Shown: piece by piece, positions 1 to 64,000 of the stretch | Layout: each line of letters opens with the position of its first letter | Numbering within the stretch: position 1 is the first letter of the stretch | Source: Martelella lutilitoris | Lineage (GTDB): Bacteria; Pseudomonadota; Alphaproteobacteria; Rhizobiales; Rhizobiaceae | Assembly (NCBI RefSeq): GCF_005924265.1 | Contig: NZ_VCLB01000002.1 | Span: 124,001 to 188,000 of the forward strand | Length of the DNA: 64,000 nt | Reading direction: 5' to 3' | Notes under the pieces: generated by a model | What the model saw: the letters and a program-made list of their open reading frames with translations, nothing else | What the model was told of the DNA's origin: nothing | The model's database searches: none | Made by a program: the position numbers and the translations under genes

Positions 1-40
1 TGAGGAAATCACTATCTCGCTCGGCTGAGCTGCCGCATAT

Positions 41-77
41 GTCTGGCCGGGCTGGCCTGGTCGACGCCAGGCCAGAC
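41..77. repeat. Inverted repeat in the leading non-coding stretch (1-343)
   Basis: CTGGCCTGG at 52-60 pairs perfectly with CCAGGCCAG at 67-75 around a 6-base loop, and GTCTGGCC at 41-48 can alternatively pair with GGCCAGAC at 70-77. No T-run follows on either strand, so a terminator role is only possible. The rest of 1-343 holds no ORF that I recognise; it lies downstream of the minus-strand operon ending at 344 and presumably contains its 3' untranslated region. Confidence 0.45.
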
Positions 78-343
78 GCTCCATCAACCTTTGCGCCATG
101 AGCGTGAAGGTTGACAGGGTATAAGTCGCAGATAAGACCGCTCGGCGAAATCAGGCGGCGCGCCACTGCGGCGTACGCTTCCTTGACCAGAACGGCGAAT
201 GGCCGTCCGTTGTTTCGGCTGCATGATCCTTTGGCCAGGTCGCGGCCGGGCGGTCACGGGCCCCGATGGTCGGCTTTCTTTCCGTTCCGCCCCGGGCTAT
301 CGAAAAAAAACGGATTCCACTTCTCGTCCGCCGCGCGAGGATG

Positions 344-1066
344 TCACAGCACAAGCGGCGATTCATCGTCGGCGATCAGGGCGCGAAGCAGACCCCTTCG
401 GGTGTTGTCCGTGTGCTGGATGATCGCCTCGCGGGTCGCATCGCCGTCGCGGGCGCGAAGGCCGGCGACGATGCGGGCGTGGTCGGCGGAGGTTTCCGGG
501 TTTACGTCGCGGATGGTTGCACCCATGTGGAAGAGCCGGGTGGATTCCTCGAGATAGGAATCGATCAGCGTCGCAAGACGCGGCACGCGCGCGCCGGCGG
601 CAATCGCGGCATGAAAATCATTGTTGGCCTTGATGAAGGCCGCGATGGTCGGTTCTTCGTCCGGCACGTATTGTGCGACCGATAGCGCCTCGATCCTGTC
701 GAGTTCCTCGTCGGTCAGGCGGGCGGCCGCCAACTCTCCGGCCACGCCTTCAAGCGCCTTGCGCACCGTGAATACGTCGTTGACGCTCTTCACCGTGACG
801 GCGGTCACTCGATAGCCGCGCCGGGGAAAGGCTTCCACCAGCCCTTCGAGCGTTAGGCGCGCCAACGCCTCGCGCACCGGCGTCTTGCTCATCGCGAGCC
901 TTTCGGCCAGTTCCTGTTCACCGATTTCCGCTCCCGGTTGCAACCGGCAGGTAATGATCTCGGCGCGCAGCAGGTCATAGGCCTGCGCCGTCAGCGATTT
1001 CGACTTATCCTGCTGTGTGCCGTTCTTGCGAACGCCCGCCTTCGTTTCGCTCTTGCCGCGCGCCAT
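344..1066 (-). CDS. GntR-family (FadR subfamily) transcriptional regulator
   Basis: This 240-residue DNA-binding regulator has an N-terminal winged helix (about residues 20-90) with the typical GntR pattern KTPVREALARL in the recognition helix, followed by an all-helical FCD-type effector domain with histidines suited to metal or ligand binding (FHAAIAAGA, SADHARIVAGL). It is the last gene of the minus-strand hydantoinase/ABC operon, 12 bases after the aminotransferase, so it probably controls that operon in response to a carboxylate or amino-acid effector. The start is taken at ATG 1066, which has a GGGGGTGG ribosome site a few bases upstream; a GTG at 1072 is the alternative. The family call is firm; the effector is unknown. 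Confidence 0.9.
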   Translation of the reverse strand: MARGKSETKAGVRKNGTQQDKSKSLTAQAYDLLRAEIITCRLQPGAEIGEQELAERLAMSKTPVREALARLTLEGLVEAFPRRGYRVTAVTVKSVNDVFTVRKALEGVAGELAAARLTDEELDRIEALSVAQYVPDEEPTIAAFIKANNDFHAAIAAGARVPRLATLIDSYLEESTRLFHMGATIRDVNPETSADHARIVAGLRARDGDATREAIIQHTDNTRRGLLRALIADDESPLVL

Positions 1067-1078
1067 TGCCACCCCCGG

Positions 1079-2224
1079 TTACCTCTGTTCCAGCGCCTTT
1101 GCCATACGCGCGAGCGCTTCGGCAAGGGTCTCTTTTGCACATGCGAAATTCAGGCGGACCCAGTTTTCAAGCCCCGGGCCGAAATCCGACCCGCCGCTGA
1201 GACCGACGCGGGCATGCGTGAGTAGCCAGTCCGCCGCCGGCGCATCAAGTGCATAAGCGGAAAGATCGACCCATGCGAGAAAGCTCGCTTCGGCCGGCAG
1301 AACCTTGGCCTTTGGCAGGGTGGCGGCAACAAAGGATTGCAGCATATCGCGATTTTCCGCAATCGTCGCCCGAACCCCATCGCGCCATTCGGCGCCATCG
1401 CGATAGGCCGCCTCCATGGCGGCAAGCCCGAGGATGTTGACGCTGTCGACCAGCCCCTTCTTCGCGCCCATGAAAGCGGCCCGAAGCTTTTCATCGGCGA
1501 TCACGGCAAAGGCCGCCTTAAGCCCGGCGATGTTCCAGGTCTTGCTCGCAGCCATCAGGGTGATCGTGCGTGCCTCGATCGCCTTCGACAGCGATGCGAC
1601 CGGAACATGCGCGCGGCCATCGAGCGTCAGGCCGCAATGGATCTCGTCCGACACCAGCACCATGTCGTGGCGGATGCAGAGTTCGGCCCTGAGCGCCAGT
1701 TCGTCGCGCGTATAAACGCGCCCGGTCGGGTTCTGCGGATTGCAGAGCAGCATCAGTCTCGAGCGCGCGGCGGCCTCTTCGAGGGCTTTCTCATTCGAGA
1801 CCCACCGGCCATCGCCGGACGGGCTTTGCCAGACGGCGGCGGTCGTCAATCCCCAGGTGTCCGGTGCGGTCCTGAGCGGCTTGTAGACAGGATATTCCTG
1901 CATCACCGTGTCGCCGGGCGCGGTGAAGGCGTTGAGCGCCATGTTGAAGCCCGGCTCCACGCCCGGCAGGAACACCAGCCATTCGGGCGCGACATGCCAG
2001 CCATATTCGGCCGCAAGCGCCGCAACCAGCGTCTCGCGTAGGCTGTCGGTCGCAGCGCCGTAGCCGAGCACCGGATGGGCGAGGCGCCTTTCGATGGCGG
2101 CGATGATTTCCGGTGCAACGGCGAAATCCATGTCGGCGACCGGCAGCGGAATGACGTCGGGCCCGAAGGCCCGCCACTTGTTGGCATCGCTGCCGCGCCG
2201 GTCGACGGAGACGATCTGTGTCAT
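1079..2224 (-). CDS. MalY/PatB-type PLP-dependent aminotransferase or C-S lyase
   Basis: A 381-residue fold-type I PLP enzyme of aminotransferase class I/II. Visible landmarks are PVADMDF near the N terminus (typical of MalY/PatB), NPQNPTG at 162-168, SDEIHCGL at 192-199 and the PLP-binding lysine K228 in AASKTW. MalY/PatB members act as cystathionine beta-lyases or as aminotransferases, so the reaction cannot be fixed here. The ATG at 2224 overlaps the stop of the upstream SDR gene as TGATG, indicating translational coupling. The reading frame stays open far upstream through the SDR gene, but that extension is antisense-like noise and was excluded. In context it may process the amino acid released from the imported compound. 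Confidence 0.88.
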   Translation of the reverse strand: MTQIVSVDRRGSDANKWRAFGPDVIPLPVADMDFAVAPEIIAAIERRLAHPVLGYGAATDSLRETLVAALAAEYGWHVAPEWLVFLPGVEPGFNMALNAFTAPGDTVMQEYPVYKPLRTAPDTWGLTTAAVWQSPSGDGRWVSNEKALEEAAARSRLMLLCNPQNPTGRVYTRDELALRAELCIRHDMVLVSDEIHCGLTLDGRAHVPVASLSKAIEARTITLMAASKTWNIAGLKAAFAVIADEKLRAAFMGAKKGLVDSVNILGLAAMEAAYRDGAEWRDGVRATIAENRDMLQSFVAATLPKAKVLPAEASFLAWVDLSAYALDAPAADWLLTHARVGLSGGSDFGPGLENWVRLNFACAKETLAEALARMAKALEQR

Positions 2225-2994
2225 CACAGGCTCCGGATCATGCCGCCATCGGCGCGGATCATCGAACCGGTGATGAAGCTGGCCTGCGCGGACGCGAGGA
2301 AGGCGACGATCGCGGCAAACTCCTCCGGCCGGCCGTAACGGCCCGCGGGGATGGTCTTGCGGGAGGCCTCGCGCACGGCTTCCACGCTCTCGCCGGTTTT
2401 GGCGGCCTTGCCGGCGTCGAGTTCGGCCACGCGGTCGGTCGCGATCCGGCCGGGCAGCACCATGTTGACGGTGATGCCCTTGTCGGCGACTTCGCCCGCA
2501 AGCGTCTTCGACCAGCCGGCCATGGCGCCGCGCACGCCGTTCGACAGCGCCAGATTGGGGATCGGTGCCTCGATGCCAGACGAACCGATGGTGATGACGC
2601 GGCCCCAGCCCTTGTCGCTCATGCTGGAAAGCGCCGCATCGGTCAGTTCGAAGACGGGCGTAGCCATGGCGGCAAAGGCCGCCTGCCATGCGGCGGCGGA
2701 CTGACCGCGCGCAGGTCCGGCTTTGGGGCCACCGCAATTGTTGACGAGAATATCGACCGGCTCGCTGGCAAGACGGTCCTTCATTGCCGCAACCGATTGC
2801 GTGTCTTCGAGATCAAGCGTGACGGCCGTGATCCGCGCGGCAATCTCGGGAGAAAGCCCATCGGGCAGCGCGCCCGAGCGCGAGGCAGCGATCACGGTTG
2901 CGCCTTCTTCCGCGAGAAGGGCTGCACAGGCGGCGCCAAGACCGCGGCTTGCGCCGATCACCAGCGCGTGTTTTCCGGAAAGCTTGAAATCCAT
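2224..2994 (-). CDS. SDR-family oxidoreductase lacking the canonical Tyr-Lys pair
   Basis: A 256-residue Rossmann protein of the short-chain dehydrogenase/reductase superfamily. The cofactor loop GASRGLG (14-20), NNCGG (85-89, for NNAG) and the ITIGSSG strand (135-140) are clear. Where the catalytic YxxxK is expected, the sequence reads SNGVRG (151-156), so both tyrosine and lysine are missing. An atypical SDR subgroup (FabG-like, often annotated 3-oxoacyl-ACP reductase) with this feature and the following PGRI element is known. Its reaction is therefore uncertain. It sits between the DapA-family gene and the PLP enzyme, overlapping both by TGATG, in one operon. Confidence 0.88.
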   Translation of the reverse strand: MDFKLSGKHALVIGASRGLGAACAALLAEEGATVIAASRSGALPDGLSPEIAARITAVTLDLEDTQSVAAMKDRLASEPVDILVNNCGGPKAGPARGQSAAAWQAAFAAMATPVFELTDAALSSMSDKGWGRVITIGSSGIEAPIPNLALSNGVRGAMAGWSKTLAGEVADKGITVNMVLPGRIATDRVAELDAGKAAKTGESVEAVREASRKTIPAGRYGRPEEFAAIVAFLASAQASFITGSMIRADGGMIRSL

Positions 2995-3920
2995 CAGCCG
3001 ATCTCCTTCAGTCTTTTTGTCTGTCTTTCGATGAGGCGTTCAACCTCGGCAATCGCGGCCGGCGCCAGTCCGGCGCCGGGCTTGCGCAGGGCCGCGGAGG
3101 CAATCGCGCCGCGCTTGACGAGCGCATATTTGCGCACGGCGAGGCCGAGACCCGGCTGCTGCTCGTAGCGCACCAGCGGCAGATAGGCGTCGAAAATATC
3201 CTGAGCCCGGTCCATGTCGCCGGCGTCCGCAAGTGCCACGACATCCGCCATCATTTCCGGATAGCCGAAGCCGGTCATCGCGCCATCGGCGCCGCGCGCC
3301 ATCTCTTCCGGCAGGAACACGCCGCCATTGCCGCAGAGGATCGAAATCCGGCGGCGGCCCTTGCTTTCGGCATCGCGCAGCGCCGAGATCTTGGCGAGGC
3401 CCGGCCAATCCTCATGCTTCAGCATGACGATCTGGTCGTTTTCCTCGATGATTCGGCCCATCAGCGGCACGGAGATCTGCACGCCCGTCGACAGCGGGAA
3501 ATCCTGCAGCACGACCGGCACGCCATCGCCTGCGGCAGCGCAGGCCTGGCTGTAATAGGTTGTGATCTGCTCGTCGGTCCGGAGGCTTCCGGGCGGGGCG
3601 ATCATCACACCCGCGGCACCCCTATCCATTACCGCCTTCGAAAGCTCGGAAATCGCGGCAAGGCCCGGGGCCGAGACGCCGGCGACCACCGGCGTCTTGC
3701 CGGCGCGGCTGATGACGCGCGCGACGATTTCGCGCGCTTCCGCCTGCGTCAGCTTCGGCGCCTCGCCCATCATGCCGAGTACGGTAATGCCGGTCGCGCC
3801 CTTTTCGAGATAGAAGTCGGTGACGCGGTCGAGACTGTCGAAATCGACATCGCCGTTGTCGTGAAACGGGGTGACCGAGATCACGTAGACGCCCTTGGCG
3901 TCGTTGGTCAGAAGGCTCAT
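2994..3920 (-). CDS. DapA-family (class I aldolase/dehydratase) protein, catalytic Tyr absent
   Basis: A 308-residue TIM-barrel protein of the DHDPS/N-acetylneuraminate lyase family. The Schiff-base lysine is visible as K168 in VMLKHED, and the substrate loop GTTGE appears as GMMGE (49-53). The usual catalytic tyrosine motif YNxP is replaced by LQDFP (138-142), so tyrosine-assisted proton transfer is lost or taken over by another residue. The start at ATG 3920 is preceded by a GAGGA element; an in-frame start further upstream overlaps the hydantoinase gene and was rejected. It lies 11 bases after the hydantoinase and overlaps the SDR start. The likely substrate is a 2-oxo acid derived from the imported compound. 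Confidence 0.85.
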   Translation of the reverse strand: MSLLTNDAKGVYVISVTPFHDNGDVDFDSLDRVTDFYLEKGATGITVLGMMGEAPKLTQAEAREIVARVISRAGKTPVVAGVSAPGLAAISELSKAVMDRGAAGVMIAPPGSLRTDEQITTYYSQACAAAGDGVPVVLQDFPLSTGVQISVPLMGRIIEENDQIVMLKHEDWPGLAKISALRDAESKGRRRISILCGNGGVFLPEEMARGADGAMTGFGYPEMMADVVALADAGDMDRAQDIFDAYLPLVRYEQQPGLGLAVRKYALVKRGAIASAALRKPGAGLAPAAIAEVERLIERQTKRLKEIG

Positions 3921-3931
3921 ATCCGAGATCC

Positions 3932-5299
3932 TCAGTTGCCGAACCAGCAATCGGCGCCGCGGGCGACATAGCGCCCCGAGCCCTGCCGGCCGGTGATGGT
4001 GGTGCCATCAAAGCCGCATGCACCACGCAGATAGGTGGCCGCGACCTTGACCGTGAAGGTATCGCCATGGAAGGGCGACCAGTTCAGACCGTCATGGGCC
4101 TTTGCCTCATCCCAGATGAAGGCGCCCTGTTCCAGAATGGCGAAATCCGCATCCATGCCGACGCGGATCGCGCCCTTGCGGTCCGAGATGCCGAAGAAGG
4201 CGGCCGGACGCTCCGAGAGCTGCTCGGCGGCGAGCATGGCGGCATCGAGCCCGCGCGCTTCCGCGGCCGTGAAGAAGGCGGGAAGCAGGGTTTCGAGCCC
4301 CGGCACGCCGGCGCCGGCATCGAAGATCGAGGCCGTCAGCTTGCCGTCGATGGGCCAGCTCGAATGGTCCGACGAGGTGAAGGCCACAAGCCCGTCAACG
4401 ATCGCATCCCAGAGATTGTCGACCTCGCCGGGGCGGATCGGCGGATTGACCTTCATGCGCGGGCCGAGCCTCATCCCATCGCGGGCGGCATCGAACCAGA
4501 GATAGTGCATGCAGGTTTCCCCCGTGGCGCGCACGCCGAGATCGGCGAAGGCGCCGACCTGCGAGAAGCCTTCGCCGCTCGACAGATGCACCGGATGGGC
4601 ATGCGCCCCGGTTGCCTGGGCGAGTGCCAGGAACTGGGCGGTCGCCGAAAGCTCGGCGGCCACGGGCCGGGCGGTGGAATGGGCGTTGATGCCGTTTTCG
4701 CCGGCCGCCCGGGCGCGCGCCATGCGGGCGAGCACAATCTCCTGATCCTCGTTGTGGAGGCCGAGCGGCAGGTTGGTGGGCGCAAGCTTTTCCATGATGT
4801 CGAGCATCAACGCGGCATTGATCCTCGGAAACCGCGTCGGCGAACTCTCGAACGAGGAGATCTTGAAGGCGACAACGCCGCCCGCGATCAGCGCGTCGAT
4901 ATGGTTCGTGCCGGTCTCGGCGGTGACCGTTCCATAAAGCGCGATATCGGCGTGGCTGTACGCGGCGATCGCTTCGACCTTGGCCGCAAGCCGTTCGGGC
5001 CGGTCGAGCGGGAGCGGATTGTCGAACGGCATGTCGACCAGCGTGGTGACGCCGCCGGCAATCGCCGAGCGGGTGGTGTCGCCGATGCCCTCAAGCCCCT
5101 TGGCGCTGGTGGCGTGGGTCTGGCCGTCGATCACGCCAGGCATGATCAGGCGCTCGCCGTAATCGACGGTTTCAGCCGCCTCCGGTGGGGTGGTCGTGCT
5201 GTCGCCGATCGCCGCGATCTTGCCGTCACGCACGGCGATCCAGCCGCCTTCGATGGCGGCAAGCGGGGTGACGACGGTTCCGCGCAGTATGAGGTCCAT
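3932..5299 (-). CDS. Hydantoinase/allantoinase-like cyclic amidohydrolase
   Basis: A 455-residue member of the dihydropyrimidinase/hydantoinase branch of the amidohydrolase superfamily, which opens cyclic amide rings using one or two metal ions. Seen are the N-terminal beta-sandwich strands (LILRG, VRDGKIAAIG), the first metal motif as DGQTH (58-62), the probable carboxylated lysine K146 in AFKISSF, HNED near residue 182, HLSSGEG near 240 and the TSSDHSSW aspartate region. The canonical DxHxH motif has Gln60 in place of the first histidine. The hydantoin racemase gene ends only 2 bases upstream, which supports a hydantoin-type substrate. Allantoin or dihydropyrimidine are alternatives. Confidence 0.85.
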   Translation of the reverse strand: MDLILRGTVVTPLAAIEGGWIAVRDGKIAAIGDSTTTPPEAAETVDYGERLIMPGVIDGQTHATSAKGLEGIGDTTRSAIAGGVTTLVDMPFDNPLPLDRPERLAAKVEAIAAYSHADIALYGTVTAETGTNHIDALIAGGVVAFKISSFESSPTRFPRINAALMLDIMEKLAPTNLPLGLHNEDQEIVLARMARARAAGENGINAHSTARPVAAELSATAQFLALAQATGAHAHPVHLSSGEGFSQVGAFADLGVRATGETCMHYLWFDAARDGMRLGPRMKVNPPIRPGEVDNLWDAIVDGLVAFTSSDHSSWPIDGKLTASIFDAGAGVPGLETLLPAFFTAAEARGLDAAMLAAEQLSERPAAFFGISDRKGAIRVGMDADFAILEQGAFIWDEAKAHDGLNWSPFHGDTFTVKVAATYLRGACGFDGTTITGRQGSGRYVARGADCWFGN

Positions 5300-5301
5300 T
5301 C

Positions 5302-5991
5302 TTAAGCCTTCGCAATATATTCGAGATTGAGAGCGGAGATGGCGGCGGCAATGGCTGCCTGCACCGGATCGATGACCGGCAGGCCGATCGCCTGCTGCAG
5401 GAACGGGCGCTGGTTGCCCATGCCGGCGCAGCCGAGCACGATGACATCGGCGCCATCCCGGCCCGCGAGCGCCTTGCCGGTCTCGATGACCTTGGCCCGC
5501 GACAAGCCCTCGTCGCCCGATTGCTCGACCGTGAGGTCTGCCGAGCGGTCACCGGCGAGCCGGGCAGTGATCCCGAGCCCCGCGATGCGCACCGCATGGC
5601 GCGCGATCGAAGCCGGGCCGAGCGAGACGACGCCGAAGCGCCTGCCGAACTGGAGTGCTGCATAATACCCGGCCTCGGCGATGCCGATTACCGGGATATC
5701 CGTCACGGACGCGCGGGTGTCCTCGACGCCGGGATCGGAAAAGCAGGCGATGACGAGCGCATCGGCATCGCCGGCGAGCGCCCGTTCGCGCACCATCGGG
5801 GCGACGGTCTCGACATCCTGATCGCTTTCGATGCCGAGCGGTGCTTCCGGCAGGCGCTCGAACACGAGCTGGTGGTTCGTTGTCGCGGCAAGGCCGGCAA
5901 CGGAGCGACGGATGGAATTCGTCACCTTTTCGGAACTGTTGGGGTTCAGAACGAGAATACGCGCCATGTTGTTGTTACTCGATAGGCTCAC
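5302..5991 (-). CDS. hyuE: Hydantoin racemase (Asp/Glu racemase superfamily)
   Basis: A 229-residue cofactor-independent racemase. The two catalytic cysteines of the family are present as C83 in IACFSDPG and C188 in VLGCAGMG, and the N terminus shows the family strand ARILVLNPNSS. Hydantoin racemases interconvert the enantiomers of 5-substituted hydantoins so that a stereospecific hydantoinase can consume both; the hydantoinase gene follows after 2 bases. The GTG at 5991 overlaps the upstream ATPase stop as GTGA and has AGAGG upstream, so it is preferred here; the ATG at 5967 (MARILVL) is a reasonable alternative that would shorten the protein by 8 residues. Confidence 0.87.
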   Translation of the reverse strand: MSLSSNNNMARILVLNPNSSEKVTNSIRRSVAGLAATTNHQLVFERLPEAPLGIESDQDVETVAPMVRERALAGDADALVIACFSDPGVEDTRASVTDIPVIGIAEAGYYAALQFGRRFGVVSLGPASIARHAVRIAGLGITARLAGDRSADLTVEQSGDEGLSRAKVIETGKALAGRDGADVIVLGCAGMGNQRPFLQQAIGLPVIDPVQAAIAAAISALNLEYIAKA

Positions 5992-7781
5992 GCGGCCTCT
6001 TGGCGCATGACGAAATGATCGTGGCCGACTGCGTCATAGACACGGCGCGGCGGTATGAAGTCGGCGGGGAAGATCGGGCTTTTCAGCTCCTGAAGCGGAA
6101 TGTCGCGCCGCACCAGCCGGCGGGCGGGATCGGGTTCCGGCACGGCGGAGAGCAGGCGTCTTGTATAGGGGTGGGCGGGATTGGCGAAGATGGCGGCGCG
6201 CGGGCCGATCTCGACGATCTCGCCGAGCAGCATGACGGCGACCCGGTGGCTGATGCGCTCGACCACGGCCATGTCGTGGCTGATGAACAGATAGGAAAGT
6301 CCGAGTTCCTGCTGCAGCCGCATCATCAGGTTCACGACCTGCGCCTTGATGGTGACGTCGAGGGCGGAAACGGACTCGTCCGCGATGATCAGCTTCGGAT
6401 CGAGTCCGAGCGCGCGGGCGATCGCGATGCGCTGGCGCTGCCCCCCGGAAAATTCATGCGGCCAGCGCGTGGCCATGTCCGGCGAGAGCCCGACATGATC
6501 GAGAAGACCCGCGACCCTGGCGCGCGCCTCTGCGGGCGTGGTGAGGCCATGGGCCAGCATTGGTTCAGCGATCGCCTCGCCGATCCGCATGCGCGGATTG
6601 AGGCTGGAGAACGGGTCCTGAAAGATCATCTGCATCGACTGGCGGAGCCGCATCAGCGCCTTGCGCTTCAGCAGCGAGACGTCCTGCCCCTCAAGCATGA
6701 CCGAGCCGGAAACCGGTTCCGTGAGCCGAAGGATCGCGCGCCCGGTGGTCGACTTGCCGCAGCCCGATTCCCCGACAAGTGCCAGCGTTTCGCCCTTGCG
6801 CAGCGCAAACGAGACATTTTCCACGGCGTGGACGCGGGCATGAACCCGGCCGAGAACGCCCTTGCGCAGATCGAAGCGGGCGCAGAGGTTCTTCACCTCA
6901 AGAAGGGCATCGCCGCCGTGATCGACGGTGTCGACCGGATTGGCGAGCACCCCGTCGCGCCCCGGATAGGGGCGGGGCACGGCGCTGTCGCCGAGATCGC
7001 CGAGGCGAGGGGCGGCGGCGAGAAGGTCGCGGGTGTAATCGGTCTTCGGCCGGGCGAAGACATCCTCGGTGGCGCCCGCCTCCAGCATCTTCGAGCGGTA
7101 CATCACCACCGTCTTTTCGGCGATCTCGGCAACCACGCCCATGTCGTGGGTGATGAACATCACCGCCATATGGTCTTCGGCCTGCAATTCCTTGATCAGT
7201 TCAAGGATCTGCGCCTGGATTGTCACGTCGAGCGCGGTGGTCGGCTCGTCGGCGATCAGAAGCTTCGGCGCGCAGGCAAGCGCGGTCGCGATCATCACGC
7301 GCTGAAGCATGCCGCCGGACATTTCATGCGGGTATTCCGAGGCCCGTCTGGCGGCGGCCGGGATGCGCACCCGGTCCATCAGCCGGATCGCCTCCCTCAT
7401 CGCGTCCGCCTTCGGCAGGCCGCGATGGCGCCGCAAAGGCTCGGCAATCTGGGCGCCGACAGACATGACCGGGTTCAGCGAGGTCATCGGCTCCTGAAAG
7501 ATCATCGCCGCCTCATTGCCGCGCACGGCCTGCATTTCTTCCTCGGAAAGCCTCAGCAGATCGCGTCCGCGGAAATGGATTTCGCCCGTCACCCGCGCCT
7601 TGCCCTTCGGCAGCAGGCCCATCACCGAAAGCGCGGTGACGCTCTTGCCGGAGCCCGACTCGCCGACGATCGCGACGGTTTCGCCCGCGTCCACATCAAA
7701 GCTTACGCCGTCAACGACATCGCGCCAGCCTTCGGCGGTCGAAAAGGCTGTGGTCAGATTGCGGACGGCAAGAATGGACAT
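5988..7781 (-). CDS. Dipeptide/oligopeptide-type ABC transporter ATPase, two NBDs fused (DppD-DppF)
   Basis: A 597-residue cytoplasmic ATPase containing two complete ABC domains in one chain. The first has Walker [11 protein letters not shown] and signature MSGGMLQR, with Walker [10 protein letters not shown]. The second has [19 protein letters not shown] and [12 protein letters not shown]. Each is followed by the C-terminal extension of the Opp/Dpp family that lies after the NBD. Most Opp/Dpp systems use two separate genes. It heads the minus-strand operon, while the SBP and permeases that it most plausibly energises are on the plus strand from 8960, beyond the sulfurtransferase. It overlaps the racemase gene by 4 bases. 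Confidence 0.93.
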
Positions 7782-7870
7782 GACGGTGATTTCCGTGGAG
7801 AGGAAAGCGAAAGACTTTTTTGTTGCATCAATTTACACCGCATTGCAATCATTCTGTCAAATATAAAGTT

Positions 7871-7890
7871 TCTCGTGATATATCAGAAAT
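7871..7890. promoter_or_regulatory. Candidate operator in the divergent promoter region 7782-7910
   Basis: The AT-rich gap between the divergent ATPase and sulfurtransferase genes contains the perfect palindrome TGATATATCA (7876-7885) within CTCGTGATAT (7872-7881). The reverse complement of the latter, ATATCACGAG, recurs at 8893-8902 in front of the SBP gene. The shared element is a candidate binding site for a regulator of both halves of the transport system, such as the GntR protein at 344-1066. This is an inference from sequence similarity only. Confidence 0.4.
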
Positions 7891-7910
7891 ACCAAAGTTG
7901 AGAGGTTTTG

Positions 7911-8777
7911 ATGCTCAGGATCGATGACGAGACGCGCAACCGGTCGCTGGTGACCCCGCAGGCGCTTTTCGGGATGATGGAGGGCTGCGCCGCGCCGCAT
8001 ATTCTGGTGGTGCAGTCCACCAATCCCTATACCGGCGCCGATTCGCGCAATGGCGTCTTCATTCCGGGCGCGGTGGAGAGCGAGGCCTATCGCGACTTTC
8101 AGGGGGCGGCGAGCCCGGAGGCTGGCAACCGGCCGCTTCCTGCGATCACAGCTCTGGAGGCTGCGGCCAGAGGCTGGGGCCTGACCCGCGAGCGCCCCGT
8201 GGTTATTTATGACGCCGACCGGGCGATGACGGCGGCGCGGGCCTGGTGGGTGCTGAGATGGGCGGGACTGCCCGATGTTCGCGTGCTGGACGGCGGCCTG
8301 CCGGCCTGGATTGCTGCCGGCCTTCCGACCACAAGCAGGCCATTTACTCCTGAAAAATCAGATATTTGCCTGACGCCCGGTCATATGCCGCAATTCGATG
8401 CCGATCAGGCTTTGGTGCTCGCGGAAAAGGGCGTTCTGCTCGATGCCCGCATCCGACCGAACTATATTGGCGGGCCCGAAATTGGCGGGGATCCGACGCG
8501 CGGGCACATACCGGGCGCAATCAGCGCGCCGACGCTCGATACGCTAACCGACCCTGGTCCATTCGCCGACAGCGCCACGCTCCGAGAGCTTTTTTTCGGC
8601 CTTGGCGTCGATGGGTTGAAGCCGGTCGGGGTTTATTGCGGAGCCGGCATGTCGGCGGCGCATGAGGTGCTGGCACTTGCCGCGATCGGAGTCGAAGCGG
8701 CGATGTATCCCGGTTCCTGGTCGCAATATGCCAGTCGTGGCGACCGACCGGTGAAGCGTGGCCCGTTTCCGCGGTGA
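7911..8777 (+). CDS. Rhodanese-type sulfurtransferase (two-domain TST/MST)
   Basis: A 288-residue protein with two rhodanese domains. The N-terminal domain (about 10-140) is the inactive one, and the C-terminal domain carries the active-site cysteine C243 in VYCGAGMSA, close to the CGSGVTA loop of 3-mercaptopyruvate sulfurtransferases rather than the CRKGVT loop of thiosulfate enzymes. The domain-linking RGHIPGAI element is present. It moves sulfane sulfur from a donor to a thiophilic acceptor. ATG 7911 is used because GAGG lies 8 bases upstream; a TTG directly before it is less likely. It lies between the divergent halves of the importer, and its role in that pathway is unclear; a sulfur-containing substrate is one possibility. 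Confidence 0.88.
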   Translation: MLRIDDETRNRSLVTPQALFGMMEGCAAPHILVVQSTNPYTGADSRNGVFIPGAVESEAYRDFQGAASPEAGNRPLPAITALEAAARGWGLTRERPVVIYDADRAMTAARAWWVLRWAGLPDVRVLDGGLPAWIAAGLPTTSRPFTPEKSDICLTPGHMPQFDADQALVLAEKGVLLDARIRPNYIGGPEIGGDPTRGHIPGAISAPTLDTLTDPGPFADSATLRELFFGLGVDGLKPVGVYCGAGMSAAHEVLALAAIGVEAAMYPGSWSQYASRGDRPVKRGPFPR

Positions 8778-8876
8778 TCAAGGCGTGTGCAGTGGCCCTG
8801 TGCAGATGCACAAACGATAGTCACCGGGTTCGATTTTCCGTGAAATCGGACACCGAACGGCAAAAGAATCTATTTT

Positions 8877-8902
8877 TGATATTGCAAAAGAAATATCACG
8901 AG
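8877..8902. promoter_or_regulatory. Candidate operator upstream of the SBP gene
   Basis: TGATATT (8877-8883) and AATATCA (8892-8898) form a perfect 7-base inverted repeat, and the right arm continues into ATATCACGAG (8893-8902), the same 10 bases found inverted at 7872-7881. It lies about 60 bases upstream of the SBP start codon, a position fitting a transcriptional operator. The rest of 8778-8959 is AT-rich relative to its surroundings and shows nothing else I can name. Confidence 0.42.
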
Positions 8903-8959
8903 TATTGAAATAATGACGACCGGAAAAATCCGGCACATCGAAAACAAGAGGAGTTCAGT

Positions 8960-10558
8960 ATGAACCTGACCCGCAGATCATTCGGCGCGATGTCAGGTGC
9001 TGCATTGGCCATGGGCTTCGCCGCCCTCGTGTCCGCCGGTGCTGTCGCCAGCTTTGCCACTACCGCCACCGCGCAAGAGAGCGAAACGCTCGTGATCGCG
9101 GTCCCCTCCGATCCGGCCGGCCTCGAGCCCGGCACCAACAAGGCCGAACCCGTCGGCAGCGAGATTATCCTCAACGTGTTCGACACGCTGGTTGCCTGGA
9201 AGGCGCCGGACTTTGCCGAGCTCGAGGGGCGGCTTGCAAGTGGCTGGTCGATCTCCGAGGACGGCAAGACCTTCACCTTCGACCTGCAGGACGGCGTCGC
9301 GTTCCAGGACGGCACGCCGTTCAACGCCGAGGCCGTGAAGTTCTCGCTCGAGCGGACCAAGGAACTGAATCCTTACGTCAAGGCCTCGCTCGGCATGATC
9401 GACAGCATCGAGACGCCGACGGATGATGAGGTGGTGATCCACCTGAGCGAGCCCTATCCGGCCTTCATGTCGATCCTCGCGCAGCCGCAGGCCGCGATCG
9501 TTTCGCCGGCCGCCGTCGAGAAATATGGCGATGACTTCGCCAACCAACCGGTCGGCACGGGCCCGTTCGCGTTCCGCGCCTACCAACCCGATACCCGCGT
9601 GGTGCTCGACGCCAACCCGGATTATTTCCGCGGCGAACCCAAGCTGAAGCGCCTGATCTACCGGATCATTCCCGAAGCATCGACCCGCAGGCTGGAGCTG
9701 GAAAACGGCGGCATCGACGTCATCCAGCAGCAGAGCCAGCTTTCGGCCGTTCCGTCGGAGGAAATGAAGGCCTTCGCCAACAACCCGGACATTGCGATCA
9801 TCGAAAAGCCCTCGCAGATCATCCGCCAGCTCGAGTTTAACAACTCGAAGACGGATTCGCCGGTCGCCGATATCAAGGTGCGTGAAGCGATTGCGCACGC
9901 GATCGACTACGACGGCCTGCTCTCCGGCGTCTTCGACGGCACGGCCGAGCGCGTCTACGGCCCGCTCACCTCCAACAGCTGGGCCTTCGACCCCAAGGTC
10001 AAGGATCTCGCACCGAAATACGACCCGGAACTTTCGAAGACGCTTCTCGCCGAAGCCGGCTATGAGCCGGGCGATCTGAACCTCAAGCTCTATTCCTTCC
10101 AGGGCTCGCTCTGGGGCGATGTCGCGACCTTCGTTCAGGCCAATCTCGCCGATGTCGGTATTAACACCGAGATCGCCCAGACGGAGTTCCCGTCCTACCG
10201 CGCGCTGCATGTCGCCGGCGACTGGGACATCGCGCTCGATGGCCGCCAGCCCTGGTACAACGACCCGGATGCGCACATCACCATCGGCTATCTTTCCGGC
10301 CTCAAAGACACGGCCATGACCTTCCGCATGCCGGAGAATCCGTCGCTCGACGCTCTGATCCTCAAGGCGCAGCAGGACCCCGACATGGAAGCCCGCAAGG
10401 CGCTCTATGGCGCGATCCAGGAAGAACTCGTGACGGGCATTCCCGGCGCCTACCTTTTCAGCCCGAAGCTGATTGTCTTCACCCGCTCGAATGTCGATGG
10501 CCTGGTCATCAATTCGGCCCCGCCGCTGACGGAATATTTCGGCGTTTCGAAGGAATAG
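8960..10558 (+). CDS. Dipeptide-type ABC transporter substrate-binding protein (SBP_bac_5)
   Basis: A 532-residue periplasmic receptor of the DppA/OppA cluster. The N terminus NLTRRSFGAM followed by an apolar stretch is a twin-arginine (Tat)-like signal, with cleavage probably near ATAQE. Family landmarks run in the normal order: NVFDTLV, FDLQDGVAFQDGTPF, VGTGPF, REAIAHAIDYD, LLAEAGY, then the second-lobe element LADVGINTEI and a C-terminal MEARKALYGAIQ stretch. A strong AGGAG site precedes ATG 8960. It is the first gene of the plus-strand permease operon and should deliver cargo to the permeases at 10724 and 11745. The ligand is inferred to be a hydantoin-like or peptide-like molecule. Confidence 0.93.
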   Translation: MNLTRRSFGAMSGAALAMGFAALVSAGAVASFATTATAQESETLVIAVPSDPAGLEPGTNKAEPVGSEIILNVFDTLVAWKAPDFAELEGRLASGWSISEDGKTFTFDLQDGVAFQDGTPFNAEAVKFSLERTKELNPYVKASLGMIDSIETPTDDEVVIHLSEPYPAFMSILAQPQAAIVSPAAVEKYGDDFANQPVGTGPFAFRAYQPDTRVVLDANPDYFRGEPKLKRLIYRIIPEASTRRLELENGGIDVIQQQSQLSAVPSEEMKAFANNPDIAIIEKPSQIIRQLEFNNSKTDSPVADIKVREAIAHAIDYDGLLSGVFDGTAERVYGPLTSNSWAFDPKVKDLAPKYDPELSKTLLAEAGYEPGDLNLKLYSFQGSLWGDVATFVQANLADVGINTEIAQTEFPSYRALHVAGDWDIALDGRQPWYNDPDAHITIGYLSGLKDTAMTFRMPENPSLDALILKAQQDPDMEARKALYGAIQEELVTGIPGAYLFSPKLIVFTRSNVDGLVINSAPPLTEYFGVSKE

Positions 10559-10591
10559 ACCCGCGCCTTACTGGCGCCCCGAAAAGGCTCG

Positions 10592-10703
10592 GCCCGCTTT
10601 TTCAAAAGCGGGCGTTTGCAAAAAAGATACAAAATGAGCTTTCCCGAATGGCCCAAGCCAGGTGAAAGCTCAGGACGGCTCGATGCCCCCCCATCGAGCC
10701 GTC
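10592..10703 (+). repeat. Three intercistronic hairpins between SBP and permease genes
   Basis: The 165-base spacer contains three inverted repeats: GCCCGCTTTT/AAAAGCGGGC (10592-10601/10604-10613), GAGCTTTC/GAAAGCTC (10636-10643/10664-10671) and the perfect 12-base stem GACGGCTCGATG/CATCGAGCCGTC (10674-10685/10692-10703). None leaves a run of T after the stem on the plus strand. Structures here are known to stabilise the upstream SBP message or attenuate read-through, making the SBP more abundant than the permeases. Confidence 0.75.
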
Positions 10704-10723
10704 TCCTTTGACAAGGTGATGGG

Positions 10724-11734
10724 ATGTTTGCATTTCTCGTGCGGCGGTTGCTGGCGCTGATACCGGTGCTGCTGCTGGTTCTGGTGATCGTGTTTTCGCT
10801 GGTGCGCCTGATTCCTGGCGATCCGGCCGTCACGCTGCTCGGTCCCGGCGCCACTGAAAGCCAGATCGCCGCGCTGCGCGCCCAGCTCGATCTCGACCAG
10901 CCCGCGCTGGCGCAGTTCTGGAGCTATTTCACCGGGCTCCTGCATGGCGACATGGGCAATTCGCTGAAAAGCGGGCAGCCGGTTCTCAGCGAGATCCTGA
11001 TCCGCCTGCCGGCAACGCTCGAAATCTCGATCACCGCGGTTCTGATCGCCATTCTCATCGGCATTCCGATCGGCGTCGTCTCCGCCACCCGCGCCAATTC
11101 GGGCTTCGACCATACCGTGCGCGTGATTTCGCTGACGGGCGTTTCGATGCCGGCCTTCCTGCTGGCGCTGCTGCTGCAGCTTGTGTTCGCCACCTGGCTC
11201 GGCTGGCTGCCGGTATCGGGTCGCATCTCGCCCTATTTCTTCGTTGATCGCGTCACCGGCTTTTCGATCATCGATGCCTGGCTTTCGGGCGAACCCGGCG
11301 CGGTCGCAAGCGCTCTCGCCCATATGGTGCTTCCGACCACCGTGCTCGCGGTGTTTCTGGCGGCGACGCTTGGCCGGTTCGTGCGCTCCACCATGCTGGA
11401 GGTGATGGACGAGGACTTCGTGCGCACCGCCCGCGCCAAAGGCTTAAGCCGCCACGATGTCGTCTATAACCACGCGCTGCGCAATTCGCTGCTACCCGCC
11501 ATCACCGTGGTCGGCCTCAAATTCGCCGAGATGCTGGGCGGCGCGATCCTGACCGAGACAATATTTTCCTGGCCGGGGATCGGGCGCTACATGTACGAGG
11601 CGATCCGCAACCGCGATTATCCCGTCATCCAGGGTGCAACGCTGGTGTTCGCGCTGATGTTCATGCTGACCTCGCTGATCGTCGACATTCTCTATGCCGT
11701 GCTTGACCCGCGCGTGCGCCGCAAGATGCGCTGA
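10724..11734 (+). CDS. Dipeptide-type ABC transporter permease (DppB-like)
   Basis: A 336-residue inner-membrane permease with the architecture of DppB/OppB. The first transmembrane helix RRLLALIPVLLLVLVIVF is followed by RLIPGDPA, a family hallmark, then a periplasmic loop and five further helices. The cytoplasmic coupling (EAA) loop is visible as DFVRTARAKGLS followed by HALRNSLLPA, and FSWPGIG occurs near the C terminus. It pairs with the permease that follows after 10 bases. The start at ATG 10724 has AAGGTG upstream and is separated from the SBP gene by a structured spacer. Confidence 0.94.
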   Translation: MFAFLVRRLLALIPVLLLVLVIVFSLVRLIPGDPAVTLLGPGATESQIAALRAQLDLDQPALAQFWSYFTGLLHGDMGNSLKSGQPVLSEILIRLPATLEISITAVLIAILIGIPIGVVSATRANSGFDHTVRVISLTGVSMPAFLLALLLQLVFATWLGWLPVSGRISPYFFVDRVTGFSIIDAWLSGEPGAVASALAHMVLPTTVLAVFLAATLGRFVRSTMLEVMDEDFVRTARAKGLSRHDVVYNHALRNSLLPAITVVGLKFAEMLGGAILTETIFSWPGIGRYMYEAIRNRDYPVIQGATLVFALMFMLTSLIVDILYAVLDPRVRRKMR

Positions 11735-11744
11735 GGAGACCATC

Positions 11745-12578
11745 ATGTCCGACCTGAAACGCTTCCTCGCCAACAACACGCTCGCCCTCGTCGGCACGAT
11801 CGTGCTGACCGTCCTGCTCCTCGCCGTCCTGGTCGGTCCCTTCTTCCTGCCGTCGCCGCTCGCCATCAACATGGCCGACAAGCTGCAGCCGCCGTCGCTC
11901 AGCCACTGGCTGGGGACCGACAATTTCGGCCGCGACATGCTGTCCCGCGTTTTGAACGGCGGGCGCTATACGCTGGCGATCGGCGTGTTCGTGGTCGCTG
12001 CCGCCTTCGTGGTCGGCGTGTTCTTCGGCCTCGTCGCCGGTTTTGCCGGTGGCATCGTCGATACCGTGATCATGCGCATCGTCGACGCAATCCTGTCGTT
12101 TCCAACCCTCGTGCTGGCGATCGCGCTTGCCGCCGCCTTCGGCCCGAGCCTGCAGAACGCCATGATCGCGGTGGCGATCACGCTCGCCCCGCAGTTTGCC
12201 CGCGTCGCCCGCGCCCAGTCGCTCGGCGTATCCTCCAGACTTTACGTCGAGGCAGCCTATGCGCTGGGCCTTCCAAGGGGCCGCATCCTCAACCACTATA
12301 TTCTCGTCAATTCCATCGGGCCGCTGCTGGTGCAGGCCTCGCTCGCCTTCGGCAGCGCCATCCTGCAGACCTCGGCGCTCGGCTTTCTCGGCCTCGGCGC
12401 CCAGCCGCCCATGCCGGAATGGGGCGCGGATGTCTCGGCGAACCTGAGCTTCGTGCGGTCAAGCCCATGGACCGCGCTTGGGCCCGGTTTCGCGATCCTG
12501 ATCACCGTGCTTTCCTTCAACCTGATCGGGGATAGCCTCGCCGACTGGTTCAATCCGCGCCGCAGGAGTGCTGCATGA
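11745..12578 (+). CDS. Dipeptide-type ABC transporter permease (DppC-like)
   Basis: A 277-residue inner-membrane permease of the DppC/OppC type. It shows the N-terminal helix LALVGTIVLTVLLLAVLV, the family sequence HWLGTDNFGRDMLSRVL after it, and a coupling loop RVARAQSLGVSSRLYVEAA. FLGLGAQPPMPEWG near the C terminus is characteristic. ATG 11745 follows a GAGGAG site; an earlier in-frame start overlapping the upstream permease is rejected. It overlaps the next gene by ATGA. It forms the translocation pore with the DppB-like protein, and the fused ATPase at 5988-7781 is the only obvious partner nearby. Confidence 0.94.
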   Translation: MSDLKRFLANNTLALVGTIVLTVLLLAVLVGPFFLPSPLAINMADKLQPPSLSHWLGTDNFGRDMLSRVLNGGRYTLAIGVFVVAAAFVVGVFFGLVAGFAGGIVDTVIMRIVDAILSFPTLVLAIALAAAFGPSLQNAMIAVAITLAPQFARVARAQSLGVSSRLYVEAAYALGLPRGRILNHYILVNSIGPLLVQASLAFGSAILQTSALGFLGLGAQPPMPEWGADVSANLSFVRSSPWTALGPGFAILITVLSFNLIGDSLADWFNPRRRSAA

Positions 12579-13936
12579 TCACGATCGCGCTCGAAAAGAT
12601 CGACTTCCTGCCGCCTGACCGCGTCACCGACGATGCCAGCATCCTGACGCTGAAGAACCTGGTGCTGGAGCCGATGCTGCGCTGGGAAAACGGCGCGGCC
12701 CGGCCCGGCCTGTTCGACCGCTGGAGCCTTTCCGATGACGGCCGCCGCTGGACCCTGACGCTGCGCGACGGCGCGACCTATCACGACGGCACGCCGGTGA
12801 CGGCCGAAGACGCCAGACGCTTTGTCGCGGCGATCTGCGATGCCCGCGACATGTTCGGCATGCCGTGGTCTTATGCCCGCTATCTCGAAGGCGCCGAGAT
12901 CGCCGCCGAAGGCGCCGTGCTTTCGATTGCGACGCCGGACGCCTTTCCCGATCTGCCGGACATTCTTTCGGAATTCTACCTGCCGAAGATTGCGCCCGAC
13001 GGAACGGCAACGATCGGAACGGGCCCTTGGCAGGTCGTCGCCTTTGAGCGCGGCGCATCCGTCACCGTGCGCCACAGCGACGGGCGGGAACTGCTTCTGG
13101 TAGCGATGCCGGACACCGAAGCGCGGCTTCAGGCGCTGAAATCCGGCGACATCGATATTGCAACCCATCTGGAGCGGCTCGAGCCCCCGCGGCGCAGCCT
13201 TGACGGCCATGTCTGGCACGAGCAGCCAACCACGCTTGCGGTGATCGCCTATATGAACGGCAGGGAAGGGGCCTTTGCCGACCCCGCCCTCAGGCTCGCC
13301 GCCAATCTTGCCATCGACCGAGAGAAGCTGGTGTCCGAAGTCATGGGCGGGCTCGGCGTGCCGGCGAAAACCATCGTCAGCCCGTTTCATAACGGCATGG
13401 ATGATCAGATGCCCGATATCCCCTTCGATCCGGAAAGGGCCGCGGCACTTGTCGCTGCCTCCGACGCGCCCAAGACGCTCACCCTGCGCACCCCGCTCTA
13501 TATGCCCGAACGCGCCCCGGAGATTGCCGGCTTTATCGCGAAGAGCCTTGAGGCCGTCGGTTTTGCCGTCACCATCGACACCGCCCGCGATCGTCCGGGC
13601 TATGCCCGCGAACTGGGGGCGAAGAGGACCGGCGATCTGGCGATCTTTGATTCCTCGCCCCACAGCACCTTCCGGGTGCTGGACGACAAGATCTCGTCGC
13701 GCTCCCGCGCGGTCTGGTGGCAGGGCGTCGAGGATCACGAGGCCGATCAGCTGTTCGAAACCGCCCGGCGCACGGTCGGGACAGGGTCGCGCACGGAGGC
13801 CTATGCCCGCGTGCTCGCCCATCTCGGGGCGCACCCGCATTGGCTCTACCTGTTCCACCCCATCGACTGCATGGCGCATGCCGCAGGGCTCGACGGCTTC
13901 AGCCTCGATCCCAAGGGCTATCTCAGCGTCGCCTGA
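12575..13936 (+). CDS. SBP_bac_5-family protein without a signal peptide
   Basis: A 453-residue protein with the DppA/OppA fold in normal order: LVLEPMLRWENG, LTLRDGATYHDGTPVTAEDA, IGTGPWQVV, LAANLAIDREKL and a second-lobe region ending near the C terminus. It starts MITIALEKIDFLPPDRV with no hydrophobic signal segment, and its ATG overlaps the permease stop as ATGA, so no upstream start exists in frame. It is therefore predicted to be cytoplasmic, unlike its periplasmic relatives. Cytoplasmic domains of this fold are known as ligand sensors (for example the C-terminal half of SgrR), but no DNA-binding domain is attached. It may sense or carry the imported compound inside the cell, or reach the periplasm by another route. 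Confidence 0.85.
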   Translation: MITIALEKIDFLPPDRVTDDASILTLKNLVLEPMLRWENGAARPGLFDRWSLSDDGRRWTLTLRDGATYHDGTPVTAEDARRFVAAICDARDMFGMPWSYARYLEGAEIAAEGAVLSIATPDAFPDLPDILSEFYLPKIAPDGTATIGTGPWQVVAFERGASVTVRHSDGRELLLVAMPDTEARLQALKSGDIDIATHLERLEPPRRSLDGHVWHEQPTTLAVIAYMNGREGAFADPALRLAANLAIDREKLVSEVMGGLGVPAKTIVSPFHNGMDDQMPDIPFDPERAAALVAASDAPKTLTLRTPLYMPERAPEIAGFIAKSLEAVGFAVTIDTARDRPGYARELGAKRTGDLAIFDSSPHSTFRVLDDKISSRSRAVWWQGVEDHEADQLFETARRTVGTGSRTEAYARVLAHLGAHPHWLYLFHPIDCMAHAAGLDGFSLDPKGYLSVA

Positions 13937-13953
13937 ATTGAAAGAGGACCATC

Positions 13954-14349
13954 ATGACCACCGAAGGCCTGAAAGAATGCGCGATCACCTTCTATTATTA
14001 CGAGGACATCCATGCGGTCGCACCGTTTTATGAGGACGTGCTCGGCTTCGAACTCGTGCTCGACCAGGGGCTCGCCCGGATCTACCGGATCGCCGGCAAC
14101 GCCTATTTCGGCATCGTCGACGGCAACAGGGGCCATCTGAAGCATCAGCCGAAGAGCGCCGCGCTGCTGACAATCGTTTCCGAGGATGTGGCCGGCTGGC
14201 ACGAGAAGCTTTCAAAGGCCGGCGTGACCGGCCTTTCCGATATGCTGCGCGGCAATTACTGCGAGCACTTTTTCTTCGAGGATCCAGCGGGCTACGCGGT
14301 CGAAATCCAGCGCTTTCACAATCCCGAAGTCGCCAAGCTTTTCAAATGA
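13954..14349 (+). CDS. VOC (glyoxalase/bleomycin-resistance) superfamily protein
   Basis: A 131-residue single-chain VOC protein with the paired beta-alpha-beta-beta-beta modules. The first module contains FYEDVLGFELV, and the second ends FFFEDPAGYAVEIQRF, whose glutamate is one of the usual metal ligands. Members include glyoxalase I, dioxygenases, isomerases/epimerases and binding proteins, so no reaction is assigned. AGAGGA lies upstream of ATG 13954. Its last codons overlap the start of the next gene (ATGA), placing it firmly in the transport operon, where it may act on the imported substrate or an intermediate. Confidence 0.85.
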   Translation: MTTEGLKECAITFYYYEDIHAVAPFYEDVLGFELVLDQGLARIYRIAGNAYFGIVDGNRGHLKHQPKSAALLTIVSEDVAGWHEKLSKAGVTGLSDMLRGNYCEHFFFEDPAGYAVEIQRFHNPEVAKLFK

Positions 14350-16178
14350 CCACAGAAAAGACAGCCACCGGGGGTGGACCTCGCGACGCGGCGATCCTGC
14401 CGCTGCTTGCCCGCTTCACCCATGAGGACAAGGAGGCCAAGGGGCTGCGCGCCTTCAGCGGCGAGGCGGCCGGGCCGCGCCGGCCGGTGCATTTCACCGC
14501 CGCCGAAATGGTGTTCATGTTTCCCGCCCTCCTGCTGCACGCCCCCGATGGCGGCGGCAAGACGACCTTTGCCCGACTGCTGTCGGAAGCGCTCAACGGA
14601 GAGGGGACCGCCGCCCGTGACCATCTCTTCCGCCCGGCCCATCGCAACGCCGCGGGCGACCTCCTGGCGCATGACCTTCCCGACGTGTTGCCGGAAGTCG
14701 TTCTCTGCCGCCGTGACGATGATGCGGAGGCCATGCTTGCAGCGACCCTTGCCCGCGGTGACACGCCCGTACTCCTGATCATCGACGCGCTGGAAACCCG
14801 CGCCGATCCGGAAGCGCTGCTTGTCCGATCGGCGGCCGTCATCAAGGGCCAGCCCTCGCTCCGGCTTCTCGTTCTCTGCGAAAGCCGCGCGCTGGAGGGC
14901 ATCCGCCGCCCTGCGAGCATTCCGGAATACGGACTTCTCGGGCTTGCGCGACCGGAACGCGCCGCCTTCGAGACCGAGAACGGTTTTTCCGGCGCCCACG
15001 ACGAAAAGGACTTCGTGCTCCCCGGCCTCTGGCGGCTCTCGCTCGACATTGGCCGACCGGTGGCACCCCGTGACGTCGCCGCGCTCGCCCCGACCGATGC
15101 AGGCTGGGCTGAGAGCTATCGCGATGCCGCGGCGCTTGAGGCGATGAGCGACGAGGCGCTGCTTGCAGCCGTCAGCGCCCGGCCGGCCCGGTGGGCCGGC
15201 CCGTTCGACCTTCTCTGCGACTGGATCGGTCCCGATGCGCCACGGGCGGCGGCATTGGCGCGCGGCCTTGCGCGGTCTGAAGCCGATCTTCCCGTCCTGC
15301 TCTGCGCCGGAAAACTGGTCGCCACCGGCACGGCCGAAGCCAAGGCGCTGACCGCCGCACTGGTAGACGCGATCGCGACAGACGGCGCGCCGGCCGGCCT
15401 CAGGCGGCGCGCGGGCGAGGTTCTCGCCCGGCTCGGCGATCCGCGCGACCTCGAAGCGCTGGCGAGCGTTCCGGCAGGCCTTTACCCGATGGGCGGTGAC
15501 ATCCACCCGAATTCCGCGCCGGCGCACCACGCCCCGGTCGGCGATTTCAGGATCGGCGTCTACCCGGTCGTCAACGCCGCCTATCTCCGCTTCGTCACCG
15601 AAACCGACCGGCCATGGAAAAGCGTCAACGGCCGCAACCCGGAGCGCGCCTCCCATCCGGCAACCGATCTCACCTGGCATGACGCCCGCGCCTATTGCGC
15701 CTGGGCCACGGAGAAATGGCGCGCCGAGGGCCGCATTGGGCCGGACGAAATCGTCCGCCTGCCATGCGAGCGCGAATGGGAGGCGGCCGCGCGCGGGCCC
15801 TCCGGCCTTCTTTATCCGTGGGGCGAGGTGTGGGCGGCGGAGCACGCCAATGGCGAGGAAACCGGCTTCAACGACCTCTGCACCGTCGGCCTGTTTCCCG
15901 AAGGCCGGGCGCCATCGGGCTGTCTCGACATGGCAGGGCAGGCCTGGGAATGGTGCACGACGCTCTGGGGCCGCGACATGGGAACGCCGGCCTTCGCCTT
16001 TCCCTGGCAGTCGGACGGTCGCGAGGCGCTCGACGCTCCCGCCGATATTCGACGGGTGCTGCGCGGCGGCTGCTTCTCCAGCCCCGCATGGAAGGCAAAC
16101 GGCGTTTATCGCGGCTCGCTGGAGCCCGCCGGCTCCTGGCGCGGCAACGGCTTTCGGGTCGTGGTGGCGAAAGGCTGA
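14346..16178 (+). CDS. P-loop NTPase - HEAT-like - FGE-fold (SUMF1/EgtB) fusion protein
   Basis: A 610-residue multidomain protein. The N-terminal part has a Walker A-like loop APDGGGKTTF (66-75) and a Walker B-like strand VLLIIDAL (142-149). The middle (about 240-372) is helical and ends in GEVLARLGDPRDLEAL, a HEAT-like repeat that precedes FGE domains in STAND/NACHT proteins. Residues about 373-608 form an FGE-sulfatase (SUMF1/EgtB/PvdO) domain with VPAGLYPMGGD, DLTWHDARAYCAWA, MAGQAWEWC and RVLRGGCF. The positions of the two FGE cysteines (in RGGSxxCxxxxC of true FGEs) read Ser and Ala, so formylglycine synthesis is unlikely. It is the last gene of the operon, overlapping the VOC gene by ATGA. 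Confidence 0.8.
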   Translation: MTTEKTATGGGPRDAAILPLLARFTHEDKEAKGLRAFSGEAAGPRRPVHFTAAEMVFMFPALLLHAPDGGGKTTFARLLSEALNGEGTAARDHLFRPAHRNAAGDLLAHDLPDVLPEVVLCRRDDDAEAMLAATLARGDTPVLLIIDALETRADPEALLVRSAAVIKGQPSLRLLVLCESRALEGIRRPASIPEYGLLGLARPERAAFETENGFSGAHDEKDFVLPGLWRLSLDIGRPVAPRDVAALAPTDAGWAESYRDAAALEAMSDEALLAAVSARPARWAGPFDLLCDWIGPDAPRAAALARGLARSEADLPVLLCAGKLVATGTAEAKALTAALVDAIATDGAPAGLRRRAGEVLARLGDPRDLEALASVPAGLYPMGGDIHPNSAPAHHAPVGDFRIGVYPVVNAAYLRFVTETDRPWKSVNGRNPERASHPATDLTWHDARAYCAWATEKWRAEGRIGPDEIVRLPCEREWEAAARGPSGLLYPWGEVWAAEHANGEETGFNDLCTVGLFPEGRAPSGCLDMAGQAWEWCTTLWGRDMGTPAFAFPWQSDGREALDAPADIRRVLRGGCFSSPAWKANGVYRGSLEPAGSWRGNGFRVVVAKG

Positions 16179-16207
16179 GGCGACGCCGGGTCCAGATATC
16201 CGCCAGA

Positions 16208-16225
16208 CCCGGCCTTCGGGCCGGG
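16208..16225. terminator. UUCG-capped hairpin between convergent genes
   Basis: CCCGGCC (16208-16214), TTCG loop, GGCCGGG (16219-16225) form a perfect 7-base stem with a stable tetraloop in the 69-base gap between the convergent fusion-protein gene and LacI gene. GCCGGGTC just upstream can form an alternative stem with GACCCGGC. No T-run follows, so a bidirectional terminator role is likely by position but not proven. Confidence 0.5.
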
Positions 16226-16247
16226 CACGAAACGCCGCGCCGAAGGC

Positions 16248-17273
16248 CTATCGTTTGCGCGTGCTGCCGCGCTCGATGATGGTGGGCATGATCTCCACGT
16301 GTTTGGCGGCCTTGCGTCCGCCATGCCTTTCCATCAGCAGGTCGACTGCGGTCTCTCCGATGACGCCGGCTTCCAGACGCAGGGTAGAGAGCTTGGGCGC
16401 GAGCATGTGGGCGATCGAACTGTCGTTGAATGCGACGACCTGGACATCCCGGGGGATCGACAGTTTCGCCTTTTCAAGTCCGCGGTAGACCTCGACCGCC
16501 GTGCGGTCCGCATAGATCACCACGGCGTCGGGCAGCGGCTTGCCGGTTTCCGCAAGGCGTGAAAACAAGGCGCGTATCTGGTCTTGCCCGTCGTCGGAAG
16601 AGTCTCTTGCATAGGTGACATAGTCCGGGTCGAACAGGCCGGCCTCTGTCATCACCGACCGGAACGCGGCCAGCCGTCGCGACTGGGCGCCCTGAACGCC
16701 GACAAGGGCCGGCCGTCTGACCCCGCGTGTCAGCAGCCATTCGCAAAGCCGGGTGGATGCGCTCCACAGGTCTACATAGGCGACATCGACATCGACGGGT
16801 TTTTCCTGCGGATGGGCAAGGACGGTCGCAACGCCGAGCGCGCGGATCGCCTCCAGGTGGCCGTCGGGAAGATCGCCGACGGAGATGATGCCGACATTGC
16901 GCCCGCGGGTAAGCATTGCCGGATCGAATTCGCCGGCAAAGAGCCTTGTCGTCGCCATTCCATAGGCTTCCGCGCGTGCTTCGATGCCCTGGCGCAGGCC
17001 GACATAGAAGGGCTGGGAGAGTTCGGAAGCGCTGGAAAGAAAGTGCACGATCATCACCGACCGAAGGTCGCCGGGTCGGCGCAGCGCGACTGAGGCGTCT
17101 TCCTTACGGTTGCTGCGCGACCGTCGCATCACATATTGCAGCGCCTCGGCCGTCTCGACCACGCGGCGACGCTTTTCATCGGAGATCGAAAGGGTCGGAT
17201 CGCGGTTGAGAATGCGCGAGATGGTTGATTCCGCGACCCCGGTCCGCTTGGCGATCTCCTTCAGCGTTACCAT
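16248..17273 (-). CDS. LacI-family transcriptional regulator of the sulfatase/sugar ABC operon
   Basis: A 341-residue repressor with a LacI helix-turn-helix at the N terminus (VTLKEIAKRTGVAESTISRI) and a periplasmic-binding-like effector domain from about residue 70 (SVMIVHFL to the C terminus). The hinge sequence is longer and more basic than usual (RRSRSNRKED). It is the last gene of the minus-strand operon, 21 bases after the sulfatase. The palindrome at 22777-22792 in the operon promoter is the obvious candidate operator. The inducer is probably the imported, possibly sulfated, sugar or its desulfated product. Confidence 0.92.
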   Translation of the reverse strand: MVTLKEIAKRTGVAESTISRILNRDPTLSISDEKRRRVVETAEALQYVMRRSRSNRKEDASVALRRPGDLRSVMIVHFLSSASELSQPFYVGLRQGIEARAEAYGMATTRLFAGEFDPAMLTRGRNVGIISVGDLPDGHLEAIRALGVATVLAHPQEKPVDVDVAYVDLWSASTRLCEWLLTRGVRRPALVGVQGAQSRRLAAFRSVMTEAGLFDPDYVTYARDSSDDGQDQIRALFSRLAETGKPLPDAVVIYADRTAVEVYRGLEKAKLSIPRDVQVVAFNDSSIAHMLAPKLSTLRLEAGVIGETAVDLLMERHGGRKAAKHVEIMPTIIERGSTRKR

Positions 17274-17294
17274 GCACCCGTACCTTTCTGCCCG

Positions 17295-18593
17295 TCAGTT
17301 CGCCGGAGCGATCTCCGCGGGCGCCTCGCCGGCGGCGATTATACGCGCGGCAAGGCGTTTTGCCAGTTCGCCGCGAACCTCAGCGTAGTCGGGCGCGGCG
17401 ACGAGATTGTCAAGTTCGGCCGGGTCGCGCTCCAGATCGTAGAGATGCGTCTCGACGTAGCGCCGGCTGGCGCTGTCGTTCCAGCCGTCGGCGTCTGGAT
17501 CGGCGACACAGTATTTCCATCGTCCGGTCCTGAGCGCGCGACCGACCTGGCTTTCGCTGATCTGGATGAACACCTCGTCCTCAGGCCGGTCGGTCGGCCT
17601 CAGGAGCGACCGCCCCTCCATCGCTGCCGGTATTTCAATACCGGCGGCGTCGAGCAAGGTCGGCGGCAGGTCGATCAGCGAGGCGGCGCGGGTTATATCC
17701 CCCTTGCCGTCGAGCCCGGGGCCTGCAAGCAGCGTCGGCACCCTGATCGAGGCCTCGTGACAGGAGCGCTTGTATTCCGCGTTGCGGGTCTTGAAATGGC
17801 AGCCATGATCGGAGGTGAACAGGATGATGGTATTGTCGAGTTCGCCGCGCGAGATCAGCGCATCGATGATCCGGCCGAAGGCTTCGTCGAGCCGCGCGAC
17901 CATGCCCATATAGCCGTGATAGTGTTCCTTCGTCGTGCCGCCCAGCGTGTCGAGGTCGGAAGGGTAGGATGTGATCCGCCGCGCGATCCGCTCCGCGTAG
18001 CCAACAGGCGCCGGGTAGTTATCGTGCTGGTTTTGATGGTGCGGCTCCAGGAAGGAGAGGAACAGGAAGAAGGGGTTGTCGCGCGCCCGGTCGATATGGC
18101 GGATCGCCGCATCGGCCAGCGCATCGACCCGGTAGCCCGGCAGACGGTGGCGCTCGCCCTCGCGATCGAAGAGATCGGTTTGATACGGCCAGGACGTGAA
18201 TTCCAGGATATTGGCAGCAAGCCACTCGTCATAGCCGCCCTGCTGGCCGCGGGGCACCGGGTCGGCCCCGGCAAGATGCCACTTGCCGATATAGCCGGTT
18301 TCGTAACCGGCCTCGCCGAAATAATGCGCAAGCGTCTTCTCGCCGGCGGGCAGCGGTATGTCGTTGCGGTAGCAACCGGTCGTCGTCGGATATTTGCCGG
18401 TTTGAAACACCGAGCGGGCGGGGCCGCAGACCGGCTGGCAGGTGAAGGAGTTGCGGATGAAGCGTCCCCTCTCGGCCATCATGTCGAAATTGGGGGTGAG
18501 ATCCAGAGGGTTGCCATGGGCGCCAACCGTGTCCCAGCGCTGCTGGTCGGTGAAGAAGACCAGTACATTCGGGCGTTTCGTCTTTTTCGTCAT
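17295..18593 (-). CDS. Cytoplasmic Cys-type sulfatase
   Basis: A 432-residue type I sulfatase of the alkaline-phosphatase superfamily. Metal ligands appear in FFTDQQRWD (about 13-21) and FTSDHGCH, and the active-site signature is C56-G-P-A-R60, so Cys56 would be converted to formylglycine by a maturase. GKWHL and a KRSCHEASIRVP element match the family. There is no signal peptide, so it should act in the cytoplasm after uptake. It lies between the sugar ABC permease genes and the LacI gene, suggesting that the imported ligand is a sulfated sugar. The nearby FGE-like fusion lacks the FGE cysteines and is not a convincing maturase. Phosphonate monoester hydrolase activity is an alternative. Confidence 0.88.
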   Translation of the reverse strand: MTKKTKRPNVLVFFTDQQRWDTVGAHGNPLDLTPNFDMMAERGRFIRNSFTCQPVCGPARSVFQTGKYPTTTGCYRNDIPLPAGEKTLAHYFGEAGYETGYIGKWHLAGADPVPRGQQGGYDEWLAANILEFTSWPYQTDLFDREGERHRLPGYRVDALADAAIRHIDRARDNPFFLFLSFLEPHHQNQHDNYPAPVGYAERIARRITSYPSDLDTLGGTTKEHYHGYMGMVARLDEAFGRIIDALISRGELDNTIILFTSDHGCHFKTRNAEYKRSCHEASIRVPTLLAGPGLDGKGDITRAASLIDLPPTLLDAAGIEIPAAMEGRSLLRPTDRPEDEVFIQISESQVGRALRTGRWKYCVADPDADGWNDSASRRYVETHLYDLERDPAELDNLVAAPDYAEVRGELAKRLAARIIAAGEAPAEIAPAN

Positions 18594-18603
18594 GGCCTCG
18601 TCC

Positions 18604-19437
18604 TCATTTCATGCCGGAGAGCATGACGCTCTGCACGAAATAGCGTTGCATGATGACGAAGAGCAGGAAGCAGGGCAGGAACAGAAGCATGCCGCCCACG
18701 GCTGTGAGATTCCATTGGGTAAAGAATTCCTGGTTGAAAAGGGTAAGCCCGGTGGTGATCGGACGCATGCTCTCGGAAGAGACAGCCACCAGCGGCCAGA
18801 TGAACTCGTTGAACTGGAAGACGAAGGTCAGGAGCGCCAGCGTCGCGATCGCGGGTTTGAGCTGCGGCAGAATGATATCGATGAAGATCCTGAATTCGCT
18901 CGCTCCGTCGAGCCGGCCGGCCGCCACCAGGTCGTCGGGTATCGGCATGATGAACTGACGCATCAGGAAAATGCCGAACGCGCTCATGGCAAAGGGCAGG
19001 ATCAGGCCCGGATAGGTGTTGAGGAGGCCCATTTCGGCCGTCATCACGTAAAGCGGGATGAGCCGGATGAAGAACGGGATCATCAGCGTGGCCAGCAGCG
19101 AAACGAACATCAACCGCTTTCCCGGAAACTCCATCTTGGCAAAGACATAGCCGATCAGTGGATCGAACAGGACATGGAGCAGCGTGATCGTTCCCGCCAC
19201 GATCAGGGAATTGAGCATGAAACGCGCAAACGGCGCCTTCTCCCAGATCGTCACATAGTTCGAGAATTGCAGGCTTTCGGGAATGACCACCACCTGACCG
19301 GAAAACATCTCCGCATCGCTCTGCAACGAAAGCGACACCATGTAGAGGAAGGGCAGCACCGCCATCAGGACGAAGAATGCCAGAAGCGGATAGATCAGCA
19401 GTTTTGATGCTGTTGTATGGGCGTCCTTGCGGGCCAT
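18604..19437 (-). CDS. Carbohydrate ABC transporter permease (MalG type)
   Basis: A 277-residue six-helix permease of the CUT1 family. The first helix (LLIYPLLAFFVLMAVLPFLYMVS) is followed by the periplasmic P-loop region, and the EAA coupling loop is visible as AAGRLDGASEFRIFIDIILP. It ends in VMLSGMK, typical of MalG-like proteins. It follows the MalF-type gene after a 7-base gap and precedes the sulfatase by 10 bases. A GAGGAC ribosome site lies upstream of ATG 19437. It should form the channel for the sugar captured by the SBP at 20387. Confidence 0.94.
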   Translation of the reverse strand: MARKDAHTTASKLLIYPLLAFFVLMAVLPFLYMVSLSLQSDAEMFSGQVVVIPESLQFSNYVTIWEKAPFARFMLNSLIVAGTITLLHVLFDPLIGYVFAKMEFPGKRLMFVSLLATLMIPFFIRLIPLYVMTAEMGLLNTYPGLILPFAMSAFGIFLMRQFIMPIPDDLVAAGRLDGASEFRIFIDIILPQLKPAIATLALLTFVFQFNEFIWPLVAVSSESMRPITTGLTLFNQEFFTQWNLTAVGGMLLFLPCFLLFVIMQRYFVQSVMLSGMK

Positions 19438-19444
19438 GTCGTCC

Positions 19445-20323
19445 TCATACGTGCCTTATGTCGCGGTGAAGCAGTTTGAACTGGGCCCATGTGATCAACA
19501 GGATCAGCATGAACATGGCGAAGGAGAGTGCAGAGGCATAGCCGATGTTGAGCCCCTGGAAGGCGGTCTCGTAGACATGCAGCGAATAGAGCCGCGTGGC
19601 GTTCGCCGGTCCGCCCTGGGTCATCAGGTAGGGCAGCGCCATTTCCTGGAGCGAGGCGATCATTATGACCACGGCGAGAAACAGCGTGGTCGGCATCAAC
19701 AGCGGCAGCGTGATGTCGCGGAAGAGATGGTGGCGCCTGGCGCCGTCCATGCGGGCTGCCTCGTAGAGATGGGCGGGAATGCCCTGGATCGCGGCGATGT
19801 AGATCAGCACCGCATAGCCGAGATCCTTCCAGACGGAGACGGCGATCAGCGTCCAGATCGCGGTATCGGGATCGACCAGCCAGAATTGCTGCGGAAGCCC
19901 GATTTTGGCAAGCGCGGCATTGAGAAGGCCGGTATAGGGATCGAGGATCGCCCGCCACATCAGCGCCGAGATCACGAAGGAGATGATGTAGGGGAAGAAC
20001 AGGATTGCCCTTATGCCGTTGCGCGCCTTCACAGGGCCGACCAAAAGCGCCGAGAGCCCGAGCGCCAGAACCAGCGTGAAGACCACGCTGCCGATGGCGT
20101 AGATCAGCGTCGCCTTGATCGCCTTGATCGCCAGCCTGTCGTTCAGGATATGGGCATAGTTCTTCAGCCCGACGAAGGCGGAGTCGCCGATGAGCGGCTG
20201 TCCGCTTCTGAAGCTCGCCCATAACTCGATGGCGATCGGCCAGAAGAAGTAGATCAGGAAATAGACGATGGCCGGCGACAGAAAGGCATAGGCTGTCAAT
20301 GTCCGCCTGGTTTTGTAGGTCAT
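19445..20323 (-). CDS. Carbohydrate ABC transporter permease (MalF type)
   Basis: A 292-residue CUT1 permease. The N terminus TAYAFLSPAIVYFLIYFFWPI is the typical first helix, and the coupling loop reads YEAARMDGARRHHLFRDITLP, matching the EAA motif. It is separated from the SBP stop by a 63-base spacer holding a perfect 11-base inverted repeat. Together with the MalG-type protein it forms the inner-membrane pore, energised by the UgpC/MsmK-type ATPase encoded at the head of the operon. Confidence 0.94.
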   Translation of the reverse strand: MTYKTRRTLTAYAFLSPAIVYFLIYFFWPIAIELWASFRSGQPLIGDSAFVGLKNYAHILNDRLAIKAIKATLIYAIGSVVFTLVLALGLSALLVGPVKARNGIRAILFFPYIISFVISALMWRAILDPYTGLLNAALAKIGLPQQFWLVDPDTAIWTLIAVSVWKDLGYAVLIYIAAIQGIPAHLYEAARMDGARRHHLFRDITLPLLMPTTLFLAVVIMIASLQEMALPYLMTQGGPANATRLYSLHVYETAFQGLNIGYASALSFAMFMLILLITWAQFKLLHRDIRHV

Positions 20324-20347
20324 CCCGTCATTCCCCGCTGGAAAGCG

Positions 20348-20381
20348 GCATGCCCCGGCGCAACCGGCGACCGGGGCATGC
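20348..20381 (-). repeat. Intercistronic hairpin between sugar SBP and MalF genes
   Basis: GCATGCCCCGG (20348-20358) pairs perfectly with CCGGGGCATGC (20371-20381) around a 12-base loop. It begins 6 bases after the SBP stop on the minus strand and ends 25 bases before the permease start. No T-run follows, so message stabilisation or attenuation is more likely than full termination. Confidence 0.75.
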
Positions 20382-20386
20382 TCCTC

Positions 20387-21631
20387 TTATTCGTTCGCAA
20401 GAATCGCGTTGGCTTCATCCTCGGCTGCGGCAAGCACCTCGGCTGCCGGTTCATTGGCAAACAGAACCTCGTCAATGGCGCCGTTGAGCACCTCATCGAT
20501 GGCGGGATTGTACTTGCCGGCCTGGCGCAGTTCGAGCGTCACGTCGCGCGAATAGGGAAGGCAGGCGCCGAACTGGCCGAGAATTGGATCGGCCTGCACT
20601 TCAGGGTCCTTCAGCCAGGACTTGCGCGGCATGGTCATCGAATACTGCAGTGAGGTGGCGACCTCGACATCGACGGCCGTGAGGCGCTTGATCAGGTCCC
20701 AGGCCTGTTCGGGATATTGCGCATCCTTGGGGATCATCAGGCTGACGCCGCCCTGGATCGTTGCCTGCTCGACTTCCTTCAGCGACGGCGCAACCGCCCA
20801 GTTGAGGTCGGGATTGCCGGTGCGAATGGGGTTGATGTCCCAGGGGCCGGTGATGATCATCGCCGCGCGACCGGCGGTGAAGAGCCGCTGCGGGCCCTCG
20901 TAATCGGCGCCGGTGACTGGAACGGGAGCCGAGCGGTCCTCGTGGATCAGATCCGAAAGAAACTGCACGCCTTCTGCCGCCGCCTCGCTTCCGAAGGCGA
21001 TCTTGCCGGTTTCGGGATCATAGTACCGACCGCCGTTCTGCATCACCCAAGGCATGGAATAGGCCCAGACCGCATTGGGCGCGAAGCCGAAGACGCCGTT
21101 CTTGGTGGTCGCCTTGGCGATCTCCCGAAACTCTGCCCAGTTCGTCGGCGGATTGTCGTAGCCCGCTTCCTTGAGCATGTCGACATTGTAGAGCAGGGTC
21201 GCGCAGGTCAGGTGGATCTGGACGCCGTAGAGCGAGCCGTCGACCGTGTTCTTTTCGACGGAAGCATCCTGCCAGTCGCCGGGATAATCGAATTCCGCCC
21301 GATCGCGCGCTGCAAGATCGTCGAGGTTGTAGAGCAGGCCCTGCTGGGCGAATTCCGGCACCCAGGCGCCGGGTTCGGCAACGAGGTCGGGCGGATTGCC
21401 GGCGGCGAAATCGGCCACCAGCTTGGTGCGCAGGTCCGGCCACTGGTAGCGCTCGAAGGCGACGGTCCAGCCGGGATTGTCGGCCTCGAACTCCTCGAAG
21501 ACTTCAAGATAGGTGTCATATCCGTGGCCGGCATTGAAATAGATGCGGATTTCCTCGGCGCTCGCCGCGCCCGCCATGATGCCGGACACAATCAGTGTCG
21601 CGGCGCTGCCCTTGAGTATCGATTTCAGCAT
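20387..21631 (-). CDS. Sugar ABC transporter substrate-binding protein (family 1)
   Basis: A 414-residue periplasmic receptor. The N terminus KSILKGSAATLIVSGIMAG ending GAASAEE is a classical Sec signal with cleavage after ASA. The mature protein has SBP_bac_1 hallmarks: YLEVFEEFEADNPGW, AAGNPPDLV, LYGVQIHLTCATLLYNVDM, AAMIITGPWDI and the C-terminal segment with AIDEVLNG. It is the second gene of the operon, 21 bases after the ATPase gene. It captures an oligosaccharide or sugar derivative; the cytoplasmic sulfatase in the same operon hints at a sulfated ligand. Confidence 0.93.
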   Translation of the reverse strand: MLKSILKGSAATLIVSGIMAGAASAEEIRIYFNAGHGYDTYLEVFEEFEADNPGWTVAFERYQWPDLRTKLVADFAAGNPPDLVAEPGAWVPEFAQQGLLYNLDDLAARDRAEFDYPGDWQDASVEKNTVDGSLYGVQIHLTCATLLYNVDMLKEAGYDNPPTNWAEFREIAKATTKNGVFGFAPNAVWAYSMPWVMQNGGRYYDPETGKIAFGSEAAAEGVQFLSDLIHEDRSAPVPVTGADYEGPQRLFTAGRAAMIITGPWDINPIRTGNPDLNWAVAPSLKEVEQATIQGGVSLMIPKDAQYPEQAWDLIKRLTAVDVEVATSLQYSMTMPRKSWLKDPEVQADPILGQFGACLPYSRDVTLELRQAGKYNPAIDEVLNGAIDEVLFANEPAAEVLAAAEDEANAILANE

Positions 21632-21652
21632 TTTGTCCTCCCGTGCTGAAAG

Positions 21653-22711
21653 TTAACGGAGCCTTCTCTCCGTTTTCTGGTCGAAGAAGAATGCCCGCTC
21701 CGTGGGGATGGCGAGCGCGACGCTGTCTCCGGCAGCCATTTTCCTGTGGTTCTGAAGGTCGATGCAGAGCTCGGTGCCGTCCGAAAGCGTCGCATAGCCG
21801 TAGGTGACGTCGCCCAGATGTTCGACGGCGCGCAGACGGACCTCCATTCCGCCCGGGTGCAGGCGCAGATGTTCGGGCCTGATGCCGAGCGGGCCGCGCC
21901 ACGCGGCCGGGACAAAATCCGGCCGGGGCAAGGGCGGGCCATCAAGCCCGGTCAGTCGGATACCGTCAGCGATAGTCTCTGCCTTCAGTATGTTCATCGA
22001 CGGTGATCCGATGAAGCGCGCGACAAACAGGTTTTCGGGGTTTTCATAAAGGTCGAGCGGGGAGCCGACCTGCTCGATCCGCCCAGAACGCAGCACCACG
22101 ATACGGTCGGCAAGCGTCATCGCCTCGACCTGGTCGTGGGTGACGTAAACCATGGTGACTCCGAGCGAACGATGAAGGTCGGCAAGCTCAAGACGCATGC
22201 GCGTGCGCAGTTCCGCATCGAGATTGGAAAGCGGTTCGTCGAAAAGAAATACTTTCGGATCGCGCACGATCGCCCGCCCGATCGCCACGCGCTGCCGCTG
22301 GCCGCCGGAAAGTTCGGATGGCTTGCGCTCCAGCAGATCCTCAAGACCAAGGGTGCGGGCGGCGCGCTCGACCGTTGTCTTGATCTCTTCCTTCGGCTTT
22401 TTCGCGATCTTGAGCGCATAGCCCATGTTCTGGCGCACGGTCATGTGCGGGTAGAGCGCATAGTTCTGGAAAACCATCGCCGCGCCGCGCTCTCCCGGGT
22501 GGCGCCGGCTGACCTCTTCGCCGCCGATCAGGATCTCGCCGGCGCTTGCGTCCTCAAGGCCTGCGATTGTTCTGAGCAATGTGGATTTGCCGCAGCCGGA
22601 TGGCCCGACGAATATGCAGAACTCGCCGTCTTCGATCGTGAGGTCGATGGCGGGAATGGCCTCGAAAGCCCCGTAGGATTTGCGTAATTGGCGGAGTTCG
22701 ATCCCGGCCAT
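21653..22711 (-). CDS. Sugar ABC transporter ATPase (UgpC/MsmK/MalK type)
   Basis: A 352-residue ATPase with Walker A VGPSGCGKSTLLR, the Q-loop region MVFQNYALYPHMTV, signature LSGGQRQRVAIGRAI, Walker B VFLFDEPLSNLDA and the H-loop VTHDQ. The C-terminal third is the TOBE/OB regulatory domain (GIRPEHLRL). It is the first gene of the sulfatase operon, with GGAGG before ATG 22711. A candidate promoter with an embedded palindrome lies 65 to 93 bases upstream. Confidence 0.94.
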   Translation of the reverse strand: MAGIELRQLRKSYGAFEAIPAIDLTIEDGEFCIFVGPSGCGKSTLLRTIAGLEDASAGEILIGGEEVSRRHPGERGAAMVFQNYALYPHMTVRQNMGYALKIAKKPKEEIKTTVERAARTLGLEDLLERKPSELSGGQRQRVAIGRAIVRDPKVFLFDEPLSNLDAELRTRMRLELADLHRSLGVTMVYVTHDQVEAMTLADRIVVLRSGRIEQVGSPLDLYENPENLFVARFIGSPSMNILKAETIADGIRLTGLDGPPLPRPDFVPAAWRGPLGIRPEHLRLHPGGMEVRLRAVEHLGDVTYGYATLSDGTELCIDLQNHRKMAAGDSVALAIPTERAFFFDQKTERRLR

Positions 22712-22775
22712 TCTGTTTCCTCCCTCGCCGCCGGCAGCCCCTCCACGAACAGGCCGGCGCCCTCTCTAGTAAGCT

Positions 22776-22804
22776 TTAGTAAAGTTTTACTAGACGGAAG
22801 TCAA
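22776..22804 (-). promoter_or_regulatory. Promoter with embedded LacI-type operator of the sulfatase operon
   Basis: On the minus strand, TTGACT (plus 22799-22804) and TACTAA (plus 22776-22781) are 17 bases apart and resemble sigma-70 -35 and -10 elements. Between and over them lies TAGTAAA-GT-TTTACTA (22777-22792), a palindrome symmetric except for its two central bases; a further half-site TAGTAAG is at 22767-22773. A repressor here would block the promoter directly, and the LacI gene at the end of the operon is the best candidate. The pairing is inferred from position. Confidence 0.6.
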
Positions 22805-23816
22805 GAGTGCTTGCGGCCCATGGGCGATCGCGAATGATTGCGCCGGACACGGGAAACGACGCCCGAGCCGATAAGGGGCCTGCCGGCCGCGCGGCGGAAA
22901 ACGACCGGCGGTCGCCGTGCATTGATCTGGCTCAGTAAAGCGTCCGCCTGGCGTACGGTTTGATGCTGCTCCTCCCTTTTTCGGAGTCTTGCTTCTAGAA
23001 GCTGAAACGGAGGAAGCGCTGCATCGACCGGGAGGAAGTATGCTGCATAGCGAACACGAAGCCCGCATTGTCATGCGGGGCAGGCACTGTCCTGATGCCG
23101 GCGAAAGGCGGCGATGATGGCTGAACGACGCAAGACAATCGTGTCGACGGTTCTTCTGGCGGCGGCGGCAGGATCGTTTTCTCGGTCATGGCGAAAGGCT
23201 CCGTCTGGTGGCCTAAAGGCCGGTCCGAAGCATTAATCGCTCTTTCCGCGCGGGAGTGACAGGCCCTTATTCGCCTTGTCCATTCGGCGGACATGCCGAA
23301 GAATGGCTCGTGCTCCCCACGATGACGATGGCGCTCTTGCGGAGACGAAGCGTGCCCGCCAACCGGCTGGGTCTACTCGGGCGGTTTCTCGCGCCGTTTC
23401 ATCTGTGCGACGCGGAAGATCGATCGGGAATCCCCAGGCTATCTCGCCAACAAGCTGGTTGATGCCGCCCCCGGCGTTTCCCTTGGCTTCGAGCATGTCG
23501 TCCAAAGGCGCCGGATCATGGTCTGCTACTGCATATCTACAAGGACTGGCCGGTTCTTCCCGGTGCCTCGCCGCGCCCGCCGGGACGGCGCTGAAGCGCG
23601 TCAGGATGCGATAGGCCACTATAGGAATGCGAACGCGCTCCCGATTGCAAAACGTGGCCTCACCCAATACCGTAGTAAGGGCGGCAGTTTGAAAGTCTTA
23701 TGGAGCCCGCGTTTCCAGGCCTTTTTCGCAAGGATCGCGGGCTTGACGTCAGAGCGTCAGCCGCTGAAGGGAAACGGCCCCCGCGGCCTGTTTCGACACA
23801 TCAATCGGAAACGGAT
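22805..23816. other. 1.0 kb region without a recognisable gene
   Basis: No ORF here has recognisable family motifs or a convincing ribosome site. A plus-strand frame running from about 23325 into the LysR start has GC-rich third codon positions and could be a decayed coding remnant, but it has no start codon with context and overlaps the LysR gene. The region separates the divergent sulfatase operon and LysR gene and must also hold the LysR promoter. Confidence 0.4.
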
Positions 23817-24719
23817 ATGGAAACAGCCTTCTTTCAGTTCGAAACTGTCGCGGAGCTCGGTTCGATCAGGAAGGCATCGGAAAAGCTGCATATCTCGCCG
23901 TCTTCGGTCAGCCGGCAGATCCAGAAGCTGGAATATGCTTACGGAACCGAACTTCTCGTCCGCCAGTCCCAGGGCGTCCGGTTGACGCCGGCGGGTGAGC
24001 TGGTCCTGCGCTTCGTGAAGGGGCGCAACAAGGAACTGCAGCGGCTGCGCGCGGAGATCGATGCGCTGAAAAACCTCGAAAGTGGTCATGTCATCATCTA
24101 TACGGTTGAGGGCATGATCGGCGGCCTTCTGCCGCGCGCGCTTGCCCGTTTCGGCAGGGACCACCCGAATATCACCTATCAGGTGCTGGTGGCCGGAACC
24201 GATGGCGTAATGCGGGCGGTCGCCGAGGATCGCTGCGATATCGGTATTTCCTTCCAGCCTTTTCCGCGCGATGAGATCGATACGCTGGTCAGCCTGCGCC
24301 AGCCGGTGATGGCGGTCATGTCGCGCCACCATCCGCTCGCCGGACGGCGGGAGCTCGACCTCGCAGAGGTTCGGCAACAGCCGGTTGGCCTGCCGGACCA
24401 GTCCTTCGGCATTCGTCAACTGGTCGACCATGTCGTCAGGTCCGAGCAGCTCGCGCTCAAGATCAGGTTGGAAACCAATTCCATCGACATGATGCGACAA
24501 TTCGCGCTTCAGGATATGGGCATCGTCTTCTTGCCGGCTTTCTCCTTCGAGCGCGAACTGCAATCCGGTGAGCTGATCGGCGTCCCGATCGCGTCGAATG
24601 TCCTGTCGCTGTCGACCACCCAGGTGTGCAAACGCGCGGAGATCGAACTGAGCCCGGCTGCACGCCGACTGGTGGAATATATCCGCAAAGTGGCCGATGA
24701 ATTCGTCGGCGTTGCGTAA
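23817..24719 (+). CDS. LysR-family transcriptional regulator
   Basis: A 300-residue regulator with a LysR winged helix at the N terminus (FETVAELGSIRKASEKLHISPSSVSRQI, written here as the region about 8-35) followed by the linker helix and a two-lobed effector domain beginning near SGHVIIYTVEG. ATG 23817 is chosen because it gives the canonical LysR N-terminal length; the frame is open upstream but that part is not conserved-looking. It stands 126 bases upstream of the Liv-type SBP gene in the same orientation, so it is likely to control that importer, with an amino-acid-like or aromatic co-inducer. Confidence 0.9.
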   Translation: METAFFQFETVAELGSIRKASEKLHISPSSVSRQIQKLEYAYGTELLVRQSQGVRLTPAGELVLRFVKGRNKELQRLRAEIDALKNLESGHVIIYTVEGMIGGLLPRALARFGRDHPNITYQVLVAGTDGVMRAVAEDRCDIGISFQPFPRDEIDTLVSLRQPVMAVMSRHHPLAGRRELDLAEVRQQPVGLPDQSFGIRQLVDHVVRSEQLALKIRLETNSIDMMRQFALQDMGIVFLPAFSFERELQSGELIGVPIASNVLSLSTTQVCKRAEIELSPAARRLVEYIRKVADEFVGVA

Positions 24720-24845
24720 AGTGCAACGCTGCGTGCCTCAATTACGACTTCCGTGAAGCACGCTTTTCCCCTTACCTTGTTGATATCCGGAGATCGCCAA
24801 ATCTCACGGTGCATCAAAAAACAACGAGAACTGAGGGGTTCCGAA

Positions 24846-26048
24846 ATGACGCATTCTACGAAGTCGTGGCTGCTCGCGCTTGCCGGCGCCACAATGCTGC
24901 TTTCTGGTCCGGCGATTGCCAATGAGACGATCCGGGTCGGCGCGCCGCTGCCGCTGACGGGGCCGCTCTCCCCGGAAGGCCTGAAGCAGCAGCGCGGTTA
25001 TGACCTCTGGGCCGAAACCGTCAACGCGGCCGGCGGCATCACCGCCGGTGACACGACCTATGATGTCGAGATCGTCTATGTCGACTACGAGAGCCAGACG
25101 CCGCGCGCCGTACAGACCGCCGAGCGGCTGATCACGGCTGATGACGTCAATTTCCTGTTCGCGCCCTTCGGTTCGGGCGCTGCCAAGGCGGCAAGCTCCG
25201 TTGCCGAGCGCTACCAGATCCCGATGGTCGCGGCGACGGCTTCCTCTGTCGAGGTTTACGATCAGGGCTATCAATATCTGTTCGGCACGTTCACGCCCAA
25301 CAATACGTTGACCGATCCACTTGCCAAGATCGTTGCCGAGTCCGGCGAGGATATCTCGACTGTCGCGATCTACGCCCGCAACGATCTGTTTCCGCTGGCA
25401 ATCGCCAAGGAAATGGAAAAATCGGCCGGCGACAACGGCATCGAGGTCATCTCCTTTGACGAATACGCCATTGGCACGATGGATCATGCCTCGGCCATGA
25501 CGCTGATGATGCGTTCCAAGCCGGACTGGATCTTTGCCACCGGTTACATCAATGACCTCATTCTCATCCGCCGCCAGATGGCCGATCTCGGCATCGAGCC
25601 GAAGGCGCTGACGATGCTGGCCGGTCCTGCCTACAAGGAATTCATCGAGGCGACGGGCGACCTCTCCAACAACGTCTCGAGCGCTGCCTGGTGGCATCCC
25701 GCTGTTGCCTATGATGGCGAGGGCATTTTCGGCGCGACTTCGGATTTCGTGACGGCCTTCGAAGCGAAGTATGACGCCACGCCCGACTATGCGGAAGCCT
25801 CCGCTGCCGCCGCCGGCGTCGTCCTGCAGCTTGCCATCGAGGATGCCGGCACGATTGAGCCGACCGCCGTGCGCGATGCGCTGGCCGCGATGGACGCCAT
25901 GACCTTCTACGGCCCGGTGCATTTCGGCGAGAACGGGCAGATCGACTCGCTCGAGCCGCCGGTCTTCCAGATTCAGGATGGCGCCGCGAAGACGATCTAT
26001 CCGGAAGAGATCAAGCAGGCCGATATGCGTTTCGGCGGTATCGAATAA
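24846..26048 (+). CDS. Branched-chain-type ABC transporter substrate-binding protein (LivK-like)
   Basis: A 400-residue periplasmic protein of the Peripla_BP_6 family. A Sec signal (SWLLALAGATMLLSGPAIA) ends at about residue 26 before NETIRVGAPLPLTG, the typical first strand. VNAAGGI, APFGSGAAKAASSVAE and FGTFTP are family features. ATG 24846 follows GAGGGG. Members bind branched-chain amino acids, amides, urea or aromatic acids; the ligand is open here. The dehydrogenases and RidA-like protein encoded downstream suggest an amino acid or amino-carboxylate. Confidence 0.93.
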   Translation: MTHSTKSWLLALAGATMLLSGPAIANETIRVGAPLPLTGPLSPEGLKQQRGYDLWAETVNAAGGITAGDTTYDVEIVYVDYESQTPRAVQTAERLITADDVNFLFAPFGSGAAKAASSVAERYQIPMVAATASSVEVYDQGYQYLFGTFTPNNTLTDPLAKIVAESGEDISTVAIYARNDLFPLAIAKEMEKSAGDNGIEVISFDEYAIGTMDHASAMTLMMRSKPDWIFATGYINDLILIRRQMADLGIEPKALTMLAGPAYKEFIEATGDLSNNVSSAAWWHPAVAYDGEGIFGATSDFVTAFEAKYDATPDYAEASAAAAGVVLQLAIEDAGTIEPTAVRDALAAMDAMTFYGPVHFGENGQIDSLEPPVFQIQDGAAKTIYPEEIKQADMRFGGIE

Positions 26049-26076
26049 GTCTCGGCTTTCCTCATTCAGCGCTTTA

Positions 26077-26101
26077 GCGGTCGGCCATGGCGGCCGGCCG
26101 C
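26077..26101 (+). repeat. Intercistronic hairpin between LivK-like and LivH genes
   Basis: GCGGTCGGCC (26077-26086) pairs with GGCCGGCCGC (26092-26101) with one G-T pair and a 5-base loop. It lies 28 bases after the SBP stop and 22 bases before the permease start. No T-run follows. Confidence 0.65.
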
Positions 26102-26123
26102 CCAGACAGCGGAAAACACAGCA

Positions 26124-26990
26124 ATGCTATACGCACAGATCCTCCTCAACGGGCTGGTGCTGGGCGGGCTCTATGCCTGTATCTCGGTCGGCTTCTCACT
26201 GGTGTGGGGTGTCCTGAACGTCATCAACGTGCTGCACGGCTCGTTTGTCGTTCTTGGCTCATACATCGCCTATTTTGCCTATGTTCACCTCGGCATTCAC
26301 CCGTTCGTTTCGGTCATCATCGCCGGCGCGCTTTTGTTCGCGCTCGGCTATGTGGTGCAACTCGGGCTGATCAACCGGGTGGTCGGCGCGCCGGTTTTGA
26401 CGACGCTGGTGCTGACCTTCGGTCTCGACCTTCTGTTGAACAACGGCATGCTGCTGGCCTTCAGTGCTGACTATCGCTCGGTGCAGCTTGGCAATCCGCT
26501 TGGCAGCAAGGTGATTGCCGGACTGGTGTTTCCGCTCGACCGGCTGATGGCAATGCTGCTCGCAGGCGTCCTGACCGGGCTTTTATACCTGCTGCTGGTG
26601 CGCTCGAAGATCGGCCATGCCATCGTTGCCGTGCGCATGGACCGGGAGGCGGCAGCCCTGATGGGCGTCGACGTGAAGACGATCTACGCGATTACCTTCG
26701 GCATTGGTGCGCTGATGGCCGGTGCCGCGGGCAGTCTCTTGAGCCTCGTTTTCCCGATCTCGCCGCTGGCAAGCTCGGAATATCTGTCGATCGCCTTCAT
26801 CGTCTGCGTTCTCGGCGGGCTCGGCAGCATTGCCGGCGCCATTGTGGGCGGGCTGGCGCTCGGCCTCATCCAGAGTTTCGGCGCGCTATTCATCGGCCCG
26901 GAACACGGGCTGACGATCGCCTTCGTCCTGCTCATCCTGCTCCTGATCTTCAAGCCGACCGGCATCATGGGCCGCAGGGGGTATGAATGA
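26124..26990 (+). CDS. livH: Branched-chain-type ABC transporter permease (LivH)
   Basis: A 288-residue inner-membrane permease. The N terminus YAQILLNGLVLGGLYACISVG and the following LVWGVLNVINVLHGSFVVLG are the LivH signature region, and the coupling loop is around DREAAALMGVDVKTIY. It pairs with LivM, whose start overlaps its stop by ATGA. The ribosome site is weak, and a structured spacer separates it from the SBP gene. The symbol reflects the position in a livHMGF set, not proof of leucine transport. Confidence 0.93.
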   Translation: MLYAQILLNGLVLGGLYACISVGFSLVWGVLNVINVLHGSFVVLGSYIAYFAYVHLGIHPFVSVIIAGALLFALGYVVQLGLINRVVGAPVLTTLVLTFGLDLLLNNGMLLAFSADYRSVQLGNPLGSKVIAGLVFPLDRLMAMLLAGVLTGLLYLLLVRSKIGHAIVAVRMDREAAALMGVDVKTIYAITFGIGALMAGAAGSLLSLVFPISPLASSEYLSIAFIVCVLGGLGSIAGAIVGGLALGLIQSFGALFIGPEHGLTIAFVLLILLLIFKPTGIMGRRGYE

Positions 26991-27931
26991 GAAATCCGCT
27001 GATTGCCCTCGGCTTCTTTGCCCTCATCGCCTTCCTGCCGGTCTTCGGAGATAATTACCTTCTGCGCCTTGGCACGATGTTCGCCATGTATGCGGTGCTG
27101 TCTCAATCCTGGAACATCATCGGCGGTTATGCCGGCTATCCGTCCTTTGCAACGGCCGCCTTCTTCGGACTTGGCGCCTATACGGGCGCCATCCTGCAGG
27201 GGCTCGGCCTTGCCATGCCGCTGGCCTGGGCGGCGGCCGGGGTGATGGCCGCAGCCTTCGCCGCCGCCATGGGCGCTGCCATCCTGCACCTCAAAGGGCA
27301 TTACTTCGCCATTGCCAGCCTCGTCCTTGCCGAAGTGCTTCTGGAAGTCACCACCTCTTGGACCAGCCTGACGGGCGGCGGCATGGGGCTCAACCTGCCG
27401 ATCATCCGCATGTCGGTCACCGCCCAGGCGCGCCTGTTCTTCTGGTCGATGCTCACCCTTGCCGTGCTCACCTTCCTGATGAGTTGGTATGTCTCGGCCG
27501 GACGCATCGGCTTTGCCCTTCGCTGCATCCGCCAGAACGAGGATGCCTCCTCCATGGTCGGCATCAACACCACGCTCTACAAGATCATCGCCTTTGTGCT
27601 TTCCGCCCTGTTCGTCGGCTCCGCCGGCGCGCTCTATGCTTCATGGGTGTTCTACATCGAACCGCCGGACGTCTATTCGGTGATGACCACGGTCCGCCCG
27701 ATCGTGATGACCATGCTTGGCGGGCCCGGAACGCTCCTCGGACCGGTCATCGGGTCCGGCATCTTCCTCGTCATCGAGGAAGTGGTCTGGCGCAATTTCC
27801 TCTCCATCCACGCCGCCGTTCTCGGCATCCTCATTGTCGGACTGATCTTCTACCTGCCCAACGGCGTCGTCGGCGCCGCCATGCGCAAATGGCGCAAGCG
27901 CTCGACACACAAAACGGAGACCAAGCCATGA
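26987..27931 (+). CDS. livM: Branched-chain-type ABC transporter permease (LivM)
   Basis: A 314-residue permease with the LivM pattern: a run of hydrophobic helices, SQSWNIIGGYAGYPSFA and FFGLGAYTGA near residues 40-70, and the coupling loop AGRIGFALRCIRQNEDASSM with VGINTTLYKI. A basic tail (RKWRKRSTHKTETKP) follows the last helix. It overlaps LivH by 4 bases and LivG by 4 bases, so the four transporter genes are translationally coupled. It works with LivH as the membrane channel for the LivK-like receptor. Confidence 0.93.
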   Translation: MRNPLIALGFFALIAFLPVFGDNYLLRLGTMFAMYAVLSQSWNIIGGYAGYPSFATAAFFGLGAYTGAILQGLGLAMPLAWAAAGVMAAAFAAAMGAAILHLKGHYFAIASLVLAEVLLEVTTSWTSLTGGGMGLNLPIIRMSVTAQARLFFWSMLTLAVLTFLMSWYVSAGRIGFALRCIRQNEDASSMVGINTTLYKIIAFVLSALFVGSAGALYASWVFYIEPPDVYSVMTTVRPIVMTMLGGPGTLLGPVIGSGIFLVIEEVVWRNFLSIHAAVLGILIVGLIFYLPNGVVGAAMRKWRKRSTHKTETKP

Positions 27932-28683
27932 GTATCCTTGAACTCAAGGGCCTGACCCAGCGGTTCGGCGGGCTGACGGCGGTGAACGAAGTCGACCTTT
28001 CGGTGGAACCGGGCGAGATTGTCGGTCTGATCGGCCCCAACGGCGCGGGAAAGACCACGCTCGTCAATCTGGTAACGGGCGTCTTCAAGCCGTCTTCCGG
28101 CAGCGTCATCTATGACGGCCGGCGCATCGACGGCATGAAGCCCTATCAGATCAGCCGGCTCGGCGTTGCCCGAACCTATCAGGTGGTCCAGCCGTTTCCC
28201 GAAATGACCGTGCTGGAAAACGTCATGGCGCCGGCGGTCTTTGCCGCGGGGGCCGCCTCCACCACCGAGGCGATGCACGCCGCCGACGAGGCGATCGAAT
28301 TCCTCGGGCTGAAACAGCATCGCGACACGCTGGCGGGCGAACTGACCCTTGCCGGCCGCAAGCGACTGGAGCTCGCCAAGAGCCTCGCCATGAAGCCGAA
28401 GGTGCTGCTGCTCGACGAGGTCAATGCCGGGCTCAACCCGGCGGAGATCGAGACGGCGCTCGAGATGATCCGGTCGATTGCGGCGCGCGGGGTCACCATC
28501 ATCCTGATCGAGCATCTGATGAAGGTGGTGATGAGCCTCTGCACCCGCATTGTCGTCCTGCATCACGGCGCCAAGATCGCCGAAGGCCGGCCGGACGAGA
28601 TCACGCGAAACGAGAAGGTGATCGAGGCCTATCTCGGCAATCGTTATGCGAAAGCCAATGCCGGGGAGAAAGCCGATGTCTGA
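27928..28683 (+). CDS. livG: Branched-chain-type ABC transporter ATPase (LivG)
   Basis: A 251-residue ATPase with Walker A GPNGAGKTTLVNLVTG, a Q-loop (RTYQVVQPF) and Walker B VLLLDEVNAGLNP. The signature region reads LTLAGRKRLELAKSL, so the usual LSGGQ-like motif is LTLAGR, as in many LivG relatives. The C-terminal Liv-specific extension (HHGAKIAEGRPDEI and beyond) is present. The start at ATG 27928 overlaps LivM as ATGA; a longer frame upstream runs antisense-like through LivM and was rejected. It forms a heterodimer with LivF. Confidence 0.93.
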   Translation: MSILELKGLTQRFGGLTAVNEVDLSVEPGEIVGLIGPNGAGKTTLVNLVTGVFKPSSGSVIYDGRRIDGMKPYQISRLGVARTYQVVQPFPEMTVLENVMAPAVFAAGAASTTEAMHAADEAIEFLGLKQHRDTLAGELTLAGRKRLELAKSLAMKPKVLLLDEVNAGLNPAEIETALEMIRSIAARGVTIILIEHLMKVVMSLCTRIVVLHHGAKIAEGRPDEITRNEKVIEAYLGNRYAKANAGEKADV

Positions 28684-29395
28684 ACCATTCTTCCAGATCG
28701 ACAAGCTTGAGGCCGGCTACGGCGAAATCCGGGTTCTCTGGGGCATCGATCTTGCCGTCAATGCCGGCGAGATCGTCTGCCTGATCGGCTCCAACGGCGC
28801 GGGCAAGACGACGCTGCTGCGCACGATCTCCGGCCTGCTTCCGCCAACGGCGGGCAGCATCCTGATCGATGGCCAGGACCTGGCAGGCGCCGACACGCGC
28901 CGGATCCTGACGGGCGGCATTGCTCATGTGCCCGAAGGCCGGCGTCTGTTTCGCACCATGTCGGTAAAGGACAATCTGATGATGGGCGCCTATCTCAGGA
29001 AAAGGGACGCCTCGGTCGAGGAAGACCTCGAACGGGTCATGACCATGTTCCCGCGCCTTGCCGAACGGGCGCATCAGGATGCCTCGACGCTGTCGGGCGG
29101 CGAGCAGCAGATGTGCGCGATCGGCCGCGGGATCATGAGTCGTCCGAAACTGCTGATGATCGACGAACTCTCGCTCGGTCTCGCCCCGCGCGCCGTCGAA
29201 CTCCTGAGCGAATCCCTCATCGAAATCAACAAGACCGGCGTCGCCATCCTGCTTGTCGAGCAGGATGTGATGACCGCGCTCGACCTTGCCCATCGCGGCT
29301 ATGTGATCGATCGCGGCCGGATTTCCCTTGCAGCCACTTCAGAAGAACTCCGTCAGGAGCCCACCGTGCGCGAAGCCTATATCGGCGCGGCCTGA
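28676..29395 (+). CDS. livF: Branched-chain-type ABC transporter ATPase (LivF)
   Basis: A 239-residue ATPase with Walker A GSNGAGKTTLLR, the family element HVPEGRRLF, signature LSGGEQQMCAIGR, Walker B LLMIDELSLGLAP and H-loop region VEQD. ATG 28676 overlaps the end of livG by 8 bases and has GGGGAGA in front. An earlier in-frame start within livG is less likely. It completes the five-component importer; the ALDH gene starts 30 bases downstream. Confidence 0.93.
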   Translation: MSEPFFQIDKLEAGYGEIRVLWGIDLAVNAGEIVCLIGSNGAGKTTLLRTISGLLPPTAGSILIDGQDLAGADTRRILTGGIAHVPEGRRLFRTMSVKDNLMMGAYLRKRDASVEEDLERVMTMFPRLAERAHQDASTLSGGEQQMCAIGRGIMSRPKLLMIDELSLGLAPRAVELLSESLIEINKTGVAILLVEQDVMTALDLAHRGYVIDRGRISLAATSEELRQEPTVREAYIGAA

Positions 29396-29425
29396 CATTT
29401 AAAGAAAACACAGAAAGCAACTCCA

Positions 29426-30904
29426 ATGCACGCTTCCCAGAATCCCGATCCCCGCCAGGACGCCATTCTCTCGCCCTATGACGGCAGCCTCGTCGGGCAT
29501 ATGCCGGTTTCGGAAGAGGTCGATGTCGAACAGGCCATCCTGACGGCGCAAAAGGGCTTCGACATGATGCGCAAGCTTCCGCGTTTCGTGCGCGCCGATA
29601 TTCTCGATCGCACCGCGGACCTGATCGAGGCGCGAAAGGACGAGTTCGTCCGCCTCATCGCGGCGGAAGCGGGAAAGCCGCTTTATGATGCGCGCGGCGA
29701 GATATCGCGTTCGCTTCTGAACCTGCGCGGTGCGGCCCGCGAGGCGCGCGCCTTCGGCGGCGAGGAAGTGCCGCTCGATATCGATGGCGCGGTCTTCGAA
29801 TACCAGACGGCGTCTGCCGATGGCAGTCCGCTCGATCTGTCGAAGGCCGATCTGGCAACGCTCAACGGGCTTGGCCGGCGCATCGGCATCGCGCGAAGGT
29901 TCCCGATCGGTCCGATCCTCGCGATCACGCCGTTCAACTTTCCGCTGAACCTGGTGCTGCACAAGCTGGCGCCGGCCTTCGCCGTGGGCAATTCGGTCAT
30001 CCTCAAGCCCGCGCCGCAGACCCCGCTCACCAGCCGGTTGCTCGCCGAGGTCATGGTTGAGGCCGGTCTGCCTGAGGAGGCGCTGACGGTGGTGCATTGC
30101 GATGTGCCGCTGGCCGAAAAGCTTGTGCGCGACGATCGCATCGCCATGGTCACCTTCACCGGCAGCGTGCCGGTCGGCTGGCATATCAAATCGCTGAGCG
30201 GCAAGAAGAAGGTTTCGCTCGAACTCGGCGGCAATGGCGCGGTGGTCGTCTCCGAGGATGCCGATATCGCCTTTGCAGCGGCGCGTTGCGTGCGCGGCGG
30301 CGTCGTCTATGGCGGCCAGTATTGCATCGGCGTCCAGCGCATTTTCGTGCATGAAGAGGTCTATGACGCCTTCGAGAAGGAACTGGTGGCCCGAGTGGAA
30401 GCCTGCAAGGTCGGCAATCCGATGGAGGAGGGGGTCGATGTCGGGCCGGTGATCGACGAGCGCTCGGCGATGCGCATCGAAAGCTGGATCAACGAGGCGG
30501 TCGAGCAGGGCGCGCGCGTTCTGACCGGCGGCACGCGCGAGAAAGCCGTCATTGCACCGACAGTGCTGACCGACACGAAGCCCGACATGAAGGTCGAGGC
30601 CGACGAGATTTTCGGCCCGGTGGTGACGCTGACCAAGGTGAAGGATGCCGATGAGGGCGTTCGCCGCGCCGCCGACAGCCGGTTCGGCCTGCAGGGCGGG
30701 TTCTTCACCAACGACATGAAGGCCGCCTTCCGCGCGCTGGAGGACTGGGATGTCGGGGCGCTGATGATCAATGACGTGCCGATCTACCGCATCGACACCA
30801 TGCCCTTCGGGGGCTGGAAGGATTCCGGCCTCGGACGCGAGGGCACGCGCTATGCGATGGACAGCATGACCGACATCAAGCTCCTTGTGGTCAATTATGG
30901 CTGA
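29426..30904 (+). CDS. NAD(P)-dependent aldehyde dehydrogenase
   Basis: A 492-residue ALDH superfamily enzyme. The oxyanion asparagine lies in TPFNFP, the cofactor-binding FTGS in MVTFTGS, the general base is E266 in LELGGNG and the catalytic nucleophile C300 in GGQYCIG; EIFGPVV follows near residue 394. It oxidises an aldehyde to the acid in the cytoplasm; the closest functional groups by eye are semialdehyde or lactaldehyde dehydrogenases, but the substrate is not clear. It overlaps the aspartate dehydrogenase gene by 8 bases and follows the Liv transporter, so both probably act on the imported compound. Confidence 0.92.
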   Translation: MHASQNPDPRQDAILSPYDGSLVGHMPVSEEVDVEQAILTAQKGFDMMRKLPRFVRADILDRTADLIEARKDEFVRLIAAEAGKPLYDARGEISRSLLNLRGAAREARAFGGEEVPLDIDGAVFEYQTASADGSPLDLSKADLATLNGLGRRIGIARRFPIGPILAITPFNFPLNLVLHKLAPAFAVGNSVILKPAPQTPLTSRLLAEVMVEAGLPEEALTVVHCDVPLAEKLVRDDRIAMVTFTGSVPVGWHIKSLSGKKKVSLELGGNGAVVVSEDADIAFAAARCVRGGVVYGGQYCIGVQRIFVHEEVYDAFEKELVARVEACKVGNPMEEGVDVGPVIDERSAMRIESWINEAVEQGARVLTGGTREKAVIAPTVLTDTKPDMKVEADEIFGPVVTLTKVKDADEGVRRAADSRFGLQGGFFTNDMKAAFRALEDWDVGALMINDVPIYRIDTMPFGGWKDSGLGREGTRYAMDSMTDIKLLVVNYG

Positions 30905-31712
30905 ACCGTTGAGGGTCGCAGTCGCCGGGCTGGGGTCGATCGGCATGCGTGTGGCGGCGGCGCTTGATCAGGGGATCGAGGGTCTTGAGCTGAAAGCCGT
31001 CGCCGTCCGTGACGCGGCAACTGCAGGCGCGCGACTTGCGGGCCTGCGATCATCCCCCGTTATCCTGCCGCTTGCCGACCTGCCGGAAGCCGCCGATATC
31101 GTGGTCGAATGTCTGCCGCCATCGGCCTTTTCGGTGCTCGCGAACGCGATGCTGAACCACGGCGGCAAAACTTTCGTTGTCGCAAGCGTCGGGCAATTGC
31201 TGTGCTCCGATGGCTTTCTCGATGCCGCACGCGCAGCAGACCTCGCCATCCTTGCGCCATCCGGTGCGATTGCCGGACTTGACGGGTTGCGGGCCGCGCG
31301 CGAGATCGGACTGGAGGCTGTGGCGTTGAAAACCCGCAAACCGCCGCTTTCCTTCGGTGACGGCGTCAGGATCGGCGACAAGACCGTCGCGGCGTCCGAG
31401 ATCAAAGAGCCCACATGCCTCTTCTCCGGCAGTGCCCGGCAATCGATCGCGGCCTTCCCCAAAAACATCAATGTGGCGGCGACCGTCGCCCTTGCAGGGC
31501 TCGGTGCCGATCGGACGTCTGTCGAGATATGGGCCGATCCCGGCATCGCCATGAATACCCATGAAATCACCATCCGCTCCAAAGGCGGCACGATCACGGC
31601 CGTGTCGGAAAACCTGCCCGATGCGGACAATCCGAAGAGCAGCGCAATCACGGCCTACAGCATCATCGCTGCCCTGAGGCGCATGGAAAGTGTCGTTTCG
31701 GTCGGCTCGTGA
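30897..31712 (+). CDS. L-aspartate dehydrogenase-like protein (NadX family)
   Basis: A 271-residue NAD(P)-dependent enzyme with an N-terminal Rossmann fold (VAVAGLGSIGMRVA) and the C-terminal DUF108 domain. FPKNINVAATVALAG and the catalytic histidine H222 in MNTHEI match aspartate dehydrogenase, which interconverts aspartate and iminoaspartate/oxaloacetate plus ammonia. ATG 30897 overlaps the ALDH stop by 8 bases. In many bacteria the enzyme serves NAD synthesis with nadA/nadC, but those genes are absent here and the context is catabolic, so it may act on another amino acid. It precedes a probable imine-hydrolysing RidA-like protein. Confidence 0.88.
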   Translation: MAEPLRVAVAGLGSIGMRVAAALDQGIEGLELKAVAVRDAATAGARLAGLRSSPVILPLADLPEAADIVVECLPPSAFSVLANAMLNHGGKTFVVASVGQLLCSDGFLDAARAADLAILAPSGAIAGLDGLRAAREIGLEAVALKTRKPPLSFGDGVRIGDKTVAASEIKEPTCLFSGSARQSIAAFPKNINVAATVALAGLGADRTSVEIWADPGIAMNTHEITIRSKGGTITAVSENLPDADNPKSSAITAYSIIAALRRMESVVSVGS

Positions 31713-31745
31713 GCCGCAGCACATATCAGACAGAAGGAATTGACT

Positions 31746-32492
31746 ATGCAGACAAAAACCATGGCGGCCGGTGGTTACCACTATATTCCCGGCGTGATGC
31801 AGTATTCAGCCGGCGTTGCGGCCCTCGAGGGCTACCGCATCGTCCGCGCCCGCTTTTTCGATGTCGTGCCGATGAAAGAGGGCTTTGAGCGCATCGCCGC
31901 CCATCTCGCCGAAATCGGCCGGCCGCCGGAAGCCTTCTGCGCCTGTGAAATGCGCTCGCCCGGCCAGTTCAGCGAGGATGGGTTCGCCGCCTTCAATACG
32001 CTTTACGCGGAAACCTTGCGTGCCTGGAACATCATGGAAGGCGACGACAATCCGGTGGCGCGCTCCAATATCTGCCCCGAGATCGGCGCGCCGGAGGAGC
32101 CGGGCTTCCATGCCTTCTGCTACACGGTGAAGGATGGGGACGCACCGAAGACCTTCGCGATCGCCGGCTCCGGCGAGGTGCCTGAAGGCAAGGCCAATTA
32201 CCGCGATCATATCGTCCGGCCGGGTGAAACCAGTCCCGAGGCCATTCGCGAGAAAGCGGCCTTTGTGCTTAACGAGATGGAGCGCCGCATGGGCTTTTTC
32301 GGCGGCAAGTGGGCGGATACCACAGCGGCGCAAATCTATTCGGTCCATGACATCCACCCGCTGATCGAGACGGAGCTTGCGCCGCGAGGCGTTCACCGCA
32401 ACGGACTTGCCTGGCACTATAACCGGCCGCCGATCGTCGGTCTGGAATATGAGATGGACTGCCGGCGCGTGTTCGACGAAATCGTTCTTTGA
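31746..32492 (+). CDS. Uncharacterised protein with a probable duplicated RidA-like fold
   Basis: A 248-residue soluble protein that I cannot name with certainty. Both halves show RidA/YjgF-like features: the first has PPEAFCACEMRSPGQFSEDGF then AAFNTLYAETLRAW and ARSNICPEI, the second has GSGEVPEGKANYRD, EKAAFVLNEMERRMGF and AAQIYSVHDIHP. RidA proteins deaminate reactive enamines/imines, and some members are 2-aminomuconate deaminases. Its partner genes encode an aldehyde dehydrogenase and an aspartate dehydrogenase, which would fit a pathway with imine intermediates. AAGGAAT precedes ATG 31746; a TTG six bases earlier is less likely. The function is inferred. Confidence 0.6.
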   Translation: MQTKTMAAGGYHYIPGVMQYSAGVAALEGYRIVRARFFDVVPMKEGFERIAAHLAEIGRPPEAFCACEMRSPGQFSEDGFAAFNTLYAETLRAWNIMEGDDNPVARSNICPEIGAPEEPGFHAFCYTVKDGDAPKTFAIAGSGEVPEGKANYRDHIVRPGETSPEAIREKAAFVLNEMERRMGFFGGKWADTTAAQIYSVHDIHPLIETELAPRGVHRNGLAWHYNRPPIVGLEYEMDCRRVFDEIVL

Positions 32493-32653
32493 AATGGCAC
32501 GGGCGCGGCGTCTGGTGGAAACTCAGTCTGGCATGTCTTCGGGAAACAAGCGCTTAAAGACGTCGCTTTGCCCACGGCAGCCGTGATGAATTGACGGATG
32601 GTAGCGAGCAAAAAACAGTGTCCAGGTCCTGCCCCGGAAACCAAAATCATCCA

Positions 32654-32683
32654 AAGCCCTCGCAAAAAAAAACGCGGGGGCTT
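32654..32683. terminator. Candidate bidirectional terminator hairpin
   Basis: AAGCCCTCGC (32654-32663) pairs with GCGGGGGCTT (32674-32683) with one G-T pair around a loop of nine A and one C. It lies between the convergent RidA-like and M28 peptidase genes and is followed by CTTATATAAC on the plus strand. The rest of 32493-32714 shows nothing else. Confidence 0.55.
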
Positions 32684-32714
32684 CTTATATAACTACGAAA
32701 GCGCAAGGGACGGC

Positions 32715-34430
32715 TTACTTGATAAGCGCCCTTGCTTCCTTCAAGGCCGCGATCACCCGGTTCTGGCCGCGCACGAGCTGGGTGCGGGCAAAGCCGAGCT
32801 TGGCCGGACCGAGCTTGTCGAGATCGGCTGCCGCCGAGAGGGCGGGCAGCGGCGGGATCGGCACGGCGGGGTCATGCCGGAAGCGCTGTTCACGAGTGAA
32901 ATTCAGCGGGATCAGGATGCGCGCGAGTTTCCGGATCACGACATTGGCGGTGGCCGGCGTCACCGAACCATCCTCGATGCCTGCGTAGAAGGCTTCCAGA
33001 GAAGCCTTCAGGGCCTCGGCGGCTTGCATTGCTGGCGCCAGATCGAAGCGATCGCCAGCCTTTTTCTGATAGTCCGCGATCGTAGCGATGAACTCCCCGG
33101 CCGTCTTGCGCCAGTCAAACGGCAGGATTTCCGCGTTGGCATTGCGCAGCACGGCCAGAAGATAGACCTTGATGTCGCGCAGAAGAATATCCTTGTCGGC
33201 GATTTCGAGCGTGTCATTCTCGGTATGCCAGGCGATATTGCCGCCGCAGCCGCCGACCGTGTAATAGCCCTTCTCCTCCCGCGCGCGCTCGGCCATGGTC
33301 GATGACAGCATCAGATAGCTCGAAAGCCCGATATTGTTGAAGGAATAGTCGCCGGCGCGGTGCGGACGTTCGCCCTCGGCCTTCTTGCCGGCCACTTCCT
33401 CGATCACCTCGGAGAGGAAATCCTCGGTCTCGCTCATCATGCACAGATTGATGAATTCGGTTGCCCAGCGGCAGCCGGGGCTGTCGCAATTGACAGAGGC
33501 GATGCAGTTCTCGTCCAGATCGAGCGCGAAATTGTCGGAAAACCAGGTGGAGCCGGCATAACGCCCGGTCGAGTGGCCCGGCCACCAGCACACGCGCACG
33601 GAACGCTTCAGCTTGTCGCGGTTTTCGTAAAGAACCCGCGCCATTTCCAGAAGCGAGGCATCGCCTGTGGCGTTGTCGCCGACGCCGACATCCCAGCTGT
33701 CGAGATGGCCGTGCAGCAGGATGTACTTTTCGGGCTCTTCCGCGCCCTCGATGAAGACTTCCGGCAGTTTGGAGGAAAACCAGCCCTCTTCCATTTCGGC
33801 AAACACAGTAACTTGCGCGCCCGCCTTCGCCAGCTCGATCAGCTGATCGCCGCCTTCACGGTTGACGGCGACGGCCGGAATGCGCGGCTTGCGGGGCAGG
33901 TCATCGAGATCCGGCGTGCCCCAGACGGTGGTGCAGATGCCCCAGTGAATGTCGACGCCGGGGTTGATGGCGATCACGCCGATTGCGCCAAGCTCGGTAA
34001 ACTGGGCGACCAGGCCCGGATTGGCGAAGCCCTCCGACAACACGATCTTGCCGGAAACGCGGGCGGCGAGATCGCTCGCATCCTCCACCGAGCGTTCGAA
34101 CATGGTCGAAATCGCCTTCGGCTGGTTGCTCGGCACATAGACGAGTTCGCCGGAAAGGCCATCGCGCGCATCGACGCAATAGGCCGGCGGCTTGGCGCGG
34201 AAGGTCTTGCCGTCGGCCTCCACGCGGGCCTTGCCCGGCAGGCTCAAGAAGAGCTCCGGCTGGTGCATTGTCACCGGCACGCCGTATTTTTCAAGACGCG
34301 CCTTCACCTCGTCCATGCCGCGGTTCACATCGTCCGGATGCTCGCGCTTGTAGGTGGAAAAGCTCTCGACCAGCGCCCAGGGGGCATCAAGCGAAACGGC
34401 GCCGAGAATGGCGGATTCGATATCGTTCAC
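32715..34430 (-). CDS. M28-family metallopeptidase-like protein with PA domain
   Basis: A 571-residue protein without signal peptide. Metal ligands of the M28 (aminopeptidase Y) fold appear as H242 and D244 in HGHLDSW, D252 in VGDNATG, D in NCDSPG and H in AWHTEND. A PA-like insertion lies around 95-210. The expected catalytic Glu-Glu motif (EExGLxGS) is replaced by PGHSTGRYAGS (284-294), a variant shared by a known M28 subgroup. GTG 34430 is used because GAGGAAA lies in front. It is transcribed from its own promoter region, which carries an operator-like palindrome also found next to the neighbouring IclR gene. It probably hydrolyses the imported peptide or amide. Confidence 0.85.
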   Translation of the reverse strand: MNDIESAILGAVSLDAPWALVESFSTYKREHPDDVNRGMDEVKARLEKYGVPVTMHQPELFLSLPGKARVEADGKTFRAKPPAYCVDARDGLSGELVYVPSNQPKAISTMFERSVEDASDLAARVSGKIVLSEGFANPGLVAQFTELGAIGVIAINPGVDIHWGICTTVWGTPDLDDLPRKPRIPAVAVNREGGDQLIELAKAGAQVTVFAEMEEGWFSSKLPEVFIEGAEEPEKYILLHGHLDSWDVGVGDNATGDASLLEMARVLYENRDKLKRSVRVCWWPGHSTGRYAGSTWFSDNFALDLDENCIASVNCDSPGCRWATEFINLCMMSETEDFLSEVIEEVAGKKAEGERPHRAGDYSFNNIGLSSYLMLSSTMAERAREEKGYYTVGGCGGNIAWHTENDTLEIADKDILLRDIKVYLLAVLRNANAEILPFDWRKTAGEFIATIADYQKKAGDRFDLAPAMQAAEALKASLEAFYAGIEDGSVTPATANVVIRKLARILIPLNFTREQRFRHDPAVPIPPLPALSAAADLDKLGPAKLGFARTQLVRGQNRVIAALKEARALIK

Positions 34431-34458
34431 AGCTGTTTTCCTCTGTCTGTTTTATTAG

Positions 34459-34475
34459 ATAAAACGATGTTTTAT
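34459..34475. promoter_or_regulatory. IclR-type operator candidate upstream of the M28 gene
   Basis: ATAAAAC-GAT-GTTTTAT is a perfect 7-3-7 palindrome 29 bases upstream of the M28 start codon (GTG 34430). The same pattern in weaker form is at 35473-35489. The adjacent IclR regulator (34619-35401) is the natural candidate to bind it. Confidence 0.55.
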
Positions 34476-34618
34476 TTTTTAGCGTAACAGAGGAGTTTGA
34501 CCGCTGCAAGCGTTCCTGCATCGCGTCCTGGCGAATAGAAGGGAGAACCGTCAGCGGAGCGAGGCCGGCAATTCAGACGATGAAGGGCGAACGGGCATGC
34601 TGGCCACGGCAGGCAGGC

Positions 34619-35401
34619 TCAGCCCGCCTTCAGTACACCGCCCACGGCAAGCTTTTGCGAGATCCGGCGGCCGGCCTCAAGCGCTGCCTCCAGGTTTGCC
34701 GCGCGGCGTTCCTCGTCAAGGCGCATGACGGCCCCGGCGACCGAGATCGAGGCCGTCACTGACCCGTCTGCCCCCTTGATCGGTGCGGCCACGGAAAACG
34801 CACCCTCATCCAGATCATTGGTGACGATGTTGTAGCCGCTTGCGCGAATGCGCTCGAGCGTCTGGCGCAGCTTGTCGGGATCGGTGATGGTATAGGGCGT
34901 GAAGGTTTCAAGCGGTTTAGAAAGAACCTCTTCGATTACCCAAGGCTCCGCATAGGCGAGAAGCAGTTGCGAACTGCCGCCGGCATGAAGCGGCCCGAAC
35001 CGGCCGGCCTGGGCGAAGAGACGCATCGAATGCCGTCCGGGACGCGTGGCAAGCACATAGCTCTGGGTTCCGTCGCGGATCACCAGATTGACGTTTTCGG
35101 AGGTCACATCGCGCAGCCAGTCCATGACGGGGCGCGCGGCAAACAACAGGCCGCCATCCTTGCCAAGGCACTCGCCCAGAACGCCGATCCGGTGGCCAAG
35201 GGCATATTCCGAACGCTCCGCATCCCGCGAAACAAAGCCGCGCTCCTCAAGCGTGAAGAGGATCCGGAAGACCAGGGATTTCGTCATGCCGAGCGATTTG
35301 GCGAGTTCTGTCAGGCCCTGATTGGGCCGCGCCGCCAGCGCCTCCAGCACCACCATGGCTCGGTCGACGGCGGCAATCGTGTAATCCTTCCCCTCACTCA
35401 C
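34619..35401 (-). CDS. IclR-family transcriptional regulator of the peptide/hydantoin system
   Basis: A 260-residue regulator with an N-terminal winged helix (AVDRAMVVLEALAARPNQGL and TELAKSLGMTKSLVFRIL) and the C-terminal GAF-like IclR effector domain containing GPLHAGGSSQLLLAYA and VTNDLDEGAFSVAAPI. GTG 35401 starts MSEGKDYTIAAV; the ribosome site is modest. It is divergent from the large transport operon beginning at 35637 and upstream of the M28 gene; palindromes in both promoter regions suggest that it controls both. Its effector is unknown, likely an imported peptide-like or carboxylate molecule. Confidence 0.92.
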   Translation of the reverse strand: MSEGKDYTIAAVDRAMVVLEALAARPNQGLTELAKSLGMTKSLVFRILFTLEERGFVSRDAERSEYALGHRIGVLGECLGKDGGLLFAARPVMDWLRDVTSENVNLVIRDGTQSYVLATRPGRHSMRLFAQAGRFGPLHAGGSSQLLLAYAEPWVIEEVLSKPLETFTPYTITDPDKLRQTLERIRASGYNIVTNDLDEGAFSVAAPIKGADGSVTASISVAGAVMRLDEERRAANLEAALEAGRRISQKLAVGGVLKAG

Positions 35402-35472
35402 GTTTTAAGTCCCCTGCTTTGTCATCTTTTTCGCGACTTGCAATCGCGCCAAAATCTGCTTTACTTAAAATT

Positions 35473-35509
35473 ACGAAACGGCGTTTTACTGAATAAAACA
35501 TCTGTAATT
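35473..35509. promoter_or_regulatory. IclR-type operator candidates in the divergent 35402-35636 region
   Basis: ACGAAAC-GGC-GTTTTAC (35473-35489) matches the palindrome at 34459-34475 in ten of the fourteen arm positions or more, and ATAAAAC at 35493-35499 starts a second, degenerate copy. They sit between the divergent IclR gene and the SBP gene, so one regulator could repress or activate both directions. Confidence 0.5.
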
Positions 35510-35636
35510 GTATTTCAAGCTCTCGTAGGCTTCCCCGTCGAAACAGCCGGCACGACCGGCAAGCGCCGTTTCCAAGATATAACCGGAAAAATCCGGACAC
35601 GATAAAAAGAACCAAACCGTTCAGAGGAGAACGACC

Positions 35637-37283
35637 ATGAGTTATATCGCGCGGGCTTCCCTTGCCGCGTTGCTGGCCTCCACGGCGGCCTTGCCCGCCT
35701 TTGCCGGCGACGAGATTCGCGAAATCGTGCTTTTCTCCCGGCCGCAGGCCGGTCAGCAGGCCGAATTCCAGTCCGTCCAGCTCATTGCCCAGGAATGGCG
35801 AAAGCTTGGTCTCGACGTCAAGGTCGAGGTCATGCCCTGGGAGCAGATGTCGAATGTCGTCTGGTACGACCGCGGCGCCTGGGACGCCACAGCCTGGCAG
35901 ATGGTCGGGCGGCCGGAGCGCTCGGACCCGGATGAGCTTCTGTTCAACCTGTTCCACTCGACCACAGCCGAGTCTGGCTACAATTTCATCGGCTACAAGA
36001 ACCCCGAATATGACTCGATCGTTGAAGCGCAGCGCCGCGAGGTCGATCAGGACAAGCGCCGGGAGATGGTGTTCGAAGCTCAGGACATCCTCAGCGCCGA
36101 CCAGCCGAACATGATGCTGGTTCACCCCAAATCCACCTTTGCCTTCAACAAGGCGATCTTCGATCCGGAAACCGTCGTCAACCAGAGCGGCATCGGCATC
36201 AAGAACGCCTGGACCTTCATGGACATCACCCCGCTTGGCGAGGAAAAGGATATCGTCCTCAACTCCTCCGACAATGTGAAGTCGATCAACCCGCTCTATA
36301 TTTCGGGCGGCGTCGACAGCTGGGTGACCGAGCTTGTCTATGACCGGCTTCTGCGCGTCGGCCCTGACGGCTTGCCCCAGCCCTGGGCGGCGGAAAGCTA
36401 TGAATGGCTCGACGACGCCACGATCGCGCTGACCTTGCGCCCCGGCATGACGTGGCACGACGGCGAGCCGGTGACGGCGGAGGACGTGAAGTTCTCTTAT
36501 GAGGCGGCCGCCAGCGAAGAAGCGCCGATGTACCAGCCCTTTGCCAAGAACATCGACAGCGTCGACGTCGAGGGCGATGTCGTCACCTTCCACCTGAAGA
36601 CGCCGCTGGCCTCCTTCCTGACTTCGACGCTCGCCAAGATCAACATCATCCCCGAACATGTCTGGGGCCCGATCCTGGCGGATCTGAAGGACAAGCCGGA
36701 AAACGCCGAAAGCTATCAGGAAGAGACGCCGATCGGGTCCGGTCCCTACAAGTTCGCAAGCTGGACCAAGAACGAGGAAATCGTTCTGGAAGCCAATACC
36801 GATCACTTCCACGCGCCGAAGGCCGATCGCTGGATCCTGCGCATCGTGCCGAATGCGGAAGCAGCGCTTGGCATGCTGAAATCGGGCGAGCTCAACTTCA
36901 TCGGCGAATTTCCGGGCGACCCGCAGGTTCTCGTCGACGCGGCAACGGAAAATCCCGATCTCGAAGCGGTTTCCACTGTCGATATCGGTTTCCGCTATAT
37001 CGGCTTCAACAACCGCCGCGCCCCCTTTGACGACCCGGCCTTCCGCATGGCCTTGTCGCAGGCGGTCAATCGGCAGCTGATCGCCAAGGCCGCCTATCGT
37101 GGCTATGCTGTGCCCTCCAATTCCGTCGTCTCGCCGGCGCTTGCATTCTGGCACGACCCGGCGGTCGAGGATTTCGCCACCGGCACAGATCTCGCCAAGC
37201 AGACGCTGGAAGATGCCGGTTATACGCTTGAGGGCGGCAAGCTGCATTATCCGGGCGACATCAAGGAAACGCTCGGCAACTAG
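35637..37283 (+). CDS. Dipeptide-type SBP with circularly permuted domain order
   Basis: A 548-residue periplasmic SBP. After a Sec signal (residues 1-23, cleavage near AFAGDE), residues about 25-200 resemble the C-terminal lobe of DppA/OppA proteins: LIAQEWRKLGLDVKVEVMPW, GYNFIGYKNPEYD (114-126) and VDQDKRREMVFEAQDIL. Residues about 205-548 then resemble the canonical N-terminal part: TELVYDRLLRVGPDG (231-245), LTLRPGMTWHDGEPVTAEDV (265-284), IGSGPYKF, AFRMALSQAVNRQLI and a final LEDAGYTLEGGKLHYPGD, after which the chain stops. In normal members that element leads into the second lobe. The order is thus swapped. It is the first gene of the importer operon with an AGAGGAGA site in front. Confidence 0.9.
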   Translation: MSYIARASLAALLASTAALPAFAGDEIREIVLFSRPQAGQQAEFQSVQLIAQEWRKLGLDVKVEVMPWEQMSNVVWYDRGAWDATAWQMVGRPERSDPDELLFNLFHSTTAESGYNFIGYKNPEYDSIVEAQRREVDQDKRREMVFEAQDILSADQPNMMLVHPKSTFAFNKAIFDPETVVNQSGIGIKNAWTFMDITPLGEEKDIVLNSSDNVKSINPLYISGGVDSWVTELVYDRLLRVGPDGLPQPWAAESYEWLDDATIALTLRPGMTWHDGEPVTAEDVKFSYEAAASEEAPMYQPFAKNIDSVDVEGDVVTFHLKTPLASFLTSTLAKINIIPEHVWGPILADLKDKPENAESYQEETPIGSGPYKFASWTKNEEIVLEANTDHFHAPKADRWILRIVPNAEAALGMLKSGELNFIGEFPGDPQVLVDAATENPDLEAVSTVDIGFRYIGFNNRRAPFDDPAFRMALSQAVNRQLIAKAAYRGYAVPSNSVVSPALAFWHDPAVEDFATGTDLAKQTLEDAGYTLEGGKLHYPGDIKETLGN

Positions 37284-37298
37284 GCCGACGCAGCTCTT

Positions 37299-37335
37299 GA
37301 AAAGGCGGCGGGCGCTTGCCTGCCGCCCCCTTTTC
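37299..37335 (+). repeat. Intercistronic hairpin between SBP and DppB-like genes
   Basis: GAAAAGG (37299-37305) pairs with CCTTTTC (37329-37335) and, inside it, GGCGG (37307-37311) with CCGCC (37323-37327), separated by one C-C mismatch. It follows the SBP stop by 16 bases and ends 58 bases before the permease start. Confidence 0.65.
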
Positions 37336-37393
37336 GACCTTCATGCCTGATTGCGATTGACCTGAGAACGCAGCAGGAAGAGGACGGCGCTTC

Positions 37394-38371
37394 ATGTCAA
37401 CTTTAAAGCCGATCGGCAGCCGCGTGCTGCAGATGCTGCTGGTCCTGTGGACCGTGGTCACCATACTGTTCCTGATGTTCCGGCTGATGCCGGGCAACCC
37501 GATGGCGGCCTATATCGATCCGAATTTCACCCTGGAGCAGCAGGAAATCCTGATGGCCTCCTTTGGGCTCGACAAGCCCTTGTGGCAGCAATATCTGATC
37601 TATATCGGCAATCTTTTGCAGGGCAATCTCGGTGAGAGCTTCACCTATCGCAAGCCGGTGGCCGACATCATCTTTCCGCTTCTGCCGAACACGCTGATCC
37701 TCACCTTCACCTCGCTGATCGTTGCCTATGCCTTCGGCATTCTGGCAGGCGCCTACCTTGCCTGGAAGCGCGGCAACTGGGTCGAGCAGGCGGCCATTCC
37801 GGCGGTTCTCACCACTCGCGCCATGCCGGAATTCTGGCTCGGCATGGTGCTGCTTGCCGTCTTCTCCTTCTGGCTCGGCTGGTTTCCGGCAGGCGGCACG
37901 CGTACGGCCGGCGAAAGCTATGACGGCTATTTCGCGCTCTATACCTCGCGCGACTTCCTCGCTCATCTTGCGTTGCCGGCGCTGACGCTGGCCATCTACA
38001 GCCAGGGCCTGCCGCTGCTCCTGATGCGCTCCAACATGCTGGACGTGATGAAGGAGGATTTCGTCACCATGGCGCGCATCAAGGGGCTTTCGAGCTGGAC
38101 CGTCGTCGTGCGCCATGCCGCCCGCAATGCGCTGTTACCGATCATGACCTCGTTTGCGATCGCCGTCGGTTACCAGCTTCAGGGCAATGTCGTGGTCGAG
38201 ACCGTGTTTTCCTGGCCGGGACTTGGCCGCGAACTGGTGCGCGCGGTCTCGGCCTCCGACTATCCGCTGGCGCAGGGCGCCTTCCTGCTGATCGCGGTGG
38301 TGGTGATCCTGATGAACATGATCGCCGACCTGCTCTATGCCCTGCTTGACCCGAGGGTCGGCCATGCGTGA
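37394..38371 (+). CDS. Dipeptide-type ABC transporter permease (DppB-like)
   Basis: A 325-residue membrane protein of the DppB/OppB type. The first helix (VLQMLLVLWTVVTILFLMF) is followed by RLMPGNPMAAYI, and GLDKPLWQQYLIYI and FGILAGAYLAWKRG match the family. The coupling loop is DFVTMARIKGLSSWTV with HAARNALLP, and FSWPGLGREL is near the end. It overlaps the DppC-like gene by 8 bases. Its receptor partner is the permuted SBP; the two ATPases are encoded downstream in the same operon. Confidence 0.94.
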   Translation: MSTLKPIGSRVLQMLLVLWTVVTILFLMFRLMPGNPMAAYIDPNFTLEQQEILMASFGLDKPLWQQYLIYIGNLLQGNLGESFTYRKPVADIIFPLLPNTLILTFTSLIVAYAFGILAGAYLAWKRGNWVEQAAIPAVLTTRAMPEFWLGMVLLAVFSFWLGWFPAGGTRTAGESYDGYFALYTSRDFLAHLALPALTLAIYSQGLPLLLMRSNMLDVMKEDFVTMARIKGLSSWTVVVRHAARNALLPIMTSFAIAVGYQLQGNVVVETVFSWPGLGRELVRAVSASDYPLAQGAFLLIAVVVILMNMIADLLYALLDPRVGHA

Positions 38372-39260
38372 GATTGCCTCCTCCCTTTCCGGCGGGTTTG
38401 GCCGCTTCGCCCGCGCCCTGAAATTCCCGGTGCGCGATCCCTTCGCCATCGCCGGCGTCCTCATCTATGTTGTCTTCATCCTGGCGGCGATTTTCGCGCC
38501 CGATATCGCTACCCATGATCCGAACGAGATCCTCTATTCAGCGTCCTACGATCTCGCCGCCGATCTCCGGCCGGGACAGGACGGCTTCATTCTCGGTACC
38601 ACGAGCCTTGGCCGCGATATCTTCTCCCAGCTTGTCTATGGCAGCCGTTCGGCGCTGGTGATTGGGCTGACGGCCGCCTTCATGGTGGTGCTGATCGGCT
38701 CGCTCGTCGGCATTCTCGCCGGCTATTTCGGCGGCTGGGTCGACACGATCCTGATGCGGCTTGCCGATATCGCCTTCGGCATTCCCTTCCTGCCCTTCGT
38801 CATTGTCATCGCCGCCTTCCTCGAACCCTCGATCTGGAATGTGGTGATCGCCATGGCGCTGGTGCTCTGGCGCGATACCGCGCGCGTCATCCGCAGCCAG
38901 GTGCTGACGCTGAGAACGCGCGGCTATGTCGAGGCGGCACGGATTTCCGGCTCTTCCAGCCTCAAGATCATCGCCCGTCATGTTGCGCCCAATGTGTTGC
39001 CGCTCTCCTTCCTTTACGGATCGATCGCGATCGGCTGGGCGATCCTGACGGAAGCCTCCATCAGCTTTCTCGGCTTCGGCGATCCGAACTCGATCAGCTG
39101 GGGCTACATGCTGCAGGATGCCTTTGCCAGCCAGGCGCTCGCAAAGCAGGCCTATTACTGGTTCATCCCCCCGGGCCTCTGCATCATCCTGGTCGTCAGC
39201 GCGGGCTTCTTCGTCACGCGCGGCTATGAAAACCTCCTGTTTCCGAAGTTGAGCCGATGA
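38364..39260 (+). CDS. Dipeptide-type ABC transporter permease (DppC-like)
   Basis: A 298-residue permease. Its N-terminal helix is FAIAGVLIYVVFILAAIFAP, followed by the family segment GTTSLGRDIFSQLVYGSR. RIKG-like coupling features appear around VEAARISGSSSLKIIARHV, and SFLGFGDPNSISWGYM near the C terminus is typical. ATG 38364 lies in the last codons of the DppB-like gene; an earlier start is possible but unlikely. It overlaps the next ATPase gene by ATGA. Confidence 0.94.
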   Translation: MREIASSLSGGFGRFARALKFPVRDPFAIAGVLIYVVFILAAIFAPDIATHDPNEILYSASYDLAADLRPGQDGFILGTTSLGRDIFSQLVYGSRSALVIGLTAAFMVVLIGSLVGILAGYFGGWVDTILMRLADIAFGIPFLPFVIVIAAFLEPSIWNVVIAMALVLWRDTARVIRSQVLTLRTRGYVEAARISGSSSLKIIARHVAPNVLPLSFLYGSIAIGWAILTEASISFLGFGDPNSISWGYMLQDAFASQALAKQAYYWFIPPGLCIILVVSAGFFVTRGYENLLFPKLSR

Positions 39261-40273
39261 GCGAACCGCTTCTTTCCGTTGAGAACCTCACCGTATCCTA
39301 CAAGGTCCCCGGCGGCCTCGTTCATGCCGTGGACGGTGCAAGCTTCGAGGTGCCCGAGGGCTCGATCACCGGCCTTGTCGGGGAATCCGGCTGCGGCAAG
39401 ACCACCGCTGCGCGGGCGCTGACCCGGGTCATGGCCGACAACGCATCGATTTCGGGAGGCCGGATCATGTTTGCCGGGCAGGACCTCGCAAAATTGCCCG
39501 AACGGCGGATGAACGCGCTGCGCTGGCGCGATATCGCCTTCGTGCCGCAAAGCGCCATGAACTCGCTCGATCCGGTCTATACGGTCGAATACCAGCTTGC
39601 CGAAGTCTTGCGAAAGCGCGGCGGCATGGGACGCAGGGATGCCCGCCGCCGTTCGGAAGAGCTTTTCGACATGGTCGGCATCGATCCCGGTCGGCTGTCG
39701 GATTTTCCGCATCAGTTTTCAGGCGGCATGCGCCAGCGCGTCGCCATAGCCCTCGCTCTGGCGCTCGATCCGAAACTGGTGATCGCCGACGAGCCGGTGA
39801 CGGCGCTCGACGTCATCGTCCAGCGGCAAATCCTCGACCAGTTGAAGGAACTGCAGCAACGGCTCGGCCTGTCCGTCATTCTGGTCACCCACGACATCTC
39901 GGTCGTCGCCTATATCTGCGACCGCACCGTGGTGATGTATGCCGGCAAGGTGGCCGAGGCCGGGACCACCAGGGCGACGCTCACCCAGCCATCGCATCCC
40001 TATACGATGGGCCTCAAGAACGCCTTTCCCGACCTGACGGGGGCTGAGACCGGCGAACTGACGCCGATCGAGGGCGCGCCGCCGAGCCTCGCCGACCCGC
40101 CGCAGGGTTGTCGTTTCGCCGAGCGCTGTCCCTTCGCCCTCGACATCTGCGCGTCCGAACCGCCGCTCGTCGCGCTAGACGCGGTCCACCAGGTGGCATG
40201 CCACCGCGCCGGCGAGGCCGGGAGGCTTCGGGTCGAAGCAGCGAAGACCGAAACCTGGGGGGTGGGCCTGTGA
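39257..40273 (+). CDS. Dipeptide-type ABC transporter ATPase (DppD-like)
   Basis: A 338-residue ATPase with Walker A GESGCGKTTAARAL, the Q-loop region FVPQSAMNSLDPV, signature FSGGMRQRVAIALA, Walker B LVIADEPVTALD and H-loop VTHDI. The C-terminal extension contains the Opp/Dpp cysteine cluster element (PQGCRFAERCPFALDICASE), which binds an iron-sulfur cluster in some members. ATG 39257 overlaps the permease stop. With the DppF-like protein it powers this operon's importer. Confidence 0.94.
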   Translation: MSEPLLSVENLTVSYKVPGGLVHAVDGASFEVPEGSITGLVGESGCGKTTAARALTRVMADNASISGGRIMFAGQDLAKLPERRMNALRWRDIAFVPQSAMNSLDPVYTVEYQLAEVLRKRGGMGRRDARRRSEELFDMVGIDPGRLSDFPHQFSGGMRQRVAIALALALDPKLVIADEPVTALDVIVQRQILDQLKELQQRLGLSVILVTHDISVVAYICDRTVVMYAGKVAEAGTTRATLTQPSHPYTMGLKNAFPDLTGAETGELTPIEGAPPSLADPPQGCRFAERCPFALDICASEPPLVALDAVHQVACHRAGEAGRLRVEAAKTETWGVGL

Positions 40274-41274
40274 TGATGTCGGGCAAAAAGAGCGACGTCC
40301 TAGTCTCGGTCTTCGAGGCGAAGCTGCATTACAGGGTCGGCAGCGCGCTGTCGGTCATGCGGGGCCATTCCTCGGTCGTGAAGGCCGTCGACGGTGTCAG
40401 TTTCGATATTCGTCGGGGCGAAAGCATCGGGCTTCTGGGTGAAAGCGGCTGCGGTAAAAGCTCCATGGGCCGGCTTCTCCTCAAACTGGAGGACGTGACC
40501 GGCGGAAACATCAATTTCGAGGGCTATGACCTTTCCGGAATGGGCCGGCTGCGGCTGAAAAAATTCCGTGCGCAGGCGCAGCTGATCTTCCAGAACCCCT
40601 TCGATGCGGTCAATCCGCGCTTTTCCATCCGCGCGGCGCTCGCCGAGCCGCTGGAAAATGCCGGAATTCCCAGGAAGGACCGCGAGGCGAAGATCATTGC
40701 GGCACTCGAACTGGTAAAGCTGCCCGATCCCAAACAGTTTCTCGACCGCTATCCGCACCAGCTTTCCGGCGGGCAATTGCAGCGTGTGGTGATGGCGCGG
40801 GCGCTGATCCTGGAACCGGAATTCGTCGTCGCCGACGAACCGGTCTCCATGCTCGATGTCTCGGTGCGCGCCGGCGTGCTCAACGTCTTCCGCGACGTCC
40901 GCGACCGGCTGGGGCTGACGGCGATCTATATCAGCCACGATCTGGCGCTGGTGCGTTATGTTTGCGAGCGCACCATCGTCATGTATCTCGGCCGGATCAT
41001 GGAAGACGGGCCGACCGAGGATATCGTGCGCGAACCGCTGCACCCTTACACAAAGGCGCTCGTCTCCGCGGTTCCTGTGCCCCACCCGGACCAGAGCCAT
41101 GAACCGCTGCCGATCGGACGCGGCGCGCCGGATCCGCGCAATCCGCCGTCCGGTTGCGTTTTTCGCGACCGGTGCCCGAAGGCCTTTGCGCGCTGCGCTT
41201 CGGACGCCCCGAAGCCGCAGACTGTCGGCACACGCCTTGTCGCCTGCCACCTCTATGACGGGGAGGCGGGTTGA
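40273..41274 (+). CDS. Dipeptide-type ABC transporter ATPase (DppF-like)
   Basis: A 333-residue ATPase with Walker [15 protein letters not shown], signature LSGGQLQRVVMARA, Walker B FVVADEPVSMLD and the C-terminal GCVFRDRCPKAFARC element with clustered cysteines. The start is placed at ATG 40273, overlapping the DppD-like stop as TGATG; GTG 40270 or ATG 40276 are equally close alternatives. The GGGGGGTGGG run in front could serve as ribosome site. Its stop overlaps the next gene in the same TGATG manner. Confidence 0.93.
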   Translation: MMSGKKSDVLVSVFEAKLHYRVGSALSVMRGHSSVVKAVDGVSFDIRRGESIGLLGESGCGKSSMGRLLLKLEDVTGGNINFEGYDLSGMGRLRLKKFRAQAQLIFQNPFDAVNPRFSIRAALAEPLENAGIPRKDREAKIIAALELVKLPDPKQFLDRYPHQLSGGQLQRVVMARALILEPEFVVADEPVSMLDVSVRAGVLNVFRDVRDRLGLTAIYISHDLALVRYVCERTIVMYLGRIMEDGPTEDIVREPLHPYTKALVSAVPVPHPDQSHEPLPIGRGAPDPRNPPSGCVFRDRCPKAFARCASDAPKPQTVGTRLVACHLYDGEAG

Positions 41275-42281
41275 TGAAGACTGCCTGGTACGAAAAGACC
41301 GGCCCCGCGCGGGCCGTCCTGAAATTCGGCGATTTGACGGATCCCGTCCCCGGTCCCGGCGAGGTGCTGGTGGCCGTCCGGGCCTCCGGCATCAATCCGG
41401 CGGATGTCAAGCGCCGCGCGGGATGGCGCGGCGTGGGCATGGATCACCCCTTGATCATTCCCCACACCGATGGTGCGGGCGAGATTATCGCCGTCGGCCC
41501 GGGCGCCGATGCCGGCCGCATCGGCGAGCGCGTCTGGCTCTGGAATGCCCAGGGCGGCTACCGGGAAAGGGGCCGCGCCTATGGAACCGCTGCGGAGCTG
41601 ATTGCTATCGATGCGCGTCAGGCGGTGCGGCTCTCCGATCATCTGACCTTTGCCGAAGGCGCCTGCCTCGGCGTGCCCGCCATGACGGCCCACCGCGCCG
41701 TCTTTGCCGATGGCGGCGTTGACGGCAAGACCGTGCTTGTCAGTGGCGCAGCCGGCGCGGTCGGTCATTTCGCCGTGCAATTGGCGGCCCTCGATGGAGC
41801 GCGCGTGATCGGGACTGTCGGCAATGATGCGTCCGCCCGTCACGCGAAGGATGCGGGGGCGGAGATCACCGTAAACCGCAGGCAAGAGGATGTGGCGGCT
41901 CGCATTCTGGATCTGACGGAAGGCGCCGGCGTCGACCGGATCATCGAGGTCGATTTCGCCGCCAATGCCGCGCTCGCCGCCGCCGTGCTGAAGCCCAACG
42001 GAACGATCGCCGCCTATTCCTCAAGCAGCAATCCGGAGCCGGTTCTCTCCTACTACGCCTTTGCCTCCATCGGCGCCAATCTGCGCTTCATCCAGGGCTT
42101 TGCCATACCCGAGGACGCCCGCCGCTCCGGCGAAACCAGGATAGATGCGCTTGCCGGCTCCGGCAGGCTGCACGTCGCCATCGGTGCAACCTTTCCCCTT
42201 TCCGACATCGCCCTTGCCCATGAACGCGTCGAAGCGGGCGGGCTTGGCAATGTCGTGGTCTTTCCCGGCGATCCGGCCTGA
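41274..42281 (+). CDS. Zinc-free quinone oxidoreductase-like MDR protein
   Basis: A 335-residue member of the medium-chain dehydrogenase/reductase superfamily, quinone oxidoreductase (QOR) branch. The N-terminal catalytic domain contains PGPGEVLVAVRASGINPADVK and the Rossmann domain begins VLVSGAAGAVGHFAVQLA, the NADPH-binding AxxGxxG-type loop. No structural or catalytic zinc cysteines are visible. Such enzymes reduce quinones or alpha,beta-unsaturated carbonyls. GGGAGG lies before ATG 41274, which overlaps the ATPase stop. Its position between transporter and hydantoinase genes suggests a reductive step on the imported compound, but the substrate is not known. Confidence 0.88.
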   Translation: MKTAWYEKTGPARAVLKFGDLTDPVPGPGEVLVAVRASGINPADVKRRAGWRGVGMDHPLIIPHTDGAGEIIAVGPGADAGRIGERVWLWNAQGGYRERGRAYGTAAELIAIDARQAVRLSDHLTFAEGACLGVPAMTAHRAVFADGGVDGKTVLVSGAAGAVGHFAVQLAALDGARVIGTVGNDASARHAKDAGAEITVNRRQEDVAARILDLTEGAGVDRIIEVDFAANAALAAAVLKPNGTIAAYSSSSNPEPVLSYYAFASIGANLRFIQGFAIPEDARRSGETRIDALAGSGRLHVAIGATFPLSDIALAHERVEAGGLGNVVVFPGDPA

Positions 42282-42320
42282 ACGGGCGGCGGCGGTCAGT
42301 TTCAGAATGAAGGTCATAAA

Positions 42321-44144
42321 ATGTCAGACACAGTGAACAAAAAAAGCGACGGCGTCCCGCCGCTCTGCGACCCGGTAACGCTCGAGATCATCCGCGGCGC
42401 GGTGGCTGCCGCGCAGGCAGAGATGGAAGCGCTGCTTGAGCGCACCGCGATTTCCGCCTTCATTCGCGAGAAGAAGGATTTCTATACCGCGCTGTTCGAT
42501 GCAGACGGCGTGATGGCTGTCGGTTCCATGGTTCCGATCTTCGGCGATATGACCACGCCCGTGCTGGAGAAGTTCCCGGCCGAAACCATGCAGCCCGGCG
42601 ATCTTTACTGGTATAATGACTGCTACGGCTCGCGCGGCGCGGTCTCCCATTCCAATGACCAGGTTCTGCTGGCGCCCGTCTTCAATGACGGCAGGCTTTG
42701 CGCTTTCGTGATGAGCTGGGCGCATTTCGCCGATATCGGCGGCATCCACCCGGGCTCGATCAGCCCGGATGCCACGGAGATCTTCCAGGAAGGCATCATC
42801 GTGCCGCCGACGAAGCTGATTTCGGCCGGCGTCACCAACGAGACCGCGCTTGAAATCTTCCACCGCAATTCGCGTTTCCCCGACCAGAGCATCGGCGATA
42901 TGCGGGCGCTGATGGCGAGCGTTGACCTCGGCGTGCGCCGCATCGGCGAGATCGTCGATCGTTTCGGCGCGGATGTGCTCGCCGACGCGCTCTCCCAGCT
43001 TCTCGTGCGCACCCGCAAGCTGGTGCGTGAGAAATTGGCCGAGACCTTCGACTATGGCACCTATTCCTTCACCGATGCGATCGACACCGACGGGCATGGC
43101 AACGGTCCGTTCAAGATCCGCTTTTCTCTGACGCGGGAAGAGGCCGAGGACGGCGACGACCGCTTCATCTTCGATGCCACGGCCACAGACGATCAAGCTC
43201 CCGGTCCGGTCAATTTCTTGATGAACCGGGGGGTGCCCGGCATGGCGCTTGGCCTGTTCTATCTCGGCGGCGACCCGGCGCAGGTCTGCAATGCCGGCGG
43301 CCCGAACGCGATTGACGAGGTGAGACTGCGCGAGGGATCGTTGCTGAAGCCGACATTTCCCGCACCGCTCGGCATGCGCGGTCTGACGACGATGCGTGTG
43401 CTCTCGGCAATCAACGGCCTCGTGAATGTCGCAGGCGGCAAGGCGCCCGCCGCCAATTCGGCTTACGTGATCACCATCATGCGCGGCAATTTCCGCGATG
43501 AGGACGACGGCCGGCTGAAGCGCTTCCTGCTCGCCGACGGCATCGGCGTCGGCTATGGCGCGCGGCCGAATGCCGACGGCATCGATGCGGTCTATTTCGT
43601 CGCCCAGGAGAATTATCCCGTCGAATTTCTCGAGGTTGGCTATCCGGTGCGGCTCAGGCGCTACGGGATCGTCGAGAACTCCGGCGGCGCGGGCAAATAT
43701 CGCGGCGGCTGCGGGATCGTCCGCGAATATGAGATCCTCGCCGAGGACATGATGCTGGCTGTCCGGATCGACAGCGTCAAGAACCCGCCCTGGGGCATTC
43801 ACGGCGGCATGGGCGGCGGCAGCGGCCGCGTCACCGTCAATCCCGGACTCGCCAACGAAAAGATATTGAAACCGCTTTCGGACGGCAACCGGCTGGTCAA
43901 GGGCGACATCCTGCGTATGGAAACGGGCGGCGGCGGCGGTTACGGCCATCCCTTCGACCGGGCGGCGGACAAGGTGCTGGCCGATGTGCTCGGCGGCTTT
44001 GTCAGCACTGAAGCGGCAGAACGACTCTACGGCGTCGTCATCCGTGACAGCATTGTCGACCGCGCCGCAACGGCGGCACTGCGCGAAAACCGCCCCGAGA
44101 CCAAAGCCTTCCATCGCCAGGAGTATGTCGATGTCCTCGCCTGA
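42321..44144 (+). CDS. hyuB: Hydantoinase B / oxoprolinase-type subunit (HyuB)
   Basis: A 607-residue protein of the HyuB family, the second subunit of ATP-dependent hydantoinases, 5-oxoprolinases and acetone carboxylases. Landmarks are CDPVTLEIIRGAV at the N terminus, YNDCYGSRGAVSHSNDQ, MSWAHFADIGGIHPGS, the second-half segment FDATATDDQAPGPVNF and GGGGGYGHPFDR near the C terminus. It acts in the cytoplasm with HyuA, whose gene overlaps its 3' end. This is a second, ATP-dependent cyclic-amide hydrolase, unrelated to the amidohydrolase-type enzyme at 3932-5299. The exact substrate (hydantoin, 5-oxoproline or N-methylhydantoin) cannot be told apart by sequence here. Confidence 0.92.
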   Translation: MSDTVNKKSDGVPPLCDPVTLEIIRGAVAAAQAEMEALLERTAISAFIREKKDFYTALFDADGVMAVGSMVPIFGDMTTPVLEKFPAETMQPGDLYWYNDCYGSRGAVSHSNDQVLLAPVFNDGRLCAFVMSWAHFADIGGIHPGSISPDATEIFQEGIIVPPTKLISAGVTNETALEIFHRNSRFPDQSIGDMRALMASVDLGVRRIGEIVDRFGADVLADALSQLLVRTRKLVREKLAETFDYGTYSFTDAIDTDGHGNGPFKIRFSLTREEAEDGDDRFIFDATATDDQAPGPVNFLMNRGVPGMALGLFYLGGDPAQVCNAGGPNAIDEVRLREGSLLKPTFPAPLGMRGLTTMRVLSAINGLVNVAGGKAPAANSAYVITIMRGNFRDEDDGRLKRFLLADGIGVGYGARPNADGIDAVYFVAQENYPVEFLEVGYPVRLRRYGIVENSGGAGKYRGGCGIVREYEILAEDMMLAVRIDSVKNPPWGIHGGMGGGSGRVTVNPGLANEKILKPLSDGNRLVKGDILRMETGGGGGYGHPFDRAADKVLADVLGGFVSTEAAERLYGVVIRDSIVDRAATAALRENRPETKAFHRQEYVDVLA

Positions 44145-46167
44145 AACCGCCCTTTCGATCGCCGTCGATATCGGCGGAACCTTCACCGATATCTCGCTTC
44201 TGGACCGGGCAAGCGGCAAGGTGTGGCGCGCCAAGACGCCGAGCATCCCGGCGGACCCCTCGGAAGCCTTTCTCAACGGCATCCGTCTCGCCCTTGGCGA
44301 TGCCGGCCTTGAGGCTTCGCGACTGTCGCAAGTGCTGCACGGAACGACCGTTGCCACCAACATGATCCTTGAGGACAAGGGCGCCAGAACCGCACTGATC
44401 ACGACGCGCGGCTTCCGCCATGTGCTGGAAATCGGCCGGCAGGATATTCCGCGCAAGGCCAACCTCTACAATTGGGTCAAACCGGAGCGCCCCGTTCCCG
44501 CTGCCCGCATCATCGAGATCGACGGGCGCATTGGGCCCGGCGGCGCGGTTCTCGAGGCGCTCGACGAGGCAAGCGTGCGCAAGGCGGCGGTCGCGATCCG
44601 CGCCATGGATGTGACTTCCGTCGGCGTCTGCCTGCTGCATGCCTTTGCCAATGCCGCCCATGAAGAACGCGTTGTCGCCATCCTCGCCGAAGAGCTGCCG
44701 GACCATGCGATCACCTGCTCCACGGATGTTCTGCCGGTCGTGCGCGAATTCGAGCGCTCGCTGACCACGGTGCTGAACGCCACGGTCATGCCGGGCGTGA
44801 CGTCCTATGTCGAAAGACTGGAACAGCGCCTTGCCGACGAGAAGGTCGATGCGCCGCTGCTGCTTATGCAATCGAACGGCGGGGTTGCCGGTGCTGCCGC
44901 CATTCGCAAGGCGCCTGCGCTTACGGCGCTTTCGGGACCGGCTGCCGGCGTGGTCGGGGCGCGGGCTGCGGCATCGGCCTGCGGCATCAAGGATATCATC
45001 ACCGTCGATATCGGCGGCACCAGCGCCGATATCTGCCTGATCAAGGATGGCGAGATCGGGCTCACCCAGCATGGGCGCATCGGTGAATGGCCGCTGCCGC
45101 TTCCCATGGTCGACATGGTGACGATCGGCGCGGGCGGCGGTTCGATCGCCAAGGTTGCCGATGGCACGCTGACGGTCGGCCCGCAAAGCGCCGGCGCCAT
45201 GCCCGGACCTGCCGCCTACGGAAATGGCGGCGGCGAAGCGACTGTGACCGATGCCCATGTCGCGCTCGGCCATCTGCCGGCAAAACTGCTTGGCGGGCGC
45301 ATGGCGCTCGATGTCGAGGCCGCTCTTGGCGTGATCGACACTGCCGTCGCCAAGCCCCTGAAGCTGGGACGAGAGGCGGCGGCACGCGGCATTCTCGCCA
45401 TTGTCGACAGCCACATGGTCGGCGCCGTGCGGGTGGTCTCCGTCGAACGCGGCCATGATCCGCGCGATTTCACCCTGGTGCCCTTCGGCGGCGCGGGGCC
45501 GCTGCATGGGTGCGCACTGGCCGAACTCCTGGGCATTCGCCAGGTTATGATCCCGGCCGCCCCCGGCGTGTTATGCGCCGACGGTCTTCTGGCCGCCGAC
45601 CTCAAGGCCGAGTTCAGCCGAACCATGCCAAAAGCAGGCACGATCGATGTGGAAAGCGCCGGGGCGATACTCGCCGGGCTCGCCGAACAGGCCGATCAAT
45701 GGTTCGACGAGGAAGGCGTGTCGCTTGAAGCGCGTGAAAAACAACCGGTCGCGCTGTTGCGCTATCACGGCCAGGGTGGAGAGCTCGCCGTCTCCTGGGC
45801 TGATGATGCCGCAGCGGTTGAAGCGCGTTTCGCCGAGGCCCATCAGGCGCTTTACGGCTTCACCCTTGACGCGGCGATCGAACTGGTGACGCTCAGGATC
45901 GAGGCGAAGGGCCGGGTCGATGCGCCCGAAATCGCCGCTCTGCCACCGCAGCACGGCGCGATCACGCCGTATGACACCGTTCCCTTGCATTTTGAAACCG
46001 GCACCCAAACCGTTCCCGTCATCGACCGGGCGACGCTTGGCGCGGGCGCGTCATTCGCCGGGCCGGCAATCCTCACCCAACTCGATACCACCACCGTCGT
46101 CAAACCCGGCTGGAGCGGTCGCGTCGATGCCTCGGGTGCCGTGATCCTGAACCGTGAGGAGGGCTGA
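44131..46167 (+). CDS. hyuA: Hydantoinase A / oxoprolinase-type subunit (HyuA)
   Basis: A 678-residue ATP-binding subunit with the sugar kinase/HSP70-like fold. The phosphate-binding loop VDIGGTFTDISLL lies close to the N terminus, HGTTVATNMILE follows, a second phosphate loop is VDIGGTSADICLI, and GAGGGSIAKV and FGGAGPLHGCALAELL are family hallmarks. ATG 44131 is chosen because AGGAG is 8 bases upstream; ATG 44125 is too close to that site. It overlaps HyuB by 14 bases. With HyuB it would use ATP to open a cyclic amide such as a hydantoin or 5-oxoproline. Confidence 0.92.
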   Translation: MSSPETALSIAVDIGGTFTDISLLDRASGKVWRAKTPSIPADPSEAFLNGIRLALGDAGLEASRLSQVLHGTTVATNMILEDKGARTALITTRGFRHVLEIGRQDIPRKANLYNWVKPERPVPAARIIEIDGRIGPGGAVLEALDEASVRKAAVAIRAMDVTSVGVCLLHAFANAAHEERVVAILAEELPDHAITCSTDVLPVVREFERSLTTVLNATVMPGVTSYVERLEQRLADEKVDAPLLLMQSNGGVAGAAAIRKAPALTALSGPAAGVVGARAAASACGIKDIITVDIGGTSADICLIKDGEIGLTQHGRIGEWPLPLPMVDMVTIGAGGGSIAKVADGTLTVGPQSAGAMPGPAAYGNGGGEATVTDAHVALGHLPAKLLGGRMALDVEAALGVIDTAVAKPLKLGREAAARGILAIVDSHMVGAVRVVSVERGHDPRDFTLVPFGGAGPLHGCALAELLGIRQVMIPAAPGVLCADGLLAADLKAEFSRTMPKAGTIDVESAGAILAGLAEQADQWFDEEGVSLEAREKQPVALLRYHGQGGELAVSWADDAAAVEARFAEAHQALYGFTLDAAIELVTLRIEAKGRVDAPEIAALPPQHGAITPYDTVPLHFETGTQTVPVIDRATLGAGASFAGPAILTQLDTTTVVKPGWSGRVDASGAVILNREEG

Positions 46168-46171
46168 AGCC

Positions 46172-47551
46172 ATGACCGCAACCGGACTTGAAACCGCCTT
46201 CGCCCATATCGATGCCCATGCGGATGATTTCATCGCACGGGTGATGGAGTATGTCAGCCATCCCTCGATCAGCGCCCAGAACAAGGGGATCCGCGAGGTC
46301 GCCGGCATTCTGGTCGACAAGCTGACAGCCATGGGGTTTGAGGCGGAGACCATCGCGACGAAAAACCATCCGATGGTGCTTGGCCGGTGGGAGAAGAAGC
46401 CGGGCAAACCGACCGTGCTGCTCTACGGCCATTACGATGTACAGCCGCCGGAACCGCTTTCGGAATGGAAGAGCCCGCCCTTTGAACCGACCATCCGCGA
46501 CGGCCGCATCTATGCCCGCGGCATTGGCGACAACAAGGGCCAGCACTTCGCCCAGTTGATGGCGATCGAAACCCTTCTGGAAACAGCGGGCGAACTGCCC
46601 TGCAACGTGCTCTTCCTGCTGGAGGGCGAGGAGGAGATCGGCTCGCCGCATATCGCCGAGTTCGTCGCCGAGCACGCCGACGAGCTAAAGGCCGATCTGG
46701 TGATCACCTCCGACGGCCCGCTGCATGAGAGCGGCCGACCGATCATTACCTTCGGCGTGCGCGGCGTTGCTTCCTTCGAGCTTCATTGCCGCACGGCAAG
46801 GCGTGATGCCCATTCCGGCAATTTCGGCGGCGTCATGCCGAACGCGATCTGGAAGCTCGTGCACCTCTTGTCAACGATGAAGAACGAGGCCGGCGAAATC
46901 ACGATTGAAGGCCTGAACGAACCCGTCATTCCGCCGACCAATATGGAACGCGAGGCCGTCAGCAAACTGCCGCTCGACCTTGAGGCGATCAAGGCCGATC
47001 TCGGTATCGAAGAACTGGACGCGCCCGCCGACCGCGCCTATTACGACCGGCTGATGTTCCACCCGACGCTGACGATCAACGGTTTTCACGGCGGCTATGG
47101 CGGCGAAGGGACCAAAACGGTGCTGCCATGCGAGGCGATCGCGAAATGCGATATCCGTCTCGTCGAACCGCTGACGCCGGATTACGTCTTCGAGAAGGTG
47201 AAGGCGCATGTGGAGCGCCACGCGCCCGATGTCGAATTCATCCCGAGAAACGGCATGCTGCCGTCGAAGACGCCGATGGACAACCCGTTTGCCGCAACCA
47301 TCGAACAGGCGATCATCGATGCACGCGGTGAGGCGCCTCTGCTCTACCCGACCGTCGGCGGAAGCCTGCCCGATTACGTCTTCACCAAGATCCTGAAGAC
47401 GCCGGCCTTCGTCGTGCCCTATGCCAATGCCGACGAGGCGAACCACGCGCCGAACGAGAATCTGAAGATCGACCTTTTCATCAAGGGCATCAGGACCGGC
47501 GTGGCGCTTCTGACCCGGATCGGCGGCATGGACGATGCCCCGGTTTCATGA
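46172..47551 (+). CDS. M20-family metallopeptidase (dipeptidase/carbamoylase-like)
   Basis: A 459-residue zinc hydrolase of the M20 family. The metal ligands and base are visible: H87 and D89 in GHYDVQP, the bridging D120 in RGIGDNKG, the catalytic glutamates at 153-155 in EGEEEIGS, the TSDG aspartate and a late histidine in EANHAPNE. The lid domain starts after VRGVASFELHCRTARRDAHS. Members hydrolyse dipeptides, N-acyl or N-carbamoyl amino acids. GAGGAGG precedes ATG 46172. It is the last gene of the importer/HyuBA operon, a good position for hydrolysing the ring-opened product. Confidence 0.9.
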   Translation: MTATGLETAFAHIDAHADDFIARVMEYVSHPSISAQNKGIREVAGILVDKLTAMGFEAETIATKNHPMVLGRWEKKPGKPTVLLYGHYDVQPPEPLSEWKSPPFEPTIRDGRIYARGIGDNKGQHFAQLMAIETLLETAGELPCNVLFLLEGEEEIGSPHIAEFVAEHADELKADLVITSDGPLHESGRPIITFGVRGVASFELHCRTARRDAHSGNFGGVMPNAIWKLVHLLSTMKNEAGEITIEGLNEPVIPPTNMEREAVSKLPLDLEAIKADLGIEELDAPADRAYYDRLMFHPTLTINGFHGGYGGEGTKTVLPCEAIAKCDIRLVEPLTPDYVFEKVKAHVERHAPDVEFIPRNGMLPSKTPMDNPFAATIEQAIIDARGEAPLLYPTVGGSLPDYVFTKILKTPAFVVPYANADEANHAPNENLKIDLFIKGIRTGVALLTRIGGMDDAPVS

Positions 47552-47845
47552 AGCGGCGGCTTTGGGAAGTTGACGAGAACGCATGGTATCAGCCGTTCCT
47601 GCAATAAATCTCCTGGGTATTGAGCGGCACCATGAGGGCCGTCATGTCCAGCGAGGACGGCGGGTCGGAAAGGTCGGGGGCATTGCTCATTTCGATCCTC
47701 GGCGCTGACTGGCTGTCATTCGCGAATATCGCGGGCATGACGACGATACCGTCGAACCCGCCGCCAATGGCATGGCGGGCTGGCAAAGCCTGCTCCTTGA
47801 TGCCGGCCTGGCTCCCCGACGCGAAGGTGCGGCGCTCCCCGTGCC
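47552..47845. other. Intergenic stretch between convergent operons, no clear gene
   Basis: A minus-strand frame spanning about 47589-47737 encodes a 49-residue peptide ending in a plausible stop and using GC-rich codons, but it has no ribosome site, no recognisable motif and continues openly into the CDF gene. I do not call it a gene. No terminator hairpin with a T-run was seen. Confidence 0.35.
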
Positions 47846-48805
47846 TCACACCACGTCCGAGGGGCGCAGCCTGCATTTCTCGGCCGTGTCTGCGGTTTCG
47901 ATCTGCAGTGTGGTGTGGCCGATCTCGAAATCCTCGTGCAGTTCTTCTGGAAGCGAGGCGAGCAGGGAGCGGTGATAGCCCTCGGCGCAGACGATATGCG
48001 CCGTCAGCGCCGTTTCGGTGGTGCTGAGCGCCCAGATATGAAGGTCGTGGACTTCGTCGACGCCATCGGCCTCTTCCAGATGCGCGCGGACTTTTTCGAT
48101 GTCGATGCCGGCGGGCACTGCGTCCATGGCAAGCCGGGTCGAATCGCGCAACAGGCCCCAGGTGCCGACCAGAATGACAATGCCGATGACGAGGCTGACG
48201 GCCGGGTCGATCCAATCCCAGCCAGTGAAGCTGATGACGATGGCCGCGATGATGACGCCGACGGTGACGCCGGCATCCGCGGCCATGTGAAGATAGGCGC
48301 CGCGAATGTTGATGTCCGATTTGCTGCCTGAGGCAAACAGGAAGGCGGTGAAGCCATTGACCAGCACGCCGGCCGCCGCGACCCAGATCACCGTGCCGGT
48401 CTCGATCGGCTCGGGCGTGAAGAACCGGCCGATCGCCTCCCAGCTTATGGCGCCGACGGCGACAATCAGGATGATGGCATTGGCGAGCGACGCCAGGATC
48501 GGCGCGCGCTTGAAGCCATAGGTGCGAATGCCGCCCGGCGGTTTGGCCGCAAGCCAGATCGCGCCCCAGGCCAGCACGAGGCCCAGAACGTCAGAGAGGT
48601 TGTGTCCGGCATCGGCCAGAAGCGCCAGCGAGCCGGTGATGATGCCGAACACCGCCTCCAGCGCCACATAGATGATGTTGAGGGAAATGCCGATGGCAAA
48701 GGCGCGGCCGAAGCTCTTGGGCGCGTGGGAATGCCCGTGCCCGCCATGACCGTGCCCGCCGTGACCGTGCCCGCCATGGCTGTGATCGTGATGATGCCCC
48801 GACAT
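47846..48805 (-). CDS. CDF-family metal cation efflux protein
   Basis: A 319-residue inner-membrane cation/proton antiporter of the cation diffusion facilitator family. It starts with a histidine-rich cytosolic tail (HHHDHSHGGHGHGG and on, residues 4-28), followed by six transmembrane helices with the zinc-site motifs HNLSD (helix II region) and HMAAD (helix V region), and a C-terminal metal-regulatory domain (about 210-319) with DLHIWALSTTETALTAH. CzcD/ZitB-like proteins export Zn, Co or Cd; DmeF-like members prefer Co or Ni, and the His-rich tail does not decide between them. It is a housekeeping gene and probably not linked to the catabolic operons. Confidence 0.93.
   Translation of the reverse strand: MSGHHHDHSHGGHGHGGHGHGGHGHSHAPKSFGRAFAIGISLNIIYVALEAVFGIITGSLALLADAGHNLSDVLGLVLAWGAIWLAAKPPGGIRTYGFKRAPILASLANAIILIVAVGAISWEAIGRFFTPEPIETGTVIWVAAAGVLVNGFTAFLFASGSKSDINIRGAYLHMAADAGVTVGVIIAAIVISFTGWDWIDPAVSLVIGIVILVGTWGLLRDSTRLAMDAVPAGIDIEKVRAHLEEADGVDEVHDLHIWALSTTETALTAHIVCAEGYHRSLLASLPEELHEDFEIGHTTLQIETADTAEKCRLRPSDVV
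48735..48779. repeat. Three tandem 15-bp units within the CDF gene
   Basis: CCGTGCCCGCCATGA (48735-48749), the same with one change (48750-48764) and the same with one change (48765-48779) lie head to tail. On the minus strand they encode repeating Gly-His-Gly units of the metal-binding tail. Unit number is prone to slippage change. Confidence 0.85.
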
Positions 48806-48908
48806 GCTTCGCCTCCGCGTTTGAGATTGAGAGGAATGTAGAAGCTATAGCGGGGTGAGGATCAAGGGGCCCGGGCGCGAAAAGTGTGCCCGGTGTTCTG
48901 CCATGATC

Positions 48909-49427
48909 CTACTTCTTCGGCGTGCCGGCGCCCCAGAGCGCGATCGCCGCGATGATGATGCTGACGACGACGTTCCAGCCGGCGAAGGAGAGGCCCAGCA
49001 CGCGCAGCGCTGCCTCGTCGCATTTCGGACCGGTGACCCGATCGAGGTCGGCGAGAAGCGAGTTGGCATCCGTCGTCATGCCGGAAAGCGAACCCGAACA
49101 ATCCGTCGGACCCGCCCACCAGTGCCATTCGACGCCGGAATGGTAGATGCCCATGATCATGCCCCAGATCATCAGCCCGGCGATGACGAGGAGCGCCAGC
49201 CTGCCGATAAGGCGCGGTATGAAGCCGAAGCGGATGGCAAGCAGCCCGACAATGCCGACGGGCACGCCGATGTAATAGGGTTTGCGCTCCAAAAGGCAGA
49301 GATGGCAGGGAATGTAACCGCCGATATGCTCGAAGCCGAGGGCCGAAAGTACCGAGACGGCCATGCCGAGCGTCACCAGAGCGAGGCTGATGACGAGACG
49401 ATTGTCTGTGATGAAGCGGGGGAGCAT
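48909..49427 (-). CDS. DsbB-family disulfide bond formation protein
   Basis: A 172-residue inner-membrane protein with four hydrophobic helices. The first redox pair is C41-H-L-C44 at the start of the first periplasmic loop side, and the second pair is C110 and C136. DsbB proteins pass electrons from DsbA to quinones, oxidising periplasmic thiols. It is the second gene after the YqaA protein with a 9-base gap, so they form an operon. The similarity is convincing by motif and topology, though no dsbA lies nearby. Confidence 0.92.
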   Translation of the reverse strand: MLPRFITDNRLVISLALVTLGMAVSVLSALGFEHIGGYIPCHLCLLERKPYYIGVPVGIVGLLAIRFGFIPRLIGRLALLVIAGLMIWGMIMGIYHSGVEWHWWAGPTDCSGSLSGMTTDANSLLADLDRVTGPKCDEAALRVLGLSFAGWNVVVSIIIAAIALWGAGTPKK

Positions 49428-49436
49428 GGGATGGAC

Positions 49437-50018
49437 CTAAAAGACATATTTGACGAGGTAGAATCCGCCGAACAGCAGCACGACGAAAACGGTGAAGAGA
49501 ATGCCAAGATATTTCTCGATGAAATCGCGGATCGGCACGCCGTAGCGGTTGAGCAGAAAGGCGATCAGGAAGAAGCGGAACGAGCGACCGATGACGCTCA
49601 CCAGGAGGAAGATGCCGAAATTGAGCCCCGTCGCGCCGGAGAAGATCGTCAGCACCTTGTAGGGGAAGGGGGTAATGGCGGCAAAGAGAACCCCCCAGCC
49701 GCCCCAGGTATTGTACCACTCGGCGATCTGCTCGAAGGAGTGCTCCTTGCCGTAAAAGGCGAGGATCGGCTGGCCGACGGCCTCGAACAGGAACATGCCG
49801 ATCAGGTAACCGCCGATCGCGCCGAGGATCGAGGCGAGCGTGCAGATGAGCGCGATACGCACCCATTTCAGCGGCTTGGCGATCACCATCGGGATCATCA
49901 GCACATCCGGCGGGATGGGAAAGAACGAACTTTCGGCAAAAGAAACGGCAAACAGCGCGCGTTCGGCGTGGCGCGTCGCGGCAAGGGAGAGTGTCCAGTT
50001 ATAAAGGCGGCGCAACAT
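49437..50018 (-). CDS. YqaA-like VTT/DedA-family membrane protein
   Basis: A 193-residue membrane protein of the DedA/VTT (SNARE-associated) superfamily. Family features are AVSFAESSFFPIPPDVLMIPM, the GAIGGYLIG turn and FAAITPFPYKVLTIFSGA, whose FxxR/PxP-type re-entrant loops are typical. The start is placed at ATG 50018 (MLRRLYNW); a longer frame extends upstream but runs toward the tRNA and is not supported. DedA-family proteins support membrane homeostasis and lipid-carrier transport; the substrate of this member is not known. It precedes dsbB in the same operon. Confidence 0.9.
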   Translation of the reverse strand: MLRRLYNWTLSLAATRHAERALFAVSFAESSFFPIPPDVLMIPMVIAKPLKWVRIALICTLASILGAIGGYLIGMFLFEAVGQPILAFYGKEHSFEQIAEWYNTWGGWGVLFAAITPFPYKVLTIFSGATGLNFGIFLLVSVIGRSFRFFLIAFLLNRYGVPIRDFIEKYLGILFTVFVVLLFGGFYLVKYVF

Positions 50019-50209
50019 GTGATGATCCGGAAAGAATTGGCGACAAGGATTTAGAATATTGCCGGAGGATGGTAAATCCTGCGCCGCTTGTCCATTCTTC
50101 ACTACGGCGTGAAGCCGCCTTTTCGCATGATCGGGATCAAAATCCCGGTTGACGCAACGGCCGTACCCCGTATATTTCGCCCCAACCCGGTCGCCAAGTC
50201 GACCGGAGG

Positions 50210-50294
50210 GCCCCTTTGGCGGAACTGGTAGACGCGCCTGACTCAAAATCAGGTTCCGAAAGGAGTGCTGGTTCGATTCCGGCAAGGGGCACCA
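50210..50294 (+). tRNA. tRNA-Leu (anticodon CAA)
   Basis: The acceptor arms GCCCCTT (50210-50216) and AAGGGGC (50284-50290) pair perfectly, followed by discriminator A and an encoded CCA (50292-50294). The anticodon stem CCTGA/TCAGG (50237-50241/50249-50253) encloses the loop CTCAAAA with anticodon CAA (50244-50246). A long variable arm (GTTCCGAAAGGAGT region) and the GGTTCGATTCC T-arm identify a leucine tRNA. It is on the plus strand, upstream of and divergent from yqaA. Confidence 0.96.
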
Positions 50295-50814
50295 CCTATC
50301 TTTTATTTTTTCAATATAAATAATGACTTAGGGGGCGCTTTCGTTCTCCCTGAATATCCCCCTCAAGGGCATGTGCTCGAAACTCCAATTCTCGCAAATC
50401 ATGCGGTCGTGTCCCCGCACCGGTCCCCGTTAGCTCCTGAACGTTCCAGACAACCCTCGGCCCCGCGCATGGTGAATCTTCGGAAGCCGTAAAAAGGGCT
50501 TTGGAATCTGAAGGTTATAGAGGGCGTCAATTTCTGGACGCCCTAAAGTGAATAGCCCCGCGAATTGTAGAGACTTTCCCGCCCAAGATGAGAAAAGAAG
50601 GTGGCAATAGCAGAAGAAGGACCGTTCGATGGTTGCGGATCCGGCCCGATGCGGCGCGCACATTCTGCGAGCCTGCGCAGCTGGAGATCAAGGGCGGCAC
50701 GCCAGTTACCTCGCTCGCGCTGCCGCCTCGAAATCAAATTTCCCGCTGTCACAGGTTCATCGGCTGATTTGCGGCTACCCCTGTCATCGACGCTTCATGC
50801 AATATCTCCTGCAT
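50295..50814. other. 520-bp gene-free region between tRNA-Leu and the DapA/Tct cluster
   Basis: It is AT-rich near the tRNA end and contains a perfect 8-base inverted repeat, AGGGCGTC (50521-50528)/GACGCCCT (50537-50544). No integrase, attachment-site duplication of the tRNA 3' end or recognisable gene was found. Short frames exist on both strands but lack motifs and ribosome sites. Confidence 0.4.
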
Positions 50815-51705
50815 CTATTCGTCTTTCACGCCTTTCAGAATTGCCGCCATCCGGTCGACCAGTTCTTCCGGCACGTCGGACATCGGGCTTTTCGAGAATC
50901 CGCAGTCGCGCCCGAGAAGCCGGGCTGCCGCCTTCATGCGGGCGGGAAATTGCGGTCCGCGTACGATCTTCCAGAGAGGATAGAGGCGGTTTTGAATCTT
51001 GAGCGCCTCGTCGTGTTTTCCGGCCCGCGTCAGGTCCCACATGCGCACCGAAAGCCGGGGGAAAAGTGCCAGAATGGCAGAGATCGCGCCGTCGGCGCCG
51101 AGCGCGAAACAGGAATGGAGCATTTCGTCGGTTGCGGCATAAACCATGCCGCGATCGCTGCAGGCGACCCGCATGTCATACATCGCCATGACGCCGCCGA
51201 CGCTCTGCTTGACGCCGATCACGTGTTCGATGTCGAGCAGCTCGGAAAAGAGTTCGGACGAGATCTCGTTTTGCGGCACGACGTTGTAGATGATGATCGG
51301 CAGGCCGACCGCCTCGGAAATTGCGCCGTAAAAGCGCTTGTTTCCGGCAGCGTCCGGCACCAGGACATTGTAGAACGTCGGCGTGACCATAAGCGCATCC
51401 GCGCCGGCCGTCTTGGCCGCCATGGCGGTTTCGATCGCCGCAGCGGTGGAGCAGCGGGCGACGCCGGCGACAATGGGAACACCCTTCCGGTTTTCCGATT
51501 GGATGATCTCGATCATCTGCACCAGCTCGGCATTCGTCAGCGCCGCGCCCTCGCCGGTGCTTCCGCCGGGCGAAATGCCATGGACGCCCGCATCCAGCAG
51601 GTAGCGGACCTCTCGGCGATAAAGGGCCGCGTCGATCGCTTCGTCTTTGGTGAAGGTCGAGACGACGGGTGGAATGATCCCGTGGAATGATGTACCTTTT
51701 TTCAT
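50815..51705 (-). CDS. DapA-family class I aldolase/dehydratase (Tct cluster, second)
   Basis: A 296-residue TIM-barrel enzyme. The substrate loop is GGSTGE (47-52), the catalytic tyrosine Y140 is in IIYNVVP and the Schiff-base lysine K166 in GVKQSVG, so the full DHDPS/NAL catalytic set is present. ATG 51705 (MKKGTS) is preferred to an upstream TTG because of the AGGA site. It is the last gene of the minus-strand Tct operon. Family members split or dehydrate 2-oxo acids derived from sugar acids or aromatic acids. A sibling copy lies just upstream, and the two are clearly different in sequence. Confidence 0.88.
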   Translation of the reverse strand: MKKGTSFHGIIPPVVSTFTKDEAIDAALYRREVRYLLDAGVHGISPGGSTGEGAALTNAELVQMIEIIQSENRKGVPIVAGVARCSTAAAIETAMAAKTAGADALMVTPTFYNVLVPDAAGNKRFYGAISEAVGLPIIIYNVVPQNEISSELFSELLDIEHVIGVKQSVGGVMAMYDMRVACSDRGMVYAATDEMLHSCFALGADGAISAILALFPRLSVRMWDLTRAGKHDEALKIQNRLYPLWKIVRGPQFPARMKAAARLLGRDCGFSKSPMSDVPEELVDRMAAILKGVKDE

Positions 51706-51798
51706 TGTCTGTGGTCCTGTGGCTATCAAGCGCGCTTGGTCGAAACGTTTGGGGCTCCAGAAGAGGACGCCCGCCAGCGTCCTCTCCCGGTGGTTGCG

Positions 51799-52719
51799 TC
51801 AGAGGATGCCGAAGTCGGAAAGGGCTTTTCGAACAGCTTCGACTTCTTCTGGCGTGCCGGGGGTCAGGGGCAGACGCGGCACGCCCGCATCCGTTCCAGT
51901 CAGGCGCAGAGCGTCCTTCCAGAGGCTTACGGGGTTCGTGCGACCGTTGATTCCCATGACCTTCAGCAACGGATAGAGCTTGCGCTGCATCGCCGCGGCC
52001 TCGGCAATATTGCCTGCCAGAAAAGTGTCGATCATCTTGCGGATATAGTCGCCGACCACGTGGGACGCGCCCGACACCACGCCGCCGATCCGTTTTTCGC
52101 CGCCTTGTGTGAAGGCTTCGAGAACCATGGTGTCGTCGCCATTATAGACGATGAAGTCTTCCGGCGTGGCGTTGAGGAAAGCGGTCATTTGCTTGGGATT
52201 GAGTTCTGCCTCCTCCTTGATGGCCACGATATTGTCAAGCGATGCAAGCTTTCCGACCGTAGCGGGGTCAATGTTGACGCCGGTGAAGATCGGAATGTTG
52301 TAGAGCATGATGTTGAGGTCCGGAAGCGCTTCGGAAACCTTGACGAAGTGGTTGTGGATCTCCTGCTGCGCCGGCTTGGTGTAGTAAGGCGCCACGACCA
52401 TGACCGTCTCGAAACCCAGCTTCTTTGCTTCATTGCCAAGCGCGATCGTCTCGATCGTCGAGGTGCAGCCGACGCCGGCGATCAGCGGAACGCGGCCGTC
52501 CACTGCCTTTTTGACTGTTTCGAGAATGGCGACCCGTTCGGCGAATGTCTGAGTGTGAAACTCGCCGGTGGTGCCTGACAGGATGAGCGAGTCGGCAAAG
52601 CCGTTGTCGACCAGATGGGTTGCGAGGGCCGCGAGTTTGCCGTGATCGACGCTCTGGTCCTCGCCGTAAGGGGTGACGAGCGGGATGAGAACGCGGCCGT
52701 AAGTGTCCTTGTTATACAT
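51799..52719 (-). CDS. DapA-family class I aldolase/dehydratase (Tct cluster, first)
   Basis: A 306-residue TIM-barrel enzyme with GTTGE (49-53), Y140 in LYNIP and the Schiff-base lysine K168 in AIKEE, the canonical set of the family. The N terminus MYNKDTYGRVLIPLVTPY is typical for DHDPS. A true lysine-pathway DHDPS is possible, but location in a tricarboxylate-transporter operon argues for catabolism of a 2-oxo-carboxylate. The gene lies 110 bases after tctA and 93 bases before the second copy. Confidence 0.9.
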   Translation of the reverse strand: MYNKDTYGRVLIPLVTPYGEDQSVDHGKLAALATHLVDNGFADSLILSGTTGEFHTQTFAERVAILETVKKAVDGRVPLIAGVGCTSTIETIALGNEAKKLGFETVMVVAPYYTKPAQQEIHNHFVKVSEALPDLNIMLYNIPIFTGVNIDPATVGKLASLDNIVAIKEEAELNPKQMTAFLNATPEDFIVYNGDDTMVLEAFTQGGEKRIGGVVSGASHVVGDYIRKMIDTFLAGNIAEAAAMQRKLYPLLKVMGINGRTNPVSLWKDALRLTGTDAGVPRLPLTPGTPEEVEAVRKALSDFGIL

Positions 52720-52829
52720 TTCAGTCTCTTTCTGGAGTTTTCCAAACGATGGTTGTCCCGGTACGGGGGTGTCGTCGATATTGCTTTTCCGTCATCTCCT
52801 TTCCTTTCGAGTCGCCGGTTCCTCGCGCC

Positions 52830-54359
52830 TTACTGCGGGCCCCGGTCGGTATTGGCGATCCCGCCGGTCGCGCCGGCAAGCTTGCGGGTTTGGCGGACCC
52901 CTCTGATGATCAAGGGCAGCACCCAGATGGCGATCGTGAAGAGGCCCAGTCCGGCGGCGATCGGGCGTTCGAAGAAGCCCAGAAAGTTTCCGTCGGCGAT
53001 GATCATCGATGTGAGAAAGTTCTTCTCGACGAGCGGCCCGATCACGATGCCGAGGATGATCGGAGCGATCGGGAACCCCTTGCTCTCGAGAATGAAGGCG
53101 ACCACGCCCATGGCCAGCATCACGCCGACGCCAAAGACCGAATTGTTGACCGCGTAGGAGCCGACGATGCAGAAGGCGAGAATGGAGGCGTTGAGATAGG
53201 TGCGCGACAGGCGGAAGATCGAGCGCGAAAAACGTACGGCAAGCCATCCGAGGGGGATGATCAGCAGGTTCGCCAGCGCAAAGACGATCATGACCGCGTA
53301 GAAGTTCTGGGGATTGTTGATGAAGATTGTCGGGCCGGGATTCATGCCCTTCATCACCAGGACGCCCACGGCAATGGCCGTGACAGCATCGCCGGGAATG
53401 CCGAAGACCATGGCCGGGATCCACGCCGAACTCAGCGCGGCATTGTTGGTCGCGGAGGCCTCCACCAGTCCTTCGGAATGTCCGGTCCCGAATTTTTCCG
53501 GCGTTTTCGAGAATTTCTTCGAGATGGCATAGGAAATCCAGGCGCCGAGATCGCCGCCGGCGCCGGGCAGAGCGCCGATCACCGTGCCGAACGCGCTGCC
53601 GCGCAGTACATTGAATTTATGACGCCAAAGCGTGCCCACCATACCGGCAAGCGGGTTGCCGATCTTCATGACCGGTTCGCGTTTGCCGGGCTCGCCGGCC
53701 TTGTGCCGGAGGATTTCGGACAGGGCGAACATGCCGATCATGGCCGGTATGAAGCTGATGCCGCCCATCAGTTCCGTCCAGCCGAAGGAAAAGCGGGGCG
53801 TGGCCGTCAGCGGGTCGAGGCCGACGGTCGCGATGAACAGGCCGAGAAGCAGCGAAAGCGTTCCCTTGACCTTGCTTCCCGAACTGATCAGCGCCGCGCA
53901 TGACAGCCCCAGCATCGCCAGCCAGAAATATTCGAAACTCGAAAACTGCAGTGCGATCTTGCCGAGGGCCGGCGCGATGAAGAGCAGGGCGACAAAGCCG
54001 ATCATACCGCCAACCGATGACGAGCAGACGGAAATGCCCAGCGCCTTTGCCGGCCGGCCGGCTTTGGTCATGGCATAGGCCTCGTCGACATAGGCTGCGG
54101 ATGCCGGGGTGCCGGGAATGCGCATCAACGCTCCGGGAATGTCGCCTGCAATGATGGCCATCGTGGTGCAGGCCACGATGGCCGCGATGGCGGGAACCGG
54201 ATCCATGTAGAACGAGAAAGGTACAAGCAGGGCCGTCGCCATCGTCGCGGTGAGGCCGGGAATGGCCCCGACGAAAAGGCCGAAAGTGGCCGCGGCGCAG
54301 ATCACCAGTAATGTATAGGGCGTGATGACAAGTTCGATTGCTTCGAGAAAGACATGCAT
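52830..54359 (-). CDS. tctA: Tripartite tricarboxylate transporter large membrane subunit (TctA)
   Basis: A 509-residue membrane protein with about 12 helices. TctA hallmarks are visible: the paired conserved glycine-rich loops GAIPGLTATMATALLVPF and IPGTPASAAYVDEAYAM in the N-terminal half and GALPGAGGDLGAWISYAI with EASATNNAALSSAWIPAM in the second half. It forms the secondary transport channel energised by an ion gradient, taking up tricarboxylates or related acids delivered by TctC. It is separated from tctB by only 12 bases. Confidence 0.94.
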   Translation of the reverse strand: MHVFLEAIELVITPYTLLVICAAATFGLFVGAIPGLTATMATALLVPFSFYMDPVPAIAAIVACTTMAIIAGDIPGALMRIPGTPASAAYVDEAYAMTKAGRPAKALGISVCSSSVGGMIGFVALLFIAPALGKIALQFSSFEYFWLAMLGLSCAALISSGSKVKGTLSLLLGLFIATVGLDPLTATPRFSFGWTELMGGISFIPAMIGMFALSEILRHKAGEPGKREPVMKIGNPLAGMVGTLWRHKFNVLRGSAFGTVIGALPGAGGDLGAWISYAISKKFSKTPEKFGTGHSEGLVEASATNNAALSSAWIPAMVFGIPGDAVTAIAVGVLVMKGMNPGPTIFINNPQNFYAVMIVFALANLLIIPLGWLAVRFSRSIFRLSRTYLNASILAFCIVGSYAVNNSVFGVGVMLAMGVVAFILESKGFPIAPIILGIVIGPLVEKNFLTSMIIADGNFLGFFERPIAAGLGLFTIAIWVLPLIIRGVRQTRKLAGATGGIANTDRGPQ

Positions 54360-54371
54360 GGCCGTTTCTCC

Positions 54372-54875
54372 TCACCCGAGAATGCCGACCGGCAACGGAA
54401 CGCGAAGTCCGTTGACGAAGAGGACGTAGATGAACACCGTCAGAAATGCTGCATAGAGGCTGCCGCGTACCAGGCCGCCGCCGCCGATGCGGATCATCAG
54501 CAGGATGAACAGAAAGGTAAGCGGCAGGAAGCCGACGGATTCCAGAAGCAGGGTATAGAGGCCAAGGCTCACCAGCACGGTGACCGGAAACCAGGTGAAA
54601 TCCTCGCGTTTGAACAGCACGGCCGCATGACGACGCAGCATCGCGATTTCCACGCGTCCCTGAAATGCCAGGATGCCGCCCGCCAGAACGAAGGCGCAAC
54701 CGATGATGATGGGTAGGGTGCCCCCGCCGATCGTCATGCCGCCGAGCCCTTCCATACGCGTTCCGGTGACAGCCAGAACCACGCCGCCGATCATGAAAAG
54801 CAATCCGAGGACGGTGTCCGGAACGCCGGTGGCGATGCGATCTGCATTGTCGTCTCTTGGTGAGGGGGCATTCAT
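54372..54875 (-). CDS. tctB: Tripartite tricarboxylate transporter small membrane subunit (TctB)
   Basis: A 167-residue protein with about four transmembrane helices (LGLLFMIGGVVLAV, LPIIIGCAFVLAGGI, VTVLVSLGLYTLLL and YAAFLTVFIYVLFV), the pattern of TctB, which is poorly conserved at residue level. The start is ATG 54875 rather than ATG 54893, because the AGGAG site lies between them. It lies between tctC and tctA in the standard tctCBA order. It assists TctA in the transport complex. Confidence 0.88.
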   Translation of the reverse strand: MNAPSPRDDNADRIATGVPDTVLGLLFMIGGVVLAVTGTRMEGLGGMTIGGGTLPIIIGCAFVLAGGILAFQGRVEIAMLRRHAAVLFKREDFTWFPVTVLVSLGLYTLLLESVGFLPLTFLFILLMIRIGGGGLVRGSLYAAFLTVFIYVLFVNGLRVPLPVGILG

Positions 54876-54912
54876 GGCCTCACTCCTTTCCATTGGTGTC
54901 GCGAGCAGACGG

Positions 54913-54980
54913 CCGAAGGCACTCCGGCCGGGATACGGCCGAAAAGAACGAGTTTCAGTTGTGGAATGGAGTGCCTTCGG
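54913..54980 (-). repeat. Nested intercistronic hairpin between tctC and tctB
   Basis: CCGAAGGCACTCC (54913-54925) pairs perfectly over 13 bases with GGAGTGCCTTCGG (54968-54980). Inside it, CGGCCG (54925-54930) pairs with CGGCCG (54936-54941) around GGATA. It begins 16 bases after the tctC stop on the minus strand and ends 37 bases before tctB. Confidence 0.8.
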
Positions 54981-54996
54981 CGACCGGTCCGGTCCG

Positions 54997-55959
54997 TCAG
55001 TCCTTGACGAGACCGGCGGCGTTCATGGCCTTGCCGAAGGCCTCGTCACGCTGGGCGAGGTAGTCGACGAAGGCGTCGCCGCCTTCCCACACGACGCCGT
55101 AGGAGCGTTTGGCCATCAGGTCAGCGAATGCGGGGCTGCTGACGACATCGGCCATGACCTCAATCAGCGTGGCGCTGACATCGCCGGGGAGGTCGCTTGG
55201 CCCGCCGAGGCCACGCCAGCCATTGATCGGAAAGTCGATCCCCGTGCTTTCCTTGATTGTCGGCAGGTTCGGGTGTGCCGGATCGCGCTCGGTGCCGAGG
55301 ATTGTCAGCGCCTTGAGCTCGCCGGCATCGATCAATCCCTGAGCCTCGGGAAGCTGGACGACGCCGACATCGATCGCTCCGGATGCCAGCAATTGCAGGC
55401 CAGGAGCGGCGCCTTCGGTCGGTACCCAGAATGCCCTGTCGCCGTCAAGCTCGTTCACCAGCGTGACATAGGCCAGGTGATTGACGCCGCCCTGATTGGC
55501 GCCGCCCGCCCGGATCGCCGCGGCATTTTCCTCGATCGCCGCTGTAAGCGCGTCCATGCTGTCGAACGGGCCGTCGGTTCTGACGACCACGGCGGACGGG
55601 TCGGCGTTATAAAGGCCGAGAGGGGTGAAATCCTTGTAGGTCAGGTCGGATGTGCCGAGCCAATGGAACATCGACAATTCCGTGGTGATAATGCCCAGCG
55701 TGTAACCGTCGGGATCGGCATCGGCGATCGCCTTGTGGCCGATGACGCTGCCGCCCCCGGTGCGGTTGACGACGTTGATCGGCTGGCCCAGTTCTTCTTC
55801 CATCAGCGTTGCCAGAATCCGGCCGGTGGCATCCGTTCCGCCGCCCGCGCCCCAGGGCACGATCAGCGTGATCGGCCGTTCCGGGTATTCGGCGCACGCT
55901 GCCGAAATGCCGCCGACGACCACCACGGTCGTCGCCAGAAGCGTCTTCAGAATATTCAT
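54997..55959 (-). CDS. tctC: Tripartite tricarboxylate transporter substrate-binding protein (TctC)
   Basis: A 320-residue periplasmic receptor of the Bug/TctC family. The signal MNILKTLLATTVVVVGGISAACAEYP is followed by PERPITLIVPWGAGGGTDATGR, the hallmark ligand loop with the conserved PWGAGGGTD. NRTGGGSVIG, HPNLPTI and the last helix region complete the pattern. It binds a carboxylate such as citrate, aromatic or other 2-carbon-backbone acid. GGAGGAG precedes ATG 55959. It heads the operon TctC-TctB-TctA-DapA-DapA. Confidence 0.94.
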   Translation of the reverse strand: MNILKTLLATTVVVVGGISAACAEYPERPITLIVPWGAGGGTDATGRILATLMEEELGQPINVVNRTGGGSVIGHKAIADADPDGYTLGIITTELSMFHWLGTSDLTYKDFTPLGLYNADPSAVVVRTDGPFDSMDALTAAIEENAAAIRAGGANQGGVNHLAYVTLVNELDGDRAFWVPTEGAAPGLQLLASGAIDVGVVQLPEAQGLIDAGELKALTILGTERDPAHPNLPTIKESTGIDFPINGWRGLGGPSDLPGDVSATLIEVMADVVSSPAFADLMAKRSYGVVWEGGDAFVDYLAQRDEAFGKAMNAAGLVKD

Positions 55960-56104
55960 TGAATTCTCCTCCCAATCTTCCTTTTGGGTTCCGAAAAGAG
56001 CCGACAAGGCCCTGCGGTCCAGAATCCTCTTTGTTTGACGCGGGCAGCGAAGCCTGCGCCCTTCCACTCGGAAACGGCCCCGCCACATCGCAATTGTGCT
56101 GCAC

Positions 56105-56188
56105 GTCAGATCTGACCTCCCTGACGCAATACCGCATAGCGGAATGCTGTACCGCGAATTGATACTCTCACCAGAGGTCAGATCTGTC
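56105..56188. promoter_or_regulatory. Two palindromic operator candidates in the tctC/IclR divergent region
   Basis: GTCAGATCTGAC (56105-56116) is a perfect palindrome and GTCAGATCTGTC (56177-56188) differs by one base; their centres are 72 bases apart. On the minus strand the first reads AGGTCAGATCTGACG and on the plus strand the second reads AGGTCAGATCTGTC, so the extended sequence AGGTCAGATCTG is repeated in opposite orientation. The region 55960-56381 separates tctC from the divergent IclR gene. Two sites favour looping or cooperative binding by that regulator. Confidence 0.6.
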
Positions 56189-56381
56189 AACATGAGTCCC
56201 AAAAAAAAGAATACTGTTCCGAATATCGGGATTTACGGAGTGGCAAAGATCGTTTATGGTGTCTTTCGGTGAATTTATTTCAGAGCCTAACTCGAATCTG
56301 AAACGATTTAGGCATTCCGTATAACAGGACGAAATTCCTTATTATGGCAAACGGATCCACGGAACGCTGTTGGGGGTAATC

Positions 56382-57176
56382 ATGAATGACGATCAGACAA
56401 CACGGATGAAAACCAAAGGCGATGAGGGATTGAAGTCGCTGTCGAAGGTGGTGCGCATCCTGGAGTGCTTTTCGGTCAATGACCGCGCATTGTCGCTAGC
56501 GACGATATGTCAGCGGACGGGGTTTCCGAAGAGCACGACGCACCGGCTTGTGGCTTCCATGCGAGAGGTCGGGTTCCTGGATCAGGACAGGGAGCGTGAC
56601 AGCTATCGCCTGGGGCTCCGGCTGTTCGAGTTCGGCGATATCGTGCTCGCCAATCTCGATGTGCGCCGGGAAGCCCGGCCGATGATGGAATCTCTTCAGC
56701 ACATGACCGGCCAGACCGTTCATCTGGCTGTTTTCGACGGGATGCAGGCTGTGGTCATCCATCGCGTCGGTTCCGGAACCGAGAGCCATACCAAAGCGGG
56801 CATGATCGAGAACGCGCCGGTGCATTGCACGAGCATCGGCAAGGCGATCCTCGCATTTCAGACGGAGGACGCCGTCGAACGGGTGATTTCGGCGGGCCTG
56901 TCGCGCTACACCGACCAGACAATGACAGAGCCCGATGATCTGCGCAGAGCCTTGGCCGAAATTCGCGAGAAGGGCTATGCCGTGGACAATGAGGAGCATC
57001 AACCGGGACTGCGATGTCTCGGCGCTCCGATCCACGATCAGAATGGCCGCGTATTCGCCGGCATCAGCGTCAACGGCCCGGCCTGGCAGATTCCCGAAAA
57101 CGAAATTCCGGATCTGGCCAAGATCGTCGTCTATCAGGCGCGCGTGATCTCCCAGCGCCTTGGTTGGCACGAATGA
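56382..57176 (+). CDS. IclR-family transcriptional regulator of the tct operon
   Basis: A 264-residue regulator with an N-terminal winged helix (LSKVVRILECFSVNDRALSL and ATICQRTGFPKSTTHRLVAS) and the C-terminal IclR effector domain containing HCTSIGKAILAF, YAVDNEEHQPGLRCLGAPI. The TTG at 56370 is ignored in favour of ATG 56382, with GGGGGT upstream. It is divergent from tctCBA, so it probably controls that operon using a carboxylate effector. Two palindromes in the shared region are candidate binding sites. Its sequence is not close to the IclR protein at 34619-35401. Confidence 0.92.
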   Translation: MNDDQTTRMKTKGDEGLKSLSKVVRILECFSVNDRALSLATICQRTGFPKSTTHRLVASMREVGFLDQDRERDSYRLGLRLFEFGDIVLANLDVRREARPMMESLQHMTGQTVHLAVFDGMQAVVIHRVGSGTESHTKAGMIENAPVHCTSIGKAILAFQTEDAVERVISAGLSRYTDQTMTEPDDLRRALAEIREKGYAVDNEEHQPGLRCLGAPIHDQNGRVFAGISVNGPAWQIPENEIPDLAKIVVYQARVISQRLGWHE

Positions 57177-57260
57177 GCGGCCGGCCGGTGCTTCGGCGCC
57201 TGCGGCTCGCCGGCATCGACGCTCACGGTCTTTGCCGTGTCAGAGCCTGGGGCTCGATCA

Positions 57261-58283
57261 TCACCCGCTATTCAGAGCGAGCACGCTGGAGCGCGCTATC
57301 AGGCTCGGTTGAACAAAGGTACGAACGGGCCAAGGGCCCTTGCGGCCCGCGCCGATCTGTCGGATGAGCAATTCCGCTGCATGGCGGCCCATTTCTTCGA
57401 CATGCTGGCTGACGGCGCTGATGGTCGGGGTCACCATCGTCATCCAGAGCGCGTCGTCATAGGCGACCACCGAGACATCGTCTGGAACGCGCACACCGTG
57501 CTTGCCAAGCGCCACGTAAAGGCGCTGCGAGACGACGCTGTTGGCCGAGAAGATTGCGGTGATTGATTTTGATTTCAGCGTGCCGACGAACCGGTCAAGA
57601 CCGGAGGCGATTTCCGCATCCGAGGAGCCGAGCTTGAAAATGAGGTCTTCCGGCACGGCTAGGCCGCACTCGGTAAAGGCTTCGCGCCAGCCCTCGATGC
57701 GCGCGCGCCCTGTCGTCCACTGGTCGTGGTCGATGAGGAGGGCGATCCGTTCGTGGCCGAAGCCGATCAGATGTTCCGTTGCCATCTTGCCGCCGGCCCT
57801 GTTGTCACCTGCGACGAGCGAGTTGTCGTCTTTGACGGAACGGTCGATCTGAAGAATCGGTCGGCCGAAATCGCGCACGCTTGCCACCGCTTCTGCGGAG
57901 ACCGGCGTGATCGCGATTGCCGAAACACCCATGGCGATCAGCGACTTCACTGCCGCCCTCTGCTCCTTCGGATCGGCCCGGTCGATGATCAGGATGACCT
58001 CATAGCCCTCCGATCGCGCGACCTCCTGAAAACCGGTGGCAAGTTCGGCATAGAAAGGGTCCAGAATGCTCGAGACCACGAGGCCGATCTGGGTGCTGGA
58101 GCCCTGCCTGAGATTGCGGGCATTGAGGTCGGGCACATAGCCGATCTTCTGCGCCGCCGCGACGACGCGCGCCTTGACGTCTGCCGCGACATAGCCCTTG
58201 CCGCTGAGCGCGCGCGAGACGGTCGATGTCGAAAGACCGACCGCCTCCGCGATATCGCCGATCGTGACGCGCTTATCTGCCAT
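57261..58283 (-). CDS. LacI-family transcriptional regulator of the mannoside cluster
   Basis: A 340-residue repressor with an N-terminal helix-turn-helix (VTIGDIAEAVGLSTSTVSRAL) and a ligand-binding domain from about residue 60 (QIGLVVSSILDPFYAEL onward) of the periplasmic-binding type. It is the last gene of the minus-strand operon, 29 bases after the DapA gene. Two perfect operator-like sequences of the LacI-family type (TGnnAnCGnTnnCA) flank the divergent promoters at 63266-63279 and 63417-63430 of this cluster, and this regulator is the obvious binder. The inducer is likely a sugar or sugar phosphate. Confidence 0.93.
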   Translation of the reverse strand: MADKRVTIGDIAEAVGLSTSTVSRALSGKGYVAADVKARVVAAAQKIGYVPDLNARNLRQGSSTQIGLVVSSILDPFYAELATGFQEVARSEGYEVILIIDRADPKEQRAAVKSLIAMGVSAIAITPVSAEAVASVRDFGRPILQIDRSVKDDNSLVAGDNRAGGKMATEHLIGFGHERIALLIDHDQWTTGRARIEGWREAFTECGLAVPEDLIFKLGSSDAEIASGLDRFVGTLKSKSITAIFSANSVVSQRLYVALGKHGVRVPDDVSVVAYDDALWMTMVTPTISAVSQHVEEMGRHAAELLIRQIGAGRKGPWPVRTFVQPSLIARSSVLALNSG

Positions 58284-58312
58284 GGAGTACGTGCCTCATC
58301 AAAAATGCCCTT

Positions 58313-59200
58313 TTAACGCGTTTTCTGGTATCTGTTGAAGTATTCATCAAGAGCGAAAAGACCGGTGCAGTCGCTGCGCGTCGTCAGCCGCCCCAAAACG
58401 CGTGAGAAACTGGTCAGGCCGACCCCATAGTTTTCGCCGAGCAGGGCCTTGGCAGATCCGGGATAGCTCTGCTCCAGCGCCATATCACCGGCCGTCAGCA
58501 GCAGCGAGAGCGCGTCGGTCTCCTCGCTCGCCGCCCGCTCAAGCATGTCCGGAAAGACATTGGCCATGAGACCGCAGAATCCGTCTGCACCGGCCTCGAA
58601 CGAGGCCCGAAATGTTGCCACCTCGGCGTTCATCAGCTTCAGCCGGCTGCCGCTGACAATGTCGATCCGGCGCTTGATTCGCGCAAGATCGCAGCATGTA
58701 TCCTTCAAAAAGGTGAAGCGTCCGCTCTCAGCCGCACAGGCAAGAGCCTTGTCCGAGATCAGCCGCTTATAGGGACGGGGCGCCTCGTAGAGACCGAGAT
58801 CGCCGCTGCTATCGGCGATGATCGCCTCAAGACATTGGAGAAAACGCTCGTCGCTTTCACCCTCTTCGACGAGGTGTCCGGTCAAAAGCACGGCGCAATC
58901 GACGCCGCCGATCGCCCTTAGGCGCGCAATTGCCTCAGGCCAGGCTTCGCCTTCCTTGCGAAACACCGAAGCGGCGATGGGGACGCGCCCCGCCACGGCG
59001 CGGACCGAAGCAGCGACGATCTCGGCGCGCTCGACATCGTTCATCGAAAGCGGCTCGGCGGAGAGACCAGTCACAAGCAGGCCGGAAACGCCGCGCGCGA
59101 GATAGAAGTCGACAAGACCCTGGATGGCCCCAAAGTCGACCTCTCCGTTTTCCAGAAACGGGGTGAGGAGGGGCGGCCAGATTTCGGGTTTGCGGGCCAT
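58313..59200 (-). CDS. Divergent DapA-family protein of the mannoside cluster
   Basis: A 295-residue TIM-barrel protein with the family fold. The usual GTTGE loop reads GLSAE (45-49), but the catalytic tyrosine Y138 in LYEAP and the Schiff-base lysine K166 in FLKDT are retained, so class I chemistry is plausible. Such variants act as KDG-type aldolases or dehydratases of sugar acids. It lies between the GH38 mannosidase (2-base gap) and the LacI gene, so it may cleave a sugar-derived 2-oxo acid. Its sequence is distant from the three other DapA-family proteins of the window. Confidence 0.8.
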   Translation of the reverse strand: MARKPEIWPPLLTPFLENGEVDFGAIQGLVDFYLARGVSGLLVTGLSAEPLSMNDVERAEIVAASVRAVAGRVPIAASVFRKEGEAWPEAIARLRAIGGVDCAVLLTGHLVEEGESDERFLQCLEAIIADSSGDLGLYEAPRPYKRLISDKALACAAESGRFTFLKDTCCDLARIKRRIDIVSGSRLKLMNAEVATFRASFEAGADGFCGLMANVFPDMLERAASEETDALSLLLTAGDMALEQSYPGSAKALLGENYGVGLTSFSRVLGRLTTRSDCTGLFALDEYFNRYQKTR

Positions 59201-59202
59201 GG

Positions 59203-61701
59203 TCAGATACCTTCGGACAGGAGGTGAAGTTTGCGGTCGGGCTCGAATTCGAGAAGATCGAGGGTGACGATCTTGCCTGAGGGCGTGATCGCCACCGTGC
59301 GGATCTCGAACGGTTTGAGGTCGAGCGAAAGCGGATGGCCGCCGGCAAAGTCAAGTTCAAGCCGGGCCGCAATCGGGCCGGACGTGTCGTTGACGAAGCG
59401 CATCACGGTCGCCGCAGGATCGTCTTCCCAGGGCTTCAGCGCCGTCAGCCGCAGGCCGGGCGTTTTTTCAAGGCCGGAAATCAGCCCGCGCGCTGCAGGC
59501 ATGTCGCCAGGATGGAAGCTTTCCATCATAACGCGGGGCGGCATGACCATCATTTCGGCAAGCCGGGTTGCCTCGCCCATATCGTCGCCCGTCTGGGGCA
59601 AAAGCCGCACTCTGAAGCGCTGCAGGCCCTGATCCTGATAGTGATAATGCTCACTGTCGCGCAATTCGCGCGGATCGTGCCAGGCAAAGACAGGGCTTCT
59701 CGCGGCGGTGATGCCGATATCGCCATCGACGCAGTCATAGGCGTATTTGGCATTGTTGATCACGCTGATCCGCTTGCCATCCGAACCGGCGACGCTGACC
59801 CATCGCTGGCCGGGATATTCGAGACCGTCCGCAGGCCGCTCCACATAGCCATATTGCATCTGGTAGCGCGCCGTACTGGCCGATATCGCCGTCGGATAGC
59901 GCAGTTTCAGAAGGTGGAGTTCTTCATGCCAGTCGATCTCGGTGCGGATTTCGAGCGATCGGGCGTCGCTGTCGAGCACGAAGAGCTCGCTCAGGCGAGA
60001 GCGTCCGAGGCGGGCATTGACGCGGACGGCGGCGCGAACGGGGCCGGCATCCTCGATGTGGATGCTCTCGACTTCGAACTGGCGGCCCTGGCCCACATAG
60101 GTCTCGACCCGGTGTCCCCAGGTGTCGGAACCATCGGCCGATACGACGGTATGGATGGCGCCTTTGGCAGGGGCGAGATCCTGCCCGTCGGCAAGAGTGA
60201 CGAATTCGTCAAGCCAGCCGGTCTGCGGGTTGATGGTCACCCGCAGATGCGCGTTCTCGATGGTGGTCGCGTGAGCGCGCGCCTGGACTTGCGGCGTGGT
60301 TTGCGGCGCATCGGTTCTACGCACGCGATAGAGCTTGTGGCCCAAGGCCGGGACCCTGACGGGAAAGGCAATGCGGGCGCGATAGCGGTCGCGGAAGATA
60401 TCTTCCTCGCGGATGGTCGCATCGGCCCTGATCTTCTGCCAGGGCGTTTCCTCGCCATCCTCGGCGCTGACAATCCAGTTGCCCGGCAGGAAGGATAGTT
60501 CCAGTTCCGCCGTGATCTCGGCTTCGAACGGATGCGGGTTGAAGACGATGAGCGGCTGCGTTTCCTCGTCTGCCGGTATGGCGATGTCGCGGGCTGCGAT
60601 CTGCAGGGCGCGGTTGGTGACCCTGTCTGCCGTCGCGATCACGCCGCCAAGAGCATGGACCGCGTCTTCGCAGGCGGGAAGGATCGAGCTTCCTGGCAGG
60701 ATGTCGTGGAACTGGTTGAAGAGCAGCGTCTTCCATGCCTCGTCGAGCTTTTCGCGGGGGTACGGGACCCCCTGTGTGGCCGCGGAAAGCGTGGCATAGC
60801 GCTCCGCCTCCAGAAGGGCTGCTTCTGCCTTCAGATTCATCTGCTTGATCTTCCCAAAGGCCGCGTAGCACCCGGCGGCGTGGCGCTGAAGCTCGCCCTC
60901 GTGAACCGGCATGGGCGTGCCGTTCTTCCGGCGCGCCTCGAAATAGCGGTCGGGGCCGGACATGGCCAGGCTTCCGAACCGACCGTCTGCATCAAGCGCC
61001 TCGATGCTCTTCAGGTTTCGCCGGGTCGGGCCGCCGCCATGATTGCCGACGCCATAGAAGACCATGGCCTCGTCCTCAAGCGCCGCGCCGATCTTGCTGA
61101 TGGCGGATTCCATATGCCGGTCGACGTTTTCCGCCGTCGTGCAGTATTCATGCGGGATCCGGTAGGCGGCAACCGAGGCGCCGCCCAGCCCTTGCCATTC
61201 AAAAAGCGTATGCGGCATGTCGATTTCGTGCGGGCCGGGGCGCAGGAAGCAGTAGGAGGCGATCCGGTGGCCGGCAAGCACCTGCGGCAGGGCCGCGGAG
61301 TGGCCGAAGGGGTCGGCATTGAGGCCGACATTGGCGATGCCGCCGAAATGCTCAAGCAGATAGCGCTGGCCGATCAGGCCCTGGCGCACAAAGGATTCGA
61401 GGTTCGGCAGATTGCAGTCCGGCTCGACCCACCAGCCGCCAACCATGGCGATGCGCCCGGACATGATGAGGTCGCGAAGTCGGGAGAAAAGCTTTGGGTC
61501 GCTCTCGCGGATCCAGTCGACGACGGCGACCTGTTCGAAGGTGAAGACGTAATCCTCGAACTCCTCCAGGAGGGCGACGGCTGCGGCAAGCGTCGCGCGG
61601 GCCTCCTGATAGCCTTCCGTCCAGCGCCACAGCCAGACGGGATCGAGATGGGCATGGCCGACCATGTGAATGGTGGCAAAACGCGATTTCTGCTCAGACA
61701 T
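59203..61701 (-). CDS. GH38 alpha-mannosidase
   Basis: An 832-residue glycoside hydrolase family 38 enzyme. The zinc-site motif HAHLDPVW (16-23) is near the N terminus, the catalytic nucleophile is D130 in LNADPFGHS, and LLFNQFHDILPGSS lies at the start of the three-helix bundle. The C-terminal half consists of beta-sandwich domains. No signal peptide, so a cytoplasmic alpha-mannosidase or a related enzyme acting on imported mannose-containing oligosaccharides or on mannosylglycerate-type compounds. It overlaps the SIS gene by 8 bases. It is central to interpreting the cluster as mannoside catabolism. Confidence 0.93.
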   Translation of the reverse strand: MSEQKSRFATIHMVGHAHLDPVWLWRWTEGYQEARATLAAAVALLEEFEDYVFTFEQVAVVDWIRESDPKLFSRLRDLIMSGRIAMVGGWWVEPDCNLPNLESFVRQGLIGQRYLLEHFGGIANVGLNADPFGHSAALPQVLAGHRIASYCFLRPGPHEIDMPHTLFEWQGLGGASVAAYRIPHEYCTTAENVDRHMESAISKIGAALEDEAMVFYGVGNHGGGPTRRNLKSIEALDADGRFGSLAMSGPDRYFEARRKNGTPMPVHEGELQRHAAGCYAAFGKIKQMNLKAEAALLEAERYATLSAATQGVPYPREKLDEAWKTLLFNQFHDILPGSSILPACEDAVHALGGVIATADRVTNRALQIAARDIAIPADEETQPLIVFNPHPFEAEITAELELSFLPGNWIVSAEDGEETPWQKIRADATIREEDIFRDRYRARIAFPVRVPALGHKLYRVRRTDAPQTTPQVQARAHATTIENAHLRVTINPQTGWLDEFVTLADGQDLAPAKGAIHTVVSADGSDTWGHRVETYVGQGRQFEVESIHIEDAGPVRAAVRVNARLGRSRLSELFVLDSDARSLEIRTEIDWHEELHLLKLRYPTAISASTARYQMQYGYVERPADGLEYPGQRWVSVAGSDGKRISVINNAKYAYDCVDGDIGITAARSPVFAWHDPRELRDSEHYHYQDQGLQRFRVRLLPQTGDDMGEATRLAEMMVMPPRVMMESFHPGDMPAARGLISGLEKTPGLRLTALKPWEDDPAATVMRFVNDTSGPIAARLELDFAGGHPLSLDLKPFEIRTVAITPSGKIVTLDLLEFEPDRKLHLLSEGI

Positions 61702-62272
61702 TTTCGCTCTCCGCGACGAGTGTTTCCAGACGGGCGCAGATCAGGTGCATGGCTAGCTGGTGCATTTCCTGAATGCGGGCGGTCATCGTGTGGGGTGAAA
61801 TGAAGGCGAGGCTGCAATCCTTCGCGATTTCGGCGCCGTTCTGGCCGGTGAAGAGAACGGTTTTGGCGCCTTTTGCCCAGGCGGCGGCAATCCCGGAGCG
61901 GATATTCTCCGACCGTCCGCTCGTGGAAAAGGCAATGACGATATCCCGCGGTCCGGCAAGGGCCGTGACCTGACGGGCGAAAACGGCATCGAAGGAGAAG
62001 TCGTTGCCGATGCAGGTGAGCGCCGAGACATCGGCGGAGAGGCAGGTCGCGGGCAGGGGGCGCCGGTTGGATTTATAGCGGCCGATCAGCTCGCCGCTGA
62101 AATGCAACGCTTCCGCGGCCGAACCGCCATTGCCGAACACATAGACGCAACCGCCCGCACATACGCTCTGCCAGATTGCGTCAGCGATGGCGATGATATC
62201 GGGAAGGCGAGCCCGCATTTCCGCGTTCATGGCAAAATGGGCCGCCATCTCCTCTTCCAGGCTTGCCGTCAT
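61694..62272 (-). CDS. SIS-domain sugar isomerase-like protein (GmhA-like)
   Basis: A 192-residue protein with one SIS domain. The phosphosugar-binding pattern is visible as VYVFGNGGSAAEALHF, followed by IAFSTSGRSENI, and HTMTARIQEMHQLAMH near the end resembles GmhA (sedoheptulose-7-phosphate isomerase). ATG 62272 overlaps the ROK gene stop by ATGA; a long upstream frame is an antisense artefact. In this cluster it could isomerise a phosphorylated sugar, for example between the ROK kinase product and a ketose phosphate. Heptose biosynthesis is a less likely alternative. Confidence 0.85.
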   Translation of the reverse strand: MTASLEEEMAAHFAMNAEMRARLPDIIAIADAIWQSVCAGGCVYVFGNGGSAAEALHFSGELIGRYKSNRRPLPATCLSADVSALTCIGNDFSFDAVFARQVTALAGPRDIVIAFSTSGRSENIRSGIAAAWAKGAKTVLFTGQNGAEIAKDCSLAFISPHTMTARIQEMHQLAMHLICARLETLVAESENV

Positions 62273-63234
62273 TCTCTGATCCTCACCTTGACGCCCGTGG
62301 CGCTGCCGATTTCGTTCCATGCGACGGAGGCCGCAGAGGCTACGCCCGAATTGCGGCCGAAGCCCGTCTTGCGCACCGTCAGGCGTTGACCGACGCCGGC
62401 GGCCATGCTGCTGCCGACGAGCGCCATCGCGGGCGCGAAGAGCTCTCCATCGGCCTCGGTCACGCCGCCGCCGAGCACCAGCAGGGCGGGATCGAACAGA
62501 TCGGCGGCCGCGCGCACCGCACGGGCAAGCATGCCCATCGAACTGTGCCAGAAGGCAAGGGCCTCCTCGTCGCCGGCAAGCGCCGCCTCGGCGACGTCGC
62601 GCGCGGAATAGGACCGCGGCGTCGCCATGCACGTGGCCTTGGCTTCGGTGTAGCGCTTGCCGATCGATGTTCCCGAGACATAGGCTTCAAAACATCCCGT
62701 CAGGCCGCAGTTACAGGCGCGGCCATCGTAAATCAGCGGGATGTGGCCGAGCTCCGACCCGTTGCCGGTATGGCCGGTATAAAGAAAGCCATCGGTGATG
62801 ACGCCGCAGCCAATCCCCGAAGAGACGGTGATATAGGTCACGTCCCTCACCGCGTCGGGATTGTCCCAAAGCGCCGTGGCGATTGCGCCCGCCGCCGCGT
62901 CATTCTGCAGATAGGCCTTCGCGCCGAAGCTGGTTTCCATCTGCTTTGTCAGCGGTATGCGATCCCAGTCCGGCAGGTTGGGCGGAGACAGGACCAGGCC
63001 TTTTTCGAGGTCGAGCGGACCGCCGCAGGCAATGCCCGTTCCCTCTATGGTGAGCCCGTTCTTTCTGGCGTGGGCCTCGGCTGCCCTGCCGAGCCGCTCG
63101 ATCAGCGCCAGGCTCGGCTCCGCCCTGACGGGCGAGCGCTCGCGAGACTGAAAGGCGATTGCGCCATCGGCATGCACGAGGCCGACGGCGATCTTGGTGG
63201 CCCCGATATCCACCGCCAGGACGACGGGCGTCAT
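62269..63234 (-). CDS. ROK-family sugar kinase
   Basis: A 321-residue ROK protein (repressor/ORF/kinase) of the kinase type, as no DNA-binding domain precedes the phosphate-1 loop LAVDIGATKIAVGL. The zinc-binding cysteine motif CNCGLTGCFEAYVSG and the conserved NGSELGHIPL histidine region are present. ATG 63234 has AAAGAGA in front; ATG 63255 is a possible alternative start. It would phosphorylate a sugar such as glucose, N-acetylmannosamine or another hexose derivative after hydrolysis by the mannosidase. It is the first gene of the minus operon, opposite a sugar SBP gene. Confidence 0.92.
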   Translation of the reverse strand: MTPVVLAVDIGATKIAVGLVHADGAIAFQSRERSPVRAEPSLALIERLGRAAEAHARKNGLTIEGTGIACGGPLDLEKGLVLSPPNLPDWDRIPLTKQMETSFGAKAYLQNDAAAGAIATALWDNPDAVRDVTYITVSSGIGCGVITDGFLYTGHTGNGSELGHIPLIYDGRACNCGLTGCFEAYVSGTSIGKRYTEAKATCMATPRSYSARDVAEAALAGDEEALAFWHSSMGMLARAVRAAADLFDPALLVLGGGVTEADGELFAPAMALVGSSMAAGVGQRLTVRKTGFGRNSGVASAASVAWNEIGSATGVKVRIRE

Positions 63235-63265
63235 AGTGTCTCTTTGTTCTGCCATATCACTTATC

Positions 63266-63316
63266 TGGTAACGTTTGCATGTCCGCATCATTGGCACGCG
63301 CCTTAAATTTAGTCAA
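63266..63316 (-). promoter_or_regulatory. Promoter and LacI-type operator of the ROK-GH38 operon
   Basis: TGGTAACGTTTGCA (63266-63279) fits the LacI-family operator pattern TGnnAnCGnTnnCA in every fixed position. It lies 32 to 45 bases upstream of ATG 63234. On the minus strand TTGACT (plus 63311-63316) and AATGAT, 18 bases apart, are a plausible -35/-10 pair just upstream of the operator. The twin site is at 63417-63430. Confidence 0.65.
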
Positions 63317-63397
63317 TACATCAAAGAGAAGTCCCGTAAAAGGCTAGTTTTAAGGCAGAAATCGCAGATAGAGCGTGAAATTTGGTGTGAAGCTTTG

Positions 63398-63430
63398 TTG
63401 ACCAGCGAAAAATATGTGATATCGTTTGCA
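63398..63430 (+). promoter_or_regulatory. Promoter and LacI-type operator of the sugar SBP gene
   Basis: TGATATCGTTTGCA (63417-63430) matches TGnnAnCGnTnnCA fully and shares CGTTTGCA with the site at 63266-63279. It overlaps the -10 candidate TATCGT (63420-63425), which is 16 bases after TTGACC (63398-63403). It lies 22 bases upstream of ATG 63453. Repression by the LacI protein at 57261-58283 would explain the layout. Confidence 0.65.
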
Positions 63431-63452
63431 GGTCTTTTAGGGAGGAAACAAC

Positions 63453-64000
63453 ATGAATTTGCGTGCTCAATTGAAGCTGTCAACGCTGCTGGCCGCTGGC
63501 TTTGCCTGTGGTCTACCTGCCCTGGCGCAGGCGGAGGAATTGTCCGTTGTCTATCGCGAATCGCCCTATGTGTCGGCGGTCATGGAGGCGGCCAAGGCCG
63601 AATTCGAAGCCGAACACCCCGGCGACACGATCGAGCTCAACGCGATCAGTTCGTCGGCGCGCGACTACTACACCAAGGTTTCGCTGATGAACCAGTCGGC
63701 ATCGACGGCGCCTGACATCATCTATGAGGATGGTTTCCAGATCACCGCGGATGCCGCCGCGGGCTATCTCGAGCCGCTGGACGAGCGGCTCTCCGGCTGG
63801 GACGAGTGGGATCAGTTCTCCCAGATCGCGGTCCAGAACGGAAAGTCTTTCGTCGACGGCAAGGTTTACGGCATTCCGCTCGGCACCGACACCCAGGCCA
63901 TCTGGTACAACAAGGACCTTCTCGAAAAGGCCGGAGTGGGGGCTGACTGGCAGCCGAAGACCTGGCAGGACATTCTCGATGCCGCGGCCAAGGTGAAGGA
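63453..64000 (+). CDS. Sugar ABC transporter substrate-binding protein (partial)
   Basis: A protein of the family 1 sugar SBPs, cut by the window end after 182 codons. ATG 63453 follows GGAGGAAAC. Residues 1-26 form a signal peptide ending ALAQA before EELSVVYRESPYV. The mature part has FEAEHPGDTIELN, DIIYEDGFQITADAAAGYLEPLD and KVYGIPLGTDTQAIWYNKDL, the conserved sugar-binding stretches. It is divergent from the ROK operon and should feed a sugar importer encoded beyond the window. The complete gene would be about 400-430 residues. Confidence 0.92.
   Translation, partial: MNLRAQLKLSTLLAAGFACGLPALAQAEELSVVYRESPYVSAVMEAAKAEFEAEHPGDTIELNAISSSARDYYTKVSLMNQSASTAPDIIYEDGFQITADAAAGYLEPLDERLSGWDEWDQFSQIAVQNGKSFVDGKVYGIPLGTDTQAIWYNKDLLEKAGVGADWQPKTWQDILDAAAKVK

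Follow-up and report, generated by a model that had tools for sequence, protein, structure and literature searches.

The window analysed here, a stretch of 64,000 nucleotides from Martelella lutilitoris (contig NZ_VCLB01000002.1, positions 124,001 to 188,000), holds a gene for a substrate-binding protein (SBP) whose parts appear to stand in the wrong order, and the question it raises is whether a binding protein of the OppA/DppA type can exist, and work, with a naturally circularly permuted chain. The gene, P0001, lies at 35637-37283 on the + strand and is an intact frame of 548 codons (548 aa) with an ATG start. SBP_bac_5 was the only Pfam family matched by its product at E values up to 0.001, and a chance match is excluded because the whole-protein E value was 5.8e-73 (246.6 bits against the Pfam cut-off of 32.4). 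This match fell in two stretches, the better of which placed residues 247-535 on positions 2-284 of the 368 in the profile; when the genome was searched with the profile, positions 290-366 (window 35730-35969) lay upstream of positions 2-287 (window 36375-37250). The canonical order of the SBP_bac_5 blocks is absent from the protein as encoded and present only after rotation. Matches to solved structures were split likewise: by phmmer, residues 56-360 and 377-483 of PDB chain 5u4o matched residues 216-530 and 45-155 of P0001, respectively, and in a PDB comparison AppA (1xoc) matched with 23-346 on residues 205-531 and 376-495 on residues 46-170.

The chain can be followed from its start along the + strand. 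A putative Sec-type signal peptide, recognized by eye, occupies residues 1-23 (35637..35705), ends in AFA and sits directly 5' of the permuted start; signal-like leaders also precede the C block in the 15 rows listed from the order-level scan, among which L047 is without an ATG. Residues 25-196 (35709..36224; Pfam positions 290-366, 5u4o 377-483) come next and make up what in ordinary SBPs is the C-terminal block, comprising the second part of domain III and the old C-terminal strands. The old C-terminus is linked to the old N-terminus via about eight residues, ITPLGEEK (residues 197-204; 36225..36248), a junction placed by the alignments and by a best rotation just before the N block. The block that is N-terminal in ordinary SBPs follows as residues 205-530 (36249..37226), carrying domains I and II and, up to the AGY motif, the initial part of domain III. 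The remainder, residues 531-548 with the stop (37227..37283), is a new C-terminal tail; alignment equates it with the loop that, in ordinary SBPs, leads from the AGY helix to the following strand, and it was in this loop that the chain was opened. The loop now supplies the C-terminus ('..EDAGYTLEGGKLHYPGDIKETLGN'), and the strand after it the N-terminus ('EIREIVLFSRPQ..').

An earlier note on this DNA, made from the letters alone, had claimed a swapped order of motifs, and the motifs do stand as claimed: LGLDVKVEV (57-65), GYNFIGYKNPEYD (114-126) and DQDKRREMVFEAQDIL (137-152) in the first block, then VYDRLLRVGPDG (234-245), WHDGEPVTAEDV (273-284), GSGPY (367-371) and LEDAGY (524-529) in the second, the note having given 52-151 for the first three. 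Its summary, that the C-lobe precedes the N-lobe, is right about the order of the blocks but only approximate, because the cut falls inside the C-lobe (domain III) and the rotation is not a swap of whole lobes. We place the cut there because residue 531 corresponds to AppA 346 of 520 and because of the domain layout that PMC7312458 gives for EppA, a solved Cluster C protein (domain I 27-256, IIa 257-302, III 303-530, IIb 531-563); by that layout EppA has no terminus in domain III. By analogy, the first part of domain III (approximately residues 440-530) would now be at the new C-terminus of P0001.

The permutation was put to a rotation test, scored with a 500-position profile built from 49 relatives of ordinary order. 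Mature P0001 scored 268.0 bits as encoded (positions 18-335) and 365.7 bits (18-481) when rotated at offset 168, a gain of 98 bits; the N block starts at offset 180. As the earlier note had anticipated, the rotated protein aligns end to end with its ordinary relatives, best at the block junction, and is complete, with no block missing or doubled. All 38 non-redundant permuted proteins reached their top score at the equivalent rotation, 2-35 residues ahead of the N block, with gains of 46-115 bits; none of eight randomly chosen ordinary proteins, all eight also members of the profile, gained more than 0.4 bit from any rotation. The genome itself provided further controls. A family search returned 19 SBP_bac_5 matches corresponding to 18 genes, 17 of them collinear in one stretch that reaches profile position 340 or more, beyond the cut, leaving P0001 as the only split and reversed gene of the 18. 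Block profiles confirmed the ordinary order in 13 of the 17; the C block was below threshold in the other four. The SBP gene P0002 (window 8960-10558), proposed as an internal control, is indeed ordinary, matching profile positions 1-357 in one collinear stretch. Downstream of it, at 12536-13936, is a short SBP_bac_5-like ORF (about 453 aa from its ATG) that lacks an evident signal peptide; its product may be a binding protein that is cytoplasmic or has degenerated. At the level of sequence, P0001 is an SBP_bac_5 (OppA/DppA-type) protein in circularly permuted order.

Orthologues were predicted to share the swapped order, and they do: it is found in alphaproteobacterial proteins 65-99% identical to P0001 and encoded in the same operon. 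Within the genus, 3 of 13 genomes carry the orthologue (own genome included; the other two are 99 and 95% identical). A search of genome contigs returned eight loci, of which seven were nearly full-length and permuted (65-99% identical; Martelella radicis, two alphaproteobacterial MAGs, Rhodophyticola, Boseongicola, and two uncultured Roseicyclus assemblies) and the eighth (L035) was an ordinary SBP. At the level of the order, 20 of 397 genomes matched at E <= 1e-60, 16 with a permuted gene (own included) and four with an ordinary one; loci L053-L056, considered as permuted members, were rejected as ordinary, the N block alone having matched. At the level of the class, the order test found 13 permuted genes (own included) among the 14 of 385 genomes that matched at E <= 1e-75, the fourteenth match (G552) being cut by a contig end, and at the level of the phylum the own genome was the sole match among 398 at the strict cut-off of E <= 1e-70. 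Because the E cut-offs were strict, these counts at the three levels are lower bounds.

The permuted order also extends to relatives only 24-34% identical, among them haloarchaeal proteins encoded on complete plasmids, and to other subfamilies. In the plasmid search, 69 records matched with at least 80% of the query covered in one place; 11 of the best 30 of these were examined, yielding ten permuted genes and one ordinary gene (Cytobacillus). The latter, L066, was discarded as a member since two pieces had been joined into one plasmid match and the gene itself is in ordinary order. Six of the ten permuted genes are archaeal (Natrononativus, Halalkalicoccus, Haladaptatus twice, Halomarina, and Haloprofundus; 28-34% identical). 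In further plasmid searches, 10 of the 50 matches listed were examined; six were permuted (Salipiger L138, Neorhizobium L140, and haloarchaeal L139, L141, L142, and L143) and four ordinary (L137, L144, L145, and L146). When the Pfam profile was run on ten plasmid records, nine of which carry a known permuted gene, the split match recurred in all nine, and a Nitratireductor plasmid record showed a second gene with a split SBP_bac_5 match. Two scans of viral contigs confirmed no relative of the permuted group or of P0002. A conserved arginine, R95 of P0001 (within GRPERSDPD), occurs in 27 of 37 permuted rows and in none of 34 ordinary rows; we speculate that it may mark a ligand preference.

Several of these loci merit separate description. 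A congener (G010) carries a second permuted SBP (L036, 2700-4400) that is 26% identical to P0001. The permuted SBPs of L138 (2339-4078) and L140 (2330-4084) adjoin genes for LLM/nitrilotriacetate monooxygenases and could possibly serve in aminopolycarboxylate uptake. Because of these neighbours the EDTA-binding protein EppA was considered as a permuted protein; the domain layout published for it (PMC7312458) is ordinary. In Natronorubrum bangense, the stretch L139 (1-4965) contains a pair of SBP genes with a PAP2-family phosphatase gene behind each, and no transporter gene. One of the SBPs is permuted; the second is truncated by the edge of the stretch, and its N block closes the frame, as would be expected of a permuted gene.

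Because the swap is common to varied bacterial and archaeal relatives, it reflects a genuine rearrangement, not an error of sequencing. Selection on the gene was assessed against the congeneric loci L010 and L028: dN was 0.023 and 0.0064, dS was 0.41 and 0.23, and dN/dS was 0.057 and 0.028, respectively. By block, dN/dS was 0.057 and 0.054 for the C block and 0.049 and 0.014 for the N block, and a window of 41 codons at the junction held three (L010) and zero (L028) amino acid differences. Each block is under purifying selection. A pseudogene is ruled out by the intact frame of 548 codons and by dN/dS far below 1, and the recurrence of the order in independent assemblies, and on complete plasmids, from several genera excludes the misassembly that the earlier note had wished to guard against, so that an assembly error or a decaying gene in this one genome has virtually no chance of being the explanation.

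An AlphaFold model using eight close orthologues reached a pLDDT of 41 and a pTM of 0.30; a second model, to which block fragments of five ordinary SBPs were added, was still poor (pLDDT 58.8, pTM 0.51), with its highest confidence over approximately residues 231-400 and, at low confidence, a beta hairpin at residues 530-537. A Foldseek search with the second model returned Cluster C proteins first (best E 4e-17), with an rmsd above 11 Å in 46 of the best 50 rows; the best local fit, to a structure of Listeria CtaP, was 3.3 Å over 227 columns. Because both models and the global rmsd are poor, the two-lobe fold of P0001 is one that we infer only. In the PDB, no chain in permuted order appeared among the matches listed (the best 60 of 101, 60 of 88, and 60 of 116).

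The position of the gene speaks to its role. P0001 heads a complete importer set of the DppBCDF type on the + strand, consisting of two permeases (DppB-type, 37394..38371, Pfam BPD_transp_1; DppC-type, 38337..39260, BPD_transp_1 and OppC_N) and two ATPases (DppD-type, 39257..40273, and DppF-type, 40270..41274, each with ABC_tran and oligo_HPY). Between the SBP and the first permease, at 37284..37353 (+), is a GC-rich RNA hairpin (MFE -28.5 kcal/mol, z -2.86); such hairpins often allow excess binding protein to be made. The set continues, still on the + strand, with a protein of the zinc-type quinone reductase/alcohol dehydrogenase family (41271..42281, Pfam), a hydantoinase B/oxoprolinase-type subunit (42321..44144), a hydantoinase A/oxoprolinase-type subunit (43984..46167, its true start probably later than the ORF start), and an M20-family peptidase/amidohydrolase (46154..47551) with a dipeptidase model as its best NCBIfam match, under the cut-off. 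The B- and A-type subunits best matched the beta and alpha subunits of caprolactamase, respectively; these NCBIfam matches of the pair were also under the cut-off (237.6 and 484.1 bits against 1000). Upstream and divergent, on the - strand, are an IclR-family regulator (34619..35401, Pfam) and an M28-family peptidase (32715..34430, Pfam M28) without a signal peptide evident by eye. Farther upstream, at 24753-31712, the window carries genes for the binding protein and permeases of a urea/branched-chain-type importer near aldehyde and aspartate dehydrogenase genes, which looks like another catabolic cluster for amino compounds.

Ten loci longer than 10 kb had an SBP of 54% identity or more; all 10 carry M28 and the full BCDF set, nine carry IclR, and HyuB was found in seven; L058, where a hydantoinase B is annotated at the cut end, makes an eighth HyuB locus of the 10. 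Two longer stretches from congeners kept the whole operon set. An annotated M28 peptidase is adjacent to archaeal permuted genes, or one small gene away, in four of 10 cases (L064, L065, L067, and L142); the window M28 had no match to those archaeal peptidases at 1e-10. Other permuted genes have as neighbours, depending on the locus, a creatininase with an M20 hydrolase, D-aminoacylases with a dipeptide epimerase, or an Asp/Glu racemase. In the operon on the Halomarina plasmid, a transposase gene (L065, 9541-10818) separates the second permease gene from the first ATPase gene. Judging by these neighbours, P0001 likely serves a Dpp-type importer of peptide-like or cyclic-amide compounds as its binding protein; that its ligand is a peptide-like, N-acylated, or cyclic-amide compound (of the lactam, hydantoin, or oxoproline type) we give about an even chance. 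The distant permuted genes L139, L141, and L143, which adjoin PAP2 phosphatases in 6.6 kb stretches containing no transporter gene, would be in keeping with a sensor or partner protein instead of the importer's binding protein, but in the window and at the orthologue loci alike the gene comes first in a Dpp-type set comprising two permeases and two ATPases, and such a role for P0001 is very improbable.

Whether the permuted proteins descend from one rotated parent, and from one event, was addressed with trees, all of which are quick trees of divergent sequences. The N-block tree and the C-block tree recovered the same pure clade of 34 permuted members out of 37, without L036, L138, and L140. 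Because both blocks recover this clade, rotation of one parent is favoured, although not proven, over the fusion of unrelated halves. A recombination of C and N blocks from two different SBP genes, with no single parent rotated, could draw on the fact that trees of divergent blocks cannot prove one parent, and on the different ordinary proteins nearest to the clade in each: a broad set in the N-block tree, and Cytobacillus L066, Meiothermus L144, and Paracoccaceae L145 in the C-block tree. It is nonetheless unlikely given the shared clade, a rotated chain with neither block absent or duplicated, and the position of L066 as sister to the 37 permuted rows in one tree of the rotated alignment (support 94); in the full tree the group of L066, L144, and L145 also adjoins the permuted rows, weakly. 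These three resemble the permuted clade as its nearest ordinary-order proteins in the C-block tree; they differ in their ordinary block order, and L066 ends in what looks by eye like a membrane-anchor tail.

Rotation of a single parent, as favoured here, may have occurred once or more than once. In the full tree (71 rows, the 37 permuted ones rotated before alignment) one branch separates 36 of the 37 permuted rows with weak support (30), a branch with 34 of them has support of 89, and L036 falls among ordinary proteins (89), which suggests that it could have been permuted independently, in the same loop. In a reduced tree of 49 rows (27 permuted and 22 ordinary), 24 permuted rows form one starred clade (97); L036 and the pair L138/L140 are outside, the pair joining the ordinary L145 (82). 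Given the starred branches, the label must change at least twice in the reduced tree and in each of the two block trees. These placements, together with the very long branch of L138/L140 and the position of this pair outside the main clade in the reduced and block trees, could be explained by a hot spot at which the main clade, L036, and the L138/L140 pair were permuted separately. Against this stand the long branches and the quick trees themselves, the full tree, where starred branches force just one label change, and the single cut site common to the permuted proteins. Moreover, the best tree of the reduced set that keeps the 27 permuted rows together is 8.5 log units worse and is not rejected by the AU test (p=0.309), a value with which one origin is compatible without being shown by it. 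Several separate permutations are, in our judgement, a serious possibility that nevertheless falls short of even. The broader reading, to which we give slightly better than an even chance, is that the permuted proteins form an old, unrecognised class spread across Alphaproteobacteria and haloarchaea, which probably moved between domains of life and possibly recurred at the same loop in domain III. Such a class could be called 'Cluster Cc', after the proposed Cluster Bc described below.

The earlier note knew of no circular permutation of this fold. A case from another class, Cluster B, has been published: TpMglB-2 (Tp0684) of Treponema pallidum, a bilobed ABC binding protein, was described in 2016 as naturally circularly permuted (PMC4990184). 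According to that report, the protein belongs to the Type I/Cluster B sugar-binding family, its N-lobe is permuted, the permuted segment is 13% identical to its supposed counterpart, the permutation is common to a clade and ligand binding is retained; its authors proposed the name 'Cluster Bc' and suggested that tethering might favour permutation. P0001 resembles TpMglB-2 as a natural permutation of a binding protein, known here from the sequence and with a bilobed fold that is presumed, and differs in belonging to SBP_bac_5, in having two blocks that are both clearly homologous to those of ordinary proteins, and in having its relatives in Alphaproteobacteria and haloarchaea. Tethering alone is no explanation here, because many of the alphaproteobacterial leaders look by eye Sec- or Tat-like and cleaved, and several haloarchaeal ones look lipobox-like. 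For the OppA/DppA/SBP_bac_5 class, no natural permutation appeared among the full-text literature matches listed, a coverage mostly without subscription papers. With OppA, DppA, AppA, and NikA (Cluster C), P0001 shares the Pfam family, homology in both blocks and the DppBCDF operon type; unlike them it is rotated, with its N-terminus inside domain III and the old termini fused.

Taken together, P0001 is very probably a Cluster C (SBP_bac_5) substrate-binding protein that works in a circularly permuted form of natural origin. The proposed course of events is the following: most likely, an SBP gene was duplicated in tandem and the copies fused in frame, which would give the block order N-C-N-C. 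Loss of the leading N block and the trailing C block would then have left C-N, and a signal peptide would have been captured at the new start. The resulting chain would adopt the usual two-lobed flytrap fold, its N-terminus placed in the lobe that has neither terminus in ordinary SBPs. Once the signal peptide is cleaved, P0001 would bind its ligand between the lobes, close, and dock on the two permeases; inside the cell, the hydantoinase/caprolactamase-like pair and the M28 and M20 hydrolases would cleave the imported ligand.

Bacteria have very many substrate-binding proteins, and biosensors commonly use them as scaffolds. Because the SBP_bac_5 profile still matches, annotation passes over the permutation; the split match itself (profile positions of approximately 288-366 upstream of 1-287) offers a simple fingerprint by which further members may be found. 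The domain-III loop is a ready cut site for engineered permuted sensors of the peptide/nickel class, and a conserved natural rearrangement in this class amounts to a natural experiment on chain topology, folding order, tether position, and transporter docking. If 'Cluster Cc' is real, the importer would read only the closed surface of its binding protein and not the topology of the chain, and the haloarchaeal members with a lipobox-like leader would carry their membrane tether on the opposite lobe.
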